This document shows, piece after piece, positions 1-64,000 of a stretch of DNA of 64,000 nucleotides; positions within the stretch are counted from its first letter, which is position 1; each line of letters starts with the position of its first letter. The DNA comes from Clostridia bacterium (GTDB lineage Bacteria; Bacillota; Clostridia; Christensenellales; Aristaeellaceae). The position numbers and the translations under genes were made by a program. The notes beneath the pieces were generated by a model. It was not told the origin of the DNA. It made no database searches and was given only the letters and a program-made list of their open reading frames with translations. The stretch is from contig JAFSOC010000014.1 in the NCBI GenBank assembly GCA_017447185.1, positions 1 to 64,000 on the forward strand, read 5' to 3'.

Positions 1-1396
1 CGGGCACTTCCACCGGTTCCTCTGCCGGAGTCTGCAGCGTTGCCGCAGGTTCTTCCTTCGGAGTCTCCGGCGCTGCCGCAGCCGGTTCCTCCGCGTTCTC
101 CGGTTCCGGTGTCTCTGCCTCCTCCCCGGGCGCTTCCGCCAGTTCCTCCGCCGGGGTTTCCATCTCTTCCGCAGCCGGTTCCTCCGGGGTCTCCTCTTCC
201 GTTGCTGCCGGTTCCTCCACGGGTTCTTCCTCAGGTTCCCCGTCCGGGACCTGCGGCACTTCCGCGGGTTCTTCCGCCGGGGTTTCCGCCTCTTCCGCAG
301 CCGGTTCCTCCGGGGTCTCCTCTTCCGTTGCTGCCGGTTCCTCCCCGGGTTCTTCCGCAGCTTCCTCTTCCGGGTCCTGCGGAGCTTCCGCAGGTTCCTC
401 CGCCGGGATTTCCGCCTCTTCCGCGGCCGGTTCCTCCGGGGTCTCTTCTTCCGTTGCTTCCGGTTCCTCCCCGGGTTCTTCCGCAGCTTCCTCTTCCGGG
501 TCCTGCGGCGCTTCCGCGGGCTCTTCCTGCAGCTCTTCCTGTTCTGCTTCTTCCGCTGCTTCCCCGGGCATGTTCTCCGCCGGCACAGTGTCATCTGTCA
601 GGGGACCGGACTTCCCGGCAGAGGACTCCGTTTTTCCGCAGGCCGGTACTTCGGAAAGTTTCCAGCAGTCTTCCCCGTGCTGATGTCCGGGATCGATCAC
701 TGTCACCGTTTCAATCCAGTTTTCTGCGCCGGAGGTAAATACAGGGACTTCCGTCTTTCCGCAAACCAGTTTTTTCTCTCCGTCCTCTCCGGTCCGATAG
801 CAGTCCCCGGAATGCCGGTGGGTACTGACAAGTTTGCTGCAGATCAGTTTCTTTTCGGTCTCATAGCATTCTTCGCCATGCCTGTGGGCTTCCCGTTCAG
901 TCTCGGTACAGATCAGCATTCCGTCTTCCGCAAAGCATGCCTCACTGTGCGCATGACCTTCCGTTTCCTCTCTTTCACAGATCAGGATCCGAACCGTTTC
1001 ATAGCATTCATCCGTATGCCGGTGGGGTTTCGATTCTTCCAGTCCGCAGACCGTATTTCCGTTCTCATCCAGGCAGAATTCGTTATGGGTATGGTAATAG
1101 ACATTTTCCGCGTATCCGCAGGTCAGTTCACCCTCCGTATAGCAGCTGCCGCTGTGATGATGGACGTGAAACCCGGAAACATACTCCCTTCGGATTTCCG
1201 TCACAGGTTCTTTCTCTTCCTGGCCGCAAATCAAAATCCGCTCATAACATTCAGGCGTGCAAACATGTTCTTCCGGTTCCTGCCGGAAGGTCATAGCAGT
1301 TTTCTCTTCTGCGATGGCCGCAGGGCCTCCGGCGGACAGCACCGCCAGTGCGGCCGCCATTGAAAGCACCCGCCGAAAGCGTTGGTTTTGCTTCAT
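1..1396 (-). CDS. Secreted His/Cys-repeat surface protein, 3' end outside window
   Basis: The frame is open from the ATG at 1396 to the window edge, giving at least 465 residues. Residues 1-29 are a Sec signal peptide with a basic MKQNQRFRR start, an Ala/Leu core and a likely cut after AIA. Residues 43-255 carry about eight units of the form HxHxxxCY followed 6-10 residues later by LxCG or IC, for example HRHTDECY at 125-132. From about residue 265 the chain is very acidic and Pro-rich, with 42-residue tandem repeats. The ATG at 1408 directly abuts AGGAG, so the ATG at 1396, 12 nt away, is the better start. It lies 68 nt downstream of the giant adhesin gene on the same strand and is probably co-transcribed. 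Similar His/Cys motifs occur at the N-termini of large Cna-B or Big-domain surface proteins of gut Firmicutes (family knowledge). The C-terminal anchor is not visible. Confidence 0.75.
   Translation of the reverse strand, partial: MKQNQRFRRVLSMAAALAVLSAGGPAAIAEEKTAMTFRQEPEEHVCTPECYERILICGQEEKEPVTEIRREYVSGFHVHHHSGSCYTEGELTCGYAENVYYHTHNEFCLDENGNTVCGLEESKPHRHTDECYETVRILICEREETEGHAHSEACFAEDGMLICTETEREAHRHGEECYETEKKLICSKLVSTHRHSGDCYRTGEDGEKKLVCGKTEVPVFTSGAENWIETVTVIDPGHQHGEDCWKLSEVPACGKTESSAGKSGPLTDDTVPAENMPGEAAEEAEQEELQEEPAEAPQDPEEEAAEEPGEEPEATEEETPEEPAAEEAEIPAEEPAEAPQDPEEEAAEEPGEEPAATEEETPEEPAAEEAETPAEEPAEVPQVPDGEPEEEPVEEPAATEEETPEEPAAEEMETPAEELAEAPGEEAETPEPENAEEPAAAAPETPKEEPAATLQTPAEEPVEVP
174..552. 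repeat. 126-bp tandem repeat, three copies
   Basis: The segment starting gccggttcctccggggtc recurs at 174, 300 and 426, an exact 126-bp period. It encodes 42-residue Glu/Pro/Ala-rich units in the His/Cys-repeat protein. The copies are nearly identical at DNA level, so recombination could change their number. Shorter, more diverged units continue toward position 1. Confidence 0.85.
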
Positions 1397-1464
1397 CGTC
1401 AGATTCATCTCCTGTCTGTTATGCTGCCGGATGGTTCATTTCCTCAGCCGGCATTCTCCCGGGA

Positions 1465-4400
1465 TTACATGGCTGTGGCCGGTGCTTCCTCCACGGGATA
1501 CCATACGCCGTCGATGCATACGTATTCGTTTCCGGCGATATCGAAAGCTTTGTTTTCGTCTTCGGGTTCCGCCCAGATTTCCTGGTCTTTCCTGATGGTG
1601 ACCACCGGCTTGCCCTCCCGGATATTTTCAATCCGGACATAGCTGGACTCAAAGATATCCCCGTCAAAAACGGCTTCATAGAATCCGCCCAGCAGGCTTA
1701 CGGTACCGTCCGTTCCGTCACACATGGCAAGGATGTGATCGCCGAGGGAATAAGCCGGAAGATCCGCCCCTTCCAGGGTGAAACTCCGCAGGGTGATCCG
1801 GATCGCCAGGGGCAGAACGATATCCCAGTCTTCCAGAATATTGGTCACAATCTTGATAATGCTCTTTTGTCCTTCGGGTGTATCGAACAGCATGCAGTGA
1901 TATTTCTCTTCACCGTTCATGTCAGAATCGCTGTCCCGGTACAGATACATGGATTCAGCCACCGGTTCAGCGCCCTCGGCCATCATGTTCCCGCTGGTCC
2001 GGAAAATCTTCATCTCATCTGTTTCCCTGTTCACCAGCATGAAGTAAAGGGGCGTTTCCCCGTTCGGTGCGGTTTCCGGTGTCAGTCCCAGCCAGAAGCG
2101 GGTCCAGCCCTCTGCCTCCCCGTCCTCCGTTATTCCGCCCACAATGGTGCCTTCCGGAAGCGTATCGCCTTCGGTCAGTGCAACCGCGTTGATCTCTTCC
2201 TGATCGGCGCTCAGTATGCAGATGTAGCCTTCCGTCAGTTTTTCCATCATCCATGCAGCGGAAACCTCATGCATGTACAGTTCGTAATCGGACATGGAGG
2301 GCAGTGTCAGAACGCCGGTCTTCATATCCAGGGATCCTGTACTGCCAACGGGAATGACCGGTTCATCGAAAGCCCGCTTTGTCAGGGCTGTGATGATATC
2401 CGCATATTGGTTTTCGCCGTTCCCCAGCACATCCCCGTACAGGACATCCGCAATGTACTCCACTTTATATTCTGCACTTGTATACAGCCGTGAAGAATTC
2501 GGCAGCAGCAGGACTTCCTGGAAGGTTCTTCCGTTGGTCCACAACCGGTATTCCCTGAGTTTATCTTCTTCCAGCCGGACATCCCTTGTCAGCAGCACCT
2601 GCAGATCCAGCGTATAGATTCTGCCGGCAGCGATATAGTCCTCCTCGCCGTACCGGGCTTTTGTAATTCCGTTCAGTTTGGCCGTTGCCGCCAGGATATC
2701 ATTCAGCGGAGACAGCGCTTTGCTGAATGCGCCTTGCTTGTCTGCCCGGTAGGCGTTGGGGTCAATCGTGTTGCCCTGGCCTTCCCCGCAGAAGTCACAG
2801 CGGTGTTTTGCCGCGCCCCAGGAGAAGCTCTCACTGTCCTTTCCGCTGGAAGCAAGCTTTTCATACCGGGAATCCAGTGTGTAATGAATCGCATCGCTGG
2901 GATGCACCGCGGTATGTGTAAACTGTCCCCGCACGGATACGGTATTGGTATCGGTGCTTCGGATCTGATTGAAGGAACTGCCGGAAATCACGGCATCCGC
3001 GTTTGCGGAGCAGAGCAGAGCGAAAGAAGCCGCATCCGCCTTCGCGTACAGGTAAGGTCTTTCACTGTCCTGCCCGTTCCAGGCCAGCAGCGTGATTCCG
3101 CTGGCAACTCTGGACTGCAGGGTTGCATTGTCAACCCAGATAGTGTTCTGCAGATCGGCGCTGATTTCAGACCAGGCATCGCTCCAGCCGCCAAGGGCGG
3201 AGCCGTCTGCCCTGGATTCCGCCTTCGCCCGCAGGCCTGCATTATTGGTTTCGATATGAATCGCTCCCCGGTCGCTCTGAATCTGAATCTGAGCGGCGGT
3301 TTCCCCTGCCTCAGGCTTTTTGAAGAGAATGACCGAAGAGAAATGCAGCCGGTTGACAGCCGACGCTTCGGGTTTGACGCCGGCGCCTTTGGCCTTCGCC
3401 GTGGCGTGGGCATAAACTCCGTACCCCTGGCTGTCATCCGCTTCAATCTGTGCATCCTTCTTTTCCGGATACTGATTGCTTTCCTGCTGGGCTGCATTGC
3501 TGGCGTCCGTAATCTCCTGCAGTTTTGCCTTCCGTTCTGCTTCATGGGCAGCCATCGCCTTCTGCGCAGCTTCCTCATCCTCATCTGACGCTTCCTCTTC
3601 CTTCTGTCCGTCAATCGGGAGGGCTTCGTCATCGTCCGGGCTGCCCTTCTCCAGAAGGTTGGCATCATCCTTGGCAAGACGGCTGGTGGCTCGGGCCAGA
3701 AGGTTCAGGTCCATTGCAGAGAAGATCTGCACGCCCTGATCGATCGTAATCTGGTTAACAGAGGTGATCTCGTTGGTTGCGGTAGCCTCGCCGATCGCCA
3801 CCAGGCCGCCGGCCTTGACATAGCTGTCCGCCACAATGTTGTCCTCGTCACCGGAAATGGAAGCGATGGTCACCTGACCGGTCCGGGTCTGAAGCATACT
3901 GTTTTTATCCAGATAGATGGTCATCTGCCGGTCAATTTTATTCGCGGCATCCACCACTTCACCCGCGATCACGCCTGCGCCCTTCAGCTTGCTCATGGCC
4001 TGAGCCCGGGTGTTGGTGGTGCCCAGAATGCTGATGTCGCCCGCATCGGCCGTCAGGGATGTTCCCTGACCGATATCAATGGCATTCCGGTCGGTAATGC
4101 TGTTTTGGCCCTTCATGCTGTTATAGTCGAAGGCCAGACCCAGACTGGATGCATCGATGGTGGACTTGGCACCTGCAATGGAGTCGCTGCTCACATTCAG
4201 GCTGCCGCTGCTGGCGTTGAGTTTCGCATTGCTGCCGATCAGCACGCCTGTGTTGTACCAGGATTCAGTAGGGATGGAGGCGACTTTAACGCCCACCAGC
4301 GTATACTGAGTCTTCTTCACAAATTCCGTCACAGCAAATCCGCTGTTCATGGCCCAGAGGTCCAGGGTATCCCCGCTGTTCAGCACCGTATCGTCGCCGA

Positions 4401-7400
4401 TCAGCACCATGGCGGTCTGGTTATCGTCTTTGCTGCCGACGCCCGCATAGATATTGGAGACATTCACGTCCAGTCCGAAGGTGTAGGTTCCGGGAGCCGT
4501 GCCTTCTGCCCGGGCTGTTGTGCTGCCGATTGCGCTGATATTGCTCTTTCCGGCCACATTCGCGGTCAGCCCGGAAAGAACGCTGTTGAAGCTGTCCCCG
4601 GTGGCAGCCCTGGAATCCAGACCGCTGCCGGTGGCCAGTCCGATTTCAACTCCCAGACTGGTCACAGCTTCCGCCTTTGTCTGTCCGTTATTTTCCATGC
4701 CGGTCATCACATTCAGGGTATCGGCGTTCAGTACGCTGGACGCACTGCTTCCGCCGCGGATCATGGCAGTGGAGTCCAGGTTCTCCTTGGCCCGCGCCCA
4801 GTTCACATCCACGTTGACCAGCTTGATGTCGAATTCGTCTTCGGAAGCCCCGCCGGTCATGCCTACCGTGGCAGTGGTCTCGGCCGTCTTTCCGACGCTC
4901 GCGACGCTGACGCTCTTCGCAGTTAACGTTGCCTGATCCAGTTCGATATCCGCTGCCTGCTTCATGGATCCGTTTGCATTGGCAATATCCACGCCGATCG
5001 CCACGCCCGATACTGTCAGTTTGGCGGAGCGCACAATGGCGTTTGTCCGGGCTGACCCGGAAGCAATGACATTCACATTGCCCGCGCTGGCCGTTCCGCC
5101 TGCGGCATACAGCTGAGCGCCTGCGTATGCAGTATTCTTCGCCAATGCCAGGTTGACCGCCAGTTCAGCTGCGTCAACCCGGATCCCGCCCAGCGAAGGA
5201 GTCACATCCGTATCGGTGGAAATGTCGTAGCCGGTGTTTACGGTAATATCTCCGGCTTTGAAATCACCGCCGAACTTCACTGTAGTATCGAATACATCCT
5301 GGCTGTACGCTCCGCCGATCATCGCGCCGATGGCGATTCCGGCCGCGGTCGCATTTTCAATTTTGGAAGCCGTTTCGTCTGAGGCACTATTGGTTGCGCG
5401 GAGTTCCGCCCCGTCAAGATTTGACCGGAGTCCCAGGTCCACGTTAATCAGGGAATGCGTCCGGCCGTAGGCCAGTACCACATTGCCCGTAACAGTCACC
5501 AGGGAACCGTTGCCCGTCAGGGCATGAGCCTTTGTGGACGCCTTCTGGGTCGCATCAAAGGCTGCCGCGTGGCGGACGGTCAGCAGGTCCGCCTTGACGT
5601 TGGTTCTGGAATCCGCATTGTTCATGGCCACAACAGCTGTTCCGGTTGCTGCCGTTAAGGGAGCAATCGTCAGTCCCGTTACATCAGCCCGGGTGCTGTT
5701 CTCGCCGTGTCCGTGAACGGTCAGATCTCCGCCAACACTGATTTCCAGGTTGCTGTCCAGGGTCGCCTCGTTCAGGGATGTATTCCGGGCCACCGCCGCG
5801 TTCAGTCCCACGGCAATCAGGCCGATATCACCGGAAACGGTTTCCGCTACCGCTTCGGTACGGTTGCTGTCCTTTCCAGCGCCGGTCCGGACGGTCAGGT
5901 CCTTGCTTACAACAGCCCGGGTGTTTTCAAAAATCGCCCGGTTCCTGGCCCGGATATCCGCGTAGTTTACGCTAAGGCCGATGGCAGCAACTCCTGCATT
6001 CAGCTTTGCCATGCTGGCGGAAACTGTGCCCGCCAGATCGGAGGTAACGCTGGCGCTTCCCGCGGTCAGATCCGCATTGGTCAGCTTTGCGGCCGCTTCT
6101 GTTTCATTCAGAGCCAGCAGTACGTTTCCGCCAATGGCAATTCCGCCTCCGGCCACATTCAGTGCCAGAGGAATCGCCGATGCAGTGACTTCGTTATGGA
6201 TATTCAGTGCATCGTCCAGCGTCAGTTTTACCTGGGCTTTGTCCTGCTCACCGACTTCCGTATTGATCTTTGCGTTCACCTGGGACACTGCGGCGCTCAG
6301 CAGAACCGCCGGAGTTACAGGATCTGCGCTGACGGAGAAACCCATCAGATAAGAGTCTGCGGCAGTAGCGGATTTTCCGTTCACGTTCAGGCTGGCCGCT
6401 TTGATTTCCGTTCCTCCCCGCACCTTCGTATCCTGGGTCATCCGGTTAATCGCCAGCGCCAGACCGGCGTTGACGGCGATTGTTCCCACGCTGGCCGATG
6501 TGCTCAGCACGGTCTGATCCACGGTCGTATCCGTGACCACTGATACATTCTTTCCCTGAAGATGGGTGTTTTCACTGATTTCAGCCTTCACGCTTCCCTG
6601 GCTTTGGGCAAAGGCAGCGGACGCCGCCGCCGCGACGGAACCGCCGGCCGCCACCGCTACGTTCAGTGCTTTGACACTTCCATAGTTCTGGCCTGCGGCC
6701 ACCTTCACGTCGCCAGCCGCATTCACCTTGCCGCCCAGCACCGCTTCTGTCACATTGTCCGTCAGAGCCATTGCCACGCTTACAGCAAGACCTGTCGAAC
6801 CGACGCCTGCCGCTCCGCTGACAACCCGCAGGCCGTTACTGGAGGGATCCACCGCATCCGTCAGCTTCGCAAGCGCTTCATCCCGGGAAGCCGCTTCCTC
6901 TCCGGGCTTTCCGGCGGCGGAATTCGCGGTAATCGTAATGCCGTTGCTGCCGATCTTGTTCAGTTCACCAAGACTGGAAGCGGAAACATGGCTGCGGAGT
7001 TTCGCTGCCGCCAGACTGATTCCCGCGCCTACAGATCCGGCCCCGATGGAAACGCCCACCAGATCCGCTGTGATTTCCTGGTTTGCTGCCACGTTCACGC
7101 CGGCAGCTTCCCGGATCACCGCATCCTGCGTGATCCGCGCGATCACCGCGTCGGAGGGATCCTCTCCTTCATAGGTGTAGGTGTTGATTTGTCTGGCATT
7201 CTGCACGTCCGTGGAATCAGTCGCTTCCTGATCCTCGCCGCGCATTTTTTCGCCTTTGTCGTCGTATTTTCCGTTATCAAAATCCTTGCTCACATAGCCG
7301 GAAGAAACATCAATGCTGCCGGTCTTTGTTCCGTTCCCGTCCTTTTCGGCGGTGCCGACGCCTTCCTTGCTCATGACGTGGCCGTCGCCTTCCAGACCGG

Positions 7401-10400
7401 TTCCGGCGTTCTTCAGATCCTCATCGGCAAAGCCGTTCCCGGGGTCTTCTCCGGCAACAGGCTTTTGATAGTTCCCGGCCAGTCCGGCCACCTTGTCGTA
7501 ATCAAAGATCTTCTCATCCCGGTTGTCCGCGTTGCCGTAAACGATCATATCGGCGGCATCCTGGCTCAGTTTGGTTCCCGCAGCCAGAATCAGCACAGAC
7601 AGACCGGCGGAATTCGATCCCGCCGCGATGTTGGCAACAATATTGCTGACATTGTGCTTCGCGTCCGCTTTCACGTTGACCGATCCGGCCTTTGCGTCTG
7701 CCGCTCCTCCCAGTTCAGCCGTCACATTGCTGTTCAGAAGGCTGACCACGCCGTTGACTGCAGTCGTCAATCCTGTCACAGACGCAGCCACGGCTGCGCT
7801 CCGGCTCTTCAGTCCGTAGCTTCCGTCCGCTTCAATGTTCAGGTTCTTCCCGGCTGAAAGGTCGCTCTGGCTTTCCGCCACAGCCTTCGCCGTATCCTTG
7901 CTGATCAGCAGGTTCACTGCACCGGAAAGTCCCAGTCCCACAGCGACTGCTGCGCCGATGGTATACTGATTGATATCCTTGATCGATTCCGCGTGAATCG
8001 TCACATCTTCGGCGGCATTCACCTTCGTGCCTTTCAGCACCCTGGCATCTGCTGTGCCTGTGAAAAGTGTAACCGTTGCCACCGGGGTGGCGGCAGCACC
8101 GTCCCCGCTGAACGCTGCGGTTCCGGCCATGTTGTAAATCGTCGCGTCATTGTTGGCTGTCAGGCTGAAGGAACCCTTTTCCGATTCGATGGTTCCCGCG
8201 GCGCTGGCTTTCACGCTGCTCTTCAGCAGCTGAACCGCCGCGCCGACATCCACGGCTGCCCCAAGCATGCCTGCGCCTGCGCTGACGGACAGCTGTTCAA
8301 GATTGTCCTCGTTTTCCGCCAGCACTTCAATGTTACGGCCAGCATGCATAACTCCTGTGACCGCCTCGACCTGTTTGGAGGCTCTCAGCAGGGTCAGGGC
8401 TGCGCCGATCCCGGAACTCCCTCCGAAATTCAGACCGCCGGCCAGCAGCTGCTGTTGGGTATAATCCGATGCCATAACACCGATATCTCCTGCCGTAGCG
8501 GTCAGGACAGCGGTATCGGTCCGGGTCAGAACCTGGTTGTTGTTTTCCATCTCAACGCCGCCGCCGGTTATTCCGGTGCCGACGGGGCTCACTGCTACGG
8601 AAGCCGCCGCCACCGCCTGGGAATCCCGTACGTTGGCGCCGGCATATACGCCGCTGATCTCCTTGCCGTATCTGGTCTTGATCGCTTCGCCCTGTCCGCC
8701 CGCGGTCAGGGAAGCACCTTCCAGAAGGGTCTGAACCTTGTTGTTTTTCTCTATATAGACATTCGTCAGTCCGGCTGCCGCGGAAACAGTGGCCAGGGCA
8801 ATCGTACCGTCCATGGCCAGGGTCTTGTCGCTGAGCCAGGATTCCATCAGCACGTTCTTTCCGCCCTTGACCGTACCTCCGGCGGTAATCCCGATGTCGT
8901 TCTCTTCCTTCATCACTAGCGCGTTCCCGCTGAGGGAAAGTCCGGAGTAGCTTCCGGTCAGCACCAGGCCGGCCAGATAGGATGTGTCATTTCCGCCGGC
9001 CCGGATCTGCGCGTTTCCTCCTGCATCCACCTGCGTGCCGCCGGCAAGGTTCACCTTCGCTTCACGGCTGAAGGTATTCATATTGAAGGATGCGCCGGCG
9101 GCCGTTCCGATCGCGCCGGCAAGACTGGCGGATCCGCTCAGCGCCCACGCGTCCGCGTTGGCGCGGATATCGGTATCTCCGGCACTCCGGACCGCCGCAT
9201 TTTCATTCAGAGTGGTCTCCGCCTTTGCTCCGGCAAAGTTCACGTTCACACCGGCGGCAATGCCAAGTCCGGAAGCGGTAGCCTGCGCAACTGCCGAAGC
9301 TACGCCGGCAATCAGCTGGCTTGCCGCATCCGCACCGACTTCCGCGTTCCCGCCGGCATTCATTTCCACGCCCTTGGCGAGCACAGTCCGGACGGTCGCT
9401 TCATCCCGGATTCCGTTGGCGGAACCGCCTCCGGCAAAGCCGGATTTACCCAGCGTGATGGCGGCATCTGCCACCAGGGCCAGCAGATCGGCATCCATCC
9501 TGGAGGTGATCCCCGCGTCCGCGCCGGCAGCCAGCTGTGTGCCCTCGCCCACTTCGCTGCGGACCGTGGCCTTGTTGAACAGAACGTTGACGCCGCCGGC
9601 AATGGCGTTTCCGGATCTGGGATCCGGGGTCGTGCTCTTGGGTTTGCCGGGAACTGGATTGCCTTTTTCGTCGGTTCCCGATTCTTCACGTTTCACAGGG
9701 TTGTTGGTAATGGACGCGCTGAGGCTTGCCGCCGCGGTTAGCACCTCCGTTTTCATTTCAGAGGAGGCTTCCTGCGTCAGCTTTCCGGCCGCGTTCACCG
9801 TACTTCCCTTGCCGGTTACTGCGCTGACCGTATCCTGGTTGGTCATCAGGGCCAGCGCCAGTCCGGCGGAGATCGTGGCAGGCGCCACAGACAGCCCGCC
9901 TGTCACCATCCGGTGGGTCGCGTTGTCGATGGCTGACAGGGCCATATCCCCGTTTTTCCCTTCCCCGTCCTGCTTGGCCAGGGTAACCTTGACTCCTTCG
10001 CCCAGCAGAGTTTCAATCGTGTTCCTGGTCTTCAGGTAGGTGAAGGACCCGCCCAGGGAGAAGGTGGAATTGGTCAGCTGTGCCGAAGCGCCGATGGCCT
10101 CTGTATAATAGTTCTGGAAAGAGAACTGGTTGATCTTGTCATACAGCTTCAGCAGCTTGCTGGCATACAGGTCGATCTGCGCGCTGTTTTCCTGCTTGTC
10201 GTCCTCCGGATCGCGGTCGTCCGTCTTGATATTGATCCTGGATTCCGCGCCTTCACCGCGCATGTTCAGCTCCGCGATGGCCTTCGCGTAGTCTTCCGCG
10301 GTCACATTCTTCTTCTCTGCGTTCAGCGTAAAGCCGGATCCCGTGATGCTCTTTCCGTCTGCCACCTTCGCCGTGACGGTGTCCTGGCTGAGAATGGTGC

Positions 10401-13400
10401 TGTTGGCAAGGCCGGCGCCGAAAGCGGTTCCCAGGGAAAGGCTTACGCCGCCGGCCCGGGCCGCCAGCCTGCTCTGGTCTGTTGCTTCCACGGCGATGTT
10501 CCCGCCCTCAATATTGCCGTTTACATCCGTGGTCGTTGTGGCTTTGGTTTTGATGAGACTGACAGACATGCCGGCTGTCACATTGCCGTTGTATCCGGAG
10601 ACGGCGCCGGAAACCGACTGGGCTGTCAGCTTGTTGATAAAGTCTTCATCCAGGTTCCGGATCGTGCTGCTCCTGAGCGTAACGTCCCCGGCCGCCTTCA
10701 GGTTTCCCTTCACGGTCACGGTGGCTTCGTTCTTGTTGTCCGCCACGGCCGCCGCGCCGGAAACGGAGTTCGACTGAAGCAGCAGGGACATGGTGGCGGA
10801 AGTTCCCACCGCCGCGAAATTGGCATTGTTGTCCGCGGTAATGCTGATCGGCCCGCCGGTGGTGGTGATATCTCCCTCAACCTTTGCCCGGGCTGTATGC
10901 TTCGCCTGGGTCAGGCCGATGGCGGCCGCCAGCTGCAGCTTGCTGCCGTAGAAGAAATTATTGACCGTATTGTAGGCTGCGCCGCCCATGGCCGCCACGG
11001 ACACGAACCCGTTCACCAGATCCATCGCGTCCGGATCTTCCTCGTTCACGTCCGTGGTAACGCCCTGGCTCTTCAGAGCGTTCACGGAGATCGGCATGCT
11101 GGCATCCGTGTCCTCGCCGCTGTCGTTGTCGTCCTCGTTCCGGTTCGCGTTCCGGTTGGCGTCCAGCCGTTCGGTCAGAACGTTTCCTTCGCCGGATTCG
11201 GCGCTTCCATCCTGCTTTTTGACCTGTCCGGGATTTTCCTCATCCGGCACCAGCCCTGCCTTGTCCGCCAGCACAGAGATATCCTGGCCCACCGCGGTAG
11301 CCACCGCCGTGGTCGTATCCCGGCTGAAGCTGCTGGCAGCCACCGTCACCGCGCCGGTCGCCGCAGCGCCGCCCATGGACACTTCGGCGCCATAGCCGGC
11401 CAGGTTCAGCGCAGTGGTGGCGCCGACTGCCGTACCCCTGCCGACGCTGAATGCGCTGGCGGTAATATTGGTAATGCTGTTTTCTTCCGCCGTCAGGGAA
11501 AGATCCCCGGCCGAGGTCACGCTGCCGCTCTGGTAACCCGTTACGTTTGTCAGGTTCCCCTTATTCATGGCAGCCTTCACGCTGGAATCCAGGGCGTCGA
11601 CCGCTGCGGAGGCATCCAGGGCGGTAACGGAGGCATCATTGGATCCGGCCGCGCTGTATATCTCTTCCTGGTGGTCCGCCCGGGCGCTGATCGTCAGGGT
11701 GCCCGCGTTAAGGCCCGTTGTCGGTTTCTCCGGGTTATCGTAACGGTCCGAAATGTGCACGGTGGTACTGTCACTGCCGGTCAGCAGGGACAGGGATACC
11801 CCGAGTCCGATGCTCCGTCCGAATTCGCTGGTCGTCCGGTCCTTGAGAGAATAGAAGGGCACGATACTGCCTTCCTCTGTTTTAATGAAGGAAGTGTTGA
11901 TCGCGACGCCGCTGTCGTTCGCGTCATTCGGCATCCGGAGATTGAACACATAGCTGTCGCTGTCCGCGGTAACCAGGGTGTACTGCGTTTCTTTGCCCGC
12001 AGCCACGCTGACATCGGGATTGATCGCAACGGTGTGCGTTTTCCCGGCGGTATCCGTATAAGCGTATTCGATATACTCCAGATGAGCGCCGTCCAGCTTC
12101 CGGATTTCAACGCGGATCGTGTCCCCTGCCCGGGCGAAAAGTTTTCCGTCTTCTGCTTCCCGGCCCTTGACATCGACCGTAACTGCTCCTTCGGGAAGCT
12201 GTACACCTTCCCCGGCAACCGGAGCGCTGAGGATAACCTCCTTCAGCACTTCTTCCGTTTCCAGGGTAAAATGCAGTTCAGCGTCCGCGGGAGCGCCCTG
12301 GACAGAGCCGGTATCGAGGTAGAGTTTTCCCTGGTCATCCGTCTGAACCTTGATCTGTTCGGTCTTTTCCGTTCCGCTGTGCCGGTCGTTATAGCTGCAT
12401 ACAGCATAGTTCACCCCGTCGTCCGCTGCCTTCAGCCGGAACCCGGGTTTCACCGTAACCAGAACCTTTTTCTTGTCTGTCCCGTCAATCTGTGCCTGGA
12501 TGCCCTTCGTAACGGTCACGGTGAAGTTTTCACCCTCCGTTACGGTCTGAGCGGAATTGGAGTCTCCCACATCCGCGTTCGCCGCGTCTGCGGAGGCGGC
12601 GTTGGTGCTGGCGCTTCCCTTGCCGTTCAGGGCGGCGGAAGCCACGTTGTTCACAAACCGGCTGCCGTCCGCTTCAAAGCGCATATCGCCGGTCACATCC
12701 ACCGTTCCGCCGTTGATCTTCCGGTTTTCCTCGGCAGCGGCGGCCAGATCATCGGCCAGCTGCTTGAACGCGGCCGCCGCATCCTTCCCATACTCGGCCT
12801 CTTTTTCCTGGACCGCGGCATTGTATTTTGCCTCTCCGTCCGGCTGGTTCCAGTTGCCGTCCGCGTCCTGGTAGTCCTTCTTGTTTACCTGGTACTTTTG
12901 GTCGCCCTTGTTCACCTTGTACTTTGAATCGTCCGGGTTAACGGTCACCTTGTCATGCCCCAGTTCAGCCGTTGTACTGAAATCGAGGTTCGTCAGAGCT
13001 GCGGAGCCGGAAATGGCCATTCCTATGGCTCCCGCGCCGGAAACCGCCTGCGTGTCCACCAGGTGGGTGCCCGCGGATCCCTTCTTTCCTTCCAGGGCGA
13101 GGTCGTAAGGATTCTTCAGCGCGGCAATCTGCGCATCGGACAGGATCACGTTCTGTTGTTCCGCAGCTTTGATGATGGTCTCCGCGATCATCGCGTCAAG
13201 ATCAGAGACGGCGGAATCCGTTTTGCCGCTCTCCTTTTCCTGGATCTTATCCAGGGCGGTGGTCACATTGCCCTCCACATCATCCTCGAAGGTTTCGTCC
13301 TGCTTAATGCCGGCTTCCTCCGCCTGGGCCTTGATCTTGGCCGCGTCCTCGCTGCTCAGGCCGGCAATCACGTCATACAGGTCCTTCGCGCTGGCAAACA

Positions 13401-16400
13401 GGTCAATGGAGCCGTTGATGATGGTTTCCAGCGTTTCCTTGTCAATCGGCTGGCCGGTTTTGTCGGTGATCGCTTCCGCTCCCTCGGCATACAGTGTGTC
13501 CAGGGCGGCTTTCTTGGCTTCCTGCAGGGTCCCCTTCAGGTTTTCTTTGATGAACTTTTTAATGTCTTCGTAAACGTCCTTCGGGATCTCATTAAAGGAG
13601 AACTTCTTGTGGAACAGGTCTCCCACATGGTTCACCACCGAGCTGCGGATGCTCTTGACCAGCATCTCGTTGAAGCCGTCCACAAAGCTGGAGACGATCT
13701 TTCCCAGGCTGCCGTCGCCGAAATCGTCAAAAGGTACCGCGTCGGCTTCGAGCGCCACCGCCAGGAGGCCGATGCCGATCCATTTTTCGGTTTTTTTGTT
13801 GTCCTTGATGACGTTGATCACGTCTTCGATAAAGCCGGTGCCGAACATGTCTGCCAATCCGGAGGAATTGACAAATTCATCCAGGATCTCGCTGCCGACG
13901 GGGCTGATGATACTGTTCACTATGTTGCCCGGCAGGAAGTCCTCCAGACCGATTTCCCGGCCCAGGTCCTGCACATAGTCGTTCACAGGCTGGCCGATCT
14001 GTTCCGTCAGGTAATTCTTCAGGTCCTGCTTTCCCTGGTCGGTGGAAACGTCAAACGTCCGGTCGCTGTAATCGGGTGCCGCTGTCGGCGTTGTCTTTTC
14101 CTTCGTGGTGGCGGAAACCTCCAGGGACGCCGCCTTGATGTTCCCGTTGCCGATCCGGGCCGTATTGTGCATGGTCACCGCGTTGTATGCGGCGCCAAGG
14201 CCGACGCCCATGCCGGCGTTGGTGGTGCTGCTGTCCGCCTTCAGGACCGCTTCCGTCCGGTTCCCGGCGGTCACCCGGGCCTTTCCGCCGATCTCGATGC
14301 TCCGCTGGTTCAGAATTTCTGCCAGGCTTTCGCTCTCCTGGAAGTTGAATCCCGCTGCGCCTGCGATACCCATGGACATGTTGTTGACCAGCACCGTCGG
14401 CGGACGGTATTTCCAGTATAATTCCACGGGTTTCCTCGGGAGTTCCCCGGCCAGAACTTCCATCTCAAGGATGGCGTCCAGCAGCAGGACCAGCCGGTTC
14501 TGCCGCAGCCTCAGGGAGAAGGGGATCCTTCCGCCTTTGGCGCCGGCAATATTGATATTCCGGATATCGCTTTCCGTTTCCGCGTTGACCCGCAGGGATC
14601 CCGCGGTCAGGCTCTGGTTCAGCCGGGCCGCCGCATTGTCCGCAATGAAGGAGAAGCCTGCGGCAACGCCATAGCCGCCTTTTGTGCCCGCAGCTGCGCC
14701 GTTGGTCTGCACAAAGTGCGCCGCGGTATTGCCGGCGGTAATCTTCACGTCACCGTCCACATTCAGGACGCTGTCTTCGGACTGTCCGCCGATTTTGCCG
14801 AGATAGGCCTCCGCCCCGGTGGTAACAGAGTCCACGGCCAGGGCCGCTGCCAGGGCGGTGTCCTTGCCGGACGCGCCGGACGCTGCGGTCACGCTGTCCT
14901 TCACCTGCTGGTCCGCCCGGAGGGTGATTCCGCGGATATGCTGGCCGTCTGTTTTTTGCGCCAGCGCCGCGCCGTCCTGGATCGCGGCCACCGTCTTCGC
15001 CGTATCAATGGCTGCGGCAATGCCCGCGCCGACGCCCGTTTCCCCGGCGGTCCGCGTGTTGCCGGAAGCGTCCGCGTTCACGGAGTATCCCACATCGTTC
15101 TCCGCTTCAACGCTCAGCTTTCCGTCCAGCTTCACATTCGATTTTTCAAACATCCTGGCCTTGCTGTCCGCCTTGGCCACCTGGATCGAAACTGCTCCGC
15201 CGACGCCGGTGGCGCCGCGGCTGAATCCGGCCTTGCTTTCCGTCTGAACGCCGGCTTCTCCGAAGGCCTGGACCTTCACGTCTCCGGCGCTTTCCACGCT
15301 GCCCTTGATCTCCGCCTTGTTGTGGCTCTCGGCCACCGTCAGGGCCAGGGCAGCCCCCAGGCTGGTATCCGCCGGGTCCGCGGCGGTCCCTTCGGTCACG
15401 GCGGTGCCGTCCGCCAGCGTCCGTACATCCGCCGCAGCCTCCGCGAGAAGAGTCACATCCCCGCCGGCGGTCACAGAAGCGGCCGCTTTTCCGTCGTCCG
15501 CGCCAGCGATCACCGCCTGGCTTTCATTCTTTGTAATGCCCACCGCGGCCGCACCGGCCAGCTGCATGCCCTGGGCCTGGCCGATAACCGCCTGCGGATC
15601 GGCCGCGTCCACATAGGCCGCGCTGATCCTGATCCCGGCTGCCGGATCCGCGTTCTCCGGAACCAGCAGGTAGTAGCCGCCCTTGTCATCCGGCTGGATG
15701 ACCGCGGTCCGGACGGCGCTCTGGCCGTTGTCCATCACGGTATACTGGGCCGTCAGGCTGTCCTTTTGGAGGGCTTTGCCCGCCGCGGGGTTCACCACAA
15801 GCCTGAGCTTCTGTCCCGGTGCAACGCTGGCCAGGCATTTTCCGTCCTCTTCCGTTTCATAGGTCAGGATGGCGCCGTCACTGCTGCCGTCCGGCAGCAC
15901 CAGCTTGACCGTCCGGTCTTCCTTGTCGATTCCGTCTTCCGACAGGTTCCCGGTCATGTTCCCCACCAGCGTCCGGACATTGATGGGGCTCTCCGCCGTC
16001 TGGTCATACCCGTCCTCAAAGGCATCCGCGCCGGAGGCTGCTGCCTGCCCGTCCGGATTGTAGTCCGGGTCTTCCTCATACTCCACAAAGAGGGTTGCGT
16101 AGGTCTTGTCCCTGGTAAAGGTATACTTTCCGTCCGCGTCCGGGGTCAGGGCCGCGGCAGGCGCATAGCCGGCCGCCCCGGCATCCAGTCCGCGCCACTG
16201 CACGGATTTGACCCGGTATCCTGCCGCCGCTTTCACGGTGACGCTGACTTGATGGTTTTCATCTTCTGCAAAGGTAACCTGGCCGTGCATACCGGCCTTG
16301 TCATCCAGCTGGACAGCCTCTCCGGCCGCTCCGCCGCCGGCGGTCACCTTGCTGACCGCGGCGTCCATCTCTTTCAGGTCGTCATCGCCGAGGCCCAGCG

Positions 16401-19400
16401 TCTTCTTGATCGTTCCCCACAGTCCGGTGAGATAGCTGTACATGCTCTCCACGGGGTTTTGTTCCGTGGAACCGGCCGCGGCGGAGCTGGCGGCAGTGGT
16501 GTACACTTTTTCCGCCGCGTCGGATTGGACGTTCACATCTTTTCCGGCAGTAACCTTGGCCGCAGGCGCAATTTCCGCCTTCACACCCTGCAGGACAAGG
16601 GCCAGGGCTGCATAGCCGCTGGTGCTGCTCGAGGCCGCATTGCTGCCCCGTTCCGCCAGGGTGGTCACCTTCAGGTTGCCGTCGGCGGAAACAGTCACCT
16701 GGTTCCCGGCCTCCAGTGTTCCGGCCACCGTGCTTTTTGCATCGCCAATCACATAGGAAGCGGCAATGGCGGCAGGAATACCGGCGAAGCCGGAATCCGC
16801 CCGGGTTTCAATCTCCGCATCCGTTTCGGACGCAATCCTGATACTGTCGGAGGCAACAATCTTTGCCGTTTCGGCAATATTGATGATGGAATCCGCCTTG
16901 ACCAGGGAAACCGCAAGAGGCAGCCCTTCGTAGGATCCACCGTTCCCGTCCTGGTAGGAATCCCCGACCCCGCTGGTGGTTTTCACCTGGGTAAGAATGC
17001 TGACGCTGCCTTTGCCTTCGACAGGGGTAACAGCACCCTGGTTCTCGGTATAACCGGCATAGATTTCGCCGTTCACATCCACGATGGCTTTGGCGACCTT
17101 GACATTGATCAGGCCGCTGTCAGGCGCCAGGGTGATGATTCCGCCCTGCTGCTGTGCTTTGGAGAGGATCAGCACGTCCCCGGCGCTGATGACCTTTCCG
17201 TTGATGGTCACCGCAGCCGTATGGGCCAGGTTCAGCAGGCTGATCGGAATGTCATCCGTGCTCCCGGCAATCTTCCCCGGCGCACGGGGCGCTCCCACAC
17301 CGGTTCCGGATTCCGCTTCAATGCGTACCAGCCCCGCCTTGACGGTTCCGTCCACCTGGACCGTTCTGCCCAGAAGGACCAGCTGCAGTCCATCCGCGGT
17401 AATGTTTTTGCCCACCTGCAGCGCGTCGTCGTTTTTGACAATCACATTGGTCAGCAGAAGATTCGGGGTTCCGCTGAAAAGAAGATCGTTATCGAGGCTG
17501 CCGGTATAGATATAATCTGTAAAGTTGTTCGCCAGCTGGGTGGCGGGATCCGTGAACTCCACCTTCGCCTTGTTGGCCAGGTTATCCGTAACGCTCTCGA
17601 TGGCGCCGGCATCATAGGTAATCGCCACCGTTTTTCCGTTGCTGTTTGTCAGCTGGATGTTTCCCGCTGTGCCGGCTGCGCCGTTTGTATTCAGCGTGCC
17701 GGTCGCATGGATCCGGTCATTGCCCGCGCCGCCGACGACGGCCACCGTGTTCGCCGCGTCCGCAACAGAGATGTCCACATCGGCCAGGTTGGCGCCGTCG
17801 CCCAGGTCGATCCGGAGGGTGCCGTTGGAGGGAGTTCCTTTGCCGGCAACGATAACGGAATCATCGCCGTTTCCGGCGCTGACCGTCACAAACTCCGTTT
17901 TTCCCTCTGCAAGCGTTTCCCCGTTTCCGGCCGCGGTGATCCCGATGGTATCATCGCCCTCGCCGGTCTGGATGCCGGCGGTGCTGTCGGCGGTCACCTC
18001 GGCGTTGACCGTATCATCGCCGTCACCGGTCCGGATGGCAGCAGTGCTGCCGCCCTTGATCACGGCCTGCACCGTATCCTTTCCGGCTTCTGTTTCAATG
18101 GTCAGGCTGCTGCCTGCATCGGCAGCGGCTGTAACCGTATCCGCCTCTTCCCCGGTCCGGATGGCCGCCGTTTTCCCGGCCCCCTGGAGGGTCAGGTTCA
18201 CGGTGTCTTCCCCGTCTCCGGTCTGGATTTCCGCATTGGTGCCTTTCAGTTCGGCCCGGACGGTGTCGCCGCCCTTTCCGGTATCGATGCTGACGCTCTC
18301 CGCGTCCTGGGCGGTAACGCTGACGCTGTCCTCGCCTTCGCCGGTATGCACTTCCGCCTTGGATCCGGCGCCGCTGACGCTGACGTTCACGCCGTCATCC
18401 GCCCGGGTGCCGAAATAGGTCAGGGATGAGCCGCTCTGTACGTTAACAATTCCCGGCAGTCCAAGTCCTTTCATGATCATGGAGATACCGTTCAGAAGAT
18501 TCATAACACCCGTGAACAGCGTGCTGCCGTCCGCCTGCAGGCCGTCCTCTCCTGCATCCGCCACGTCCATCTCCACTTCGTTAATTCCCGTGAAAGCGCT
18601 CGCGGTTTTGTCAATATTGACTTCTCCGTCATAGATGGTGTTTTTCTCCAGAATAATCCGGATTCTTCCGCCCATGGCAGTACTGACCGCCGATTCAATT
18701 TTGCTCTGAAGGGTGGAAGGAGCAGAAGTGACCTGGGCCGGTTCCGTCGTCTCCGGAGAGGCGGTCCCCTCATTTGTCCCTGCTGAAGGCGCAGCAAAAA
18801 GCATCACCCTTACCGGTTCCGCTTCCGGACCCGGCACCTGGGCAGCGGACAACGTGTCCGCGTTCTCATTGACAGTCTCTGCCGTATTGATTCCGGCTTC
18901 CATGGAACGCAATACGGGCTCCTCAGCCTTTATTCCCTCTGTTGGTTCTTCTTCCTTTTCCGTTCCTTCCGGAGACTCCCCTGTACTTGTCCCTTCTGCG
19001 GTTTTCTCCTCAGAACCCGTTCCTCCCGCAGGAGTCCCTTTTGCCAGGGTCATTCTGAGCACGGCAAAAGATCCTTTATCGCCCTCTCCGGAAGATTCCT
19101 CCGTCTTCGTTTCTTCCGTGGCTGTCTCCTCAGTACCCGTTCCTTCTGCGGTTTTCTCTCCGCTGCCCGTTCCTTCTGCGGTTTTCTCTCCGCTGCCCGT
19201 TCCTTCCGCGGTTTCCTCTTCCGTACCCGTTACTGCCGCGGTTTCCTCTTCCGTACCCGTTACTGCCGCGGGAGCCCCTTTGGCCAGGGTCATTCTGCGC
19301 ATGGTGAAAGATCCTTTAACGGCCTCTTCCGGAGATTCCCCGGTCTTCGTTTCTTCTGCGTACCCGTTTTCCGTCTCTGTTTTTTCCGCAGGCTCTTCCC

Positions 19401-20556
19401 CGTCTGCTTTTCCCTTTATGGATTCTTCTTCCGGATCTGCACCTTCAGCTGGCTCTTTTTCCGCTGTATTGTCCGGTGTGAGTTCCTCATCAGAATCTTT
19501 GCTCTCTGCGGATTCTTCTTCGGAATGAGTTTCCTTTGCATTCTTCTCCGCGGGTTCTTCCCCGGTCTCCCTGTCCGCAGCAGCGTCCTCGCCGGCGCCT
19601 TTTCCTTCCGCAGGTTCTTCCCCGTCAGCTTCCTCCTTTATGGATTCTTCTCCCGGATTGATATCCTCAGCAGGCTCTTTTCCTGCTGTATTGTCCGCTG
19701 CGGATTCCTCATCAGAATCTTTGCTCTCTGCGGATTCTTCCTCGGAATGGGTTTCCCCTGCAGGCTTCTCCGCGGATTCTTCCCCGGTCTCCTTATCCGC
19801 GGCAGCGTCCCCACCGGCGCCTTCTCCTTCCGCAGGTTCTTCCCCGTCAGCTTCTTCCTTTAGGGTTTTTTCTTCCGGATTGGTATCTTCAGCAGGCTCT
19901 TTCTCCGCTGTATTGTCCTCCGCGGATTCCTCTTCAGAATCTTTGCTCTCTGCGGATTCTTCCTCGGAAAGGTTTTCCCCTGCGGGCTTCTCTACGGAAT
20001 CTTCCCCGCTCTCCCCATCCGCGGCAGCGTCCTCACCGGTGCCTTCTCCTTCCGCAGGTTCTTCCCCGTCAGCTTCTTCCTTTAGGTTTTTTTCTTCCGG
20101 ATTGGTATCTTCAGCAGGCTCTTTCTCCGCTGTATTGTCCTCCGCGGATTCCTCATCAGAATCTTTGCTCTCTGCGGATTCTTCCTCGGAAAGGTTTTCC
20201 CCTGCGGGCTTCTCTACGGAATCTTCCCCGCTCTCCCCGTCCGCGGCAGCGTCCTCACCGGCGCCTTCTTCCATGGGTTCTTTCTCAGAATCCTTGTTTT
20301 CCGGCAGGATTCCTTCGTTTTCCGGATCACCTGCGAATTCCGGCAAACCGTCGGCTTCCGGCGCGCCCTGCGGCTCCCCGGCCTGTTTTTCCGGGTCCGG
20401 CAAACCTTCGCCCTCTTCCGTTCCGCCGGAGGAAGGTTCCGCATACTCCTGCTCCGTCATTTCCGCATAGGCAGTAAATGCTCCGCTGTTAAAGTTCACC
20501 GTGGAGCTCCAGACCATTGTCAGAATCAGAGTAAATGCTACAAGGCGCTTTTTCAT
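1465..20556 (-). CDS. Giant leukotoxin/filamentous-adhesin-like surface protein (6,363 aa)
   Basis: One open frame of 19 kb. Residues 1-31 form a Sec signal peptide (cut after AYA). Residues 32 to about 560 are extremely acidic and contain four 74-residue repeats plus two GSF-xx-RMTLAKG repeats. Residues about 730-950 hold RTX-like TGxGxDTV units spaced about 24 residues apart. From about 950 to 5,900 there are dozens of Gly/Ala/Asn-rich beta-solenoid repeats of the type GDVxVxA...GLAxA...NxxxA, interrupted by a helical domain (about 2,160-2,500) and beta-rich modules (about 1,400-1,560 and 2,650-2,850). The C-terminal 400 residues are non-repetitive. The repeat style matches what I know of the LktA-family leukotoxin/filamentous adhesins of Fusobacterium and Clostridia. 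No LPXTG motif, S-layer motif or terminal membrane helix is seen, so anchoring is unclear. Start: GAGG 8 nt before the ATG. A role in attachment is inferred. Confidence 0.8.
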   Translation of the reverse strand: MKKRLVAFTLILTMVWSSTVNFNSGAFTAYAEMTEQEYAEPSSGGTEEGEGLPDPEKQAGEPQGAPEADGLPEFAGDPENEGILPENKDSEKEPMEEGAGEDAAADGESGEDSVEKPAGENLSEEESAESKDSDEESAEDNTAEKEPAEDTNPEEKNLKEEADGEEPAEGEGTGEDAAADGESGEDSVEKPAGENLSEEESAESKDSEEESAEDNTAEKEPAEDTNPEEKTLKEEADGEEPAEGEGAGGDAAADKETGEESAEKPAGETHSEEESAESKDSDEESAADNTAGKEPAEDINPGEESIKEEADGEEPAEGKGAGEDAAADRETGEEPAEKNAKETHSEEESAESKDSDEELTPDNTAEKEPAEGADPEEESIKGKADGEEPAEKTETENGYAEETKTGESPEEAVKGSFTMRRMTLAKGAPAAVTGTEEETAAVTGTEEETAEGTGSGEKTAEGTGSGEKTAEGTGTEETATEETKTEESSGEGDKGSFAVLRMTLAKGTPAGGTGSEEKTAEGTSTGESPEGTEKEEEPTEGIKAEEPVLRSMEAGINTAETVNENADTLSAAQVPGPEAEPVRVMLFAAPSAGTNEGTASPETTEPAQVTSAPSTLQSKIESAVSTAMGGRIRIILEKNTIYDGEVNIDKTASAFTGINEVEMDVADAGEDGLQADGSTLFTGVMNLLNGISMIMKGLGLPGIVNVQSGSSLTYFGTRADDGVNVSVSGAGSKAEVHTGEGEDSVSVTAQDAESVSIDTGKGGDTVRAELKGTNAEIQTGDGEDTVNLTLQGAGKTAAIRTGEEADTVTAAADAGSSLTIETEAGKDTVQAVIKGGSTAAIRTGDGDDTVNAEVTADSTAGIQTGEGDDTIGITAAGNGETLAEGKTEFVTVSAGNGDDSVIVAGKGTPSNGTLRIDLGDGANLADVDISVADAANTVAVVGGAGNDRIHATGTLNTNGAAGTAGNIQLTNSNGKTVAITYDAGAIESVTDNLANKAKVEFTDPATQLANNFTDYIYTGSLDNDLLFSGTPNLLLTNVIVKNDDALQVGKNITADGLQLVLLGRTVQVDGTVKAGLVRIEAESGTGVGAPRAPGKIAGSTDDIPISLLNLAHTAAVTINGKVISAGDVLILSKAQQQGGIITLAPDSGLINVKVAKAIVDVNGEIYAGYTENQGAVTPVEGKGSVSILTQVKTTSGVGDSYQDGNGGSYEGLPLAVSLVKADSIINIAETAKIVASDSIRIASETDAEIETRADSGFAGIPAAIAASYVIGDAKSTVAGTLEAGNQVTVSADGNLKVTTLAERGSNAASSSTSGYAALALVLQGVKAEIAPAAKVTAGKDVNVQSDAAEKVYTTAASSAAAGSTEQNPVESMYSYLTGLWGTIKKTLGLGDDDLKEMDAAVSKVTAGGGAAGEAVQLDDKAGMHGQVTFAEDENHQVSVTVKAAAGYRVKSVQWRGLDAGAAGYAPAAALTPDADGKYTFTRDKTYATLFVEYEEDPDYNPDGQAAASGADAFEDGYDQTAESPINVRTLVGNMTGNLSEDGIDKEDRTVKLVLPDGSSDGAILTYETEEDGKCLASVAPGQKLRLVVNPAAGKALQKDSLTAQYTVMDNGQSAVRTAVIQPDDKGGYYLLVPENADPAAGIRISAAYVDAADPQAVIGQAQGMQLAGAAAVGITKNESQAVIAGADDGKAAASVTAGGDVTLLAEAAADVRTLADGTAVTEGTAADPADTSLGAALALTVAESHNKAEIKGSVESAGDVKVQAFGEAGVQTESKAGFSRGATGVGGAVSIQVAKADSKARMFEKSNVKLDGKLSVEAENDVGYSVNADASGNTRTAGETGVGAGIAAAIDTAKTVAAIQDGAALAQKTDGQHIRGITLRADQQVKDSVTAASGASGKDTALAAALAVDSVTTGAEAYLGKIGGQSEDSVLNVDGDVKITAGNTAAHFVQTNGAAAGTKGGYGVAAGFSFIADNAAARLNQSLTAGSLRVNAETESDIRNINIAGAKGGRIPFSLRLRQNRLVLLLDAILEMEVLAGELPRKPVELYWKYRPPTVLVNNMSMGIAGAAGFNFQESESLAEILNQRSIEIGGKARVTAGNRTEAVLKADSSTTNAGMGVGLGAAYNAVTMHNTARIGNGNIKAASLEVSATTKEKTTPTAAPDYSDRTFDVSTDQGKQDLKNYLTEQIGQPVNDYVQDLGREIGLEDFLPGNIVNSIISPVGSEILDEFVNSSGLADMFGTGFIEDVINVIKDNKKTEKWIGIGLLAVALEADAVPFDDFGDGSLGKIVSSFVDGFNEMLVKSIRSSVVNHVGDLFHKKFSFNEIPKDVYEDIKKFIKENLKGTLQEAKKAALDTLYAEGAEAITDKTGQPIDKETLETIINGSIDLFASAKDLYDVIAGLSSEDAAKIKAQAEEAGIKQDETFEDDVEGNVTTALDKIQEKESGKTDSAVSDLDAMIAETIIKAAEQQNVILSDAQIAALKNPYDLALEGKKGSAGTHLVDTQAVSGAGAIGMAISGSAALTNLDFSTTAELGHDKVTVNPDDSKYKVNKGDQKYQVNKKDYQDADGNWNQPDGEAKYNAAVQEKEAEYGKDAAAAFKQLADDLAAAAEENRKINGGTVDVTGDMRFEADGSRFVNNVASAALNGKGSASTNAASADAANADVGDSNSAQTVTEGENFTVTVTKGIQAQIDGTDKKKVLVTVKPGFRLKAADDGVNYAVCSYNDRHSGTEKTEQIKVQTDDQGKLYLDTGSVQGAPADAELHFTLETEEVLKEVILSAPVAGEGVQLPEGAVTVDVKGREAEDGKLFARAGDTIRVEIRKLDGAHLEYIEYAYTDTAGKTHTVAINPDVSVAAGKETQYTLVTADSDSYVFNLRMPNDANDSGVAINTSFIKTEEGSIVPFYSLKDRTTSEFGRSIGLGVSLSLLTGSDSTTVHISDRYDNPEKPTTGLNAGTLTISARADHQEEIYSAAGSNDASVTALDASAAVDALDSSVKAAMNKGNLTNVTGYQSGSVTSAGDLSLTAEENSITNITASAFSVGRGTAVGATTALNLAGYGAEVSMGGAAATGAVTVAASSFSRDTTTAVATAVGQDISVLADKAGLVPDEENPGQVKKQDGSAESGEGNVLTERLDANRNANRNEDDNDSGEDTDASMPISVNALKSQGVTTDVNEEDPDAMDLVNGFVSVAAMGGAAYNTVNNFFYGSKLQLAAAIGLTQAKHTARAKVEGDITTTGGPISITADNNANFAAVGTSATMSLLLQSNSVSGAAAVADNKNEATVTVKGNLKAAGDVTLRSSTIRNLDEDFINKLTAQSVSGAVSGYNGNVTAGMSVSLIKTKATTTTDVNGNIEGGNIAVEATDQSRLAARAGGVSLSLGTAFGAGLANSTILSQDTVTAKVADGKSITGSGFTLNAEKKNVTAEDYAKAIAELNMRGEGAESRINIKTDDRDPEDDKQENSAQIDLYASKLLKLYDKINQFSFQNYYTEAIGASAQLTNSTFSLGGSFTYLKTRNTIETLLGEGVKVTLAKQDGEGKNGDMALSAIDNATHRMVTGGLSVAPATISAGLALALMTNQDTVSAVTGKGSTVNAAGKLTQEASSEMKTEVLTAAASLSASITNNPVKREESGTDEKGNPVPGKPKSTTPDPRSGNAIAGGVNVLFNKATVRSEVGEGTQLAAGADAGITSRMDADLLALVADAAITLGKSGFAGGGSANGIRDEATVRTVLAKGVEMNAGGNAEVGADAASQLIAGVASAVAQATASGLGIAAGVNVNFAGAKAETTLNENAAVRSAGDTDIRANADAWALSGSASLAGAIGTAAGASFNMNTFSREAKVNLAGGTQVDAGGNAQIRAGGNDTSYLAGLVLTGSYSGLSLSGNALVMKEENDIGITAGGTVKGGKNVLMESWLSDKTLAMDGTIALATVSAAAGLTNVYIEKNNKVQTLLEGASLTAGGQGEAIKTRYGKEISGVYAGANVRDSQAVAAASVAVSPVGTGITGGGVEMENNNQVLTRTDTAVLTATAGDIGVMASDYTQQQLLAGGLNFGGSSGIGAALTLLRASKQVEAVTGVMHAGRNIEVLAENEDNLEQLSVSAGAGMLGAAVDVGAAVQLLKSSVKASAAGTIESEKGSFSLTANNDATIYNMAGTAAFSGDGAAATPVATVTLFTGTADARVLKGTKVNAAEDVTIHAESIKDINQYTIGAAVAVGLGLSGAVNLLISKDTAKAVAESQSDLSAGKNLNIEADGSYGLKSRSAAVAASVTGLTTAVNGVVSLLNSNVTAELGGAADAKAGSVNVKADAKHNVSNIVANIAAGSNSAGLSVLILAAGTKLSQDAADMIVYGNADNRDEKIFDYDKVAGLAGNYQKPVAGEDPGNGFADEDLKNAGTGLEGDGHVMSKEGVGTAEKDGNGTKTGSIDVSSGYVSKDFDNGKYDDKGEKMRGEDQEATDSTDVQNARQINTYTYEGEDPSDAVIARITQDAVIREAAGVNVAANQEITADLVGVSIGAGSVGAGISLAAAKLRSHVSASSLGELNKIGSNGITITANSAAGKPGEEAASRDEALAKLTDAVDPSSNGLRVVSGAAGVGSTGLAVSVAMALTDNVTEAVLGGKVNAAGDVKVAAGQNYGSVKALNVAVAAGGSVAAAASAAFAQSQGSVKAEISENTHLQGKNVSVVTDTTVDQTVLSTSASVGTIAVNAGLALAINRMTQDTKVRGGTEIKAASLNVNGKSATAADSYLMGFSVSADPVTPAVLLSAAVSQVNAKINTEVGEQDKAQVKLTLDDALNIHNEVTASAIPLALNVAGGGIAIGGNVLLALNETEAAAKLTNADLTAGSASVTSDLAGTVSASMAKLNAGVAAIGLSVNYADIRARNRAIFENTRAVVSKDLTVRTGAGKDSNRTEAVAETVSGDIGLIAVGLNAAVARNTSLNEATLDSNLEISVGGDLTVHGHGENSTRADVTGLTIAPLTAATGTAVVAMNNADSRTNVKADLLTVRHAAAFDATQKASTKAHALTGNGSLVTVTGNVVLAYGRTHSLINVDLGLRSNLDGAELRATNSASDETASKIENATAAGIAIGAMIGGAYSQDVFDTTVKFGGDFKAGDITVNTGYDISTDTDVTPSLGGIRVDAAELAVNLALAKNTAYAGAQLYAAGGTASAGNVNVIASGSARTNAIVRSAKLTVSGVAIGVDIANANGSMKQAADIELDQATLTAKSVSVASVGKTAETTATVGMTGGASEDEFDIKLVNVDVNWARAKENLDSTAMIRGGSSASSVLNADTLNVMTGMENNGQTKAEAVTSLGVEIGLATGSGLDSRAATGDSFNSVLSGLTANVAGKSNISAIGSTTARAEGTAPGTYTFGLDVNVSNIYAGVGSKDDNQTAMVLIGDDTVLNSGDTLDLWAMNSGFAVTEFVKKTQYTLVGVKVASIPTESWYNTGVLIGSNAKLNASSGSLNVSSDSIAGAKSTIDASSLGLAFDYNSMKGQNSITDRNAIDIGQGTSLTADAGDISILGTTNTRAQAMSKLKGAGVIAGEVVDAANKIDRQMTIYLDKNSMLQTRTGQVTIASISGDEDNIVADSYVKAGGLVAIGEATATNEITSVNQITIDQGVQIFSAMDLNLLARATSRLAKDDANLLEKGSPDDDEALPIDGQKEEEASDEDEEAAQKAMAAHEAERKAKLQEITDASNAAQQESNQYPEKKDAQIEADDSQGYGVYAHATAKAKGAGVKPEASAVNRLHFSSVILFKKPEAGETAAQIQIQSDRGAIHIETNNAGLRAKAESRADGSALGGWSDAWSEISADLQNTIWVDNATLQSRVASGITLLAWNGQDSERPYLYAKADAASFALLCSANADAVISGSSFNQIRSTDTNTVSVRGQFTHTAVHPSDAIHYTLDSRYEKLASSGKDSESFSWGAAKHRCDFCGEGQGNTIDPNAYRADKQGAFSKALSPLNDILAATAKLNGITKARYGEEDYIAAGRIYTLDLQVLLTRDVRLEEDKLREYRLWTNGRTFQEVLLLPNSSRLYTSAEYKVEYIADVLYGDVLGNGENQYADIITALTKRAFDEPVIPVGSTGSLDMKTGVLTLPSMSDYELYMHEVSAAWMMEKLTEGYICILSADQEEINAVALTEGDTLPEGTIVGGITEDGEAEGWTRFWLGLTPETAPNGETPLYFMLVNRETDEMKIFRTSGNMMAEGAEPVAESMYLYRDSDSDMNGEEKYHCMLFDTPEGQKSIIKIVTNILEDWDIVLPLAIRITLRSFTLEGADLPAYSLGDHILAMCDGTDGTVSLLGGFYEAVFDGDIFESSYVRIENIREGKPVVTIRKDQEIWAEPEDENKAFDIAGNEYVCIDGVWYPVEEAPATAM
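19390..20278. repeat. 222-bp tandem repeat, four copies
   Basis: The word cccgtc(a/t)gc recurs at about 19399, 19621, 19843 and 20065, an exact 222-bp period. It encodes 74-residue Glu/Ser/Asp-rich units near the N-terminus of the giant adhesin. The two copies nearest the signal peptide are almost identical and the two farther copies are more diverged, the pattern expected from recent duplication at one end of the array. Confidence 0.85.
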
Positions 20557-20687
20557 ACACCATTCCTCGCTCTACTTCTTTTTGATCACAAACCGTGTGC
20601 GGATCCGGCTTTTGCCATTGCTGCACGTTCGGGAAAAGAGTTACTTCCTGTCTTTTCTTCTAAAAAATATATATAGCTAGACACTGT

Positions 20688-20693
20688 ATTATA
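20688..20693 (-). promoter_or_regulatory. -10 element for the giant adhesin gene
   Basis: On the minus strand a perfect TATAAT lies about 130 nt upstream of the adhesin ATG, downstream of the protease terminator. The -35 position (17 nt further) reads ATACAC and is weak, which may mean an activator is needed. The roughly 120-nt leader contains an imperfect CGTG/CACG hairpin but no riboswitch I recognise. Confidence 0.5.
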
Positions 20694-20757
20694 TACTTTT
20701 TCCGGTTCCCGTGTATATAAAATGTCACAGAAAGAAACACTAAAAGAAAAAAAATTC

Positions 20758-20787
20758 AAAAAGAACCGGCGGCGACCGGTTCTTTTT
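20758..20787 (-). terminator. Intrinsic terminator after the clostripain-like gene
   Basis: A perfect 12-bp stem (AAAAAGAACCGG with CCGGTTCTTTTT) around a 6-nt loop, flanked by A and T runs on both sides, so it can work in either direction. It separates the protease gene from the adhesin gene and supports independent transcription of the adhesin. Confidence 0.85.
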
Positions 20788-20808
20788 GAAAAAATCCTTC
20801 GTTGAATC

Positions 20809-22959
20809 TTATTCCGTACTCAGTTCCTCTACGTCCTGTATGGAAATATTCTTCGAGTTCTTCTCGTAATAAGAAGATATATCCATGGTTATATCTCCCT
20901 CCCAGGAAGAATCCGTGATATGCATGCCGGTTCCGTCCCAGGTCATCTTCACCCGTTCCAGGCGTACCTGCCGGATAAAAACATCATAGAGTACATATTC
21001 CAGTTCATAGTTTCCCGGCGGCAGCGGGGTCTTTTCAATGTTCACCATCCTCTGGAAGGTCAGCGGATCGCTCGGCTCATAATCCCCGGACAGCAGGCCA
21101 TCCTCCGATACCACGGGGTAAATCAGGTTGAATTCCTGCCCTGTCACACTGGAAATCGGCTTTGTATTCCGGTTGAACATCTGGGCGTCTGCGTTGAATC
21201 CCTGCCACAGGCCGTAGACTTCATAGGTATCCTTTTTCCAGCGGTATCCGCTTCGCAGATTCCATCTCCTGGCATCCACGGAAATCGGAATATTATACAG
21301 CATATCATAGTTTCCGTTCATGGGAATCGTTAACATTTCCAGGTGACACAGTTTTCCGTCAATCGATGCCCAGTTCCCACTGTTTTGCCAGTGATAAATC
21401 CCGTTCTCTGTCTCATAATAGGCAGGAATCAGGCCGAGGCTGATCATCTGGCCGCTTTCCTCATCCTCTTTGTAAAGGTTGCAGGTAACCGCTCCCAGAT
21501 AATTGTTCTCATCCTCCACTGAAAATTCCGGAATTCCGTCTTCCCCTGTCGTTTTGTGAATCGTGATGGTGCTTCCCGGAAGCTCCGCCATTTCCGGCAG
21601 CTTCTCCACCTGCTGATAAACCTCATCCGGCGCGGTCCATGGACTGATGGCATCCAGCAGGGCAAGATAATTGGGGCTCGGACAGTTCCTTGCATATACG
21701 TCCAGCTCAGGAAGCGTGAAATTCGTTGCGTAGCAGAAAGAGATTCCCCTGGCCGCAGGTTTTCCCGCCCCTCGCAGGCTGTAATCCACCACCTCCGCCA
21801 GGGCATCCTGCATTTCCCACTGCAGGGTTTCACCCGCCACGCTCCGCAGGGATTGCTGAAACAGAATTCCTGCCAGATCCATCATATTGTCCGATCCGTT
21901 TCCGTACTGTTCCGTATGGAAAACGCTGCGGACAATACTTGAAAGGAGAAGTGGATACTTCACATAAAGCTCATTCATTCTCGCAAAGAATTGGTCGAAG
22001 TTTTTTTCCAGACGTTCCAGTTTGGAGAGATTGATCACCGACCAGGTCATCATTTCCCGGCTTTGCTCATCATCCTCATTGGCAAATTTGATCTGCGTCA
22101 TGTCACAGACCCATCGGCCCAGCATCCGCCCGTCAGCGTCGGTAACATAAAGCAGTTCCTGCATCCAGTCCCCGAGGGCTGTTCCCTTGGCGGGCACCGT
22201 CTCCTGTGACGCGATCATCCAGGAGGCATACTCCCGAACCGCGCTGGCAGTTTCGATATTGGCCATCATACAGGCATCAAACAGAATGGCTTCAAAATGT
22301 ACGCCTCCGGCTGCCAGGGCTTCCCTCAGTTCATCCAGGGCCATATAATCCCCGTCAAACAGTTCATCGATGAACAGGCCCGTCTTGCTCCCGCCGCCAT
22401 GATCCCAGAGAATCAGGGCATATTTCTTTGCCGGGCGGTTTTCCTTCCCCCAGGCGATAAATTCTGCCAGGGTTCCGGCTTCGGCCATGCTGGCCAGCGG
22501 TTTTTCCCGGAGCATCCGGAATTCACCGGTTTCGGTGCCTTTCCCCGGGATATATTCCCAGTCCTGCAGGCAGTCGGTCCGGATCTCCATTCCCAGGTCC
22601 TGTGCATGCCATTCGGAAGCTCCGCCTGTTTCCATCAGAATATTGACTTTTCCCGGCAGCTTCACCTGCAGATCGGGAATATTCATCACGTCCGGAATAA
22701 TGATTCCAATCCCGTTTTCCGGTTCATGCACCCCGGCAAGCTCCTGAAGATTCCCTGTTGCAAACCCGTACTGTGATTCCAGATCGGAACCGCACACATA
22801 AATCAGTACAGTCCATTCATCTTCTTCATTTCCGGACGCCGCTGCTGTTTCCTCCGCTGCCGCTCCGCAGAAGCCGGCAATAAACAGTCCCAGCATGACT
22901 GCCATGCAGCTCAGAAAAAACAGGATTCTTCGGATTCCCTTTTCAGGAATTGCTTTCAT
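20809..22959 (-). CDS. Secreted clostripain-family (C11) cysteine peptidase
   Basis: A 716-residue predicted extracellular protease. Residues 11-35 form a signal peptide or membrane anchor. The catalytic dyad of the C11/caspase-like fold is visible: His187 in LILWDHGGGS and Cys230 in LFDACMM, each after a hydrophobic beta strand as in clostripain. Clostripain-type enzymes cut after Arg or Lys (family knowledge). About 480 residues follow the catalytic core, more than in minimal family members, and contain beta-rich segments of unknown role. The ATG at 22959 is chosen because it overlaps the stop of the upstream frame (ATGA coupling) and is followed at once by the signal peptide; the AGGAG lies 13 nt upstream, a long spacing. 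It sits just upstream of the giant adhesin gene, so a role in processing surface proteins is possible but unproven. Confidence 0.85.
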   Translation of the reverse strand: MKAIPEKGIRRILFFLSCMAVMLGLFIAGFCGAAAEETAAASGNEEDEWTVLIYVCGSDLESQYGFATGNLQELAGVHEPENGIGIIIPDVMNIPDLQVKLPGKVNILMETGGASEWHAQDLGMEIRTDCLQDWEYIPGKGTETGEFRMLREKPLASMAEAGTLAEFIAWGKENRPAKKYALILWDHGGGSKTGLFIDELFDGDYMALDELREALAAGGVHFEAILFDACMMANIETASAVREYASWMIASQETVPAKGTALGDWMQELLYVTDADGRMLGRWVCDMTQIKFANEDDEQSREMMTWSVINLSKLERLEKNFDQFFARMNELYVKYPLLLSSIVRSVFHTEQYGNGSDNMMDLAGILFQQSLRSVAGETLQWEMQDALAEVVDYSLRGAGKPAARGISFCYATNFTLPELDVYARNCPSPNYLALLDAISPWTAPDEVYQQVEKLPEMAELPGSTITIHKTTGEDGIPEFSVEDENNYLGAVTCNLYKEDEESGQMISLGLIPAYYETENGIYHWQNSGNWASIDGKLCHLEMLTIPMNGNYDMLYNIPISVDARRWNLRSGYRWKKDTYEVYGLWQGFNADAQMFNRNTKPISSVTGQEFNLIYPVVSEDGLLSGDYEPSDPLTFQRMVNIEKTPLPPGNYELEYVLYDVFIRQVRLERVKMTWDGTGMHITDSSWEGDITMDISSYYEKNSKNISIQDVEELSTE

Positions 22960-23345
22960 TGGTCCAATGCTTCTCCTCTTTCGTTTTTTCCCTCCTGACC
23001 TTTGTACAGAAGGCACATCATGGTAATGTCGTCGAACTGTGGTGCAACCAGGGAGGAAACCAGACAGGCAGTCAGCGCAATTCCGTAATACTTCTGTGCC
23101 TGCTCGTCATTATCCTGGCCGATTTCGTTGGAAGCGGAAATCGCCGCGCCGGAGACAAAAAACGAACCAAGAATGCACAATACCAGATAGACCGGCACGC
23201 ACAGGTTGATCGCAGTCAGGCCCGCCGCTCCGATCAGCTGGCCGACGATCATTCCATCTGCGATAATGTTCGCACATCCGCTCAGAATGGAGAGCATGCA
23301 CGGAATCAGCGCACCCCTGTATGCTTTTTTCAGGAAGTCTTTGCT
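22956..23345 (-). pseudogene. Chimeric remnant: MATE transporter front joined to PP2C/SpoIIE phosphatase tail
   Basis: Reading the minus strand from about 23345, the frame gives FLKKAYRGALIPCMLSILSG and then GCANIIADGMIVGQ, the typical first helix region of MATE drug/Na+ antiporters, followed by a second hydrophobic helix. At about 23046 it passes directly into APQFDDITMMCLLYKG, the characteristic C-terminal strand of PP2C/SpoIIE-type Ser/Thr phosphatases. Roughly 380 residues of MATE and most of a phosphatase are missing. The upstream frame has a stop before any good start codon; the first in-frame ATG is 23297. Its stop codon overlaps the ATG of the protease gene. Best explained by an internal deletion that fused two neighbouring genes, or a former MATE-phosphatase fusion gene. 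The remnant may still be translated. Confidence 0.7.
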
Positions 23346-23664
23346 CTGAAAAAGCTCCTTCCCTGATGTATCCTGCTACATTATTCAGTATCCGGCATTT
23401 CGCAGAAGACTGCCGTTTTGTTCATTTTCATGCCAGTCCTGCTCATTGCCGGTCTCCTTTCACAATATCTCCTTTTTCCATTATGCCCGAAAGCAGCGGG
23501 AGCATCCGTTCATCGCCTGCGCGGTGAATACAACACTTCTTTAATGCATATCTCCTCTGCATTTGGTGCTTCAGAATGTCCTGAATCTGATGATGAAAAT
23601 TATAATACTTTATTATTGTAACATACAAATTCCAAAAATCCAAAGAAAAAATACTCCCGGCTGG
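23346..23664. other. Gene-poor stretch with a minus-strand promoter and a possible leader ORF
   Basis: A minus-strand promoter (TTGGAT, 17-nt spacer, TACAAT with TG extension; 23615-23643) points toward the MATE/phosphatase remnant. Between them an AAAGGAG followed by ATG at about 23453 starts a 21-codon ORF, and other short ORFs resemble nothing known. No RNA gene is recognised. It may be eroded coding DNA belonging to the same degraded operon. Confidence 0.4.
23615..23643 (-). promoter_or_regulatory. Sigma-A-type promoter upstream of the MATE/phosphatase remnant
   Basis: On the minus strand: TTGGAT, 17-nt spacer, TACAAT, with TG one base before the -10. It would transcribe the remnant and the coupled protease gene. 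Confidence 0.5.
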
Positions 23665-23682
23665 TCAGCAGTTCCCGGGGTA
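23652..23682 (-). terminator. Possible terminator overlapping the 3' end of amrS
   Basis: On the minus strand UACCCCGG can pair with CCGGGAGUA (one bulged A) around a 14-nt loop, followed by six U residues. The stem includes the last amrS codons. Imperfect, so moderate confidence. Confidence 0.45.
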
Positions 23683-24525
23683 GACATACCGGAGATTCTT
23701 CTCCGCCGTCCGGACCAGGTCGCAGATCTTCCGGACGTCTGTAGGCCTTCTGTCCGTCATCCGGTAGCGCGGGAAAAACCGCGTTATGTGCAGCGGGACC
23801 TCCTCTCCCCGCCGGCCCCGGAATACATTTTCCAGTCCGGCGACCCATTCACTGAGCTGGAGCATTTCCTCCTCGCTGTCGTTCTTCCCCGGAACGATCA
23901 GCGTTGTCAGCTCCACATGGAACCGTTGCACTGCTTCCCGGATAAAGGCCATGACCATCTCCCTGTCCCCGCCGAGCACCTTGCTGTAGTACCTGTCCGT
24001 AAATCCTTTCAGGTCGATGTTCATTGCGTCGATATAGGGAGAGAGCTGATCCAGGATTCCGATCTCCGCGCAGCCGTTCGTCACCGTCACGTTCAGCATT
24101 CCGCGTTCCCGTACCAGTTTTGCGGTATCCCGCACGTATTCCCAGCAGACCAGCGGCTCATTGTAAGTAAACGCGACGCCTATATTTCCCTTCTCCCGAT
24201 AGTATACAGCCAGCTCCGCGAGTTGTTCCGGGGACACTTCCCTGGTCCGGATGGAGAACCCGCGTTCTCCTTCCGCCTGGGCAATTTCATGGTTCTGGCA
24301 GAACGGACAGCGCAGGTTGCAGCCCAGGCCGCCTGCAGACAGGATCAGGCTGCCCGGATGGAACCGCGCCAGCGGTTTTTTCTCAATGGGATCCAGCGCC
24401 AGCGAGGAAACCCTTCCGTAATAAACCGGTACCGTTCCGCCACCCGAAGCAGTTCTCGCTCCGCAGGTGCCGGTCTGCCCTTCCCGCAGTTCACAGTGCC
24501 TGAAACACACATTGCAGCAGGTCAT
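23665..24525 (-). CDS. amrS: AmmeMemoRadiSam system radical SAM enzyme AmrS
   Basis: A 286-residue radical SAM protein. The [4Fe-4S]/SAM motif is GCNLRCPFCQN with Cys69, Cys73 and Cys76 (CxxxCxxC). An N-terminal Cys-rich segment (MTCCNVCFRHCEL and TGTCGAR) is typical of this subfamily, which resembles pyruvate-formate-lyase activating enzymes. Length matches the family (about 280-340). It starts 16 nt after the Memo-AMMECR1 fusion gene and is co-transcribed with it, the pairing that gives the AmmeMemoRadiSam system its name. The substrate of this conserved system is, to my knowledge, not settled; the fusion partner is the obvious candidate for an interacting protein. Cytoplasmic. Confidence 0.92.
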   Translation of the reverse strand: MTCCNVCFRHCELREGQTGTCGARTASGGGTVPVYYGRVSSLALDPIEKKPLARFHPGSLILSAGGLGCNLRCPFCQNHEIAQAEGERGFSIRTREVSPEQLAELAVYYREKGNIGVAFTYNEPLVCWEYVRDTAKLVRERGMLNVTVTNGCAEIGILDQLSPYIDAMNIDLKGFTDRYYSKVLGGDREMVMAFIREAVQRFHVELTTLIVPGKNDSEEEMLQLSEWVAGLENVFRGRRGEEVPLHITRFFPRYRMTDRRPTDVRKICDLVRTAEKNLRYVYPGNC

Positions 24526-24541
24526 ATTCTCTCACCGCCTG

Positions 24542-25927
24542 TCAGGTATGCCGGACAACTTCAAAGCGTTCCAGCGTATATGGTTCATTCTCCCGGATTC
24601 CGCCTTTTTTCATGGCAATCTCCACCTGCTCGTCCACCGTATCCACGCCGTCCAGGTCCGGCAGCAGCAGCCCGCGCCTGGATCCGCAGCTGACAATCAC
24701 GCCGTATTTGCGTACATCCAGTTCATCCCTTCCGCTGATCTGTTCCGGTGCGGACAGCACATCCACATTGATCTCCAGCCACTTCAGCTCCTCCGGCCGG
24801 ACCGGATCAAACCGCGGATCCCTCGTGGAAGCGCTGACTGCGTTGCTGATGATTTCAAGTGCGATATTCCCTTTGGTCGGCAGGAAGGTCCCGATACAGC
24901 CCCTCAGTTTTCCTTCCTTATGGATGGACACAAACACGCCGGCACGTTCCTGTTTCATTTCCGCTGTTGCCCAGTCCGGCACGTTCGGCAGTTTCCGCTC
25001 CGTCACATAGGATTCCACGGTTTCCCGGGCAAGGCGGACGAAAGGATCATCTCCGCTCCGCTTTTGCCGGAGTTTTTCCTCCTGTGCGGCCCTGTAGCGG
25101 TCGAGGAATCTTCTCTCTTCATCTTTCCCGGTGGGGCGGAAGGAACAGATTCCGTATCCGACGCCGGTGATGTCCTCATGGGAATACACCTTGGTTTCCA
25201 CGCTCATCCCGTCCATCGCCCCGGCCAGGATCACAAAGGATCGGTGTCCGCATTCCGCGGCCTTGTCGCAGAAGCTTTCCTTAAACTCGAGCATTTCCCC
25301 GAATGCGGCCCTCCCAGCTGTGTCCATGATCCGCCTGTCGTATTCAGGTCCTTCCGGGGCAAACCCGTAGGGGCCGTATGTCTGCAGCTTGTGGGACAGG
25401 TCGCCGCTGGCGATCAGCACCGTTCTTCGTCCGGTCTGTTCCACTGCCTGCCGGAGGATCATCCCGAATTCGTAATGCTTTGCCAGGGACAGGCCGGAGA
25501 GACCGATCCGGATCAGCTGATAATCCTGATACTGCTGTTCCACAAAATACAGCGGCACCATCGTTCCATGATCCAGCTGCCTGTCCCTCTCTCCCAGTTC
25601 ACCCGCCGGGAAATCCTTTTCCTTTGCCAGTCCGCAGACCGCCTTCACCAGTTCTGTATCATACCGGACCCGGAAGCTGACCTCCGGCGCCCTGAACCGG
25701 CCAAAGTCCCCCGTTGCCTGTTTCCCCGGGGAAATGTGGAAATAATCCGCATACATGACAACATGCGGACTGGTGACAATGATGGTCTCCGGGCGGATTT
25801 CCGCGATTTCGGCCGCCACGGTTTCATAGGCTTGTATGGTCTTCAGGATCTGCTTTTCGCTGCCTCTGCCAACCTGCGGCACAATCATAGGAGGATGAGG
25901 AACCATATAAGCTGCAATCACGGACAT
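24542..25927 (-). CDS. Memo-AMMECR1 fusion (AmmeMemoRadiSam proteins B and A)
   Basis: A 461-residue fusion. Residues 1 to about 275 are Memo, related to class III extradiol dioxygenases (LigB), with MVPHPPMIVPQVG near the start, TSPHVVMYADYF and LDHGTMVPLYF supplying the conserved His residues, and ASGDLSHKL. Residues about 293-461 are the AMMECR1 domain, with the signature LRGCIGT at 341-347 and DPRFDPVRPEEL. In many genomes these are separate genes, so the fusion implies the two act together. The ATG at 25927 is chosen over an ATG 66 nt upstream because GGGGGAG lies 8 nt before it and it begins at the conserved Memo N-terminus. First gene of a two-gene operon with amrS. The reaction performed is unknown; calling it a dioxygenase would be an over-reading of the fold. 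Confidence 0.92.
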   Translation of the reverse strand: MSVIAAYMVPHPPMIVPQVGRGSEKQILKTIQAYETVAAEIAEIRPETIIVTSPHVVMYADYFHISPGKQATGDFGRFRAPEVSFRVRYDTELVKAVCGLAKEKDFPAGELGERDRQLDHGTMVPLYFVEQQYQDYQLIRIGLSGLSLAKHYEFGMILRQAVEQTGRRTVLIASGDLSHKLQTYGPYGFAPEGPEYDRRIMDTAGRAAFGEMLEFKESFCDKAAECGHRSFVILAGAMDGMSVETKVYSHEDITGVGYGICSFRPTGKDEERRFLDRYRAAQEEKLRQKRSGDDPFVRLARETVESYVTERKLPNVPDWATAEMKQERAGVFVSIHKEGKLRGCIGTFLPTKGNIALEIISNAVSASTRDPRFDPVRPEELKWLEINVDVLSAPEQISGRDELDVRKYGVIVSCGSRRGLLLPDLDGVDTVDEQVEIAMKKGGIRENEPYTLERFEVVRHT

Positions 25928-26005
25928 CGGATGACTCCCCCTTTCCGTCTTCTGTTTTATCCTGTTCGCCGCCTGATCAGGGATACGGAGCACTGTTTTG
26001 TATAT

Positions 26006-26034
26006 ATTATCATACGGAAATCAATACTTTGCAA
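26006..26034 (-). promoter_or_regulatory. Promoter of the AmmeMemoRadiSam operon
   Basis: On the minus strand TTGCAA (26034-26029), a 17-nt spacer, then GATAAT (26011-26006). It lies about 80 nt upstream of the chosen start, directly after the terminator of the preceding gene. Confidence 0.55.
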
Positions 26035-26073
26035 ATAAAAAAAGAACCGGGAAATCCTTCCCGATTCGTTTTT
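26034..26073 (-). terminator. Intrinsic terminator of the small secreted protein gene
   Basis: On the minus strand GAAUCGGGAA pairs with UUCCCGGUUC (10 bp including one G-U) around a 4-nt loop and is followed by seven T residues. It begins 12 nt after the stop codon. Confidence 0.85.
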
Positions 26074-26084
26074 GTCCGCAGGGA

Positions 26085-26561
26085 TTATTCAGCGATCTGC
26101 AGGGTGTTGATCACGTACTCGAAAACAGCCGCAGCATCCGCGTCGGCAGCCGGTCCCATGGAGAACATGATGATGTTGTTGTTGGTGTCCACCAGGGCGG
26201 CGGTGTAGCAGTCTGCAGCGGTGTTCTTGTAGATCACGACGGTCAGGCCGTTAACCTGCACCATCTGCGCATTGCCTTCGGGATCGCTGGCCTGGACATT
26301 CGCCAGCATCTGGTCAGGGGTCATTTCGCCCGCGTTCACAGCGTCCACGACGAAGTAAGCGGTATGATCATCCGCCTCATAACCAAGCAGACGGCCGGCA
26401 GCAGCCTGTTCTTCCGGAATTTCAACAGCGTTCATGCCGGCGGGCAGCCAGATCTTCAGTCCAAGCATGTCCATCACGATGAAATCACCGGCCTGTTCCT
26501 CGGCCATCGCAACGCCGCACAGCATGCAAATCATCATTACCAGAGCAAGTACCTTCTTCAT
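26085..26561 (-). CDS. Small secreted protein of unknown function
   Basis: A 158-residue protein. Residues 1-20 are a clear signal peptide (MKKVLALVMM core, cut after AMA). The mature part is acidic with one alpha/beta unit: a strand-rich start (DFIVMDMLGLKIWLPAGM), an Asp/Glu-rich middle and a final predicted helix. It has few Cys residues and no lipobox. The general form, a short domain after a MKK signal peptide with a stretch resembling LPAGMN...EIP, recurs in small exported proteins of rumen Clostridia, but I do not recognise a named family. It has its own terminator, so it is probably a single-gene unit. A good AGGAGG-like site (GGAGGGTATTCCCT) precedes the ATG. Confidence 0.8.
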   Translation of the reverse strand: MKKVLALVMMICMLCGVAMAEEQAGDFIVMDMLGLKIWLPAGMNAVEIPEEQAAAGRLLGYEADDHTAYFVVDAVNAGEMTPDQMLANVQASDPEGNAQMVQVNGLTVVIYKNTAADCYTAALVDTNNNIIMFSMGPAADADAAAVFEYVINTLQIAE

Positions 26562-26692
26562 AGGGAATACCCTCCTTCAAAAAATCATCGGGAGCGATTC
26601 TGCCATAGAATCCCAGAAAAGTCAACACAAAAAAACGGTACCGGAAACAATGGGAGCCATGTGACACGAGTGGTATTGTTTATCAATCAAAA

Positions 26693-26721
26693 GATCCTGC
26701 TTCCCTGTTGGAAGCAGGATC
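26693..26721 (-). terminator. Terminator of the coiled-coil/H1-like gene
   Basis: A perfect 12-bp stem (GATCCTGCTTCC with GGAAGCAGGATC) around a 5-nt loop, 36 nt after the stop. The minus-strand T run (TTTTGATT) is short but present. Confidence 0.75.
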
Positions 26722-26757
26722 CCTGTGCATCATGCGGTTTTTCAGACGCGCCGGCCC

Positions 26758-27756
26758 TTACCGGATGGAAACGGTTGCGCCGTCAACAGTCTCTTTTACT
26801 TCTTCCGTTACTTCTTTCACTTCTTCCGTCACTTTTGCGGAAAGGTCTTCCGCCGCAGCAGCGGCTTGTTCTGTAACGGATCCGACGACTGCTTCGGCGA
26901 TAACCGGGGTTTCCTCGGCTGCTTTTTCCACGGTGCTTCCGGCTTCAGCGCTTCCGGCTGCGGCAGTTCCGGCTGCAGCGGCTTTGGGCTTCCTGGTTCT
27001 TGTGGTTGTTTTACCGGCGGCTTTGGCCGCGGTACTTTTTTTTGCACCGGTCGCCTTCGCAGTTGTCTTCTTCTTGGCTGCAGGCTTTTTCGCAGCGGGC
27101 TTCTTTGCAGTTTTTTTGGCGGCTTTCGCCTTCGCTGCTGCAGCCTCGGCTTCCGCGGCCGCGGCTTCCTCTTCCGAGGTGCCGATCAGAATCCGGTCGC
27201 CGCTTCCCTGGGGAAGGGTGTCCGTTTCCTGCTTCAGCGCGTTCACCATCTGACGGCCGAATTTGGTCTTCAGGTCCACCGCTTCACCGGAGAACAGCTG
27301 CTTGCCGGTGGCGGATGCCACGTTGCCCAGCGCATCCATCAGCACCTTGATCTGGTTCAGGTAGTAGTTGTAGGTCTCGCTGAAGGTATTGACGGTATCG
27401 GAAACAATCTTTTCTGTATCCTGCTTCTGCTGGACAATCTCTTCCTTGAGATGATGACGGGCCAGGGATTCTTCCTTCGCGTAGCTTTCTTCCTTCGCCT
27501 GCAGGTTGCCATCGAATTCCTGGTTCTTCCGGAGATACAGCTCCTTCAGGCCCTGGTACTCCGCGAGGGTCTCCTGGGTTTCCTTCTTCAGGACTTCCAG
27601 GTCGGTCTGGGCAAGCTTCTCTTCCAGTTCAGAAATCCTGGCCTTGTACTTTTCCAGTTCATTTTCTACTTTTTTCTTTTCTTCGGTAACGTTGTTCAGG
27701 CTCTCTTTCAGATGCTCAATCTGCATCTCATAATTTTTGTTGTTACTGCCAAACAT
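26758..27756 (-). CDS. Coiled-coil protein with histone-H1-like Lys/Ala tail
   Basis: A 332-residue cytoplasmic protein. Residues 5 to about 95 form a long heptad-patterned coiled coil (HLKESLNNVTEEKKKVENEL and onward). Residues about 100-195 are helical (TVNTFSETYNYYLNQIKVLMDALGNV), followed by a short acidic Ala/Glu run. Residues about 205-260 are Lys/Ala/Pro/Thr repeats (KKTAKKPAAKKPAAKKK) like eukaryotic H1 tails and the bacterial H1-like or phasin-type proteins. The C-terminus returns to acidic. The ATG at 27756 is preferred to one 78 nt upstream because GGGGG lies 9 nt before it and the extra N-terminus has no coiled coil. It may bind DNA or polyanions through the basic tail (inference). 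A similar charge layout occurs in polyhydroxyalkanoate granule proteins, but no PHA genes are nearby. Confidence 0.75.
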   Translation of the reverse strand: MFGSNNKNYEMQIEHLKESLNNVTEEKKKVENELEKYKARISELEEKLAQTDLEVLKKETQETLAEYQGLKELYLRKNQEFDGNLQAKEESYAKEESLARHHLKEEIVQQKQDTEKIVSDTVNTFSETYNYYLNQIKVLMDALGNVASATGKQLFSGEAVDLKTKFGRQMVNALKQETDTLPQGSGDRILIGTSEEEAAAAEAEAAAAKAKAAKKTAKKPAAKKPAAKKKTTAKATGAKKSTAAKAAGKTTTRTRKPKAAAAGTAAAGSAEAGSTVEKAAEETPVIAEAVVGSVTEQAAAAAEDLSAKVTEEVKEVTEEVKETVDGATVSIR

Positions 27757-27805
27757 TCGGTATTGCCCCCTTATTCGTTTGTGTATTGTATTACCGCTTT
27801 TCTCT

Positions 27806-27834
27806 ATTGTACTTGATTTTTCCTTTCCCCGCAA
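27806..27834 (-). promoter_or_regulatory. Promoter of the coiled-coil/H1-like gene
   Basis: On the minus strand TTGCGG (27834-27829), a 17-nt spacer and TACAAT (27811-27806), about 50 nt before the ATG. Confidence 0.6.
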
Positions 27835-27905
27835 GAAAAAGATTGAAAGAATTTTTTACAAAATGGAAAATTTTTATGTAAAAAACGAACGATGATCTGT
27901 TTCTA

Positions 27906-28018
27906 TTGAACAAGCCCGGTTTTTTCTGTTATGCTTACGTCAGTAAAAATCTTACAATTGGAGGAACATATGGCCAACAAGGAAACCCGGATCCCTTTCA
28001 GCGGGATCCGGGTTTTTT
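27906..28018 (+). ncRNA. Candidate short transcript with promoter, RBS-ATG and terminator
   Basis: On the plus strand TTGAAC (27906-27911), 18 nt, TATGCT (27930-27935) forms a promoter. Downstream is GGAGG (27960-27964), 5 nt, then an ATG at 27970. Only five codons later a perfect 12-bp terminator stem begins, ending in six T residues at 28018. The predicted RNA is about 75 nt. The reading frame (MANKETRIPFSG and on) would be cut within the stem, so the product is either a very short peptide or a regulatory RNA. Alternatively, the hairpin simply ends the gene on the other strand and the promoter is chance. Confidence 0.4.
27984..28018. terminator. Bidirectional terminator
   Basis: AACCCGGATCCC (27984-27995) pairs perfectly with GGGATCCGGGTT (28003-28014). 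On the plus strand it is followed by TTTTTT. On the minus strand it lies 16 nt after the stop of the next gene and is followed by TTTCCTTG. Confidence 0.8.
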
Positions 28019-28029
28019 ATGGCTTGGTC

Positions 28030-29253
28030 TTACTTGGCGGCTGCCACAGAAGCCTCCAGTTCGTTGTAGGTCTGTTCCATCATCTTGTCCAGGTCTTCCG
28101 CGCTCAGCATCTCGCCCTGGAATTCGATCTTCTCGTATTCCGGATGACCGGCCATGAACGAGTACAGGTCAGCCACCAGGTCAAAGATCTGCCACTTTTT
28201 CGCTTCTTCATAAGAAGCGGTGGTGGTTCCGTAGGTTTCGCACAGCACTTTCAGGTCAGCTTCGAAATCTTCGTCTCTGGCAGTAGCGGCTTCCAGCACC
28301 CGGAAGGTACCGTCTTCCTGCTTCTCCAGGGTAAGAATTTCAACGGAGCCGGCACTGTTCAGGGCCTTCAGTTCCTTCCCGTCTTCCGACTTCTTGTAGT
28401 TCATCAGCGTGAACAGGCCGAAGATGACGTCCGGGTTGTCCGGCACATTGCTGTCATAGATTTCGCTCAGGGACATGACCTGCTCGTCGCCCGCCGGCAG
28501 TCCATCTGCATGTTCGAGATTCAGGTGCTCCTGGATCGCTGCATACCGGGCCACGTATTCCTGGTATTCCTCAGACAGTTTGAAACTCTCCAGGAAGCTA
28601 TCCAGGTCGATGTCTTCGGTCCCTTCGCCTTCGCCTTCACTGCCGCCCAGCAGGCTGCCCAGCATCATGAGGGCTTCCAGATCGGATGCACTGCCGGTTT
28701 CACCGGTCGTACCGGTTTCGCCGCCCAGCAGGCCGCCCAGCAGGGAAAGGATGTCCGCATCAGACGTTTCACCGGTCGCACCGGTTTCGCCGCTGCTCTC
28801 GCCCAGGCTGCCCAGCAGGCTGGTCAAGCTTGACATGTCGCCGCTGCTCTCTCCGGTTTCGGTCGTAGTGGTTTCTTCGGCGCCGCTCTTGGTCAGGCCG
28901 CCCAGCTTGTCCTTCAGGCCGCCCAGCAGGCCGCCCAGCTTGTCCTTCAGGCCGCTGACGATAGCATCCAGGTCGACACCCTTCAGGTCGCCCAGCTTGT
29001 CCTTCAGCTTCTGCACCAGGGTCTTCCCCAGCGCGGACAGATCCAGTCCGCTTCCACCGCCCAGCAGGCCGCCAAGCAGGCCGGTCAGGGAGCTGGTATC
29101 GCCGCTGCTTTCGCCGCTGCTGTCGCCGCTGCTTTCGCCCAGGCCGCTGAGCAGGCTGGACAGACCGCCGGCTTCGGTGCCGGTCTCCGCCAGTGCGGGA
29201 ACGATCGTCATCATCATGGCAACCGCCAGAATCAGGGAAAGTAATTTCTTCAT
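28030..29253 (-). CDS. Secreted Gly/Leu/Ser-repeat protein of unknown function
   Basis: A 407-residue exported protein. Residues 1-22 are a signal peptide (MKKLLSLILAV start, cut after ALA). Residues about 25-245 alternate Ser/Gly/Glu runs such as GESSGDSSGESSGD with short amphipathic blocks such as LLGGLLGG and LKDKLGGLLGGLKDKLGGL. These could form stacked helices or self-assembling sticky segments. From about 250 a non-repetitive acidic helical domain follows, containing YAAIQEHLNLEHADGLPAGD and ending NELEASVAAAK. The ATG at 29253 is chosen because AGGAG lies 9 nt upstream and it begins the signal peptide, although the frame is open 255 nt further. No family recognised. Confidence 0.75.
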   Translation of the reverse strand: MKKLLSLILAVAMMMTIVPALAETGTEAGGLSSLLSGLGESSGDSSGESSGDTSSLTGLLGGLLGGGSGLDLSALGKTLVQKLKDKLGDLKGVDLDAIVSGLKDKLGGLLGGLKDKLGGLTKSGAEETTTTETGESSGDMSSLTSLLGSLGESSGETGATGETSDADILSLLGGLLGGETGTTGETGSASDLEALMMLGSLLGGSEGEGEGTEDIDLDSFLESFKLSEEYQEYVARYAAIQEHLNLEHADGLPAGDEQVMSLSEIYDSNVPDNPDVIFGLFTLMNYKKSEDGKELKALNSAGSVEILTLEKQEDGTFRVLEAATARDEDFEADLKVLCETYGTTTASYEEAKKWQIFDLVADLYSFMAGHPEYEKIEFQGEMLSAEDLDKMMEQTYNELEASVAAAK

Positions 29254-29299
29254 TGTGCAAGTCTCCTTCCAAATATGTAGTTTATGAAGAATTAGGCTC

Positions 29300-29305
29300 A
29301 TTATA
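29300..29305 (-). promoter_or_regulatory. Extended -10 promoter of the Gly/Leu-repeat secreted protein
   Basis: On the minus strand TGATATAAT: a perfect TATAAT with the TGn extension, 46 nt upstream of the ATG. The -35 region is weak. Confidence 0.5.
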
Positions 29306-29397
29306 TCACAACTGAAAAAATTGCTACATTTTTCCTTCTGAATTTTTCTATTAATCCCCCTTCTTCCGGAAGGAAATGCCGGTTCATTTGACAGGCA

Positions 29398-29406
29398 TGT
29401 TATACT
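29398..29406 (+). promoter_or_regulatory. Extended -10 promoter and leader hairpin of the DEAD-box helicase
   Basis: TG-T-TATACT at 29398-29406 forms an extended -10. The predicted transcript begins near 29413 and carries a GC-rich hairpin (CCGCCC with GGGCGG, about 29418-29434) before a weak AACGGAAC ribosome site. Confidence 0.45.
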
Positions 29407-29464
29407 GAACACTGTGTCCCGCCCTGGGGCGGAGCACAGGAATAAAAAAGAAACGGAACATATT

Positions 29465-30823
29465 ATGACTTTTGATGAACTGAAACTGATTCCTTCCCTG
29501 CTGGCCAATGTCCGGGACGCCGGCTACAGCGTCCCGACCCCGATCCAGGAGGCAACCATCCCGCTGGTACTGGAGGGCAATGATGTCCTGGGCTGCGCCC
29601 AGACCGGTACCGGTAAGACCGCCGCTTTTGCGCTTCCCATGCTGCAGCGGCTGCAGCAGCAGCCATCCCGCCGTCCGGACACGAAAGTGATCCGCGCGTT
29701 GGTGCTTTCCCCCACCCGGGAACTGGCCATGCAGACCTGGGAAAACTTCGAGCAGTACGGCAAAGGCCTCCCGCTGAAGAGCTGCGTGGTCTTCGGCGGC
29801 GTCGGCCAGGGCGCGCAGGTGGAAGCGCTCCACCGGGGCGCGGATATTGTCGTCGCCTGTCCCGGACGCCTGCTGGACCTGATGGGCCAGGGGCTGGTCC
29901 GGCTGGACTGGGTGGAGATCTTTGTCCTGGACGAAGCGGACCGGATGCTCGATATGGGCTTTATCCATGATGTGCGCCGCGTTGTGCGGTCCCTGCCGGA
30001 GCAGCGGCAGACGCTGTTTTTCTCCGCCACCATGCCGCCGGAAGTCGAAAAGCTGGCGCTGGACCTGCTGACGGAGCCGAAGAATGTCAAAGTGGATCCG
30101 GTTACCTCCACTGTGGAGGCCATCGACCAGTCCCTGTATTATGTCGACAAGGGAAACAAAAAACACCTGCTGGCACACCTGATCCGGACGGAAAACCCGG
30201 AGAGTACCCTGGTGTTCTCCCGCACCCGGTATGGAGTGGACCGGATCGTCCGGGATCTTAAGCGGGCCGGCATTGAAGCCGCCGGCATCCACGGGGACAA
30301 GAGCCAGAATGCCCGGCAGACAGCCCTGAAACGTTTCAAGAGCGGGGAATGTAAAGTGCTGGTCGCGACGGATATCGCCGCCCGCGGCATTGATGTTGCC
30401 GGCCTCAGCCTCGTCATCAACTACGACCAGCCCATGGAACCGGAGGCCTATATCCACCGGATCGGCCGGACCGGACGCGCGGGCCGGGACGGGAAAGCCA
30501 TTTCTTTCTGCTGTATCGATGAAGTGAAGCAATTAAACCAGGTGGAAAAACTGATCGGCAGGCGCCTCCGGGAGGAGCAGAGCGACTGGCCGATGGAAAT
30601 CACGACGCCCTCCGAACCCAAGGTCCGGGAACCGCGTCCCGCAAAAGTCAATGCCGCAGGCCAGGCGATGCAGCCGAGGAAGAAACCCGTCCAGCAGGCG
30701 CACAAGGCACAGACGGCTCCCGCCCGTCCAGCGGCCCGCACCGGCAGCGTCCCTTCACACAGGCGCCAGGATAACCGCCGCTCACCGGCCCACGGTCACC
30801 CCGTGATGCGGACAAAGCGCTGA
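29465..30823 (+). CDS. DEAD-box ATP-dependent RNA helicase (RhlE/CshA type)
   Basis: A 452-residue superfamily 2 helicase. In order: Q motif PTPIQ near residue 20, Walker A AQTGTGKT (45-52), PTRELA, the DEAD box (Walker B), SAT, then in the second RecA domain the TDIAARGID and HRIGRTGRAGR motifs. The last 75 residues are basic and rich in Pro, Ala and Gln, an RNA-binding tail typical of RhlE-like enzymes. Such helicases unwind structured mRNA and rRNA, with roles in cold growth, ribosome assembly and mRNA decay (family knowledge). The ATG at 29465 is chosen because the Q-motif region starts there; an upstream GTG at 29414 would add a non-conserved basic leader. It is monocistronic and converges on the next gene. 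Confidence 0.95.
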   Translation: MTFDELKLIPSLLANVRDAGYSVPTPIQEATIPLVLEGNDVLGCAQTGTGKTAAFALPMLQRLQQQPSRRPDTKVIRALVLSPTRELAMQTWENFEQYGKGLPLKSCVVFGGVGQGAQVEALHRGADIVVACPGRLLDLMGQGLVRLDWVEIFVLDEADRMLDMGFIHDVRRVVRSLPEQRQTLFFSATMPPEVEKLALDLLTEPKNVKVDPVTSTVEAIDQSLYYVDKGNKKHLLAHLIRTENPESTLVFSRTRYGVDRIVRDLKRAGIEAAGIHGDKSQNARQTALKRFKSGECKVLVATDIAARGIDVAGLSLVINYDQPMEPEAYIHRIGRTGRAGRDGKAISFCCIDEVKQLNQVEKLIGRRLREEQSDWPMEITTPSEPKVREPRPAKVNAAGQAMQPRKKPVQQAHKAQTAPARPAARTGSVPSHRRQDNRRSPAHGHPVMRTKR

Positions 30824-30824
30824 C

Positions 30825-30850
30825 CGGGAGTAAACGATCCCGTCACTTTT
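30825..30850. terminator. Weak shared terminator between convergent genes
   Basis: CGGGA and TCCCG form a 5-bp stem around an 8-nt loop in the 19-nt gap, followed on the plus strand by TCACTTTTCC. Short and weak. Confidence 0.35.
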
Positions 30851-31358
30851 CCTTTTCTTCGAAAAACAAACCTGAGATCCCTTTCATGACCGAATCGGCG
30901 GTCTGGCTGCCTGTACCGAATCCTTCCCGGAAAACAGAATCCATGGATTCATAGAAAGCTTTCAGGTTCATTTCTGCAAACTCATCCTTCAGGGATTTGT
31001 CATCCTTATCGTCGTCCCAGTTGCATCCCTTGAAGGTTTCAAAGCATTCAGAGACATTTTTCTTCCAGTCTTTCCCGAGCAGTCTGACAGTGTATTTACC
31101 CTCGAACTCATTGATCTCATGACAGATATCCTGGGGAATATCCATATAATAATATCTCACCAGGCTGATGGTTTCTTCATGATATTTTCTCAGTTCGGCA
31201 ATCTTATCGTCATTCAGGTTGTCGACGTCGGTAAAGTATCTCTCATACAGGTTCATATACCGGGTATAGACCGCGCGCAGAATGACCGGTAAGTCTACCG
31301 TTTTCTGGGTCTCTTTCTGCAGGATCTCTTCCACTCTTTCCGTGCTCAGTTCAATCAT
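30843..31358 (-). CDS. Conserved-looking helical protein of unknown function
   Basis: A 171-residue protein with no signal peptide or membrane helix, acidic and predicted mostly helical. The N-terminal part (VEEILQKETQKTVDLPVILRAVYTRY, trimmed) suggests an amphipathic helix; the middle holds YYYMDIPQDICHEINEFEG and a short beta segment KYTVRLLG. The C-terminus is Gly/Ser-rich then Glu/Lys-rich. AGGAGG lies 9 nt before the ATG, so it looks translated. It lies tail to tail with the helicase gene. I do not recognise the family. Confidence 0.75.
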   Translation of the reverse strand: MIELSTERVEEILQKETQKTVDLPVILRAVYTRYMNLYERYFTDVDNLNDDKIAELRKYHEETISLVRYYYMDIPQDICHEINEFEGKYTVRLLGKDWKKNVSECFETFKGCNWDDDKDDKSLKDEFAEMNLKAFYESMDSVFREGFGTGSQTADSVMKGISGLFFEEKEK

Positions 31359-31406
31359 GGCCCCGTTCCTCCTGTTTTTGCAGTTATTCCTGTTTTACCC
31401 TATTGT

Positions 31407-31412
31407 ATTATA
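31407..31412 (-). promoter_or_regulatory. -10 element upstream of the 171-aa protein gene
   Basis: A perfect TATAAT on the minus strand about 50 nt before the ATG; the -35 is weak. Confidence 0.4.
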
Positions 31413-31593
31413 AACCTTCTATCTCTGTCATTCTTATTCCTGTCTGCCGGACAGAATTGTTCTTCCTGCTCTTTTCCGCGCAGGCCGGAGTGCGGGAAAA
31501 CGGATCTCCGGTGTCGAATTGTGCGGTTGAAGACAAGATGAAAACGGTGCTCCCCAGAATAATCCGAAAGAAGGCTGAAGGGAACGGCCATGC

Positions 31594-31838
31594 CTGCTGG
31601 TTGAGAACTTCGCCCAGATCATGAACGGGCAGAAGACCTGCAAATCCCTCCTGATCAAGAACTTCGGCCTGGCGGCAGGCCTCTGGCAGGGATCAACATT
31701 CCCAAAGTCGATATGTACAAGGTCGTGACCGAGGAAAGCAAGGACAACCGCGTGCTGGAGCGGGATATGGTGCAGCTCCTCCTGGGACTGCCGCCGGGAG
31801 AATCGGAACCGGTAAAGATCACGGAAGGCAAACCCTGA
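31594..31838 (+). pseudogene. Frameshifted gene remnant
   Basis: Two adjoining plus-strand frames read as one continuous protein-like sequence: LLVENFAQIMNGQKTCKSLL up to GLAAGLWQG in one frame, then, after a shift at about 31690, INIPKVDMYKVVTEESKDNR onward to a TGA at 31836. Both halves have normal amino-acid composition and codon use. No start codon or ribosome site precedes the first half, and a further shift is likely near 31590. The remnant covers about the last 80 codons of a lost gene. I cannot name the family. The 31359-31593 stretch upstream shows only a promoter for the opposite strand and possible further eroded coding sequence. Confidence 0.5.
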
Positions 31839-31878
31839 CCGCAGATCCGGAATTGCGAAAAACCCTACAGTCTTTCTT

Positions 31879-32973
31879 TTATTCTTTTGCCCGGTAGAGA
31901 TCCAGCATCTGGCGGATCTTGTCCTCCGGCTTGAGCAGGGCAGCGAAGGTTTCGCCCCGGTTGGCATGATCCACCAAGGCGGCGATATACCGGTCCATAT
32001 TTACGGAGAAATACCATTTCCTCTCCCGGAGCTCCGGCCGCTGGTACACCAGGTTCGTGGTGAAGATCCGGTCAAACCAGCCGTCTGTGAAAGCCCGGTC
32101 AAACTTGTCCAGCCCGCTGGTAAACAGGCCGAAGGTGGAGAAGACGAAAACCCGGTCCGCGCCCATCTCCTTCAGCTGGCGGCCGGTATCCAGGATGCTG
32201 CCGCCGGAAGCGATCATATCATCGATCACAATCACATCTTTTCCTTCCACGGAGGTTCCGCAGAAGTCGTGGGCGACCACCGGATTCGTCCCGTTCACGA
32301 TGCGGGTGTAATCCCTGCGCTTGTAGAACATCCCGATATTCACACCGAAAAGCGAGGCCAGGAAGACCACGCGCCCGGTGGCGCCTTCATCCGGCGCGAT
32401 GAACATCATATGATCGCTGTCAATGGAAAGGTTCTCATACTCGGTAAGGAGGGCCTGGGTGAACTGCAGGGCGGGAGACACGTTCTCAATGGCCATCAGC
32501 GGCGCCACATTCTGGATCCGTGGATCGTGGGCGTCAAAGGTGATCAGGCTGTGGACACCCATGTTTTCCAGTTCCCGCACCATGACGGCGCAGTCCAGGG
32601 ATTCCCGGGTCGTTTTCCGGTGCTGCCGGCCCTCATAGAGGAAAGGCATGATCACGTTCAGACGCTCCGCTTTTCCGTCGCAGGCGGCAATCACCCGCTT
32701 CAGGTCCTGGTAATGGTCATCCGGGGACATGCGGTTGGGGGCGCCGAACATCTCATACTGCAGGGAGGTATTGCACACATCCAGCAGGATATATATATCC
32801 CGGTCCCGCACGGACTCCTTCAGGACACACTTGCCTTCCCCGCTGCTGAAGCGCGGGCACTCCGAGGGGATCAGGAAATCCTCTCCGCCCCGCCAGCCGG
32901 ACAGGATCTGATTTACCCGGGAACCGATCTTCTCCGCAGATGAAAGGACTACCAGGCCGATTTTCCCGTGCAT
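31879..32973 (-). CDS. prs: Ribose-phosphate pyrophosphokinase (PRPP synthetase)
   Basis: A 364-residue member of the PRPP synthetase family, making phosphoribosyl pyrophosphate from ribose 5-phosphate and ATP for nucleotide, His and Trp synthesis. The PRPP-binding loop is VIVIDDMIASGGSILDTG. The N-terminal domain contains the swap-type region RDRDIYILLDVCNTS and PFLYEGRQHRKTTRES, corresponding to the ATP-contact flexible loop of canonical enzymes (RQDRK). It is longer than classical Prs (about 315 residues) and the loop reads DDMIASGGS rather than DDMIDTAGT, as in a divergent clostridial subgroup, so activity is probable but not certain. GGAGGAGG lies 7 nt before the ATG. It starts 46 nt after the propeller-HD-GYP gene on the same strand, so it is likely the second gene of that operon. 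Confidence 0.85.
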   Translation of the reverse strand: MHGKIGLVVLSSAEKIGSRVNQILSGWRGGEDFLIPSECPRFSSGEGKCVLKESVRDRDIYILLDVCNTSLQYEMFGAPNRMSPDDHYQDLKRVIAACDGKAERLNVIMPFLYEGRQHRKTTRESLDCAVMVRELENMGVHSLITFDAHDPRIQNVAPLMAIENVSPALQFTQALLTEYENLSIDSDHMMFIAPDEGATGRVVFLASLFGVNIGMFYKRRDYTRIVNGTNPVVAHDFCGTSVEGKDVIVIDDMIASGGSILDTGRQLKEMGADRVFVFSTFGLFTSGLDKFDRAFTDGWFDRIFTTNLVYQRPELRERKWYFSVNMDRYIAALVDHANRGETFAALLKPEDKIRQMLDLYRAKE

Positions 32974-33019
32974 CACCGCGCCTCCTCCTTCATCTGTTCC
33001 TCCCGGATACCGGCGGAGG

Positions 33020-36000
33020 TCACTCCGCCGGCTTTTCCTTTTCCGCTGCGTCCTGGGCCTTATGGATATTGTCAATATTCTCCAGGGTGCCGCCGCCGTC
33101 ATCATCCTCGGCGCGGAATTCGCCCTTGTCCACCAGGCGCAGGAAGGCGTCCACCACATCGCTGGTCAGCTGAGTGCCGGAAACCTCCTTGATAATCGAA
33201 ACCGCCTTTTCAAAATTCATGCGTTTGCGGTAAGGCCGGTTCGAATACATGGCGTCGAAGCAGTCCGCCACCGCGATAATCTGCGCCACCCGGGGGATCT
33301 CGTCCCCCTTCAGATGGTTGGGGTATCCCTTGCCGTCCGGCCGCTCATGGTGCGACAGGGCGCCCACCGCCAGCTCCGGCACGCTGTTGATCTCCTTCAG
33401 GACATCATAACCCTGGGACGCGTGGGACTTGATGGTCTCAAACTCCTCGTCCGTCAGCTTGCCCGGCTTGTTCAGCACATCCGAAGGTACGCCGATCTTC
33501 CCCACGTCATGCAGCAGGGCGATGCCGTAATACTTCTTGACGGTATCCTCGTCATACCCCAGTTCCCTGGCCAGCATGGCGGTATACTGCACCACCCGGG
33601 CGGAATGGCCGTTGGTATAGGTGTCTTTCATATCGACGACCTTCGCGAAGGCCTGGGTAATCTCCCCGATATAGGCCATGGTGGCCTGGTTCTGTTTCTC
33701 CAGGGCACGCACCTTGCGGCGGGTCAGGCCAACCACCGTCATCACGATAATGGCAACGGCGCCCAGGGCGGAAAGCGCGATGAACCAGAACTGTTCATAG
33801 AACATTTTCCCCTTGCGGATAGGAACGGTCAGCTCCTTGTCCCCCCGGCCCATGGAATCCTTGATATGGACGACAAAGCTGTAATTGCCGCCCCGCAGGT
33901 TGGTATAGTCCACGGGACCCAGTTCGTCCCGGTCCACGGTGGTGATTGCCTGGTCAAAGCCTTCCAGCTGCCAGGACACCTGCGGATTCATGGGAGAATA
34001 GGTGAAGACATAGCTGTAGATCGTCAGCTTCCGGGCGCCGGCGGGAACCGTAAAAGCGCCTGACGCGTCCGGCCAGAGCCGTTCCCCGTCCACATCGATA
34101 AAGGGAACCGCCACTTTCAGGTTGCTGATATTTTCAAAGGGTGTCTCAATATTCACTTTGACCACGCCGGCAGAGCCCGCGATATACAGGTCGCCCTCCT
34201 CCGTCAGCAGGCTGTAGGAATTCGCCGTGGTGATATAAGGCAGGCCGTTGGGAATGCTGTAGAACACCGGATCCACGGCGCCGTTTGCCAGCAGGTCCTC
34301 CGCGGGAACCACATGGATCCCGTTACTCGACAGCACCCAGATATCGCCATTGCTGTTTTCATAGAGGTCAAAATTATTGGGATAAGGGAACTGGCGGATG
34401 GTCGTCACCCGGTGGTCCGGCGTCATATAAGCCAGGGAATTGCTGGTGACGATCCACAGGACCTTATGATTCCGGCTGCGCTTGATCCGCAGGATCACAT
34501 CCGAATTCAGGCCGTCCTCCCGGCCCATCGGCTTGACCTCGTCCCCGGTGGCCACAAAGAGGCCGCCGCCGTCTGTGCCCATGACCAGTTCATGATCGAA
34601 TCCTTCCGCCACCGTCATGATCTCCGACGAGGAGAGGCCTTCCGCCTCCCCGATATGCCCGGTCAGGCGGTCGTCCTCGATAATATCCACGCCGCCGGTA
34701 TTGACCACCAGGATCCGGCCGTCCTCACACTCGCTGACAGCGCGGATCTGGTCGGAAAAGAGCCCGTCCTCATGGGAAAAGACCAAAACTTCCCCCCGGT
34801 CATAGCGGATCAGGCCGTAGCGCCGCCAGGTGGCGATCCAGACCTGTCCCCGGCTGTCCCGGTAAAGGGCGCGGACCCGCACGCCGGAAAGCCATGCGAT
34901 CAGATCCGTCACCTCCAGGTCCTTGCCGGAGGCGGTCACCGCTTTGGTCAGAGGAAGGCTGTCCAGCTGCTTCCCGTTTTCGGTCACGATAAGGCCGTTG
35001 TCCGTGGCGATAAACAGCTGCTGATCATAGAGGCAAACGGAATTCACGACCTCGGAAGGGAGGCCGTACTGGTCAAAAAGATCGGTAAACTGATTCGGAA
35101 CAATCTTCATCACACCCTGGCGGGTGGAGGTAAACCAGAGATTGCCAGCGTAGTCCGTCATCACATGGCCGACGGAATTATTCAGCGGCACATTCTCCAG
35201 CTCGCGGAAAACGCCGCCGGACAGGCTGCCGATGCCGTCGCCGGCACAGATCCAAAGCTGGCCGTCGATATACTCCATATTTTCCACATCGGAAAGGGGG
35301 GCAGCATCCAGGACTTCCTCCGCGGTAAAGCGTTCGTCCAGCGTCCCGCAGTGGACTTTCGCGGAATCGGTGCCCAGGTACAGGAACCCCTGATGCTCCG
35401 GATCCGGCAGGATAGACATGATCCCGGCAGGCAGCCCTTCCTCCTCACGGTTATGGAAAGCAACCACCTTGCCTCCCTCCAGGACAAAAACGTCGCCAAC
35501 GGAGGAAATGCCGTAAAGCCGCCCATCCGCGGAAGGCCGGATTTCCTTGACGGTCAGAGCATCGGTCCGCTCATCCGAAAGGACGGTCAGATGCAGGTCC
35601 GCATCAACCGTAGCGAGACCGGCAGTGGTACCGACATAGACCGTTCCGTCCGGGCCTTCCACCACCGCACGTACGCTGGAGGCCTGCAGCCCTTCCGCCT
35701 TGTCCCACTGCCGGAGGCTCCCCTTCTCCATCAGGAAAAGGCCGGAATCATTGGTACCGATCCACAGGCGGTCCTGGCTGTCCACAAACAGGCAGCGGAC
35801 GTTGGCGATACCCGTGGTGGAGTCGAAACGCTCAAAGGTGTTGCCGTCATAGCGGATCAGGCCCGCGTAGCTGCCGATCCAGATAAAGCCTTCGCTGGTT
35901 TCCGCGATGGCATTGGCCTCGGAGGTGGGCAGGCCGTTGGGGTTGTTGTAGACAATGGTGGAGTATCCTTCCGCCTTTCCCACCGGATTCACATTCAGAG

Positions 36001-36106
36001 GAAGATTCGGCACCCCGGATGTGTTGAGGGGATAGGATTCCCCCAGCGCGGAAACAGACAGAAGAATCAGGAGGATAACCAGAATGCAGGAAAATGCACG
36101 TTTCAT
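33020..36106 (-). CDS. Propeller-sensor HD-GYP c-di-GMP phosphodiesterase
   Basis: A 1,028-residue membrane receptor. Residues 1-22 form a signal peptide. Residues about 40-670 carry repeated two-component-regulator propeller blades (GFIWIGSYAGLIRYDG, DRLWIGTNDSGLF, GQVWIATWRRYGLIRYD), then a Y_Y_Y domain (about 675-765). One membrane helix (about 773-794) leads to a cytoplasmic HD-GYP domain with His-Asp 866-867 (LLHDVGKIG) and HHERPDGKGYP (919-929), all metal and GYP residues present. Such sensors usually drive histidine kinases or AraC regulators; here the output is c-di-GMP breakdown. The start at 36106 has GGTGAG 7 nt upstream; in-frame ATGs at 36109 and 36124 are alternatives. Propeller/Y_Y_Y receptors of Bacteroidetes sense oligosaccharides; the ligand here is unknown. 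A TTTTCA-17-TAAAAT promoter is possible upstream. Confidence 0.9.
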   Translation of the reverse strand: MKRAFSCILVILLILLSVSALGESYPLNTSGVPNLPLNVNPVGKAEGYSTIVYNNPNGLPTSEANAIAETSEGFIWIGSYAGLIRYDGNTFERFDSTTGIANVRCLFVDSQDRLWIGTNDSGLFLMEKGSLRQWDKAEGLQASSVRAVVEGPDGTVYVGTTAGLATVDADLHLTVLSDERTDALTVKEIRPSADGRLYGISSVGDVFVLEGGKVVAFHNREEEGLPAGIMSILPDPEHQGFLYLGTDSAKVHCGTLDERFTAEEVLDAAPLSDVENMEYIDGQLWICAGDGIGSLSGGVFRELENVPLNNSVGHVMTDYAGNLWFTSTRQGVMKIVPNQFTDLFDQYGLPSEVVNSVCLYDQQLFIATDNGLIVTENGKQLDSLPLTKAVTASGKDLEVTDLIAWLSGVRVRALYRDSRGQVWIATWRRYGLIRYDRGEVLVFSHEDGLFSDQIRAVSECEDGRILVVNTGGVDIIEDDRLTGHIGEAEGLSSSEIMTVAEGFDHELVMGTDGGGLFVATGDEVKPMGREDGLNSDVILRIKRSRNHKVLWIVTSNSLAYMTPDHRVTTIRQFPYPNNFDLYENSNGDIWVLSSNGIHVVPAEDLLANGAVDPVFYSIPNGLPYITTANSYSLLTEEGDLYIAGSAGVVKVNIETPFENISNLKVAVPFIDVDGERLWPDASGAFTVPAGARKLTIYSYVFTYSPMNPQVSWQLEGFDQAITTVDRDELGPVDYTNLRGGNYSFVVHIKDSMGRGDKELTVPIRKGKMFYEQFWFIALSALGAVAIIVMTVVGLTRRKVRALEKQNQATMAYIGEITQAFAKVVDMKDTYTNGHSARVVQYTAMLARELGYDEDTVKKYYGIALLHDVGKIGVPSDVLNKPGKLTDEEFETIKSHASQGYDVLKEINSVPELAVGALSHHERPDGKGYPNHLKGDEIPRVAQIIAVADCFDAMYSNRPYRKRMNFEKAVSIIKEVSGTQLTSDVVDAFLRLVDKGEFRAEDDDGGGTLENIDNIHKAQDAAEKEKPAE

Positions 36107-36244
36107 CATGCGTCTCACCGCCATAATTCAAAACTTCACGAAGGAAAAAGATATGTTCCAGGTATTTTACCATTGTTTCCGCCGGATGAAAAGATTTATC
36201 CAATTTTATCCAATTTTAGCATCATCTGCCGGAATAACCGGGGA

Positions 36245-36273
36245 TTGCAGTCCGGGGCCGGGCGTGATATGCT
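36245..36273 (+). promoter_or_regulatory. Promoter of the tldD-tldE pair
   Basis: TTGCAG (36245-36250), 17-nt spacer, TATGCT (36268-36273), about 40 nt before the tldD ATG. Confidence 0.55.
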
Positions 36274-36315
36274 GAACCCGGGAACAGAACAGAAGAAAGC
36301 GAGGAACCATCCATC

Positions 36316-37698
36316 ATGCTGGACCGCAATATTGCGGCGGAAGTGCTTGCCCGGGCTGTGAAGACCGGCGGTGATTTCGCCGAGATTTTCCTGGAGGACA
36401 GTGTACGCACCAATATCGCCCTGAAATCCGACCGGATTGAGTCCCTGGGGACTTCCCGGATGCACGGGGCCGGAATCCGGGTGTTTGAAGGCACCAAAGC
36501 CATCTATGTATTCACCAACGATACGAGCCGGGAAGGGCTGCTGGACTGCGCAGCCCAGGCGGCTGCCGCGGTCCGTTCCGGCAGCGGCTGCACGCCGGTG
36601 GGCTTCAGCCACTGGAGCGCCGCCCGGGCGGAAGAAATCCGGATCCTGCCGGGGGATGCCGCCGCAGCTCGGAAAGCGGAGAAGCTGCGGGCCGCCAACG
36701 CCGCCGCGCGGGCGGTTTCCCCTGAAATCGTGCAGGTGAACTGCAATTACGGCGACGTGGTGCAGGATGTGCTGATCTGCAATACGGAAGGCGTATTTGT
36801 GACGGACCGGCGGGTCCGCACCCGGATGCGGGTGGCCGCCGTGGCCTCCGACGGAAAGGAAAACCAGACCGGGACTTCCTCTCCCGGCGCCTCCATGGGC
36901 TTTGAGATTTTTGAGGAGCGGATCGATCCGGAAGCCTGCGGAAAGACCGCGGCGGAGAAAGCGGTCACCATGCTGCACGCGGACCCCTGCCCTGCCGGCG
37001 TCTTCCCGGTGGTGATTGACGGCGGATTCGGCGGCGTCATCTTCCACGAAGCCTGCGGCCACTCGCTGGAAGCCACTTCCGTCGCCTACGGCGTGAGCGA
37101 ATTCAGCGGAAAGCTGGGGCAGCAGATCGCCGCTTCCTGCGTCACCGCGGTGGATGACGGCACCATTCCCGGCGAATGGGGTTCCATCCACATTGACGAC
37201 GAGGGCATGCCCGCCTCCCGGCTGACGCTGATTGAAAACGGCATCCTCGTCAACTACATGATCGACAAGCTGGGCGGCCGGCGGATGAACATGGCCCCCA
37301 CCGGCAGCGGCCGGCGGGAAAGCTACCAGTGGGCCCCCACCTCCCGGATGCGCAATACCTATATCGCCGCCGGCACGGACGACGAGGCGGAAATGATCGC
37401 CACAATGGGCACCGGACTGTATGCGAAGTCCATGGGCGGCGGCTCCGTAAACCCGGCCACGGGTGAATTCAACTTCTCCGTGGAGGAAGGCTACTGGGTG
37501 GAGGACGGAAAAATCCTGCGCCCGGTGCGCGGCGCCTCCCTGATCGGCAAGGGTGGCGAGGTGCTGATGCGCATTGACCGGGTCGGTAAAACGATGACGA
37601 TGGCGCAGGGGATGTGCGGATCCGCCTCCGGATCCATTCCGGTGAACGTGGGCCAGCCCATGATCCGGATCAGCCACATGACCGTCGGCGGAAAGTGA
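36316..37698 (+). CDS. tldD: TldD-type zinc metalloprotease
   Basis: A 460-residue TldD/PmbA family protein. The zinc motif is HEACGH at 244-249 (HExxxH) within GGFGGVIFHEACGHSLEA, and the PTGSGRRESYQWAPTSRMRNT stretch (trimmed), conserved in active TldD subunits, is present. TldD pairs with TldE (PmbA) into a heterodimer that trims unfolded peptides; in E. coli it matures microcin B17 and degrades the CcdA antitoxin (family knowledge). The partner gene follows after 10 nt, so the two are co-transcribed. No peptide natural-product gene is seen nearby, so a general housekeeping role is likely. GAGG lies 11 nt upstream of the ATG. Confidence 0.93.
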   Translation: MLDRNIAAEVLARAVKTGGDFAEIFLEDSVRTNIALKSDRIESLGTSRMHGAGIRVFEGTKAIYVFTNDTSREGLLDCAAQAAAAVRSGSGCTPVGFSHWSAARAEEIRILPGDAAAARKAEKLRAANAAARAVSPEIVQVNCNYGDVVQDVLICNTEGVFVTDRRVRTRMRVAAVASDGKENQTGTSSPGASMGFEIFEERIDPEACGKTAAEKAVTMLHADPCPAGVFPVVIDGGFGGVIFHEACGHSLEATSVAYGVSEFSGKLGQQIAASCVTAVDDGTIPGEWGSIHIDDEGMPASRLTLIENGILVNYMIDKLGGRRMNMAPTGSGRRESYQWAPTSRMRNTYIAAGTDDEAEMIATMGTGLYAKSMGGGSVNPATGEFNFSVEEGYWVEDGKILRPVRGASLIGKGGEVLMRIDRVGKTMTMAQGMCGSASGSIPVNVGQPMIRISHMTVGGK

Positions 37699-37708
37699 GG
37701 AAGAAAGC

Positions 37709-39061
37709 ATGACGCAACTGGATACATTTATTGAAAAACTGCTGAAAGCCGCGGCGGAAGCGGGCATTGATCCGGCGGAAGTCTACTGCGCGGAGCGTTC
37801 CGCATTCTCCGCCGAGGCGATGGAAGGCAATATCGAAAGCTACGAAGTATCCGAAACCTGCGCCCTGGGGCTACGGGGCATGGTCGGCGGGAAAACAGGC
37901 TACGCCTCCACGGAAGCCTTTGATGACGAGGCCATCCGGATGCTGGTGCGCGGCGTGCAGGAAAGCGCTGCCCTGGTGGAAGCCGAGGAGCAGGACGAAA
38001 TCTACGCCGGCGATCCCGATTACCCTGCGATGGAAACGCCGGAAAACGACCTGGATGAGGTTACCCCGGAAGAAAAACTGCAGTTCGCCCTGGCAATGGA
38101 AAAGAGCGCCCGCGCCGCGGACGCCCGGATCACCAAGAGCAACGGCTCCTATGTGGCCACCGGCCGCGGAACCCTGCGGCTGGTCAACAGCTATGGTCTG
38201 AACCTGAAAACAGAAACGCCTCCCGGCGGATATGCCGTGGCCGGGATCTGGCTGATCGGAAAAGACGGTGACTCCACCGTGACCGGCGGCAACTCGGAAG
38301 CGGGCCGGAAATTCCGCGCCCTGGATCCGGCGGCCATTGGAAAGAAGGCCGCGGAGGAAACAACCGCCCGGCTGAATGCTTCCCCGGTGGAGAGCGGCGT
38401 ATATCGGGCCGTGATCCGGCGGGACGCGATGAAATCCCTGCTGCGGACCTTTGCCGGGATTTTCTCCGCTGAAAACGCACAGAAGAAGATGTCCCTGCTG
38501 GAAGGCCGGGAAGGTGAAGCCATCGCCGCGCCCTGTGTGACCCTGATGGACGATCCCCTGCTCCCCGGCGGATTTGCCTCCGCTGCCTTTGACGGGGAGG
38601 GTTCCGCCAGCCGCACGAAGGCCGTGATTGAAAACGGCGTGCTGAAGACGCTGCTCCACAGCCGGAAAACCGCGCGGAAGGCCGGCACCGAAAGCACGGG
38701 CAACGCCCAGCGCTCCGTCAGCAGCCCGGTAACGGTTGCCCCCACCAATTTCTTCTTCCGCCCGGGTGAAAAGGACCTGGACGGCCTGCTGGCAGACATG
38801 GGCGAAGGCCTGCTGATCACCGAACTGGGCGGCCTGCACGCCGGCGCCAATCCCGTCAGCGGCGACTTCTCCCTGATCGCCAAAGGTTTCCGTGTGAAGG
38901 ACGGAAAACAGGGCGCTCCGGTGGAACAGGTCACAATCGCCGGCAACTTCTACCAGCTGCTGAAAGACATCCGCGCCGTCGGCAGTGATCTGGAATTCAA
39001 GGGCAGCGGAATCGGCTCTCCCTCGGTGGATGCCGGAACCATTCACGTCGCTGGAAAATAA
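37709..39061 (+). CDS. pmbA: TldE/PmbA-type partner subunit
   Basis: A 450-residue TldD/PmbA family protein that lacks the HExxxH zinc motif, as expected for the non-catalytic TldE (PmbA) partner. It shares the family layout: an N-terminal domain with YEVSETCALGLRGMVGGKTGYA and a C-terminal region with GLLITELGGLHAGANPVSGDFS, the characteristic TldE glycine-rich segment. It begins 10 nt after tldD with GTGAGGAAG just upstream. Together the pair forms the peptide-trimming protease. No intrinsic terminator is obvious before the T-box promoter 50 nt downstream. Confidence 0.92.
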   Translation: MTQLDTFIEKLLKAAAEAGIDPAEVYCAERSAFSAEAMEGNIESYEVSETCALGLRGMVGGKTGYASTEAFDDEAIRMLVRGVQESAALVEAEEQDEIYAGDPDYPAMETPENDLDEVTPEEKLQFALAMEKSARAADARITKSNGSYVATGRGTLRLVNSYGLNLKTETPPGGYAVAGIWLIGKDGDSTVTGGNSEAGRKFRALDPAAIGKKAAEETTARLNASPVESGVYRAVIRRDAMKSLLRTFAGIFSAENAQKKMSLLEGREGEAIAAPCVTLMDDPLLPGGFASAAFDGEGSASRTKAVIENGVLKTLLHSRKTARKAGTESTGNAQRSVSSPVTVAPTNFFFRPGEKDLDGLLADMGEGLLITELGGLHAGANPVSGDFSLIAKGFRVKDGKQGAPVEQVTIAGNFYQLLKDIRAVGSDLEFKGSGIGSPSVDAGTIHVAGK

Positions 39062-39113
39062 AGGGATTTCACGCTTTTCTGTATTCCGTTTGTTTTTCTG
39101 TATACAACTGCAT

Positions 39114-39142
39114 TGACAGGGGTTTTCACCTGCTCTTATAAT
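39114..39142 (+). promoter_or_regulatory. Consensus promoter of the T-box/ABC operon
   Basis: TTGACA (39114-39119), exactly 17 nt, TATAAT (39137-39142): a perfect sigma-A consensus. Transcription should begin near 39149, so the operon is strongly transcribed and controlled mainly by the T-box. Confidence 0.9.
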
Positions 39143-39147
39143 ACCGC

Positions 39148-39412
39148 AAAAGCGATGATCAAGGCGAGTAGCCGGGATCATGGCAGTGTCCAGAGAGCCC
39201 CGTGTTTCGCTGCGAGCGGGGTGACTGCCGTCCGGTGAAATTCCCCTTGTATGCTTCCCGCTGAACACTCCGGTAAGTAGGCGGCGACGGAATGCGGCCG
39301 TTATCTTCCGCAGGGCGGATGACTGTTCGCCCGTGAGGCCGCAGAACTGCGGCGAACCAAGGTGGTACCACGATGATAAATCGTCCTTCGGAAGGGTCCG
39401 AAGGGCTTTTTA
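39148..39412 (+). promoter_or_regulatory. T-box riboswitch, specifier probably AUU (Ile)
   Basis: A tRNA-sensing leader. Stem I includes the kink-turn region GCGATGA, the AGTA loop-E strand (39167-39170) and the distal AGAGAG and GCTGCGAGC loop motifs. The conserved T-box AACCAAGGTGGTACCACG is at 39355-39372. CAAGG/CCTTG below and GCCGG/CCGGT above frame the specifier loop. On its 3' side the sequence is GAA-ATT-CC, placing ATT (39240-39242) as the likely specifier codon for tRNA-Ile. TTC (Phe), overlapping it, is the alternative. The antiterminator bulge TGGT calls for discriminator base A73, which fits Ile or Phe and argues against Trp or Asn (usually G73). Uncharged tRNA would allow read-through into the ABC operon. 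Confidence 0.93.
39385..39412 (+). terminator. Conditional terminator of the T-box
   Basis: CCTTCGG (39385-39391) pairs with CCGAAGG (39398-39404), followed by CTTTTT. It lies 13 nt after the T-box sequence and is the off-state terminator of the riboswitch. Confidence 0.9.
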
Positions 39413-39461
39413 TATCCCAAATCATTTTATGGATCCGAATGGATCCGCAAGGAGGTTCCCC

Positions 39462-40412
39462 ATGAAAAAGCTGATTTCCATGCTGGCAGTTCTCACCCTG
39501 ATTCTCAGTGTATGCGCCTTTGCGGGCGCGGAAGGAACGACCTACCAGGTCGGTATCCTGCAGTTTGTACAGCACCCCGCGCTGGATGAAGCCACCCGCG
39601 GCTTCCGGGAAGCGCTGACCGAAAAGCTGGGCGACAGCGTTGTCTTCACCGAAGAGAACGCCTCCGGCGAAGTGCCGAACTGCGCGACAATCGCGTCCCA
39701 GCTGGTTGCGAAACAGGTCAACCTGATCATGGCCAACGCGACCCCGCCGCTGCAGGCCTGCACCAACGCCACCGGTGACATCCCGGTTCTCGGCACCTCC
39801 GTGACCGACTACCAGTCCGCCCTGGAGATTGAACTGGTGAACGACGCGACCGGCATCAACGTATCCGGCACCAGCGACCTGGCGCCCCTGGACCGGCAGG
39901 CGGAAATGATCCGCGAGCTGTTCCCGGAAGCGAAGACCGTGGGCCTGCTCTACTGCAGCGGTGAAGCCAACTCCATCTTCCAGATCAAAAAGGTGGAAGA
40001 ATACCTGGCCGGAATGGGTATCGAATGCAAGCGCTACGCTTTCACCGATTCCAATGACCTGGCTTCCGTCACCCAGACGGCCACCGAGTGCGACGTGATC
40101 TACATCCCCACGGACAACACCGCCGCCAACAACACCGAAGCTATCGCCAACATCGTGATTCCCGCCAAGGTTCCGGTCGTCGCCGGTGAAGAAGGCATCT
40201 GCAAGGGCTGCGGCATCGCGACGCTGTCCATCAGCTACTACGACATCGGCCGGAAGACCGGTGAAATGGCCTATGAAATCCTCGTGAACGGCGCGGATGT
40301 CAGCACCATGCCCATCGCCTACGCGCCTCAGGTCGTGAAGGAATACAACGCGGCCAACGCGGCGGAACTGGGTGTCGTCATTCCCGAAGATTACCTGCCC
40401 ATCGGAGAATAA
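39462..40412 (+). CDS. ABC transporter substrate-binding lipoprotein/secreted protein (TrpX-like family)
   Basis: A 316-residue periplasmic-binding-fold protein (COG2984 type). Residues 1-23 are a signal peptide (MKKLISMLAVLTLILSVC start); the Cys at 18 lies inside the hydrophobic core and is a poor lipobox, so soluble or weakly anchored secretion is possible. The mature part has the family motifs VGILQFVQHPALDEATRGF, MANATPPLQAC and PVLGTSVTDY (each shown partly). It captures a small ligand, probably an amino acid, for the permease and ATPase encoded next. AAGGAGG lies 6 nt before the ATG. Homologues are linked to Trp uptake in several Firmicutes; the T-box here suggests Ile or Phe instead. 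Confidence 0.9.
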   Translation: MKKLISMLAVLTLILSVCAFAGAEGTTYQVGILQFVQHPALDEATRGFREALTEKLGDSVVFTEENASGEVPNCATIASQLVAKQVNLIMANATPPLQACTNATGDIPVLGTSVTDYQSALEIELVNDATGINVSGTSDLAPLDRQAEMIRELFPEAKTVGLLYCSGEANSIFQIKKVEEYLAGMGIECKRYAFTDSNDLASVTQTATECDVIYIPTDNTAANNTEAIANIVIPAKVPVVAGEEGICKGCGIATLSISYYDIGRKTGEMAYEILVNGADVSTMPIAYAPQVVKEYNAANAAELGVVIPEDYLPIGE

Positions 40413-40442
40413 ACCGTCTTTTCCTGACAGAGGAGGAAAACC

Positions 40443-41387
40443 TTGAACATCACTCAATTGCTGAACCAGCTGCCCGGCGCGGCCGCCCAGGGACTGATCT
40501 GGGGCATCATGGCCATCGGGGTGTATATCACTTTCCGGATCCTGGATACCGCAGACCTGACCGTTGACGGCTCCTTCGCCACCGGCGGCGCCGTCGCGGC
40601 CATCCTGATTACCAGCGGGGTCCATCCCCTGCTGGCAACCGCCATTGCTTTCCTGGCCGGTCTGCTGGCGGGCCTGATTACCGGCGTGCTGCATACGGGC
40701 ATGGGCATACCGGCCATCCTGGCCGGTATCCTGACCCAGCTGGCCCTGTATTCCATCAACCTGCGGATCCAGGGACTCGGCACGGATCTGGGCAGCCGGG
40801 CGAATGTGCCCCTGAGCATCAACAAATACAAGAACATGCTGGTTTCCCTGCGGAACGTGGGCAGTTTCTCGATTGAAAACCCGATCTGGCTGATGCTGCT
40901 GATCACGGTCGTGCTCATCGGCATCATGTACTGGTTCTTCGGCACGGAATACGGATGCGGCCTGCGCGCCGTCGGTTCCAACCAGCAGATGGCCCGGGCC
41001 CAGGGCATCAGCACCGGCAGGGGCAAGATCGTCGGCCTGATGATCAGCAACGGCCTGGTGGCCTTCTCCGGCGCACTGATGGCCCAGTACCAGGGATTCT
41101 CGGATGTATCCATGGGCCGTGGCGCCATCGTCATCGGCCTGGCCGCCGTCATCATCGGCGAAGTGATCTTCGGAAAGCTTTTCCGGAATTTCGCGCTGAA
41201 GCTGCTGGCGGTTTCACTCGGCGCAATCATCTACTACCTGGTGATCCAGGTGGTGCTGTGGCTCGGCCTCAACACCGACGACCTGAAACTGCTGACCGCG
41301 CTGGTGGTTGCTCTGTTCCTGGCCATGCCCTACTGGAAGAGCCATATGGCGGCCCGGAGGATGAAGGGAGGGAAACCCGTTGTCTGA
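40443..41387 (+). CDS. ABC transporter permease
   Basis: A 314-residue inner membrane protein (COG4120 type, related to branched-chain amino acid permeases) with about eight predicted helices, for example GLIWGIMAIGVYITFRI and LLATAIAFLAGLLAGLITGV. It contains the conserved AVGSNQQMARAQGI segment, the EAA-like coupling region that contacts the ATPase. The start is TTG with AGGAGG 6 nt upstream, 30 nt after the binding-protein gene; no in-frame ATG gives a complete first helix. Last 8 nt overlap the ATPase gene, indicating coupled translation. Confidence 0.92.
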   Translation: MNITQLLNQLPGAAAQGLIWGIMAIGVYITFRILDTADLTVDGSFATGGAVAAILITSGVHPLLATAIAFLAGLLAGLITGVLHTGMGIPAILAGILTQLALYSINLRIQGLGTDLGSRANVPLSINKYKNMLVSLRNVGSFSIENPIWLMLLITVVLIGIMYWFFGTEYGCGLRAVGSNQQMARAQGISTGRGKIVGLMISNGLVAFSGALMAQYQGFSDVSMGRGAIVIGLAAVIIGEVIFGKLFRNFALKLLAVSLGAIIYYLVIQVVLWLGLNTDDLKLLTALVVALFLAMPYWKSHMAARRMKGGKPVV

Positions 41388-42189
41388 GAAAGGCATGCTG
41401 GTACTGAAACAGCTGTACAAGACCTTCAACCCCGGAACCGTGATGCAGAAAACCGCACTGGACGGAGTCACCCTGACGCTGCAGCCAGGGGATTTCGTAA
41501 CCGTGATCGGCGGCAACGGTGCCGGAAAGAGCACCATGCTCAACGCCATCGCCGGTTCCTTCCAGATCGACAGCGGATCAATCCTCCTGAGCGGCCGGGA
41601 TATCACCCACCTGCCGGAACACCGGCGTGCGGCCTTCCTCGGGCGTGTCTTCCAGGATCCCATGATGGGCACCGCTGCCTCCATGAATATCGAGGAGAAC
41701 CTGGCGCTGGCTGCCCGCAGGGGACAGCGCCGCGGCCTCCACTGGGGTATTACGGCATCCGAGCGCAGCGCCTTCCGCGAGAAGCTGTCCACCCTGGACC
41801 TGGGACTGGAAAACCGGCTGGGCAGCAAGGTCGGCCTGCTTTCCGGCGGTCAGCGCCAGGCGCTGACCCTGCTGATGGCCACGCTCAAAAAGCCGGAACT
41901 GCTGCTGCTGGACGAGCATACCGCCGCCCTGGACCCGAAAACCGCGGAAAAGGTGCTGCGGCTGACAAGCCAGCTGATCCGGGAGAACGGGCTCACCGCC
42001 CTGATGGTCACACACAACATGAAGGACGCCCTCGCGCTGGGCAACCGGACCATCATGATGCACGAAGGCCGGGTGATCCTGGACCTGAACGCGCGGCAGA
42101 AGCAGACCATGACCGTGGAAGACCTGCTGGCCCAGTTTGAACAGGCCAGCGGCAAGCAGCTGGCCAACGACCGGATGCTTTTGACCTGA
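41380..42189 (+). CDS. ABC transporter ATP-binding protein
   Basis: A 269-residue ABC ATPase (COG1101 type). Walker A GGNGAGKST, Q-loop near RVFQDPMMGT, signature LSGGQRQ, Walker B ELLLLDEHTAALDP and H-loop MVTHN are all present, so it should be active. It starts at TTG, 7 nt after GGGAGGG, inside the end of the permease gene. It powers the T-box-controlled importer. A terminator follows 18 nt after the stop. Confidence 0.95.
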   Translation: MSEKGMLVLKQLYKTFNPGTVMQKTALDGVTLTLQPGDFVTVIGGNGAGKSTMLNAIAGSFQIDSGSILLSGRDITHLPEHRRAAFLGRVFQDPMMGTAASMNIEENLALAARRGQRRGLHWGITASERSAFREKLSTLDLGLENRLGSKVGLLSGGQRQALTLLMATLKKPELLLLDEHTAALDPKTAEKVLRLTSQLIRENGLTALMVTHNMKDALALGNRTIMMHEGRVILDLNARQKQTMTVEDLLAQFEQASGKQLANDRMLLT

Positions 42190-42206
42190 TCCTCCTCAGA
42201 ACAGAA

Positions 42207-42237
42207 AAACCGGACTCCGAAACGGAGCCCGGTTTTC
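42207..42237. terminator. Terminator between the ABC operon and the convergent kinase
   Basis: AACCGGACTCCG pairs with CGGAGCCCGGTT (one mismatch) around AAA, with A and T runs on either side, so it can serve both convergent transcripts. Confidence 0.85.
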
Positions 42238-42249
42238 ATTTGCCTTTCT

Positions 42250-44619
42250 TTACTCAGCCGGCGGGAATTCGAGAATCCCGTCTTCGGGAACCGGCGCTGA
42301 CATCACCGCGCCGGATGTCTCCTCCGCGGCATCCGCCGTCAGGCGGTACAGGTCCAGGACCGCATCGTGATCCAGGCGGATCCGATCCGCGTCCCCTTCC
42401 TTCGCGGCTTTTTCCAGCACAGCCGCCATTCCGGCCAGGGCGTCCGCCCCGATGGTCCTCGACGTGCTCTTGAGCGAATGCGCAAGCAGGCCGTAACGCT
42501 GCCAGTCCTCCGCGGCAAGGGCTGCCTGCAGGCTTTCCCGCCTGTCCGGCGCGCTGAGCGCGTATTCCCGGAGAATGGAAAGATAGAGTTCCGCGTCCCC
42601 GGAGCAGTATGTAAGCCCGGTTTCCGGACGGACATCCGCGCACCGCAGGGGGCCGTAGGGATCCCCGGGATCCGGGGTGTCCGGCGTCTCCGGCGCGGAG
42701 GAATCGCTTTCCAGGGCAAAGATCTTCTCCGGCGGCAGGTACTTCAGCAGCGCCGCCTCCAGCTGTGCCCCGGTGACCGGCTTGGTCAGGTAATCCGTGA
42801 AGCCTTCCGCCAGGTAGCGTTCCTTCGCACCGAGGATTGCGTCCGCTGTCAGGCAGAGAACAGGGATATCCCGGTTCGGATTGTTCTTCAGCTGGCGGAG
42901 GCGGTGCAGCGCTTCCGTCCCGTCCATCTCCGGCATCCGCTGATCCATGAGGATCAGGTCATAGGTATTCTGTTCCGCCAGGGAGAGAGCCTCGACGCCG
43001 CCGGAAGCCAGGTCCGTCCGGATCCCTGTATGCTTCAGCAGGCCGGCGGTCACGATCCGGTTCATCTTTGTATCGTCCACGATCAGGATCCGGGCCTCCG
43101 GCGCGCGGAAGGATTCCCCGGGATCCGCGCCGGTCAGGTCTTCCGTTCCGGGAGAATCCCCGGTCTCAGGCGTATCCGGGGCGATTTTCTGCGGAATGCA
43201 GATCGTAAAGGCGGAGCCTTTCCCGTATTCGCTTTCCACGGAGATGGTTCCGTTCATCATCTCCACCAGGCTCCGGGTAATCGCCAGGCCGAGGCCGGAT
43301 CCCTCCACGGTGCTGTTGCGCACCAGGTCCAGGCGTTCAAAGGGGCTGAAGAGCTTCTCCTGGTCCTTCTGCCGGATTCCGATGCCCGAATCCTCCACGG
43401 TGAAGACCAGCCGGACCGTATCCCCTTCCCGGCCGCCGGAGCGGACCGAGAAACGGACAAATCCGTGATCCGTATATTTGACAGCGTTATGCAGGACGTT
43501 GGCCAGGACCTCGCGGACCCGCTTTTCATCCCCCAGGAAATATTCCGGAAGGGATTCATCCGCCTGCAGGATATACTCCAGTTCTTTCTCCCGGGCCCGG
43601 ATGCGGACCAGGCTGCTGACGTCCTCCAGAAGGGAGGAAAGCCGGTACCGCGCCTCCGCCAGTTCCAGGCGGCCGGCCTCGATCCGGGAAAAGTCCAGGA
43701 TGTCGTTGATAATTCCCAGCAGGCTGTGGCCGGCCCGTTCCGCATCCCTGGCACAGGAACCGATCCGCCCGAAGGTGCCGCGCACCTCCTGGGTCTGCCC
43801 GGCGGGCAGGTTCATCCCCTGGCGGCTCTCCCGCAGGATCATTTCGTTCATACCCAGCATGGCGTTGATGGGCGTGCGGATCTCATGGGACATGCTGGCC
43901 AGGAAATCACTTTTGGCCCGGTTGGCACCTTCCGCGTTCACCTTCTCCTCCAGGAGCTGCTCCTGCATACGGATAAAAGGCCGGACGGCCAGGATACACA
44001 GCACCGCTGCGGCAGCCAGGGTAACCACAAGGAGGATCACGGAGTCATACACGGTGGACGTGGTCTGCTCCTGCAGCTGGGCGTCAAACCAGGCGCCGGA
44101 AAAGTCCGCGGCCACAATGCCCGCCACCCTGCCGGCGGAATCGAACACCGGGCTGTAGGCGCTGTAAAACTCGCCCCACTGATCCTTATACGGGACTTCG
44201 TCCACGGCCGTTTTTCCCTGCGCCGCCCGGGCCAGGGCTTCCGTATATTTCACCTCGCTGCCGAAGGCGCCCGGCTCCTCCGGGTCCGTATCGACGATAA
44301 AGGTAAACCGTCCGTTTCCCTCGTCCCGGATGGCATAGACATATTCCACCTCCGCGTTATCCCGGAAAACTGCCATGGAATCATAGACCGCCTGATACCC
44401 GGGCGTACCTTCATCCCCGGCGGAGATCGAAGCGAGGGTATTCCCGTTCACCGAGCCCGCGGCGCAGTTGGCGATATCCACCATCCGCTGCCGGATCGCC
44501 TTCCGGATCGCCACCCGCGACCGGGAGATGGAAAGGCCGCAGAAAACCGCGCCGAAGGCCAGCAAAAGCGCTCCGACCAGCAGGATGATCTTCCTGGACA
44601 GGCTTCCCCTGTTTTTCAT
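42250..44619 (-). CDS. Hybrid sensor histidine kinase with REC and Hpt domains
   Basis: A 789-residue kinase. Membrane helices at about 10-32 and 192-214 flank an extracellular Cache-like sensor (VEYVYAIRDEGNGRFTFIVD). The phosphoacceptor is His245 (SMSHEIRTP). The ATPase domain has the N box LHNAVKYTDHG, DSGIGI and GSGLGLAITR. A receiver domain (about 560-680) has ILIVDDTK, acceptor Asp in LILMDQRMP and Lys in YLTKP. The Hpt domain (about 690-789) has His in LLAHSLKSTSRTIGA. This is a full phosphorelay in one chain, usually passing phosphate to a separate receiver. The neighbouring divergent gene has two receivers and is a candidate partner. The ATG at 44619 follows GGGGAG by 8 nt; the frame is open 99 nt further upstream. 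Confidence 0.92.
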   Translation of the reverse strand: MKNRGSLSRKIILLVGALLLAFGAVFCGLSISRSRVAIRKAIRQRMVDIANCAAGSVNGNTLASISAGDEGTPGYQAVYDSMAVFRDNAEVEYVYAIRDEGNGRFTFIVDTDPEEPGAFGSEVKYTEALARAAQGKTAVDEVPYKDQWGEFYSAYSPVFDSAGRVAGIVAADFSGAWFDAQLQEQTTSTVYDSVILLVVTLAAAAVLCILAVRPFIRMQEQLLEEKVNAEGANRAKSDFLASMSHEIRTPINAMLGMNEMILRESRQGMNLPAGQTQEVRGTFGRIGSCARDAERAGHSLLGIINDILDFSRIEAGRLELAEARYRLSSLLEDVSSLVRIRAREKELEYILQADESLPEYFLGDEKRVREVLANVLHNAVKYTDHGFVRFSVRSGGREGDTVRLVFTVEDSGIGIRQKDQEKLFSPFERLDLVRNSTVEGSGLGLAITRSLVEMMNGTISVESEYGKGSAFTICIPQKIAPDTPETGDSPGTEDLTGADPGESFRAPEARILIVDDTKMNRIVTAGLLKHTGIRTDLASGGVEALSLAEQNTYDLILMDQRMPEMDGTEALHRLRQLKNNPNRDIPVLCLTADAILGAKERYLAEGFTDYLTKPVTGAQLEAALLKYLPPEKIFALESDSSAPETPDTPDPGDPYGPLRCADVRPETGLTYCSGDAELYLSILREYALSAPDRRESLQAALAAEDWQRYGLLAHSLKSTSRTIGADALAGMAAVLEKAAKEGDADRIRLDHDAVLDLYRLTADAAEETSGAVMSAPVPEDGILEFPPAE

Positions 44620-44723
44620 CGGTCCCTCTCCCCTTTCAGTCCGGGCTGCTGACCGGTCAGGCCTTTTCATCCGGCATAAACTCCGGAACGGCATTCCCGC
44701 GGCTGTACGGATCTGCATGTATG

Positions 44724-44747
44724 CCGCGCCTGATGCGCGGTATTTTT
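44724..44747 (+). terminator. Plus-strand terminator-like hairpin with no sense gene
   Basis: CCGCGC (44724-44729), loop CTGAT, GCGCGG (44735-44740), then TATTTTTT on the plus strand. The minus strand has no T run after the stem. It lies in the 5' leader region of the kinase gene, where the same stem would form in the mRNA. Confidence 0.55.
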
Positions 44748-44765
44748 TGTTTCTTCTCTCAGGTC

Positions 44766-44794
44766 AATATAGCATACGGATGATTTCCTGTAAA
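44766..44794 (-). promoter_or_regulatory. Promoter of the 42.2-44.6 kb kinase
   Basis: On the minus strand TTTACA (44794-44789), 17 nt, TATATT (44771-44766). The leader is about 140 nt and includes the CCGCGC hairpin. Confidence 0.55.
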
Positions 44795-44810
44795 TATCCG
44801 GGATTCCTGT

Positions 44811-44839
44811 TTGCCATCGTCCCCGGAATAGTGTAAAAT
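44811..44839 (+). promoter_or_regulatory. Promoter of the REC-GGDEF-HD-GYP operon
   Basis: TTGCCA (44811-44816), 17 nt, TAAAAT (44834-44839). It is divergent from the kinase promoter with only 16 nt between the two -35 boxes, so a shared regulator is possible. Confidence 0.55.
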
Positions 44840-44884
44840 ATATCTATCCATGTAAAAATTTCAGCAGGCAATCAATATTCGGAC

Positions 44885-44895
44885 AGGCGGTGATC
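44885..44895 (+). promoter_or_regulatory. Extended ribosome binding site fixing a TTG start
   Basis: AGGCGGTGATC matches the complement of the 16S 3' end at all but one base and lies 3 nt before the TTG at 44899. This decides against the GTG at 44890. Confidence 0.7.
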
Positions 44896-44898
44896 GGA

Positions 44899-47265
44899 TT
44901 GGCGGAATGGATCATGGTCGTTGATGACGATCTGATCGTTTTGAAAAGCGCCGGGCAGATCCTCAGCAGGAACCATATGCGGGTAACAGGGTTCCAGTCG
45001 GGGGACGCGCTGCTCCGGTACCTGGAGGAGAACGGATTTCCGGATCTGATCCTGCTGGATATCAATATGCCCGGAATGAACGGATTTGAAACCCTGCAGA
45101 AACTCCGTGCCCTGGAAAAAGATAACCATGAGACCCCCGTCATCTTCCTGACGGGGGAATATGACCAGGAGTCGGAGGTGCGGGGGTTCCAGGCGGGGGC
45201 CATGGACTTCCTGCGCAAGCCCTTTGCCCCGGATATCCTGGTGGAGCGGATCCAGCGGGTCCTGCGTACCCAGAGCCGGATGAACCATTTTGAGCATGCC
45301 GCCGCCATTGACCGGCTGACGGGCATGCTGAACCGGGAGGCCGCGGAGGATAAGATGCGGACCCTCTGTGAGACGGAGACCGGCTTCCTCTGCGTGCTGG
45401 ACCTGGATACCTTCAAGTCCGTGAATGACCTTTACGGCCATGAGATGGGCGATAAGGTGCTGGAGCTGTTCTCCGGCCTCATGAAGAAGGAAATGCGCCA
45501 TGACGACGTCTGCGGCCGGATCGGCGGCGATGAGTTCGTCCTTTTCCTCCGGAATATGCAGAAGGAGGAGGAGCTCCGCCAGTTTATCTCCCGGATCAAT
45601 CAGTCCTATCAGTCGGATGTGGGCCTCCTGATCGGCAGCCAGCTGCAGGTGGGGGTCTCCGCCGGCGCGATTTCCGTTCCGGAGCACGGCCGGGATTACG
45701 CCACGCTTTTCGGCAAGGCGGATGAAGCCCTCTATTCCGTCAAGCAGAACGGGCGCCACGGCATCTGCATCGCGGAGACGCGCAAAAATGAGCCTTCCCG
45801 GCCTGGGGGCGAACTGACCCTGGAGGCGGTGACCTCCGTCCTGGAGGAGCGGACCGTTCCCTCCAGCGCCATGTGGATGGGTACGGACGCCTTTGTCAGT
45901 ATTTATCAGTATATGACCCGGTATATGGAGCGGTATCACGGCGTCGCCTACCGTACGCTCTTCACCGTGCGCATCCATAAGGAGAACTGCACCCCGAAGG
46001 AGCGGGCGGAGATCATGGGCGCCTTCCGCAGGATGATGCAGCATGCCCTGCGCTCGAGCGATGTCATGGTGGAGGTCAGCGACAACCAGCTCTTCCTCCT
46101 CCTGCCGGAGACCCGGGATTACGATATCGAGCGGGTGGTCCGCCGCCTGCTGTTCAGGTGGCGGGAGTCGGAATACAGCGCCTTCACCTCCGTTTCGTAT
46201 GAGACCGGCCATGTGCACCTGAACCGCGGCGAGCACGAAAAGGCCGGCTTCCAGCCCCCGGCGGACCTGGTGGTCATCGTGGATGACGACCGGATGAACC
46301 TGAAGGTGGCAGAGCATGTGCTTTCCCGCAATGACAATATGCAGGTGGCCTGCCTGACCTCCGGGTTTGAACTCATGGATTACCTGAAGGGCCATAAACC
46401 GGACCTGATCCTCCTGGATGTGAAGATGCCGGAGATGAACGGCTTTGAGACCATGGAGCGGCTGAAGAGCGGCGCCATGATCTACCGGGATATCCCCGTG
46501 ATCTTCCTCACCGCGGAGGATTCCCGTGAATCGGAGATCCTGGGCCTGAAGCTGGGGGCCATTGACTTTATCCGCAAGCCCTTTATCCCGGAGGTACTCT
46601 CCATGCGTGTCCGCAACGCCATCGAGCTGACCCGCCTGCAGTATCACCTGACCCAGGAGGTGGCCCGCAAGTCGGCGGAAAACAGCATGCTCTTCCTGCA
46701 TGTGGTCCGGGCCCTGGCGGAAGCCATCGACGCCAAGGATACCTACACCCACGGCCATTCCAGCCGGGTGGCGAAGTACGCCCGGGAGATCGCCCAGCGC
46801 TACGGCTATTCCTCGGAGGCCGTCAGCAATATCTATATGATGGCCCTCGTGCACGACGTGGGGAAGATCGGGGTCCCGGACGCGGTTATCAACAAGCCGG
46901 GAGCGCTCACGGAGGAGGAGTTTACCCAGATCAGGCAGCATCCGGTGCTGGGGGCGAAGATCCTGGAGGCGATCCGGGAGATGCCCTCCCTGTCCGTGGG
47001 CGCCCGGTGCCACCATGAGCGGTATGACGGCCGGGGATACCCGGACGGGCTTGCCGGCGCTTCCATTCCGGAGGAGGCGCGGATCATCGCCGTGGCCGAC
47101 GCGTATGACGCCATGACCAGCCGGCGCTCCTACCGGGAGGCGCTGCCCCAGGCCGCCGTGCGGTCGGAGATAGCGTCCGGCGTCGGCACCCAGTTCGATC
47201 CGAACTTTGCGAAGATCATGCTGCAGATCATGGATGAGGATCCGGATTACACTTTCCGCGAATAA
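44899..47265 (+). CDS. Dual-receiver GGDEF and HD-GYP c-di-GMP enzyme
   Basis: A 788-residue cytoplasmic regulator. Residues 1-122: receiver 1 (Asp54, Lys107). Residues 130-290: diguanylate cyclase domain with an intact GGDEF at 209-213 and an inhibitory site RHDD at 200-203. Residues about 310-440: a second, degenerate GGDEF-like domain with SDNQLFLLLP in place of the signature. Residues 455-580: receiver 2 (Asp507, Lys560). Residues 595-788: HD-GYP phosphodiesterase with His652-Asp653, HHE 705-707 and GYP 713-715. It can in principle both make and break c-di-GMP. The start is TTG at 44899: AGGCGGTGATC just upstream matches the full anti-Shine-Dalgarno almost perfectly, and the GTG at 44890 lies inside that site. 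Confidence 0.93.
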   Translation: MAEWIMVVDDDLIVLKSAGQILSRNHMRVTGFQSGDALLRYLEENGFPDLILLDINMPGMNGFETLQKLRALEKDNHETPVIFLTGEYDQESEVRGFQAGAMDFLRKPFAPDILVERIQRVLRTQSRMNHFEHAAAIDRLTGMLNREAAEDKMRTLCETETGFLCVLDLDTFKSVNDLYGHEMGDKVLELFSGLMKKEMRHDDVCGRIGGDEFVLFLRNMQKEEELRQFISRINQSYQSDVGLLIGSQLQVGVSAGAISVPEHGRDYATLFGKADEALYSVKQNGRHGICIAETRKNEPSRPGGELTLEAVTSVLEERTVPSSAMWMGTDAFVSIYQYMTRYMERYHGVAYRTLFTVRIHKENCTPKERAEIMGAFRRMMQHALRSSDVMVEVSDNQLFLLLPETRDYDIERVVRRLLFRWRESEYSAFTSVSYETGHVHLNRGEHEKAGFQPPADLVVIVDDDRMNLKVAEHVLSRNDNMQVACLTSGFELMDYLKGHKPDLILLDVKMPEMNGFETMERLKSGAMIYRDIPVIFLTAEDSRESEILGLKLGAIDFIRKPFIPEVLSMRVRNAIELTRLQYHLTQEVARKSAENSMLFLHVVRALAEAIDAKDTYTHGHSSRVAKYAREIAQRYGYSSEAVSNIYMMALVHDVGKIGVPDAVINKPGALTEEEFTQIRQHPVLGAKILEAIREMPSLSVGARCHHERYDGRGYPDGLAGASIPEEARIIAVADAYDAMTSRRSYREALPQAAVRSEIASGVGTQFDPNFAKIMLQIMDEDPDYTFRE

Positions 47266-47298
47266 ATCCTTCCCCGGGGGAAAGGAGGCGTCACCGGC

Positions 47299-50200
47299 AT
47301 GAAGAAAATCCATCTCCGGCTCACGGGCATTCTCGTGCTCGTGATTTTCCTCTTTACCGGCGTGTTCTTCTTTGTCAGCTACGCCCGGGCCCGGGACAGC
47401 CTGACCGCGCGCCTGGAGCGGGATTACAGCGCCGAGGCGGAGAAATACGCCCGGGAGCTGGCCGCCTGGGTGGATACCCATGCCGCCCTCGTGGATTCCC
47501 TCGCCGCGGAGATTACCGTCTCCGGCATCTATGCCGAAGGCTATGACGCTTTCCACGCCTTCCTGGCCGATACCTGCCGGCTCCTGGACCGGGGGGACGT
47601 GATCTATGATATCTATTTCACCTATCCGGACAATACCATGGCCTGCGCCTCGTCCTTTACCGCGGACGGCTCCGTGGACTATGTCCATGACCGGGACTGG
47701 TTCACCCGGGCCGCCGGCACCGGCGAACTCTTTTATTCCACGCCCTACCGGGATTCGGACAGCGGCAAGCCGGTCTTCACCATCTCCCGGGGCGTCTATG
47801 CGGACAATGTGCTGCAGGGCGTGCTGGCCGCGGATATTTTCGTGGATGTTCTGGTGGATACGATCCGGGAGGCGGATGTGGCGCCGGACAGCTACGCCTT
47901 CCTCGTGGACCAGAACCTGGGCATGGTGGTGCATCCGAATGCTGCCTATGCCTATGACGATGTGCCCCGGGGCGTGCTGGATGTCCGGGACGCGGCCTAT
48001 GACGACGTGGTGTCGAAGGTGCGCTCCGGCTCCCGCGAGACGGTGTATGTGGAGGATTATGACGGCGTCTCCCGGGGCGTCGTGGTGTCGAAGATGGCGA
48101 ATACCGGCTGGTATGTGGGCATCGCCACCGCCCGCTCGCAGCTGAACGGGGATACGGATTCGCTGTTTATCGGGATGCTCATTGCCGGGGCCGCGGCGAT
48201 TGCCATCGGGGGCGGCGCCGCCGTCTTCCTGTCCCATCTGCTGGACCGGCGCGCCCAGCGCCCGGCGGAAAACCCCGCCGCGGCGTCTGTGAATGAAGAG
48301 AGGAAACCCGCCCCCGGACCGGGGGACAGGGAAATTCCGGCGCGGAGCCTCTTCAGCCGTTTCCTCCCGATTGTCCTGACCTTCCTCCTCATGACCGGCA
48401 TGGTGTTTTATACCACCCGCACCATCCGCAATGTTTCCGCCGCCAATATCCGGGAGGTGGGCGAGGACCGGATCGCCTCCGCCGCCGCCGAGCTGGAGAA
48501 TTACCTGGGCACGGCGAAGAGCACCCTCTGGGTCACGGCGGATACCGCCGCCCATATGATCCGCTCCGGCGCCTCCGCCGGGGATGTCCTGGAATATATT
48601 ACCGAGGAGACGGAGAACCAGAAGGCGCATTTCGATGTGAACATCACCGGCCTCTACGGCTATGTCCTGGGCGAGTATATTGACGGCCTGGGCTGGACCC
48701 CGCCGGAGAATTATGACCCGACCCGCCGGGACTGGTATCTGTCGGCCCTCGCGGCCGGGGGCGAGGCGGTCATCGTCGCGCCCTATGTGGATGCCCAGAC
48801 GGATGATATGGTGATTTCCATTGCCCGCATGCTCCCGGGCAGCGTGGATGTGATCTCCGTGGATTTCACCATGAACCGCATCCAGGAGATCGTCTCCTCC
48901 CTCCAGGTCAAGGAGAAGGGCTATGCCTTTATTGTGGACCGGGACGGCCGCCTCATTGCCCACCGGGATGTATCCAGGCAGGGGCGCTTCCTGACGGAGG
49001 AGGAAGGCAATCTCGCCCTCTTTGATATGATCCGCTCCGTGGAAAACGGCAATTTCGATATCCTGGCGGACGGCCGGGCGAGCACCGCCTTTGTCCGCCG
49101 CATTACGGACCAGTGGTACGCGGTCATCGTTATCGGCAACGCGGAGCTCATGACGGAGGTTCAGCGGCAGCTGGTTATCAACGTCCTGATCTGCGTCATT
49201 ATCTTCGCCCTGATCACGTTCTTCTTTTTGCTGGGTCATAAGACGGAGAAGAACTATTCCGGCCGCATCCAGCAGATGCGGGCCGCGGAGCAGCAGCGGG
49301 CGTATGAGGCCCGGGCCCTGAAGCTGGAGAAGGAGGCGGCGGACCGGGCCAGCCAGGCGAAGAGCGATTTTCTTGCGAGTATGTCCCATGAGATCCGCAC
49401 GCCCATCAACGCGGTCCTGGGCATGAATGAGATGATCCTCCGGGAAACGTATTCCATGCAGCACGCGGACCCGGATCATCTGCGCCAGTCCGCCTCCCGG
49501 ATCCGCGACTGCGCCGGCAATATCGCGTCCGCCGGCAGCAGCCTGCTCTCCGTGGTGAACGGCGTCCTGGATTTCTCGAAGATCGAGGCCGGAAAGATGG
49601 AGATCGCCTCGGATGCATACAGCCTCCGCGCCGTCCTTTCCGATGTGTGCGGCCTGGTTGCCTTCCGCGCCCGGGACAAGGGCCTCGCCTTCTCCGCGGA
49701 GGTGTCGCCCTCCCTGCCGGACCGGCTCGTGGGGGATCCGGTCCGCCTCCGCCAGGTCCTGGCGAATCTCCTTTCCAATGCCGTCAAGTATACCGACCGG
49801 GGCAGCGTCCTCCTTTCCGTCTGCGGGGAGGAGGAGAAGGAGCAGTGGAATCCCGGGGATACGGTGCGGCTCCTTTTCGCCGTGCGGGATACGGGCATCG
49901 GCATCCGGGAGGAGGATCTCCCCCGGCTCTTCGACCGGTTCCAGCGCCTGGACCTGGAGAAGACGGGCACCGTGGAGGGCACCGGCCTGGGCCTTGCCAT
50001 TGTGCGGCAGCTCCTCTCCCTCCTGCATGGGGAAATCCGGGTGGAGAGCGTTTACGGCCGGGGCTCGGTCTTCACCGTCCTCCTGCCCCAGCCCGTTGCG
50101 GCGGGGGATCCTGTGGGGGATTTCCATCCGGACGCGGAGGCGGCCCTCCCGGATCCGGACTCCTGCCATGAATCCTTCCGCGCCCCGGAGGCCCGCCTCC

Positions 50201-51024
50201 TCGTCGTGGATGATACCCGTATGAACCTGACCGTGGCCGCCGGCCTCCTGGAGCCCACCGGCATCCGGATTGATACCGCCCTCCGCGGGGAGGACGCGGT
50301 CCGCGCCGCCGCCGCCACGGCCTATGACCTGATCCTCATGGACCAGCGCATGCCGGGGATGGACGGCCTGGAGGCCCTCCGGCGCATCCGGGAAACCCCC
50401 TCCGGCCTGAGCCGTGAAGCGCCCGTCATCTGCATGACCGCGGACGCCGTCCGGGGCGCCCGGGAGCGGTATCTGGCGGAAGGCTTCACGGATTATCTCT
50501 CCAAGCCCCTGGATTTCCGCACCCTGGAGCGGACGCTCCTCCGCTACCTCCCCGCGTCCAAGGTAATTCTTTCGGATATCCCCGTTCCGGAGGCGGAAGT
50601 CCATACGGATGACGACGAATTCGCGCCCCTGCGGGCCGCCGGCCTCCGGGTGGAGGAGGGCCTTGCCTTCTGCCAGTCCAGCCCGGACCTGTACCGGACC
50701 ATTCTCGGGGAGTACTGCCTGGCCGCCGCGGAGAAGCAGCCCCTGCTGTCTCAGTATTACCGCCTGGAGGACTGGCCCAATTACCGTATCCTGGTCCATT
50801 CGCTGAAGAGCACCTCCCGCACCGTCGGCGCCGCCGCCCTGGCGGAGGATGCCGCCCTCCTGGAGTCCGCCAGCGCCTCCCCGGACCTGGAGACCCTGCG
50901 CCGGGTGCATCCCCGGGTGATGCGCCGCTGGGCGGAGGTAGCGGAGGCGGTTTCCGCTTTCCTGGGGCCCCGGGAGGCCCCGCCTTCCGGCCCGGTCCTG
51001 GAGTTCCCGCCGGAGGAGCCGTAA
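47299..51024 (+). CDS. Hybrid histidine kinase with two tandem Cache sensors
   Basis: A 1,241-residue kinase. Helix at about 8-28, first dCache domain about 40-285 (RDWFTRA at 132-138), helix about 290-312, a 40-residue Pro/Glu linker, helix about 354-372, second dCache domain about 380-618 (RRDWYLSAL at 476-484), helix about 627-645, coiled coil, His697 in SMSHEIRTP, ATPase domain (LLSNAVKYTDRG, DTGIGI, GTGLGLAIV), receiver (LLVVDDTR, acceptor Asp in LILMDQRMP, YLSKPL) and Hpt (ILVHSLKSTSRTVGA). The two extracellular sensors are separated by two membrane crossings, an unusual doubled layout. The C-terminal half closely resembles the 42.2-kb kinase, including the order REC-Hpt and a PP-x-GPVLEFPP-like ending. 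It starts 33 nt after the GGDEF/HD-GYP gene with AAAGGAGG upstream. Confidence 0.92.
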   Translation: MKKIHLRLTGILVLVIFLFTGVFFFVSYARARDSLTARLERDYSAEAEKYARELAAWVDTHAALVDSLAAEITVSGIYAEGYDAFHAFLADTCRLLDRGDVIYDIYFTYPDNTMACASSFTADGSVDYVHDRDWFTRAAGTGELFYSTPYRDSDSGKPVFTISRGVYADNVLQGVLAADIFVDVLVDTIREADVAPDSYAFLVDQNLGMVVHPNAAYAYDDVPRGVLDVRDAAYDDVVSKVRSGSRETVYVEDYDGVSRGVVVSKMANTGWYVGIATARSQLNGDTDSLFIGMLIAGAAAIAIGGGAAVFLSHLLDRRAQRPAENPAAASVNEERKPAPGPGDREIPARSLFSRFLPIVLTFLLMTGMVFYTTRTIRNVSAANIREVGEDRIASAAAELENYLGTAKSTLWVTADTAAHMIRSGASAGDVLEYITEETENQKAHFDVNITGLYGYVLGEYIDGLGWTPPENYDPTRRDWYLSALAAGGEAVIVAPYVDAQTDDMVISIARMLPGSVDVISVDFTMNRIQEIVSSLQVKEKGYAFIVDRDGRLIAHRDVSRQGRFLTEEEGNLALFDMIRSVENGNFDILADGRASTAFVRRITDQWYAVIVIGNAELMTEVQRQLVINVLICVIIFALITFFFLLGHKTEKNYSGRIQQMRAAEQQRAYEARALKLEKEAADRASQAKSDFLASMSHEIRTPINAVLGMNEMILRETYSMQHADPDHLRQSASRIRDCAGNIASAGSSLLSVVNGVLDFSKIEAGKMEIASDAYSLRAVLSDVCGLVAFRARDKGLAFSAEVSPSLPDRLVGDPVRLRQVLANLLSNAVKYTDRGSVLLSVCGEEEKEQWNPGDTVRLLFAVRDTGIGIREEDLPRLFDRFQRLDLEKTGTVEGTGLGLAIVRQLLSLLHGEIRVESVYGRGSVFTVLLPQPVAAGDPVGDFHPDAEAALPDPDSCHESFRAPEARLLVVDDTRMNLTVAAGLLEPTGIRIDTALRGEDAVRAAAATAYDLILMDQRMPGMDGLEALRRIRETPSGLSREAPVICMTADAVRGARERYLAEGFTDYLSKPLDFRTLERTLLRYLPASKVILSDIPVPEAEVHTDDDEFAPLRAAGLRVEEGLAFCQSSPDLYRTILGEYCLAAAEKQPLLSQYYRLEDWPNYRILVHSLKSTSRTVGAAALAEDAALLESASASPDLETLRRVHPRVMRRWAEVAEAVSAFLGPREAPPSGPVLEFPPEEP

Positions 51025-51068
51025 ATCTGTCCGGTATCCCCATTCCTCAGATCGGAGGAGAATGAATC

Positions 51069-52184
51069 ATGCGTGAACCGCACCGTCCCCAGGTCATCAA
51101 GAAGATCGTTATCACCGGCGGCCCCTGCGCGGGGAAAACCACCGCCCTCTCCTGGATCCAGAAGGCCTTCTCCCGGGAAGGCACCCGGGTGCTCTTTGTG
51201 GATGAAACCGCCACGGAGCTGTCCGCCGGCGGCGCGCCCTGGGCCCTCACCCGCAATAACCGGGAATACCAGTATCGCGTCACCCAGCTCATGCTCGCCA
51301 AGGAGGAAGCCTTCACCGCCGTCGCCAGGACCTTTGATGCGGAGAATATCCTCATCGTCTGCGACCGGGGCGCCCTGGATAACCGGGCTTATATGGATGA
51401 GGAGGAGTTTCAGTATGTCCTGGAGCATATGCATACCAGCGCCCTGGAGCTCCGGGACCATTATGATGCCGTCTTCCATCTGGTGACCGCCGCCAGGGGC
51501 GCGGAGCAGTTCTATACCCTGGCGAACAACGCCGCCCGTTACGAGACCCCGGAGGAAGCCATCCGTTCGGACGATGCGCTCATCGCCGCCTGGACCGGCC
51601 ATCCCCATCTCCGGATCATTGACAACCGCTGGGATTTCGAGGGCAAGATGCGGGCCCTCCTCCGGGAGATCGCCGCCTTTCTCGGCCAGCCCCGTCCCCT
51701 GGAGACCGCCCGGAAGTTCCTCATCCATTATCCGGATGTCTCCCTCCTGGAAAAGAAGCCGTCCTGCGAGCGGGTGGAGATCCTGCAGGCCTACCTGCGC
51801 AGCGAGGTCCCGGGGGAGATGATCCGGATCCGCCGCCGGGGCAGCCATGGCAATTATCTCTATTACCGCACCCGCAAGCGCCTCCTGCCGGATTCCCGGC
51901 GGGTGGAGACGGAAGAGCGCCTCTCCCGCTCTGAATTCCTGGATCTCCTCCAGCAGGCGGACCCCGCGTACCGCACCCTCCGGAAGGACCGCTTCTGCCT
52001 CAGCGAAAACGGCCTGTATTACCAGATTGACCTTTTCCCCTTCTGGCAGGACCAGGCCGTCATGGAAGTGGAGCTCTACGGCCCGGAGGATGAGGTCCCC
52101 GTCCCGGAAGGCATTCAGGTCCTCCGGGAAGTCACCGGCGAGGAGGAATATACCAACCCCTACCTTGCCCGTTTTTTCAGCTGA
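51069..52184 (+). CDS. AAA-type NTPase fused to a CYTH domain
   Basis: A 371-residue cytoplasmic protein. Residues about 10-185 are a P-loop domain of the AAA_28/NadR-like kind with Walker A GGPCAGKT (17-24), FVDETATEL and a Walker-B-like ILIVCDRGALDNRAYM. Residues about 220-371 resemble the CYTH triphosphate tunnel fold: EILQAYLRS, RIRRRGSHGNYLYYRTRKR (a run of substrate-binding Arg/Lys), RVETEERLS and YYQIDLFPFW...VMEVEL. CYTH proteins hydrolyse or bind triphosphates and polyphosphate and include adenylate cyclase CyaB and thiamine triphosphatase (family knowledge). The reaction of this fusion is not known to me. GGAGGAG lies 8 nt before the ATG. It follows the kinase gene by 44 nt. Confidence 0.75.
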   Translation: MREPHRPQVIKKIVITGGPCAGKTTALSWIQKAFSREGTRVLFVDETATELSAGGAPWALTRNNREYQYRVTQLMLAKEEAFTAVARTFDAENILIVCDRGALDNRAYMDEEEFQYVLEHMHTSALELRDHYDAVFHLVTAARGAEQFYTLANNAARYETPEEAIRSDDALIAAWTGHPHLRIIDNRWDFEGKMRALLREIAAFLGQPRPLETARKFLIHYPDVSLLEKKPSCERVEILQAYLRSEVPGEMIRIRRRGSHGNYLYYRTRKRLLPDSRRVETEERLSRSEFLDLLQQADPAYRTLRKDRFCLSENGLYYQIDLFPFWQDQAVMEVELYGPEDEVPVPEGIQVLREVTGEEEYTNPYLARFFS

Positions 52185-52264
52185 TTAGTGAGAGCGCGTC
52201 GGAGATGTGGGCAAACGTGCCGCAGATGTGAGCATCTGTTCTTGAGCGTCAGGAGGCATACAGA

Positions 52265-53191
52265 ATGGGTATTCTGGTAGTCGGTTCCGTCTTTGTGGAT
52301 ATCAAGGGTTATCCCCTGGAGAATTATATTGCCGGCGGCCGCAATGTGGGCCGCGTGATCCAGACCCACGGCGGTGTCTGCCGCAATGTGGTGGAGGACA
52401 TCGCCAATGTGGGCCTGCGCCCGATCTTCCTCTCCGCCGTGGATCATACCGCCATGGGCACGGAGGTCCTCCGCCATCTGCAGCGCAGTGACGTCGTCAC
52501 GGATTATGTCTTCCGTGCCCCGGATGCCCTGGGCACCTGGCTCGCCGTCTTTGACAATTCCGGCGATGTGGTGGCTTCCATCTCCAAGCGCCCGGATCTC
52601 TCCGCCCTCCTGGATCTCCTCACGTCCCAGGGGGACCTCCTGGTCTCCGCCGCGGACAGCGTCGTCGTGGAGATCGATATCGATCTCCCCGTCCTCCGCA
52701 TGGTCCTTGCCCTGGCGAAGAAGCACCGTAAAGCCGTTTACGGCGTCGTGTCCATCATGTCCCTGGCCATGGAGCGCCGCGAACTCCTGCAGCAGACCGC
52801 CTGCATCGTCTGCAACCGCCAGGAGGCCGGTATGCTCTTCTCCGATGATTTCTCCTCCGCCTCCCCGGAGGAGATGCGCATCCTCCTTTCGGATAAGCTG
52901 ATCCGTGCCAATATCCCCCGCATGGTGATCACCCTCGGGGCCGATGGCGCTGTCTGGGCCGAGCGGGACGGTGACAGCGGCATCTGCCCGTCCACCCGGC
53001 TTGTACCGATCGATACCACCGGTGCCGGCGATGCCTTCTTCTCCGGTGTCACCATCGGGCTCACCTACGGAAAGTCCCTGAAGGAAGCCTGCGAAATCGG
53101 CACACGCCTCGCCGTCTCCGTCATCCTGACAAAGGAGAGCGTCTGCCCGCGTTTCCGCCCGGAGGAATTCGGGATCGTCATCAATAATTAG
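52265..53191 (+). CDS. PfkB-family carbohydrate/nucleoside kinase
   Basis: A 308-residue ribokinase-fold kinase. The N-terminal substrate region GGVCRNVVEDIANVG corresponds to PfkB signature 1, and DTTGAGDAFFSG at 250-261 is signature 2, with Asp256 the catalytic base and the anion hole intact. Members phosphorylate sugars or nucleosides (ribose, fructose, adenosine, pseudouridine). The motif GGRNVGRVIQTHGGVCRNV resembles nucleoside-type members slightly, but the substrate cannot be told. AGGAGG lies 8 nt before the ATG. It lies 80 nt after the AAA-CYTH gene; the gap has a small CAGATG/CATCTG hairpin followed by TTCTTG, so read-through or partial termination is possible. Confidence 0.88.
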   Translation: MGILVVGSVFVDIKGYPLENYIAGGRNVGRVIQTHGGVCRNVVEDIANVGLRPIFLSAVDHTAMGTEVLRHLQRSDVVTDYVFRAPDALGTWLAVFDNSGDVVASISKRPDLSALLDLLTSQGDLLVSAADSVVVEIDIDLPVLRMVLALAKKHRKAVYGVVSIMSLAMERRELLQQTACIVCNRQEAGMLFSDDFSSASPEEMRILLSDKLIRANIPRMVITLGADGAVWAERDGDSGICPSTRLVPIDTTGAGDAFFSGVTIGLTYGKSLKEACEIGTRLAVSVILTKESVCPRFRPEEFGIVINN

Positions 53192-53230
53192 TTGTTATTG
53201 ATCAATGATGAACCTTTATTGGCCTGACAA

Positions 53231-53270
53231 CAAAAGCAGCCAGAGCGCATCACACACGCCCCGGCTTTTT
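53231..53270. terminator. Terminator of the polymer operon and the PfkB gene
   Basis: On the minus strand AGCCGGGGCG pairs with GCGCUCUGGCU (10 bp with two G-U pairs) and is followed by GCTTTTGTTG. On the plus strand the same hairpin is followed by TTTTT. It ends two convergent transcripts. Confidence 0.7.
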
Positions 53271-53302
53271 AAGTCACAAATACTAAAACTAATAACTAAA
53301 AA

Positions 53303-55015
53303 CTACTTCAGGTCTTCCGAAAGGGATACGAACTTCAGCGGAGAATTCCGCCTTTCCATCTCCATCAGCAGCATATCCACCGCATCTGCAGTATAGAGGC
53401 TGTTCTGGCTCATGTGCATAACAAGCACGGCCCCACTCTTTGTATTGTTGATCAGCGATCGGTACAGGCCTTGTACGTTCGTCGCCTTATAGTCCTCCGT
53501 GCTGAAGCTCCCGCTGACACTGTAGTGGAAACCGCAATCCAGCACCGTCTCCAGGCCGATCCGGCTGACCGCCAGCGTCGGCGGCCGGAACAGGACCGCC
53601 AGGGCCGGTCTTCCATCGATTTCGATATCACCCACGATCCGCTGCAGTTTGTCCCAGCTGAGCATAAGGTCCTTCTGCAGTTCCCGTGCTTCCTCTTCCG
53701 TCAGCGTGGTGAACACCTTGCCGTTCCCCGTATCATGGCTCAGCGGGAAGTGCGCGTCCGTATGGCAGGCAATCGTATGTCCCGCCATGGCGATCGCCCG
53801 CAGCAGGTTCGGGTTGTAGTCCACGTTGTTCGTCCGCACGAAGAAGGTGGCCTTTGCCCCGTGCTTCTCCAGCACCTTCAGCAGCTTCGTCAGCGTCTCG
53901 TCCGGTCCCCAGTCGTCGAAAGTCAGGAAAACATGATTTTCGCTGTTCTGGATGAATCCCTTCCGGTCCAGCGTATACACTTCCTGGGCCGTGAATCCGG
54001 GCAGGAAATTCACACTGTTTACCCAGTCCGTGCCGATATACCGCTTCCGGATCTCTTCCAGCGGGTCAAGACCTTCCAGATGCCCGGGATGAATCGCGTT
54101 CAGCAGCTCCGGCAGGATCTGCTCATCCTTCAGCGGATAGGTGTACTGCATCTCCATGTTGCCCAGCATTGCAGCCAGGCTCTTCACCGGATAAATATTC
54201 TTCTGGGACACAATCGCCTTGATGTAGTCTGCCAGCACTGTATTGCTGTACTGGAACAGTCCCATCTGGAAGCTGACAATCTCGCCCCGCTGCAGCGCCA
54301 CATTGTTGTATTCGCTGAAGACCGCCGACAGGATCTCCTCCGGCTTCGTCAGCCGGCTTACGTTCGCGGGCATCAGGTCCGCCAGGAAGCTGATCAGCGG
54401 ATATCCGCCCATCGCCGCCACCTGCCGGTGGCTCTCCGGCGGTTCTCCATATCCCGTCCGCACATACACTTCGCCCATGTATCCCATGGAGCGAAGGATT
54501 TTTTCGTTCTCCTGCACGCTTTCCAGCATTCCCCGGACCGTCAGGCGTGAATCCTTTTCCACCAGAATGCCGATCTCATGCCCCGCACGGATGATGCGGC
54601 TCACATCGTCCTGGAAATTGCTGAGGTCATCCCCCTTCACGAAGAAGACCGCCGGCGCCTGGATATCTTCCAGTGCCTGCAGCACCGAGGGCAGCTCGCC
54701 GTTCTCCGGACTGTAGTTGAAGGTCAGGATAATGCCCTCTTCCGCCGTATAGATCCGGGTAATCACATCCGCCAGGACTGTTTCGCCGTCCGTCTCCGGA
54801 TCCGGCGTGGGCGCCGGCGTCGCCGTCGGCCCGATCTCTACTGTGCGCATCGGGTTGTAGGCCCGGAAGGTGGGACTCGGCTGCGGTTCGGGAGTCGGTG
54901 TCGGCCTTCCGGCGTTCTCCAGGAAAGGATGCTCTTCGAAATAGAATGCCCCGAAAATCATTCCGGCAATCAGTACCAGCAGCACCACCGTTGTCCGGAT
55001 CTGCCGCATTCTCAT
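53303..55015 (-). CDS. Membrane-anchored polysaccharide deacetylase with two NodB domains
   Basis: A 570-residue protein. A membrane helix at about 7-25 and a Pro/Thr linker (PTPTPEPQPSPT) tether it outside the cell. Residues about 85-330 are a degenerate NodB fold: the motif TFDD is replaced by TFNY. Residues about 355-560 are an intact NodB fold with TFDDWG (Asp367, Asp368), HTDAH (His418, His422) for metal binding, and RPP. Such enzymes remove N- or O-acetyl groups from GlcNAc, MurNAc, chitin or PNAG (family knowledge). Last gene of the operon; its ATG overlaps the stop of the GH18-like gene (ATGA) and AAGGAGGTG lies 7 nt upstream. The neighbouring synthase suggests a GlcNAc polymer as substrate. 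Confidence 0.88.
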   Translation of the reverse strand: MRMRQIRTTVVLLVLIAGMIFGAFYFEEHPFLENAGRPTPTPEPQPSPTFRAYNPMRTVEIGPTATPAPTPDPETDGETVLADVITRIYTAEEGIILTFNYSPENGELPSVLQALEDIQAPAVFFVKGDDLSNFQDDVSRIIRAGHEIGILVEKDSRLTVRGMLESVQENEKILRSMGYMGEVYVRTGYGEPPESHRQVAAMGGYPLISFLADLMPANVSRLTKPEEILSAVFSEYNNVALQRGEIVSFQMGLFQYSNTVLADYIKAIVSQKNIYPVKSLAAMLGNMEMQYTYPLKDEQILPELLNAIHPGHLEGLDPLEEIRKRYIGTDWVNSVNFLPGFTAQEVYTLDRKGFIQNSENHVFLTFDDWGPDETLTKLLKVLEKHGAKATFFVRTNNVDYNPNLLRAIAMAGHTIACHTDAHFPLSHDTGNGKVFTTLTEEEARELQKDLMLSWDKLQRIVGDIEIDGRPALAVLFRPPTLAVSRIGLETVLDCGFHYSVSGSFSTEDYKATNVQGLYRSLINNTKSGAVLVMHMSQNSLYTADAVDMLLMEMERRNSPLKFVSLSEDLK

Positions 55016-56061
55016 TCTCCCGCACCTCCTTCCGTTTTCTGCATATCAAGAATCTGCTGATTCCATTCCTCCGTCCGGTTTCCGCCCAGACGGAAGAAGT
55101 CGAATTTCTCAAATCCGTATTCCTGCAGGATCTTCATCCATCCCCGCAGGGTTTCCGCGTCCGCATACCATACCGTATGTTCTTCTCCATCCTGCAGGTA
55201 GGTTCCCCGCATGGCGCCACTTTCCAGGTCGCGGCCCGGCCGGATGTTCCGGCTCCGGAAAATTTCCTCCGCTTCCTTTTCCGATACTTCGCGCTCCGCC
55301 CGGTTTCCCTTCCAGTCGTATCCGCCGGTGGCCAGTGCCATGCCGCAGTCCTTCCGGCCCTGGTAAAGCTTCGCGACCTTCTCCAGGAATCCGCGGTCCG
55401 CCTTCGGTCCCGGCCCTGAATGGTATCCGTAAAGGCTGTAGCACATGATGCTGTATTCCGGCCCGACCGGCAGCTCCGTGTAAAGGATGCTATCCCATTC
55501 CAGGCACACCCGCAGCGCGATTCCCCGGGCCTCCAGGGCGCTGTACAGCTCCTGGATAAATGCTGTGAACTTCTGCCACAGTTCATAGTCCCCGTGGATA
55601 TTCTCGTAGTCGATCTCGATTCCTTTGATCTGCCACTCCTCCGCCAGGCTTACCAGCTCCCGGATATGGCTTCCCCGGCTTTCCGGCGTCGCCAGCAGGT
55701 CCCACAGCAGCTGCCGGTCCTTGTTGGAGTATCCGCCTTCCTTTTTCGCCAGGTCGTTTACCACCGACAGCCAGATCCGTTCCGCCGGGAATGCTGCCTG
55801 GATCTTCTGCAGCATTTCCTGCGCTTCCTGCTCGATCACCACATATTCCTCCGGATCGAACAGCGCCTCGAAGGCGATCAGCCGGTCCGGCATGGGATCC
55901 AGGGCCGCTGCCTCTTCAATCCCGGCTTCCGCATCCCAGTAGACGATCCACACCCCGCAGGAAACCCGCCCTTCCCGGGCAGCCTCCGCCAGCGCGAACC
56001 CCGGCGCGACAACGGCAAGCGCCGCAAGCCCGCTCAGGATCCTCTTCCATGTTGTTCTCAC
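55012..56061 (-). CDS. Secreted GH18-like glycoside hydrolase
   Basis: A 349-residue exported protein. Residues 1-25 form a signal peptide beginning at a GTG (MRTTWKRI as translated), cut after ALAEA. The mature domain is a TIM-barrel-like fold of the GH18/chitinase type: strand VSCGVWIVYWD, the catalytic strand IKGIEIDYENI in which the Asp and final Glu of the DxxDxDxE motif are kept but the first Asp is Glu, and MCYSLYGYHSGPGP. GH18 enzymes cut beta-1,4 GlcNAc chains; PgaB, which exports PNAG, carries a related hydrolase domain beside a deacetylase (family knowledge). The GTG at 56061 is chosen: GGAGG lies 8 nt upstream, and it overlaps the previous stop (GTGA). It could trim the operon's polymer. 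Confidence 0.8.
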   Translation of the reverse strand: MRTTWKRILSGLAALAVVAPGFALAEAAREGRVSCGVWIVYWDAEAGIEEAAALDPMPDRLIAFEALFDPEEYVVIEQEAQEMLQKIQAAFPAERIWLSVVNDLAKKEGGYSNKDRQLLWDLLATPESRGSHIRELVSLAEEWQIKGIEIDYENIHGDYELWQKFTAFIQELYSALEARGIALRVCLEWDSILYTELPVGPEYSIMCYSLYGYHSGPGPKADRGFLEKVAKLYQGRKDCGMALATGGYDWKGNRAEREVSEKEAEEIFRSRNIRPGRDLESGAMRGTYLQDGEEHTVWYADAETLRGWMKILQEYGFEKFDFFRLGGNRTEEWNQQILDMQKTEGGAGE

Positions 56062-58115
56062 TCTGCTTTCCTCCCCAGGCCGACCAGACGCAGCAGCCAC
56101 TCAAAGAAGTTCTCCCTTGGCTTTTCTTCCTTCTCCGCCGTCTCTTCCGGTTTTTCTTCCTCTTCCGGTTCATCCGGCGCGGCGTAGGAATAACATTCGT
56201 TTCCGTTTCCGTCCCGGACGGTCAGGTTGATGAACACCGCGTCATACACGTCATCGTCCAGGTTCTCCCGGCTGAAGCGCTCCACGTCGTTGGATACCGC
56301 GCCGGTCAGCAGAAGGCTGCGTCCGGGAGTCGCCGGCACATGCAGGTTTTCCACCGCCATTTTGTCGTCAATCCAGACATTCAGCACGTTATCCTTCAGC
56401 TGGATCCGCAGTTTCCGCTCGTCCCGCTGGGAAATATCCAGGTCCGGGTAGTAAGGCTCGCCGCCCTCCTCGATATTGACCACCACCATGGCCTCCAGGT
56501 CCGGCAGGATGGCTTCCGCCTCCCGCACCCGGGCAGGATCCTCGTCAAACTCGATGATGGCTTTCTGCAGGGCAATGAGCCCGTCCAGTTCATTCTGTTC
56601 CTTGCTGATGAAGGGGCCGCCGTCGAATTCGAACAGGCTCAGTTCATGCAGCTTCACATCCGGGTCCGCCATGGAGCGGATCACCAGGTAATTGTTCTCC
56701 AGCGCAATGGAAATGCCGGTGGCTCCGTCCTCTGTGGCTCCCAAGACCACGCCCTGTTTTCCGACCACGTTTCCCTGCAGGGTCACCGTGATGTCCGGAT
56801 TCTCGATAACACCGGTTTTGAGGCGCATGGCAGCTTCCCCGTAGGGCAGGGTCGTCAGGATAATACGGTCGCCTTCCATGTCCGCGACACCGCCGCTGAC
56901 CGTCCACTGTTCCAGGGCTTTCAGGTCACCCGCCAGGAAGCTCACGTTGTCCCCCGTATCGTCCCAGATGCGCATCATCAGGTGGTTCGGGGAGAAGTAA
57001 TGCCGGGATTCCAGCCGGGTCAGGTCCCAGATGCTGCTTTCCGTCGTGTTCAGGCAGCTTCCCTGCCGGTTGAAGTTCATTTTGAACAGTTTGGTCAGTT
57101 CCTTCTCGTTCTGATCCGACACGAGGGCATCATTGCCGAAGGCCCGGGTGTTGGAGTGCATCAGCACATACAGGGCCGGGATCTCGCCGACGGCGGAATA
57201 GTCTTCCCGCATCTGCTCATAGTCCCAGGAAATCCGGCGGCGCATCTCTGTTTCGGTTTCCTCCCGCAGCCGGTCCTTGTCCCGCAGGAAGTCCATCAGG
57301 TAATGGTTGTAGTCCCTGCGCAGGTATTCGCGGACCGCCTGGTGTTCCTTCTGGTTCAGGTGGCCGAAATAATTCCGGTAGCGGTCAAAAACGTTGATAT
57401 AGCTCAGCCGGTATCCGTTCGAGCCAATCTCCCAGAACGTGGTGCCGATCAGGTCCTTCACGTTCTTCTCCGTGATGTACAGCCCTTCCTCATCCTTCAG
57501 GTTTCCGGAATAGGTGCACATCGTTGCCTTGTAGTTGTAACGTTCCAGGGTCGGCTGGGTCAGCAGGGCCGTATTGTAGATGCCGTCCTCAAACATCAGC
57601 AGCATCGCGTTTTCCGGCAGGCCCTTCTGCTCGTTGTAATAATCCAGGATATCCTGCTGCCGGATCGTGACATACCCGGACCGTGCCAGCAGGGCTGCCT
57701 GTTTTTTGAAATTCTCCAGGTTCACAATCTTGCTTTCCAGCTTTTCGCTGGTGTTCACCCCGTTGTAGGAAACGGAGATGAACCGTGCGCCTTCAGGCGC
57801 CTGCACCGCCGGAACCGCCGACTGCGGCAGCACCGACCGGGCGGACACGGCATACAGGGCCGCTCCGTTCACCGGGCTGACGCCGATGGCATCCTTCAGT
57901 ACATTTCCGTCCCTGTCCTTCACCGTTCCGTCCGCGGTCTGGGTGATCCCGGTTTCCGCGGCCGGTTCTGTCTTCACTTCCGGCTTGGGTTGGGTTTCAA
58001 TGGACCAGATAACCCACAGGACAACAAACGCCAGCAGCAGGAGCTGCAGGATGGTCCGGATGACCTTCCAGACGTTTTTCCTTCTCAGGCCTTTTTTGTC
58101 AAGACGTATGGCCAT
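56058..58115 (-). CDS. Membrane-anchored NodB-like protein with jelly-roll module
   Basis: A 685-residue protein. Basic N-terminus, membrane helix at about 19-38, then an extracellular part. Residues about 110-370 form a NodB-like domain with LLMFEDGIY at 172-180, where the first Asp of the deacetylase motif is Glu. Residues about 390-640 form a beta-sandwich module like the LamG/concanavalin type (HYFSPNHLMMRIWDD, ITVTLQGNVVGKQGVVLGAT, trimmed), which usually binds glycans. A Glu/Pro-rich tail ends in a short amphipathic helix (FFEWLLRLVGLGRK). The ATG at 58115 follows AAGGAG by 7 nt and overlaps the synthase gene by 17 nt. Probably binds or modifies the polymer outside the membrane; catalysis is doubtful. 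Confidence 0.78.
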   Translation of the reverse strand: MAIRLDKKGLRRKNVWKVIRTILQLLLLAFVVLWVIWSIETQPKPEVKTEPAAETGITQTADGTVKDRDGNVLKDAIGVSPVNGAALYAVSARSVLPQSAVPAVQAPEGARFISVSYNGVNTSEKLESKIVNLENFKKQAALLARSGYVTIRQQDILDYYNEQKGLPENAMLLMFEDGIYNTALLTQPTLERYNYKATMCTYSGNLKDEEGLYITEKNVKDLIGTTFWEIGSNGYRLSYINVFDRYRNYFGHLNQKEHQAVREYLRRDYNHYLMDFLRDKDRLREETETEMRRRISWDYEQMREDYSAVGEIPALYVLMHSNTRAFGNDALVSDQNEKELTKLFKMNFNRQGSCLNTTESSIWDLTRLESRHYFSPNHLMMRIWDDTGDNVSFLAGDLKALEQWTVSGGVADMEGDRIILTTLPYGEAAMRLKTGVIENPDITVTLQGNVVGKQGVVLGATEDGATGISIALENNYLVIRSMADPDVKLHELSLFEFDGGPFISKEQNELDGLIALQKAIIEFDEDPARVREAEAILPDLEAMVVVNIEEGGEPYYPDLDISQRDERKLRIQLKDNVLNVWIDDKMAVENLHVPATPGRSLLLTGAVSNDVERFSRENLDDDVYDAVFINLTVRDGNGNECYSYAAPDEPEEEEKPEETAEKEEKPRENFFEWLLRLVGLGRKAE

Positions 58116-59922
58116 TTCCGCTCTCCTTCTCCTCTGTGCCGGCGCCGCCCGCGTTTGCTGCAACGTCCTCTTTCTTCTTACCGCCGCTGCGGGTTCCCCA
58201 GTGGCTCACCCAGAAGGTGAACCAGGCCCAGGGCATCTGCCACAGCAGGATTCCCTCATAGTACAGGCAAAACAGGATCCCGTAGAACCACAGCGAACTT
58301 CGCTTCAGGATCAGCTGGGCGAAGCTCATCAGCAGCGCCATCAGCAGGATACCCAGCAGGAAGGCCGCCGGGAATGTATGCCGCACGATCGGGATGTATG
58401 CCAGGTTGTACAGCACGATCAGCGGCGCAATCATCGGAACAATCAGGCCCAGATAGAAGAACAGGGCCATCAGCGGTTCCTTCCGCCACATGAATTTGCC
58501 TGCCATCACCGATTCCCGCAGCCAACTGCGCTTCCAGCGCATCTGCTGCTTCAGAAAAACCTTGTGACGGTTTGGAACGATGGTGGAGCAGATCGCTGTA
58601 TCCTGGTAGTAGGTCCGGTGGTGGCGCACGATGAAGTTGGTCAGGCTCCGGTCATCCCCGAAGGTGGCCTTCTGGCCCATGAACTTCTGGTGCAGCCACT
58701 TGTCCGCCACCTCGCGCACCGCGGAAAGCCGGTAACAGCTCAGCGGTCCGCTCAGGCACATGACGGAATCGAAGTACGCTTCTGCCGCCTTCATCATCCG
58801 GAAGGAAATATAGTAGCGGACGCTCTGCATCTTCGTCAGGTGATTCGTATAGGTATTCGCCACGTCGGTGCGGCCGGATACGCCGCCCATCTTCGGATCC
58901 TTGAAGGGTTGCACCAGGTTGCGGATTGCGTCCGGTTCCAGGAAGGAGTCGGAATCCACGAAGGTGATCAGCTCCGTATTCGCGTTCCGGATGCCGATGC
59001 CCATGGCTTCGCGCTTACCCTGGTTATACTGCTGGAAGAATACCCGGATTCTCCGGTCCAGCCCGAAGCGCTTTCCTTCCTCGCACAGTGATGCCACCGT
59101 TTCCTTGATCACTTCCGGAGACCGGTCGGAGGAACCGTCGTCCACAATGATCAGTTCCAGTTTTTCCGGCGGATAGTCCTGGTTGATGCAGGACACAATC
59201 GTCCGCCGGATCCACGTCTCTTCGTTGAAGCAGGGAATAACAATCGTCACAGAAGGCGCGTAGTCCGGATCCACCGCCACCGGCCGGTACAGCATTCCGA
59301 AGAAATAACGGCTCAGGAGGAACGCGCAGGTCAGCAGGCTGTATCCGTACAGCACCGCGTTCGCGCCGAAATTGGTCACCGATTCCACACGCATCAGCAG
59401 GATCGCCAGTGTGATCAGGAACAGGAAACCGGCCGCCAGGGTGAAATACATGTTGCTGGTTCCCCGCCGGGCCTTGTACAGCGGTTCTGCAAACTGCAGC
59501 GCGATCCAGTGGTCCTCGTGATGAATGCGCACGACTTTGCTTTTCAGCCGGTACTTTTTCTCCGTGCCTTCCTGCAGCATGCCGGGCTCAAGCTCAAACC
59601 GAAGGCGGAGGGTATCCCCTTCTTCTATCAAAGCGGAGTCGAAATATTCCGGCAGGTACAGCTTCACACCTGTCTGGGAAATGTTGGCGCAGCGGCAACG
59701 AAGCCTGATCCCGTTCTTGCCTTTTACCATCACGAACAGGTTCGTTTCCTCATACCGCATGCCCGCGAACCGGGCATATTCCGGCCGGTGCGCATCATCC
59801 TGCATGTTGTTCCGGCGATCGTTGTTGGTCCGCTGGAGCGTGGGATCCGGCACGAAACTCAGCTGCCGCCGGTCTTCCACGGTGTGCAGCATCGAATCGC
59901 GGATCCCTTTCTGTTTACTCAT
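58099..59922 (-). CDS. PilZ domain fused to a hyaluronan/chitin-synthase-like glycosyltransferase
   Basis: A 607-residue processive synthase. Residues about 45-145 are a PilZ-type domain with CANISQTGVKLYL (the NxSxxG motif) and several upstream Arg residues, the usual c-di-GMP sensor. Helices at about 160-178 and 188-208 precede a GT2 catalytic domain: VDDGSSD (259-265), DSDS (323-326), SGPLSCYR (391-398), GDDRSLTN (422-429), KQQMRWKRSWLRES (458-471). The SGPLS-YR, GDDR-LTN, KQQ-RW and RES elements match streptococcal HasA and rhizobial NodC more closely than cellulose synthase. About three C-terminal helices follow (485-565). Such enzymes make beta-linked GlcNAc-containing chains from UDP-sugars and pass them across the membrane. 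GAGGAG lies 7 nt before the ATG. It overlaps the next gene. Confidence 0.9.
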   Translation of the reverse strand: MSKQKGIRDSMLHTVEDRRQLSFVPDPTLQRTNNDRRNNMQDDAHRPEYARFAGMRYEETNLFVMVKGKNGIRLRCRCANISQTGVKLYLPEYFDSALIEEGDTLRLRFELEPGMLQEGTEKKYRLKSKVVRIHHEDHWIALQFAEPLYKARRGTSNMYFTLAAGFLFLITLAILLMRVESVTNFGANAVLYGYSLLTCAFLLSRYFFGMLYRPVAVDPDYAPSVTIVIPCFNEETWIRRTIVSCINQDYPPEKLELIIVDDGSSDRSPEVIKETVASLCEEGKRFGLDRRIRVFFQQYNQGKREAMGIGIRNANTELITFVDSDSFLEPDAIRNLVQPFKDPKMGGVSGRTDVANTYTNHLTKMQSVRYYISFRMMKAAEAYFDSVMCLSGPLSCYRLSAVREVADKWLHQKFMGQKATFGDDRSLTNFIVRHHRTYYQDTAICSTIVPNRHKVFLKQQMRWKRSWLRESVMAGKFMWRKEPLMALFFYLGLIVPMIAPLIVLYNLAYIPIVRHTFPAAFLLGILLMALLMSFAQLILKRSSLWFYGILFCLYYEGILLWQMPWAWFTFWVSHWGTRSGGKKKEDVAANAGGAGTEEKESGNGHTS

Positions 59923-59949
59923 GCCTGTTCTCCTCTTCTTCGCTTCTTT

Positions 59950-61599
59950 TTATTCCGGTACATTCTGCATCAGGAAATCGATCCATGCCTGGCATCCCGC
60001 GTCATTCAGATGGGTTCCGTAGCTCATCCGGTCCAGGCAGTAATCGTCGCGAAGGGCACCTTCCTCTGTCCGCAGCGCAAAGGCCGGATCCAGGTAGGTC
60101 AGCCCCGTCCGCGCGCACAGCGCCGCCAGTTTCAGGTTGAAACGGAACAGCTGGGTATTGGAAGGCGTGTTGTTTTTTCCGGCCACCGCGGGGAAGCTTC
60201 CCTGCAGCACCAGCCGGATTCCCGGGTTCTTCTGCCGGATCCGGTAGATCAGCAGCTTCAGGTTGCTGAAGAACTGATCGTCCAGGTAGGCCTGGCGGGA
60301 TTCAAACCGGAGCATCAGGTAGGCTGTCTTCGCACCCAGCTTCGCCAGCGCATCCTCCACCGCCATCTTTTCCCCGTCCACTGCCGGCAGGTTCGTGCCC
60401 TCCGGATCGTGGTTGACCGCCTGCTCAATGGTCAGCCGGGAGGCGTACAGGAAGCGGGCGTTCCCCAGGTATTCCGGATCGGTTTCCCGTTTCCATTCCA
60501 CGTAGCTTTCCAGGCTCGCCACATCGCTGGCGCCGACGAAAACCACATCGTTGAAATCCGTATTTTTGCCCTGCCGGGTCCGTCCGACATTCACGGGCTC
60601 TTCCGTCACCGGCCAGGGATAGAGGTCCGCGTCAAAGCGGGTGGTTTCCTCTTCGGTCAGCTCCCGCTTCTCCGGCAGCAGCGTCACCGCGTACCTGGCC
60701 AGTTCATCAGGCATCACAATCTTGTAATTCAGCTTTTTCAGCGCCGCGATCAGCCACCTCATCTGGTCAAGGGGCAGGGTGTCCACCTCCACCCGGCGGT
60801 TGTCGCCCACCTCGCCGATGGAGGGGCTCGGATCGATAGCCGGCTTTTCATCCAGTGCCGGGCCGGATCCGATGAATTCGCTCAGGTCCAGTTCCTGTCC
60901 CAGCTTCACGGAAACGATGCTGCCCCGGATCAGGTTCCGGGCATAGGCTTCCGCGTCGTCGGAGGAGGAGAAGGACTTATGGTTCAGGTACAGCGTCGGC
61001 ATCACGGCCGCTTCCAACCCGGCGGTGCTGACCGCCCGCAGCAGCGTTTCCGTATATTCCGAGCCGTTCATCCGGACATACCGGGGCGTCTGACCGATGG
61101 CCCGGTAAATCAGTTCCTGCGTTTTCCGGAAAGCGTAGATATTCTCATCCACGCCGTTGTTTTCCATTTTTTTCGCGCCGGTCAGCCCGTAGTTGCCGAC
61201 CTCGCAGCCTGCCATGCGGATTTTCTTCACAAGCTCCGGACACTCATCCGCCACTTTCCCGGTAATGAAGAACACGGCGGCCACCTTCAGCTCCTGCAGC
61301 GTTTTCAGCAGCTCCTCCATGGAGGCTTCGTCCGTGAACCCTTCAAACACCAGGGAGATCACATCCTGGTCCGTCTCCACGCCCGTCAGCACCGGAGCAG
61401 GATCGCTGGTCAGCGCGGTCGTCGGGACCGGCGTCACCGAAGGCCGGATCGTCGGCGTGGGTGTGGGTTCCGGCGTGGGTGTGGGACTGGGTGTCGGGGT
61501 TTCGAGATGGAGCAGGTTCTGCACCGGCGCGCACCCGCTCAGAAGCAGCAGGTACAGGCACAGTATCAGCGCGAGTACCTTTACGGAATGCTTCCTCAC
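59950..61599 (-). CDS. Lipoprotein with degenerate NodB fold and SGNH-like domain
   Basis: A 549-residue lipoprotein. Lipobox LSGC with Cys23, then a Pro/Thr linker (PTPSPTPTPEPTPTPT). Residues about 75-330 resemble a NodB barrel (ISLVFEGFTDEASM, AAVFFITGKV, YVRMNGSEY) with every metal-binding Asp of motif 1 lost. Residues about 345-549 resemble SGNH/GDSL acyl esterases, with FVGASDVASLES in block I (GAS-D in place of GDS) and a late His in YGTHLNDAGC. SGNH proteins such as AlgJ/AlgX move O-acetyl groups on exopolysaccharides (family knowledge). Start is GTG at 61599 overlapping the previous stop (GTGA). It lies 27 nt before the synthase gene. Likely a surface modifier of the polymer, possibly non-catalytic in its first half. 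Confidence 0.75.
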   Translation of the reverse strand: MRKHSVKVLALILCLYLLLLSGCAPVQNLLHLETPTPSPTPTPEPTPTPTIRPSVTPVPTTALTSDPAPVLTGVETDQDVISLVFEGFTDEASMEELLKTLQELKVAAVFFITGKVADECPELVKKIRMAGCEVGNYGLTGAKKMENNGVDENIYAFRKTQELIYRAIGQTPRYVRMNGSEYTETLLRAVSTAGLEAAVMPTLYLNHKSFSSSDDAEAYARNLIRGSIVSVKLGQELDLSEFIGSGPALDEKPAIDPSPSIGEVGDNRRVEVDTLPLDQMRWLIAALKKLNYKIVMPDELARYAVTLLPEKRELTEEETTRFDADLYPWPVTEEPVNVGRTRQGKNTDFNDVVFVGASDVASLESYVEWKRETDPEYLGNARFLYASRLTIEQAVNHDPEGTNLPAVDGEKMAVEDALAKLGAKTAYLMLRFESRQAYLDDQFFSNLKLLIYRIRQKNPGIRLVLQGSFPAVAGKNNTPSNTQLFRFNLKLAALCARTGLTYLDPAFALRTEEGALRDDYCLDRMSYGTHLNDAGCQAWIDFLMQNVPE

Positions 61600-61877
61600 T
61601 TGTCCTGTCCCCTTTCCTGCTCTTCCTGCGGCGTTTCCTGCTGCTGTTTCCGCAGGGAAGCCGCAAGCTCCGCGTTCTTCACCATCAGGGTTTGATAGGC
61701 ACCCGTCATATCCTTCAGCTGTTCCGCCAGGTCCCGGACCTCCTGCCGCAGCTTCTCCGCCTGTTGTTCCGCTTCTTCACGGCGGCGCTCCGCCTCCCGG
61801 TAGGCCACTCCCAGCGCATGCATCTGCAGGGAGATGTCGTCCATCTCGCTGACCGGTATATCATTCCTGTTATCCAT
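61596..61877 (-). CDS. Small coiled-coil protein
   Basis: A 93-residue cytoplasmic protein. Residues about 15-80 form one long coiled coil (YREAERRREEAEQQAEKL, then ELAASLRKQQQ). The acidic N-terminus reads MDNRNDIPVSEMDD. No signal peptide or membrane helix. The ATG at 61877 is chosen because the frame further up is inside the previous gene; it overlaps that gene by 8 nt, and its stop overlaps the lipoprotein start. Position between the membrane protein and the lipoprotein suggests a scaffold role for the synthase complex. No family recognised. Confidence 0.7.
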   Translation of the reverse strand: MDNRNDIPVSEMDDISLQMHALGVAYREAERRREEAEQQAEKLRQEVRDLAEQLKDMTGAYQTLMVKNAELAASLRKQQQETPQEEQERGQDK

Positions 61878-62469
61878 AAATAAACAACCCCTCAAAAAGT
61901 CTTTTCAGCCACCGCAGGATCCCGGTCTTCCACAGGAAGAAACCGATGGACGCCAGGAACGCAATCGCCAGGAACGTATTGAAAATACTGTGGGCCACAC
62001 TTCGCTCCGACGTCATGTCCTCCGGATCTTCCGGATCCGCCATGGTGTGCACCCGGTCCGCCTGCATCCCGTTCGGGAACCAGACAGCCGTTTTTTCCGG
62101 ATCGTAAGCCGCGGTGATCCGGATATTGCGGATCTCCTCCGGAAGATCCTCCGGCCTGATTTCCTGGTCTGCCTGCGGTTTTGCCGCGGCAGCCGGCGCA
62201 ACCGCTGCGGCCACGGGTTTGCTGTCCGCACCCGGGGTAACCATCCTGCTGGAAAGAATGCAGCAGGTGGCGATCAGCATGGTTTCGCAGTGTTCCGGCA
62301 GCGGCTGGTATTCATATTTTTCATGGATGAATGCGAGCACCCGGTGTTCCAGTTCCTTTGCCGCTTCCGTATCGCCCATCAGCAGGACGCACTGCTGCCG
62401 GATCACGTCTCCGTAAGCAGCGTGAAATTCTTGCAAATCCTGCTCTGTCAGCAGGGTTCCTGTTGCCAT
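61870..62469 (-). CDS. Membrane protein with sigma-region-2-like N-terminus
   Basis: A 199-residue protein. Residues about 5-70 (EQDLQEFHAAYGDVIRQQCV, LLMGDTEAAKELEHRVL) have the helix pattern and spacing of sigma-70 region 2 in ECF factors, but no region 4 follows and no DNA-binding arginines are obvious. Residues 75-105 are an Ala/Pro/Lys linker. A short beta segment (RNIRITAAYDPEKTAVWFPNG) precedes a membrane helix at about 161-181 and an amphipathic tail (KTGILRWLKRLF). The N-terminus would be cytoplasmic. AAGGAGG lies 8 nt before the ATG. It starts 35 nt after the TetR gene. The sigma resemblance is tentative; it may simply be a helical membrane scaffold. Confidence 0.65.
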   Translation of the reverse strand: MATGTLLTEQDLQEFHAAYGDVIRQQCVLLMGDTEAAKELEHRVLAFIHEKYEYQPLPEHCETMLIATCCILSSRMVTPGADSKPVAAAVAPAAAAKPQADQEIRPEDLPEEIRNIRITAAYDPEKTAVWFPNGMQADRVHTMADPEDPEDMTSERSVAHSIFNTFLAIAFLASIGFFLWKTGILRWLKRLFEGLFIYG

Positions 62470-62504
62470 ATTCCCGGCCTCCTTTTTCCTATGCTCCCCT
62501 GTCT

Positions 62505-63152
62505 TCACAGCTCACAAAACCGGTGAAGCAGCAGCTCTTTCTGGAATTCCAGTTCTTTTTCGTCATCCGACTCCGGGTTGAAATAAACCAGTCCGACCGC
62601 ATAGCGGGTCACCGCCGCCAGCATCAGGTGGACCAGTGTGGAGAACATAACGCCTTCCGAAATTCCCTTCCGCAGCGTCCCGTCCTTCTGTCCTTTCTCA
62701 TAGATCCGGACAAACCTCTCCTCCAGGGCGCCGATCACCCTGGTGTAGGGCTGGGTCTTCTCCGCGGGGATCTGTTCGCTCTGGAGATACACATTGAAGA
62801 ACTGGTTGAACCGCAGCAGGTCCTTGTGGTTCCGGTACAGGTCCAGGAACGCTTCCAGGAACATGTTCAGATTCTCCGCCGCAGTGATTCCCCGCTGCTC
62901 GAAAACGTCCATCCTGCCCATCTGCTCCGTAAGGTAATTCTTCCAGGCCCACGTGGCGATGGCCAGCACCAGTTCCTGCTTGGTGCTGTAATACCGGTAA
63001 AGGGATGCGATTCCGATGCCGGCGGCTTTTGCCACATCCGTCATGGTCACACTTGCAATCCCCCTCCTGGCAAAGACCGCAAACCCTTCTTCGAGAATCC
63101 GCTGGTTTTTGGCGGCCATCTCGATGGCGTCCTTTTCCTGATTTCTGCCCAT
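62505..63152 (-). CDS. TetR/AcrR-family transcriptional regulator
   Basis: A 215-residue regulator. Residues about 15-60 are the TetR helix-turn-helix: ILEEGFAVFARRGIASVTMT, DVAKAAGIGIASLYRYYSTK, the second helix-turn being the typical recognition motif. The remaining residues form the helical ligand and dimer domain (FNQFFNVYLQSEQIPAEK). It reads in the same direction as the polymer operon, 35 nt ahead of its first structural gene. Its own promoter is covered by palindromes, which indicates autoregulation. The ribosome site (AGAAAGAGAA) is weak, which would keep repressor levels low. The ligand is unknown. Confidence 0.9.
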   Translation of the reverse strand: MGRNQEKDAIEMAAKNQRILEEGFAVFARRGIASVTMTDVAKAAGIGIASLYRYYSTKQELVLAIATWAWKNYLTEQMGRMDVFEQRGITAAENLNMFLEAFLDLYRNHKDLLRFNQFFNVYLQSEQIPAEKTQPYTRVIGALEERFVRIYEKGQKDGTLRKGISEGVMFSTLVHLMLAAVTRYAVGLVYFNPESDDEKELEFQKELLLHRFCEL

Positions 63153-63181
63153 TTCTCTTTCTATGCCCCCTTCGGCAACAG

Positions 63182-63198
63182 TAATAGATCATCTATTA
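63182..63198. promoter_or_regulatory. Putative TetR operator 1 (perfect palindrome)
   Basis: TAATAGATCATCTATTA: two perfect 8-bp half sites around a central C, 30 nt upstream of the TetR start and downstream of the promoter. A further dyad GATAAG-CGC-CTTATC lies next to it at 63200-63214. Confidence 0.7.
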
Positions 63199-63223
63199 CG
63201 ATAAGCGCCTTATCACGGTGGGC

Positions 63224-63252
63224 ATCCTATCATAATAGATGCTCTATGTCAA
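63224..63252 (-). promoter_or_regulatory. Promoter of tetR and probably the whole polymer operon
   Basis: On the minus strand TTGACA (63252-63247), 17 nt, TAGGAT (63229-63224). The spacer contains the second operator-like dyad, so a bound TetR dimer would block RNA polymerase directly. Confidence 0.65.
63233..63249. promoter_or_regulatory. Putative TetR operator 2
   Basis: TAATAGATGCTCTATGT carries the same TAATAGA half site as operator 1 and a TCTAT opposite half, with two mismatches. It lies in the promoter spacer. Confidence 0.55.
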
Positions 63253-63360
63253 TAGAAAAATCATCCGAAAGCATTGAATTTCCTCATTTTTTGCGTCCTT
63301 TTACGGCTTTCCGGATGATTCTTGTTGTTTTTTTTCTGTTTTTCGAAGAAAAGGCCCTGT

Positions 63361-63384
63361 AAAACCGCCGGAAACGGGGGTTTT
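63361..63384 (-). terminator. Terminator of the methionine sulfoxide reductase gene
   Basis: On the minus strand AAAACCCCCG pairs with CGGCGGTTTT (one mismatch) around TTTC, ending TTTTACAG. It overlaps the stop codon. Confidence 0.5.
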
Positions 63385-63856
63385 ATTCCCAGCTGATCTT
63401 TGCTTCCATGAGCCGCACCAGGCCTTCCAGGCCGGCAGCATCCTCCGCGGAAAACCGGCCCTTTACCGGACTGTCGATATCCAGCACTGCCCGCACTTTT
63501 CCGCCGCAGTGAATCGGAATCACGATCTCGGAAGCGGAGGCGCTGTCACAGGCAATATGCCCCGGAAAAGCGTGTACATCCGGCACCAGCTGCGTCCGGT
63601 CCTGCTGCACGGCGGTGCCGCACACCCCTTTCCCGACGGGAATATGAATGCAGGCCGGCTTTCCCTGGAAGGGACCCACCACCAGCCGGCCCTCCCGCAG
63701 CAGGTAAAATCCCGCCCAGTTCAGGTCCTCCATGGAAGAGGCAATCAGGGCCGACAGATTGCTCATCGCTGCCGTGTACCACGGTTCTGTATTCAGGATC
63801 CCTTCCGCCTGCTGCCTGAGCAGTGCATAATCTGTTGTACGGTTCCTGTTCTGCAT
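63383..63856 (-). CDS. msrC: Free methionine-(R)-sulfoxide reductase (GAF domain)
   Basis: A 157-residue single GAF domain. The three conserved cysteines of the fRMsr family are present: Cys69 (KPACIHIP), Cys79 (GKGVCGTA) and Cys103 (HIACDSASASEIVIPI). Aromatic and acidic residues lining the substrate pocket (NWAGFYLL, LDIDSP) are also kept. The enzyme reduces free methionine-R-sulfoxide with thioredoxin and protects against oxidation (family knowledge). Length fits (about 150-165). The ATG at 63856 is chosen because GGGGGA lies 7 nt upstream; 22 extra upstream codons are not conserved. It is a single-gene unit, divergent from an outgoing plus-strand promoter. Confidence 0.93.
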   Translation of the reverse strand: MQNRNRTTDYALLRQQAEGILNTEPWYTAAMSNLSALIASSMEDLNWAGFYLLREGRLVVGPFQGKPACIHIPVGKGVCGTAVQQDRTQLVPDVHAFPGHIACDSASASEIVIPIHCGGKVRAVLDIDSPVKGRFSAEDAAGLEGLVRLMEAKISWE

Positions 63857-63942
63857 GGTTCTTCCCCCTGACTCCATCCGTTTACTGCCTGCGATTATAA
63901 AGCAGACTGCAGGCCGGCGCAAGCATCCCCGAAAGATGTACT

Positions 63943-63972
63943 TGACTTAAAGTCAGCTTTAACCTTTATGAT
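63943..63972 (+). promoter_or_regulatory. MerR-type promoter of a gene beyond the right edge
   Basis: TTGACT (63943-63948) and TATGAT (63967-63972) are separated by 18 nt that contain an AAG-TCAG-CTT dyad. A long spacer with a centred dyad and TTGACTT at -35 is the form used by MerR/NmlR-type activators. GGAGG at 63990-63994 is the ribosome site for a gene starting just after 64000. Confidence 0.5.
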
Positions 63973-64000
63973 GGTACCAGAAAAAGATCGGAGGAATTAA

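Follow-up and report, generated by a model that had tools for sequence, protein, structure and literature searches.

Eight genes carried by the minus strand lie between positions 53,303 and 63,152 of the 64,000-nucleotide stretch of Clostridia bacterium DNA analysed here (the window) and form one operon (Table 1). From P0001 to P0008, successive genes are separated by 35, -8, -4, 27, -17, -4 and -4 nt, which confirms the eight tightly packed genes of the original prediction with spacings of -17 to +35 nt. The operon was also proposed to run from one promoter covered by palindromes to one terminator. Both sites and one palindrome are indeed present, but the scans that delivered them are at the level of shuffled sequences (2 promoter sites versus a mean of 3.4 and 10 terminators versus 9.7, neither above chance), and the two assignments therefore rest on position. 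A palindrome matching that of the promoter region was not found upstream of the TetR gene in the nearest relative (L017), and a conserved TetR operator was rejected for lack of this counterpart. Likewise, a TetR gene is present, as expected for the proposed TetR-controlled operon, but a homologue occurs at only 3 of the 80 related loci described below; TetR is outside the conserved unit and its control is local.

Table 1. Features of the operon and the evidence for each of them.
Feature	Position	Strand	Evidence
Promoter-like site, TTGACA-17-TAGGAT	63224..63252	-	Promoter scan
Perfect palindrome (9+1+9) lying 3' of the promoter and ahead of the TetR start codon; candidate operator for TetR	63181..63199	.	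Palindrome inspection
TetR-family regulator P0001	62505..63152	-	Pfam TetR_N 2.6e-14
Small protein P0002, hydrophobic C-terminal segment	61870..62469	-	Homologue at 15/80 loci
Short coiled-coil protein P0003	61596..61877	-	Pfam/NCBIfam: none above cut-off
Putative lipoprotein P0004, NodB domain and SGNH domain	59950..61599	-	Polysacc_deac_1 2.1e-17; GDSL lipase 4.4e-9
PilZ-GT2 HAS-like processive synthase P0005	58099..59922	-	Pfam, NCBIfam and solved-structure searches
DRR...R...RR element before the PilZ barrel, P0005 codons 17-37	59812..59874	-	Invariant Arg
PilZ domain, P0005 residues 61-144	59491..59742	-	Pfam PilZ 9.3e-6, above Pfam cut-off
GT2 catalytic domain, P0005 residues 223-465	58528..59256	-	Pfam Glyco_tranf_2_3 1.6e-33
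Membrane-anchored PgaB-like protein P0006, NodB fold	56058..58115	-	NCBIfam PgaB 1e-9, below cut-off
Exported GH18-like glycoside hydrolase P0007	55012..56061	-	Pfam GH18 1.1e-7; EIDYE kept
Membrane-anchored double NodB protein P0008	53303..55015	-	Polysacc_deac_1 1.6e-31
Terminator-like hairpin (13 pairs), 3' of the last gene P0008	53238..53266	-	Terminator scan

A core made of a NodB-type protein, the PilZ-GT2 synthase, the PgaB-like protein and the GH18 protein recurs in the 80 relatives kept, the 80 most similar of 312 hits, many of them from assembled genomes. These relatives span Clostridia, Negativicutes and Bacilli and include many Bacillota from gut and soil. Six genomes from the family of the window recur among these loci, which are thus not all independent. 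The order synthase, PgaB-like protein, GH18 is found on the same strand at 73 of the 80 loci, the remaining 7 stopping at a contig edge, so that the gene order, expected to hold in other Clostridia, is kept well beyond the family. Five genomes of the same genus were examined for a simple empty insertion site: all five have the GAF gene of one flank and four have the kinase gene of the other, but both matches fall within 6 kb on one contig in G026 only, and no such site was called. The system had been described as Gram-positive, which proved too narrow: Clostridia and Bacilli do carry it, but so do the Negativicutes, where a porin-like gene accompanies the core at all 12 of these two-membrane loci versus 0 of the 68 others, the encoded protein matching solved SLH porins at 4e-14. 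The Negativicutes loci form a single clade in the GT2 tree, and the porin link may consequently reflect a single event. In the same tree, the point at which the two outside sequences attach is unsafe, their branches having a length of 10.

P0005 is, as predicted, a PilZ domain fused to a GT2 domain, with the motifs SGPLSCYR, GDDRSLTN and KQQMRW all present. Its closest solved relative is hyaluronan synthase (HAS), at 3.4e-44 with a seven-sequence profile and 5.6e-37 with P0005 alone, the next class following at 8e-16. The motifs of HAS (GDDR, QxxRW and WGT(S/R)) occur as GDDR, QQxRW and WGTR in 81 of 81 synthases, and the equivalents of XlHAS1 Y288, F292, C307, D342, R343, W382, S385 and R287 are invariant (81/81). 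Within the Arg pair that lies near GlcA at the channel entrance of XlHAS1, R287 corresponds to R369 and R296 to a Lys, K378, each in all 81 sequences; the roles of these residues in the acceptor collar and in the glucuronate contact are those given in PMC11750622. The NodC used for comparison has a Glu at 369, GEDR and WLSR, none of which is common to the P0005 family.

The best NCBIfam profiles for P0005 are those of NodC (3.3e-56) and PgaC (4.5e-33), no HAS model being among the 25 matches listed, but the protein reaches 190.9 bits for a curated NodC cut-off of 550 and 114.8 bits for a PgaC/IcaA cut-off of 422. A plain NodC or PgaC identity was rejected on these scores, which are far under the cut-offs. 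A teichoic-acid or lipid glycosyltransferase was rejected as well, in keeping with the original prediction, since these classes score far worse than HAS and NodC. Of the HasA/NodC-like synthase first proposed, it therefore stands that both families score, but the discriminating residues side with HAS and not with NodC, and P0005 is, as judged from these residues, hyaluronan-synthase-like.

The PilZ domain, through which control by c-di-GMP was proposed, keeps one of the two signature motifs. D/N80, S82 and G85 of the [D/N]xSxxG motif (positions 80-85) are present in all 81 synthases, but RxxxR is non-canonical, R56 being invariant and position 52 being occupied by a residue other than Arg in its eight commonest states (77/81). 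R18, R19, R31, R36 and R37 of the element preceding the barrel are conserved in 81 of 81. Furthermore, GGDEF domains were detected in each of the 8 carrier genomes tested, including two Lactobacillus species, with 39 matches in the genome of the window. Most sampled Lactobacillus genomes are without strong GGDEF matches, and one has 11 matches and no synthase; a co-occurrence statistic for this genus was dropped for its little power, the synthase occurring in 1 of 61 genomes, namely the sampling centre itself. A merely structural PilZ domain, with control exerted by transcription (here by TetR) and not by c-di-GMP, would agree with the non-canonical RxxxR, with the TetR gene and palindrome at the promoter, and with the precedent of RiGT2, a PilZ-GT2 protein with both PilZ motifs for which PMC10374906 reports a PilZ-dependent activity and no c-di-GMP binding in vitro. 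We regard this explanation as unlikely in view of the invariance of [D/N]xSxxG and of the five N-terminal Arg, of the many GGDEF domains in the tested carriers, including two species of a mostly GGDEF-poor sampled genus, and of the scarcity of TetR among the loci. The synthase is thus probably c-di-GMP-gated via PilZ.

Three NodB-fold proteins had been noted, a fold known to deacetylate GlcNAc chains. All three are present, but their catalytic residues are kept in only one of four NodB domains, and the idea of three working deacetylases was rejected on this ground. The domain concerned is the second one of P0008, with the CE4/NodB motifs TFDDW, HTDAH (HTxxH) and RPP; DDW/G and H[ST]xxH coexist in one protein at 60 of the 80 loci, truncated loci counted. 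In P0004, the NodB domain is without catalytic Asp/His, and the SGNH domain, whose GDSL lipase match bears out the predicted SGNH-like lipoprotein, has its GDS serine replaced (GASD); a G[DG]S-like motif is found in 15 of 35 SGNH-type proteins at the related loci. P0006 scores under cut-off (0.02 with Pfam, and far short of the model threshold with NCBIfam PgaB), and the PgaB NodB fold is matched by 59 of 59 members of its family. At the positions that we take to be the DD and metal-His sites of PgaB, the family has FEDG, in all 78 ungapped sequences, and NGYR. For the C-terminal half of P0006, a sequence search returned no credible match among solved structures, and a weak hit to a concanavalin-like 3-keto-disaccharide hydrolase domain is seen in 4 of 59 members of the family. 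The GH18-like protein was correctly predicted: within DxxDxDxE, D151 and E153 are present in 72 of 72 sequences and the second Asp is a Glu in 70 of 72. P0002, like P0003, matches no Pfam or NCBIfam family above cut-off, and a longer coiled-coil gene takes the place of P0003 at ten loci of nearer relatives.

A gene resembling UDP-HexNAc-6-dehydrogenase genes is found at 37 of the 80 loci, co-oriented in every case (37/37). Its place varies, with several different genes as neighbours on one side or the other, and at 33 loci no more than 100 bp separate it from a core gene. Its presence changes at least 12 times on the GT2 tree (65 scored rows). It is absent from the examined stretch at 43 of 80 loci, or 31 of 58 when at least 5 kb are available upstream. 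The gene has been lost from the operon of the window, and a homologue with 65-69% identity resides on another contig of the same genome. The first two dehydrogenases compared score 380-447 bits with TviB versus 115-146 bits with the UDP-glucose dehydrogenases TuaD/AglM, and the third one 375 versus 140-165 bits; all scores are under the NCBIfam TviB cut-off, and the best solved relatives are HexNAc types.

These data bear on the chitin-, PNAG- or hyaluronan-like polymer first envisaged: the linked nucleotide-sugar dehydrogenase points away from plain chitin or PNAG, and the polymer is thus probably acidic. A neutral or cationic GlcNAc homopolymer, chitin- or PNAG-like and partly deacetylated, in which the dehydrogenase would only help to make a variant polymer found in certain lineages, seems rather unlikely to us. 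While the rank of the NodC and PgaC profiles, the PgaB-like and deacetylase genes, which suit PNAG, and the absence of the dehydrogenase from the window operon and from over half of the examined stretches speak for it, R369 and K378 are invariant where HAS holds glucuronate, the NodC compared has a Glu at 369, the dehydrogenase recurs at several positions of the operon, and a homologue exists elsewhere in the genome of the window. True hyaluronan (GlcNAc-GlcA) under c-di-GMP control would suit the nearest solved relative and the conservation of nearly all listed catalytic and channel residues of HAS, but is improbable considering the HexNAc-type, and not UDP-glucose-type, scores and relatives of the dehydrogenase and the roughly 30% identity to a plasmid HAS-like enzyme. 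The dehydrogenase suggests an acid other than GlcA.

On balance, we favour, with some reserve, a synthase-dependent exopolysaccharide system, probably c-di-GMP-gated, whose product would be a GlcNAc polymer that is partly deacetylated and probably contains uronate. The acidic precursor would be supplied by the linked dehydrogenase or, in the genome of the window, by the homologue on another contig. Binding of c-di-GMP to the N-terminal PilZ domain would open the synthase, which would polymerise UDP-GlcNAc and presumably a UDP-N-acetylhexosaminuronic acid, and the chain would cross the membrane through the enzyme's own channel, as in hyaluronan synthase. Outside, the PgaB-like and NodB-SGNH proteins, with their degenerate NodB domains, may act as chain-binding guides, the C-terminal NodB domain of P0008 may deacetylate some residues, and P0007 may trim or clear chains; in Negativicutes, the porin-like protein would export the chain. 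More tentatively, the locus could represent a separate class of c-di-GMP-gated HAS-like systems, making a partly de-N-acetylated, and hence zwitterionic, N-acetylhexosaminuronic-acid polymer with inactive NodB guides, spread horizontally among one- and two-membrane Bacillota, with the porin-like part added in Negativicutes.

A search of openly accessible journal papers returned no published description of this locus. The polysaccharide matrix of gut Clostridia, of Faecalibacterium and of Selenomonas from the rumen is poorly characterised. The locus offers one testable system common to at least 80 species-level genomes, a predicted polymer, acidic or zwitterionic, to look for, and the same machine to compare in one- and two-membrane envelopes. 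It would also provide the first link, within the literature searched, between c-di-GMP and a HAS-like enzyme.

Among known systems, class I HAS (CvHAS, XlHAS1) share with P0005 the GT2 GDDR, QxxRW and WGTR gating motif, acceptor-collar and basic channel-entrance residues, whereas the N-terminal PilZ, the NodB/PgaB-like/GH18 operon and the HexNAc-looking dehydrogenase are features of the present locus. PNAG systems (PgaABCD, IcaADBC) resemble it in pairing a processive GT2 with a PgaB-related protein and a glycoside hydrolase fold, and in the porin-like gene of the two-membrane versions. However, the synthase falls far from PgaC by profile (115 bits versus a cut-off of 422), the PgaB-like protein is without metal His, the GH18 protein has a gene of its own, and the locus has a PilZ domain for putative c-di-GMP sensing, whereas according to PMC8461298 none of the pgaABCD proteins carries a known c-di-GMP motif. 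BcsA and, by its description, clostridial CcsA also join PilZ to a processive GT2, but PilZ is C-terminal in BcsA according to PMC8461298 and N-terminal in P0005; BcsA/CelA match P0005 weakly, and none of the eight proteins was recognised as BcsB in Pfam and NCBIfam searches. Listeria Pss (pssA-E) and the Lactobacillus acidophilus gts system are likewise c-di-GMP-dependent exopolysaccharide systems of Bacillota with a GT2 synthase, but c-di-GMP is received there by a distinct protein of the degenerate GGDEF (PssE) or EAL (PdeB) type. Pss also includes a BcsB orthologue. Finally, the Romboutsia RiGT2 beta-glucan synthase is also a PilZ-GT2 enzyme from a Gram-positive gut bacterium but differs, according to PMC10374906, by a C-terminal PilZ domain with both motifs and a (1,3;1,4)-beta-glucan product.

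The locus is best read as a synthase-dependent exopolysaccharide system, and a literature search found no report of this kind of system. The domain searches agree with the original prediction and give a TetR regulator, a membrane protein of no family, a coiled-coil protein, a lipoprotein with NodB and SGNH domains (P0004), a PilZ-GT2 synthase (P0005), a PgaB-like protein (P0006), a GH18 protein and a double NodB protein (P0008). The scans of the window for promoters and for hairpins, which each gave one of the features tabulated around the operon, are not above chance when each is taken as a whole. Ten nearer relatives carry a longer coiled-coil gene in place of the short one, with a start that presumably resembles DivIVA; the longer protein of L031, one of these relatives, has no Pfam match. 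Elsewhere in the window, a giant open frame, two pieces of which were compared with Pfam and both matched nothing at 1e-4, adjoins a clostripain-family gene.

Features of the window and of other stretches (L-numbers)
Feature	Stretch	Position	Strand	Remark
Eight-gene operon	window	53,303-63,152	-	successive gaps 35, -8, -4, 27, -17, -4, -4 nt
Promoter-like site	window	63252-63224	-	motif scan; single such site ahead of operon
Palindrome	window	63181-63199		between promoter-like site and first gene
Hairpin	window	after last operon gene	-	terminator scan
Giant protein	window	1465-20556	-	single open frame, 6363 codons
Clostripain-family (Peptidase_C11) protein	window	20812-23016	-	adjoins giant open frame
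Receiver-GGDEF-HD protein	window	44890-47262	+	two response-regulator receiver matches, GGDEF, HD/HD_5
GGDEF protein	L016	1239-2315	-	358 codons; ~1.3 kb past window's end, same strand as operon
Longer coiled-coil gene	L019	7465-8370		
Longer coiled-coil gene	L031	7693-8427		eight more relatives alike
Nucleotide-sugar dehydrogenase adjoining HAS-like glycosyltransferase	L106	1105-3522		mobilizable Lactococcus plasmid

The closest solved relatives of the synthase are hyaluronan synthases (HAS), at 3.4e-44 to 6.1e-40 with a seven-sequence profile, the next class reaching 8e-16; P0005 as single query against solved structures found HAS at 5.6e-37. NCBIfam ranked NodC (190.9 bits) before PgaC (114.8 bits), both far under cut-off. 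In XlHAS1, the acceptor GlcNAc is ringed by Y288, F292, C307, W382, S385, D342 and R343, R287 and R296 lie near GlcA, and the gating loop is WGT(S/R) (PMC11750622). The counterparts in P0005, whose placement is inferred from the CvHAS alignment and constant spacing, are Y370, F374, C389, W463, S466, D424, R425, R369 and K378, every one invariant in 81/81 sequences. A Rhizobium etli NodC differs (Glu at 369, Cys at 374, GEDR, WLSR); a plasmid-borne Lactococcus enzyme adjoining a nucleotide-sugar dehydrogenase is alike (Arg at 369, Phe at 374, GDDR, WGTR). Since the same study also notes a similar gating motif in chitin and cellulose synthases (PMC11750622), WGTR alone is not decisive for HAS. 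Two Enterococcus faecium plasmids give matches related to the Lactococcus pair.

Conservation of gene order beyond the window, on which the original prediction depended, is borne out among the best 80 of 312 relatives found by scanning genome contigs (Clostridia 61, Negativicutes 12, Bacilli 3, Tissierellia 1, without a class 3): the synthase gene is followed by the PgaB-like and then the GH18 gene, all on the same strand, in 73 loci, and in the remaining 7 the sequence stops at most 42 bases from the last core gene detected. A NodB-type gene is found in 78/80, on the opposite strand in one (L090). The synthase is patchy within its own family (7/120 genomes, the window's included; 0/4 of the same genus in this sample), and the PgaB-like protein occurs in 2/297 genomes of the order sample, again counting the window's own. 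In the GT2 tree, two Lactobacillus species are nested in a Clostridia clade, a placement suggestive of horizontal transfer. A Paenibacillus cellulositrophicus plasmid bears the annotated series deacetylase, GT2, deacetylase, GH18.

A nucleotide-sugar dehydrogenase, always co-oriented, was found by flanking-gene clustering in 37 of these best 80 of 312 loci, within 100 bp of a core gene in 33 of the 37; among loci where the upstream stretch is 5 kb or longer, it is present in 31/58. Its site varies (ahead of SGNH, ND2, memb or GT2, or behind GH18), and its presence requires at least 12 changes on the GT2 tree (65 scored rows), so the link was gained or lost repeatedly. Its top models are TviB (under cut-off) and HexNAc-type dehydrogenases, UDP-glucose enzymes being weaker. 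In the nearest relative (L017) it sits between the TetR and membrane protein genes, where the window operon has none; a 65-69% homologue lies on another contig of the window's genome.

Regarding the accessory proteins, the PgaB NodB domain is matched by 59/59 P0006 relatives, which have FEDG at the expected DD and NGYR at the expected metal-binding His. P0004 has a NodB domain without DD and His and a replaced SGNH serine, and the first NodB domain of P0008 lacks DD; its second retains TFDDW, HTDAH and RPP, and GH18 D151 and E153 are kept in 72/72 sequences. From these residues, the window's accessory proteins likely include a single active deacetylase and a single active hydrolase, while the other NodB and SGNH parts look like chain-binding pseudoenzymes. 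A porin-like gene lies upstream of the core in 12/12 Negativicutes loci and in 0/68 others within the stretches compared. Its product matches solved SLH porins across the barrel region (4e-14), one family member matches Pfam Porin_4, and that of Sporomusa malonica bears TPR repeats matching the PNAG porin PgaA (1.5e-33). As all 12 loci form a single clade of the GT2 tree, the association may be one event.

Two elements of the synthase are invariant, [D/N]xSxxG in the PilZ domain and DRR...R...RR at the N-terminus, and RxxxR is missing from its usual place; on this motif state, gating by c-di-GMP is likely, as a prediction. GGDEF matches number 39 in the window's genome, the L016 protein just past the window's end being one of them, and 9 to 44 in each of 8/8 carrier genomes tested, two Lactobacillus species included. 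Such matches occur at E <1e-20 in 5/61 genomes of a Lactobacillus sample, and one of these five, with 11 matches, has no synthase, which counts against gating. So does Romboutsia RiGT2, which has both PilZ motifs and reportedly bound no c-di-GMP (PMC10374906). The receiver-GGDEF-HD protein on the operon's contig is a candidate c-di-GMP turnover regulator.

The nearest published analogues in Bacillota, Listeria Pss and L. acidophilus gts, differ in that c-di-GMP is reportedly sensed by other domains. Membership tests on its sequences place the locus outside Pga, Ica, Bcs and Nod; by analogy, it is comparable to HAS at the synthase and to Pga outside the membrane.
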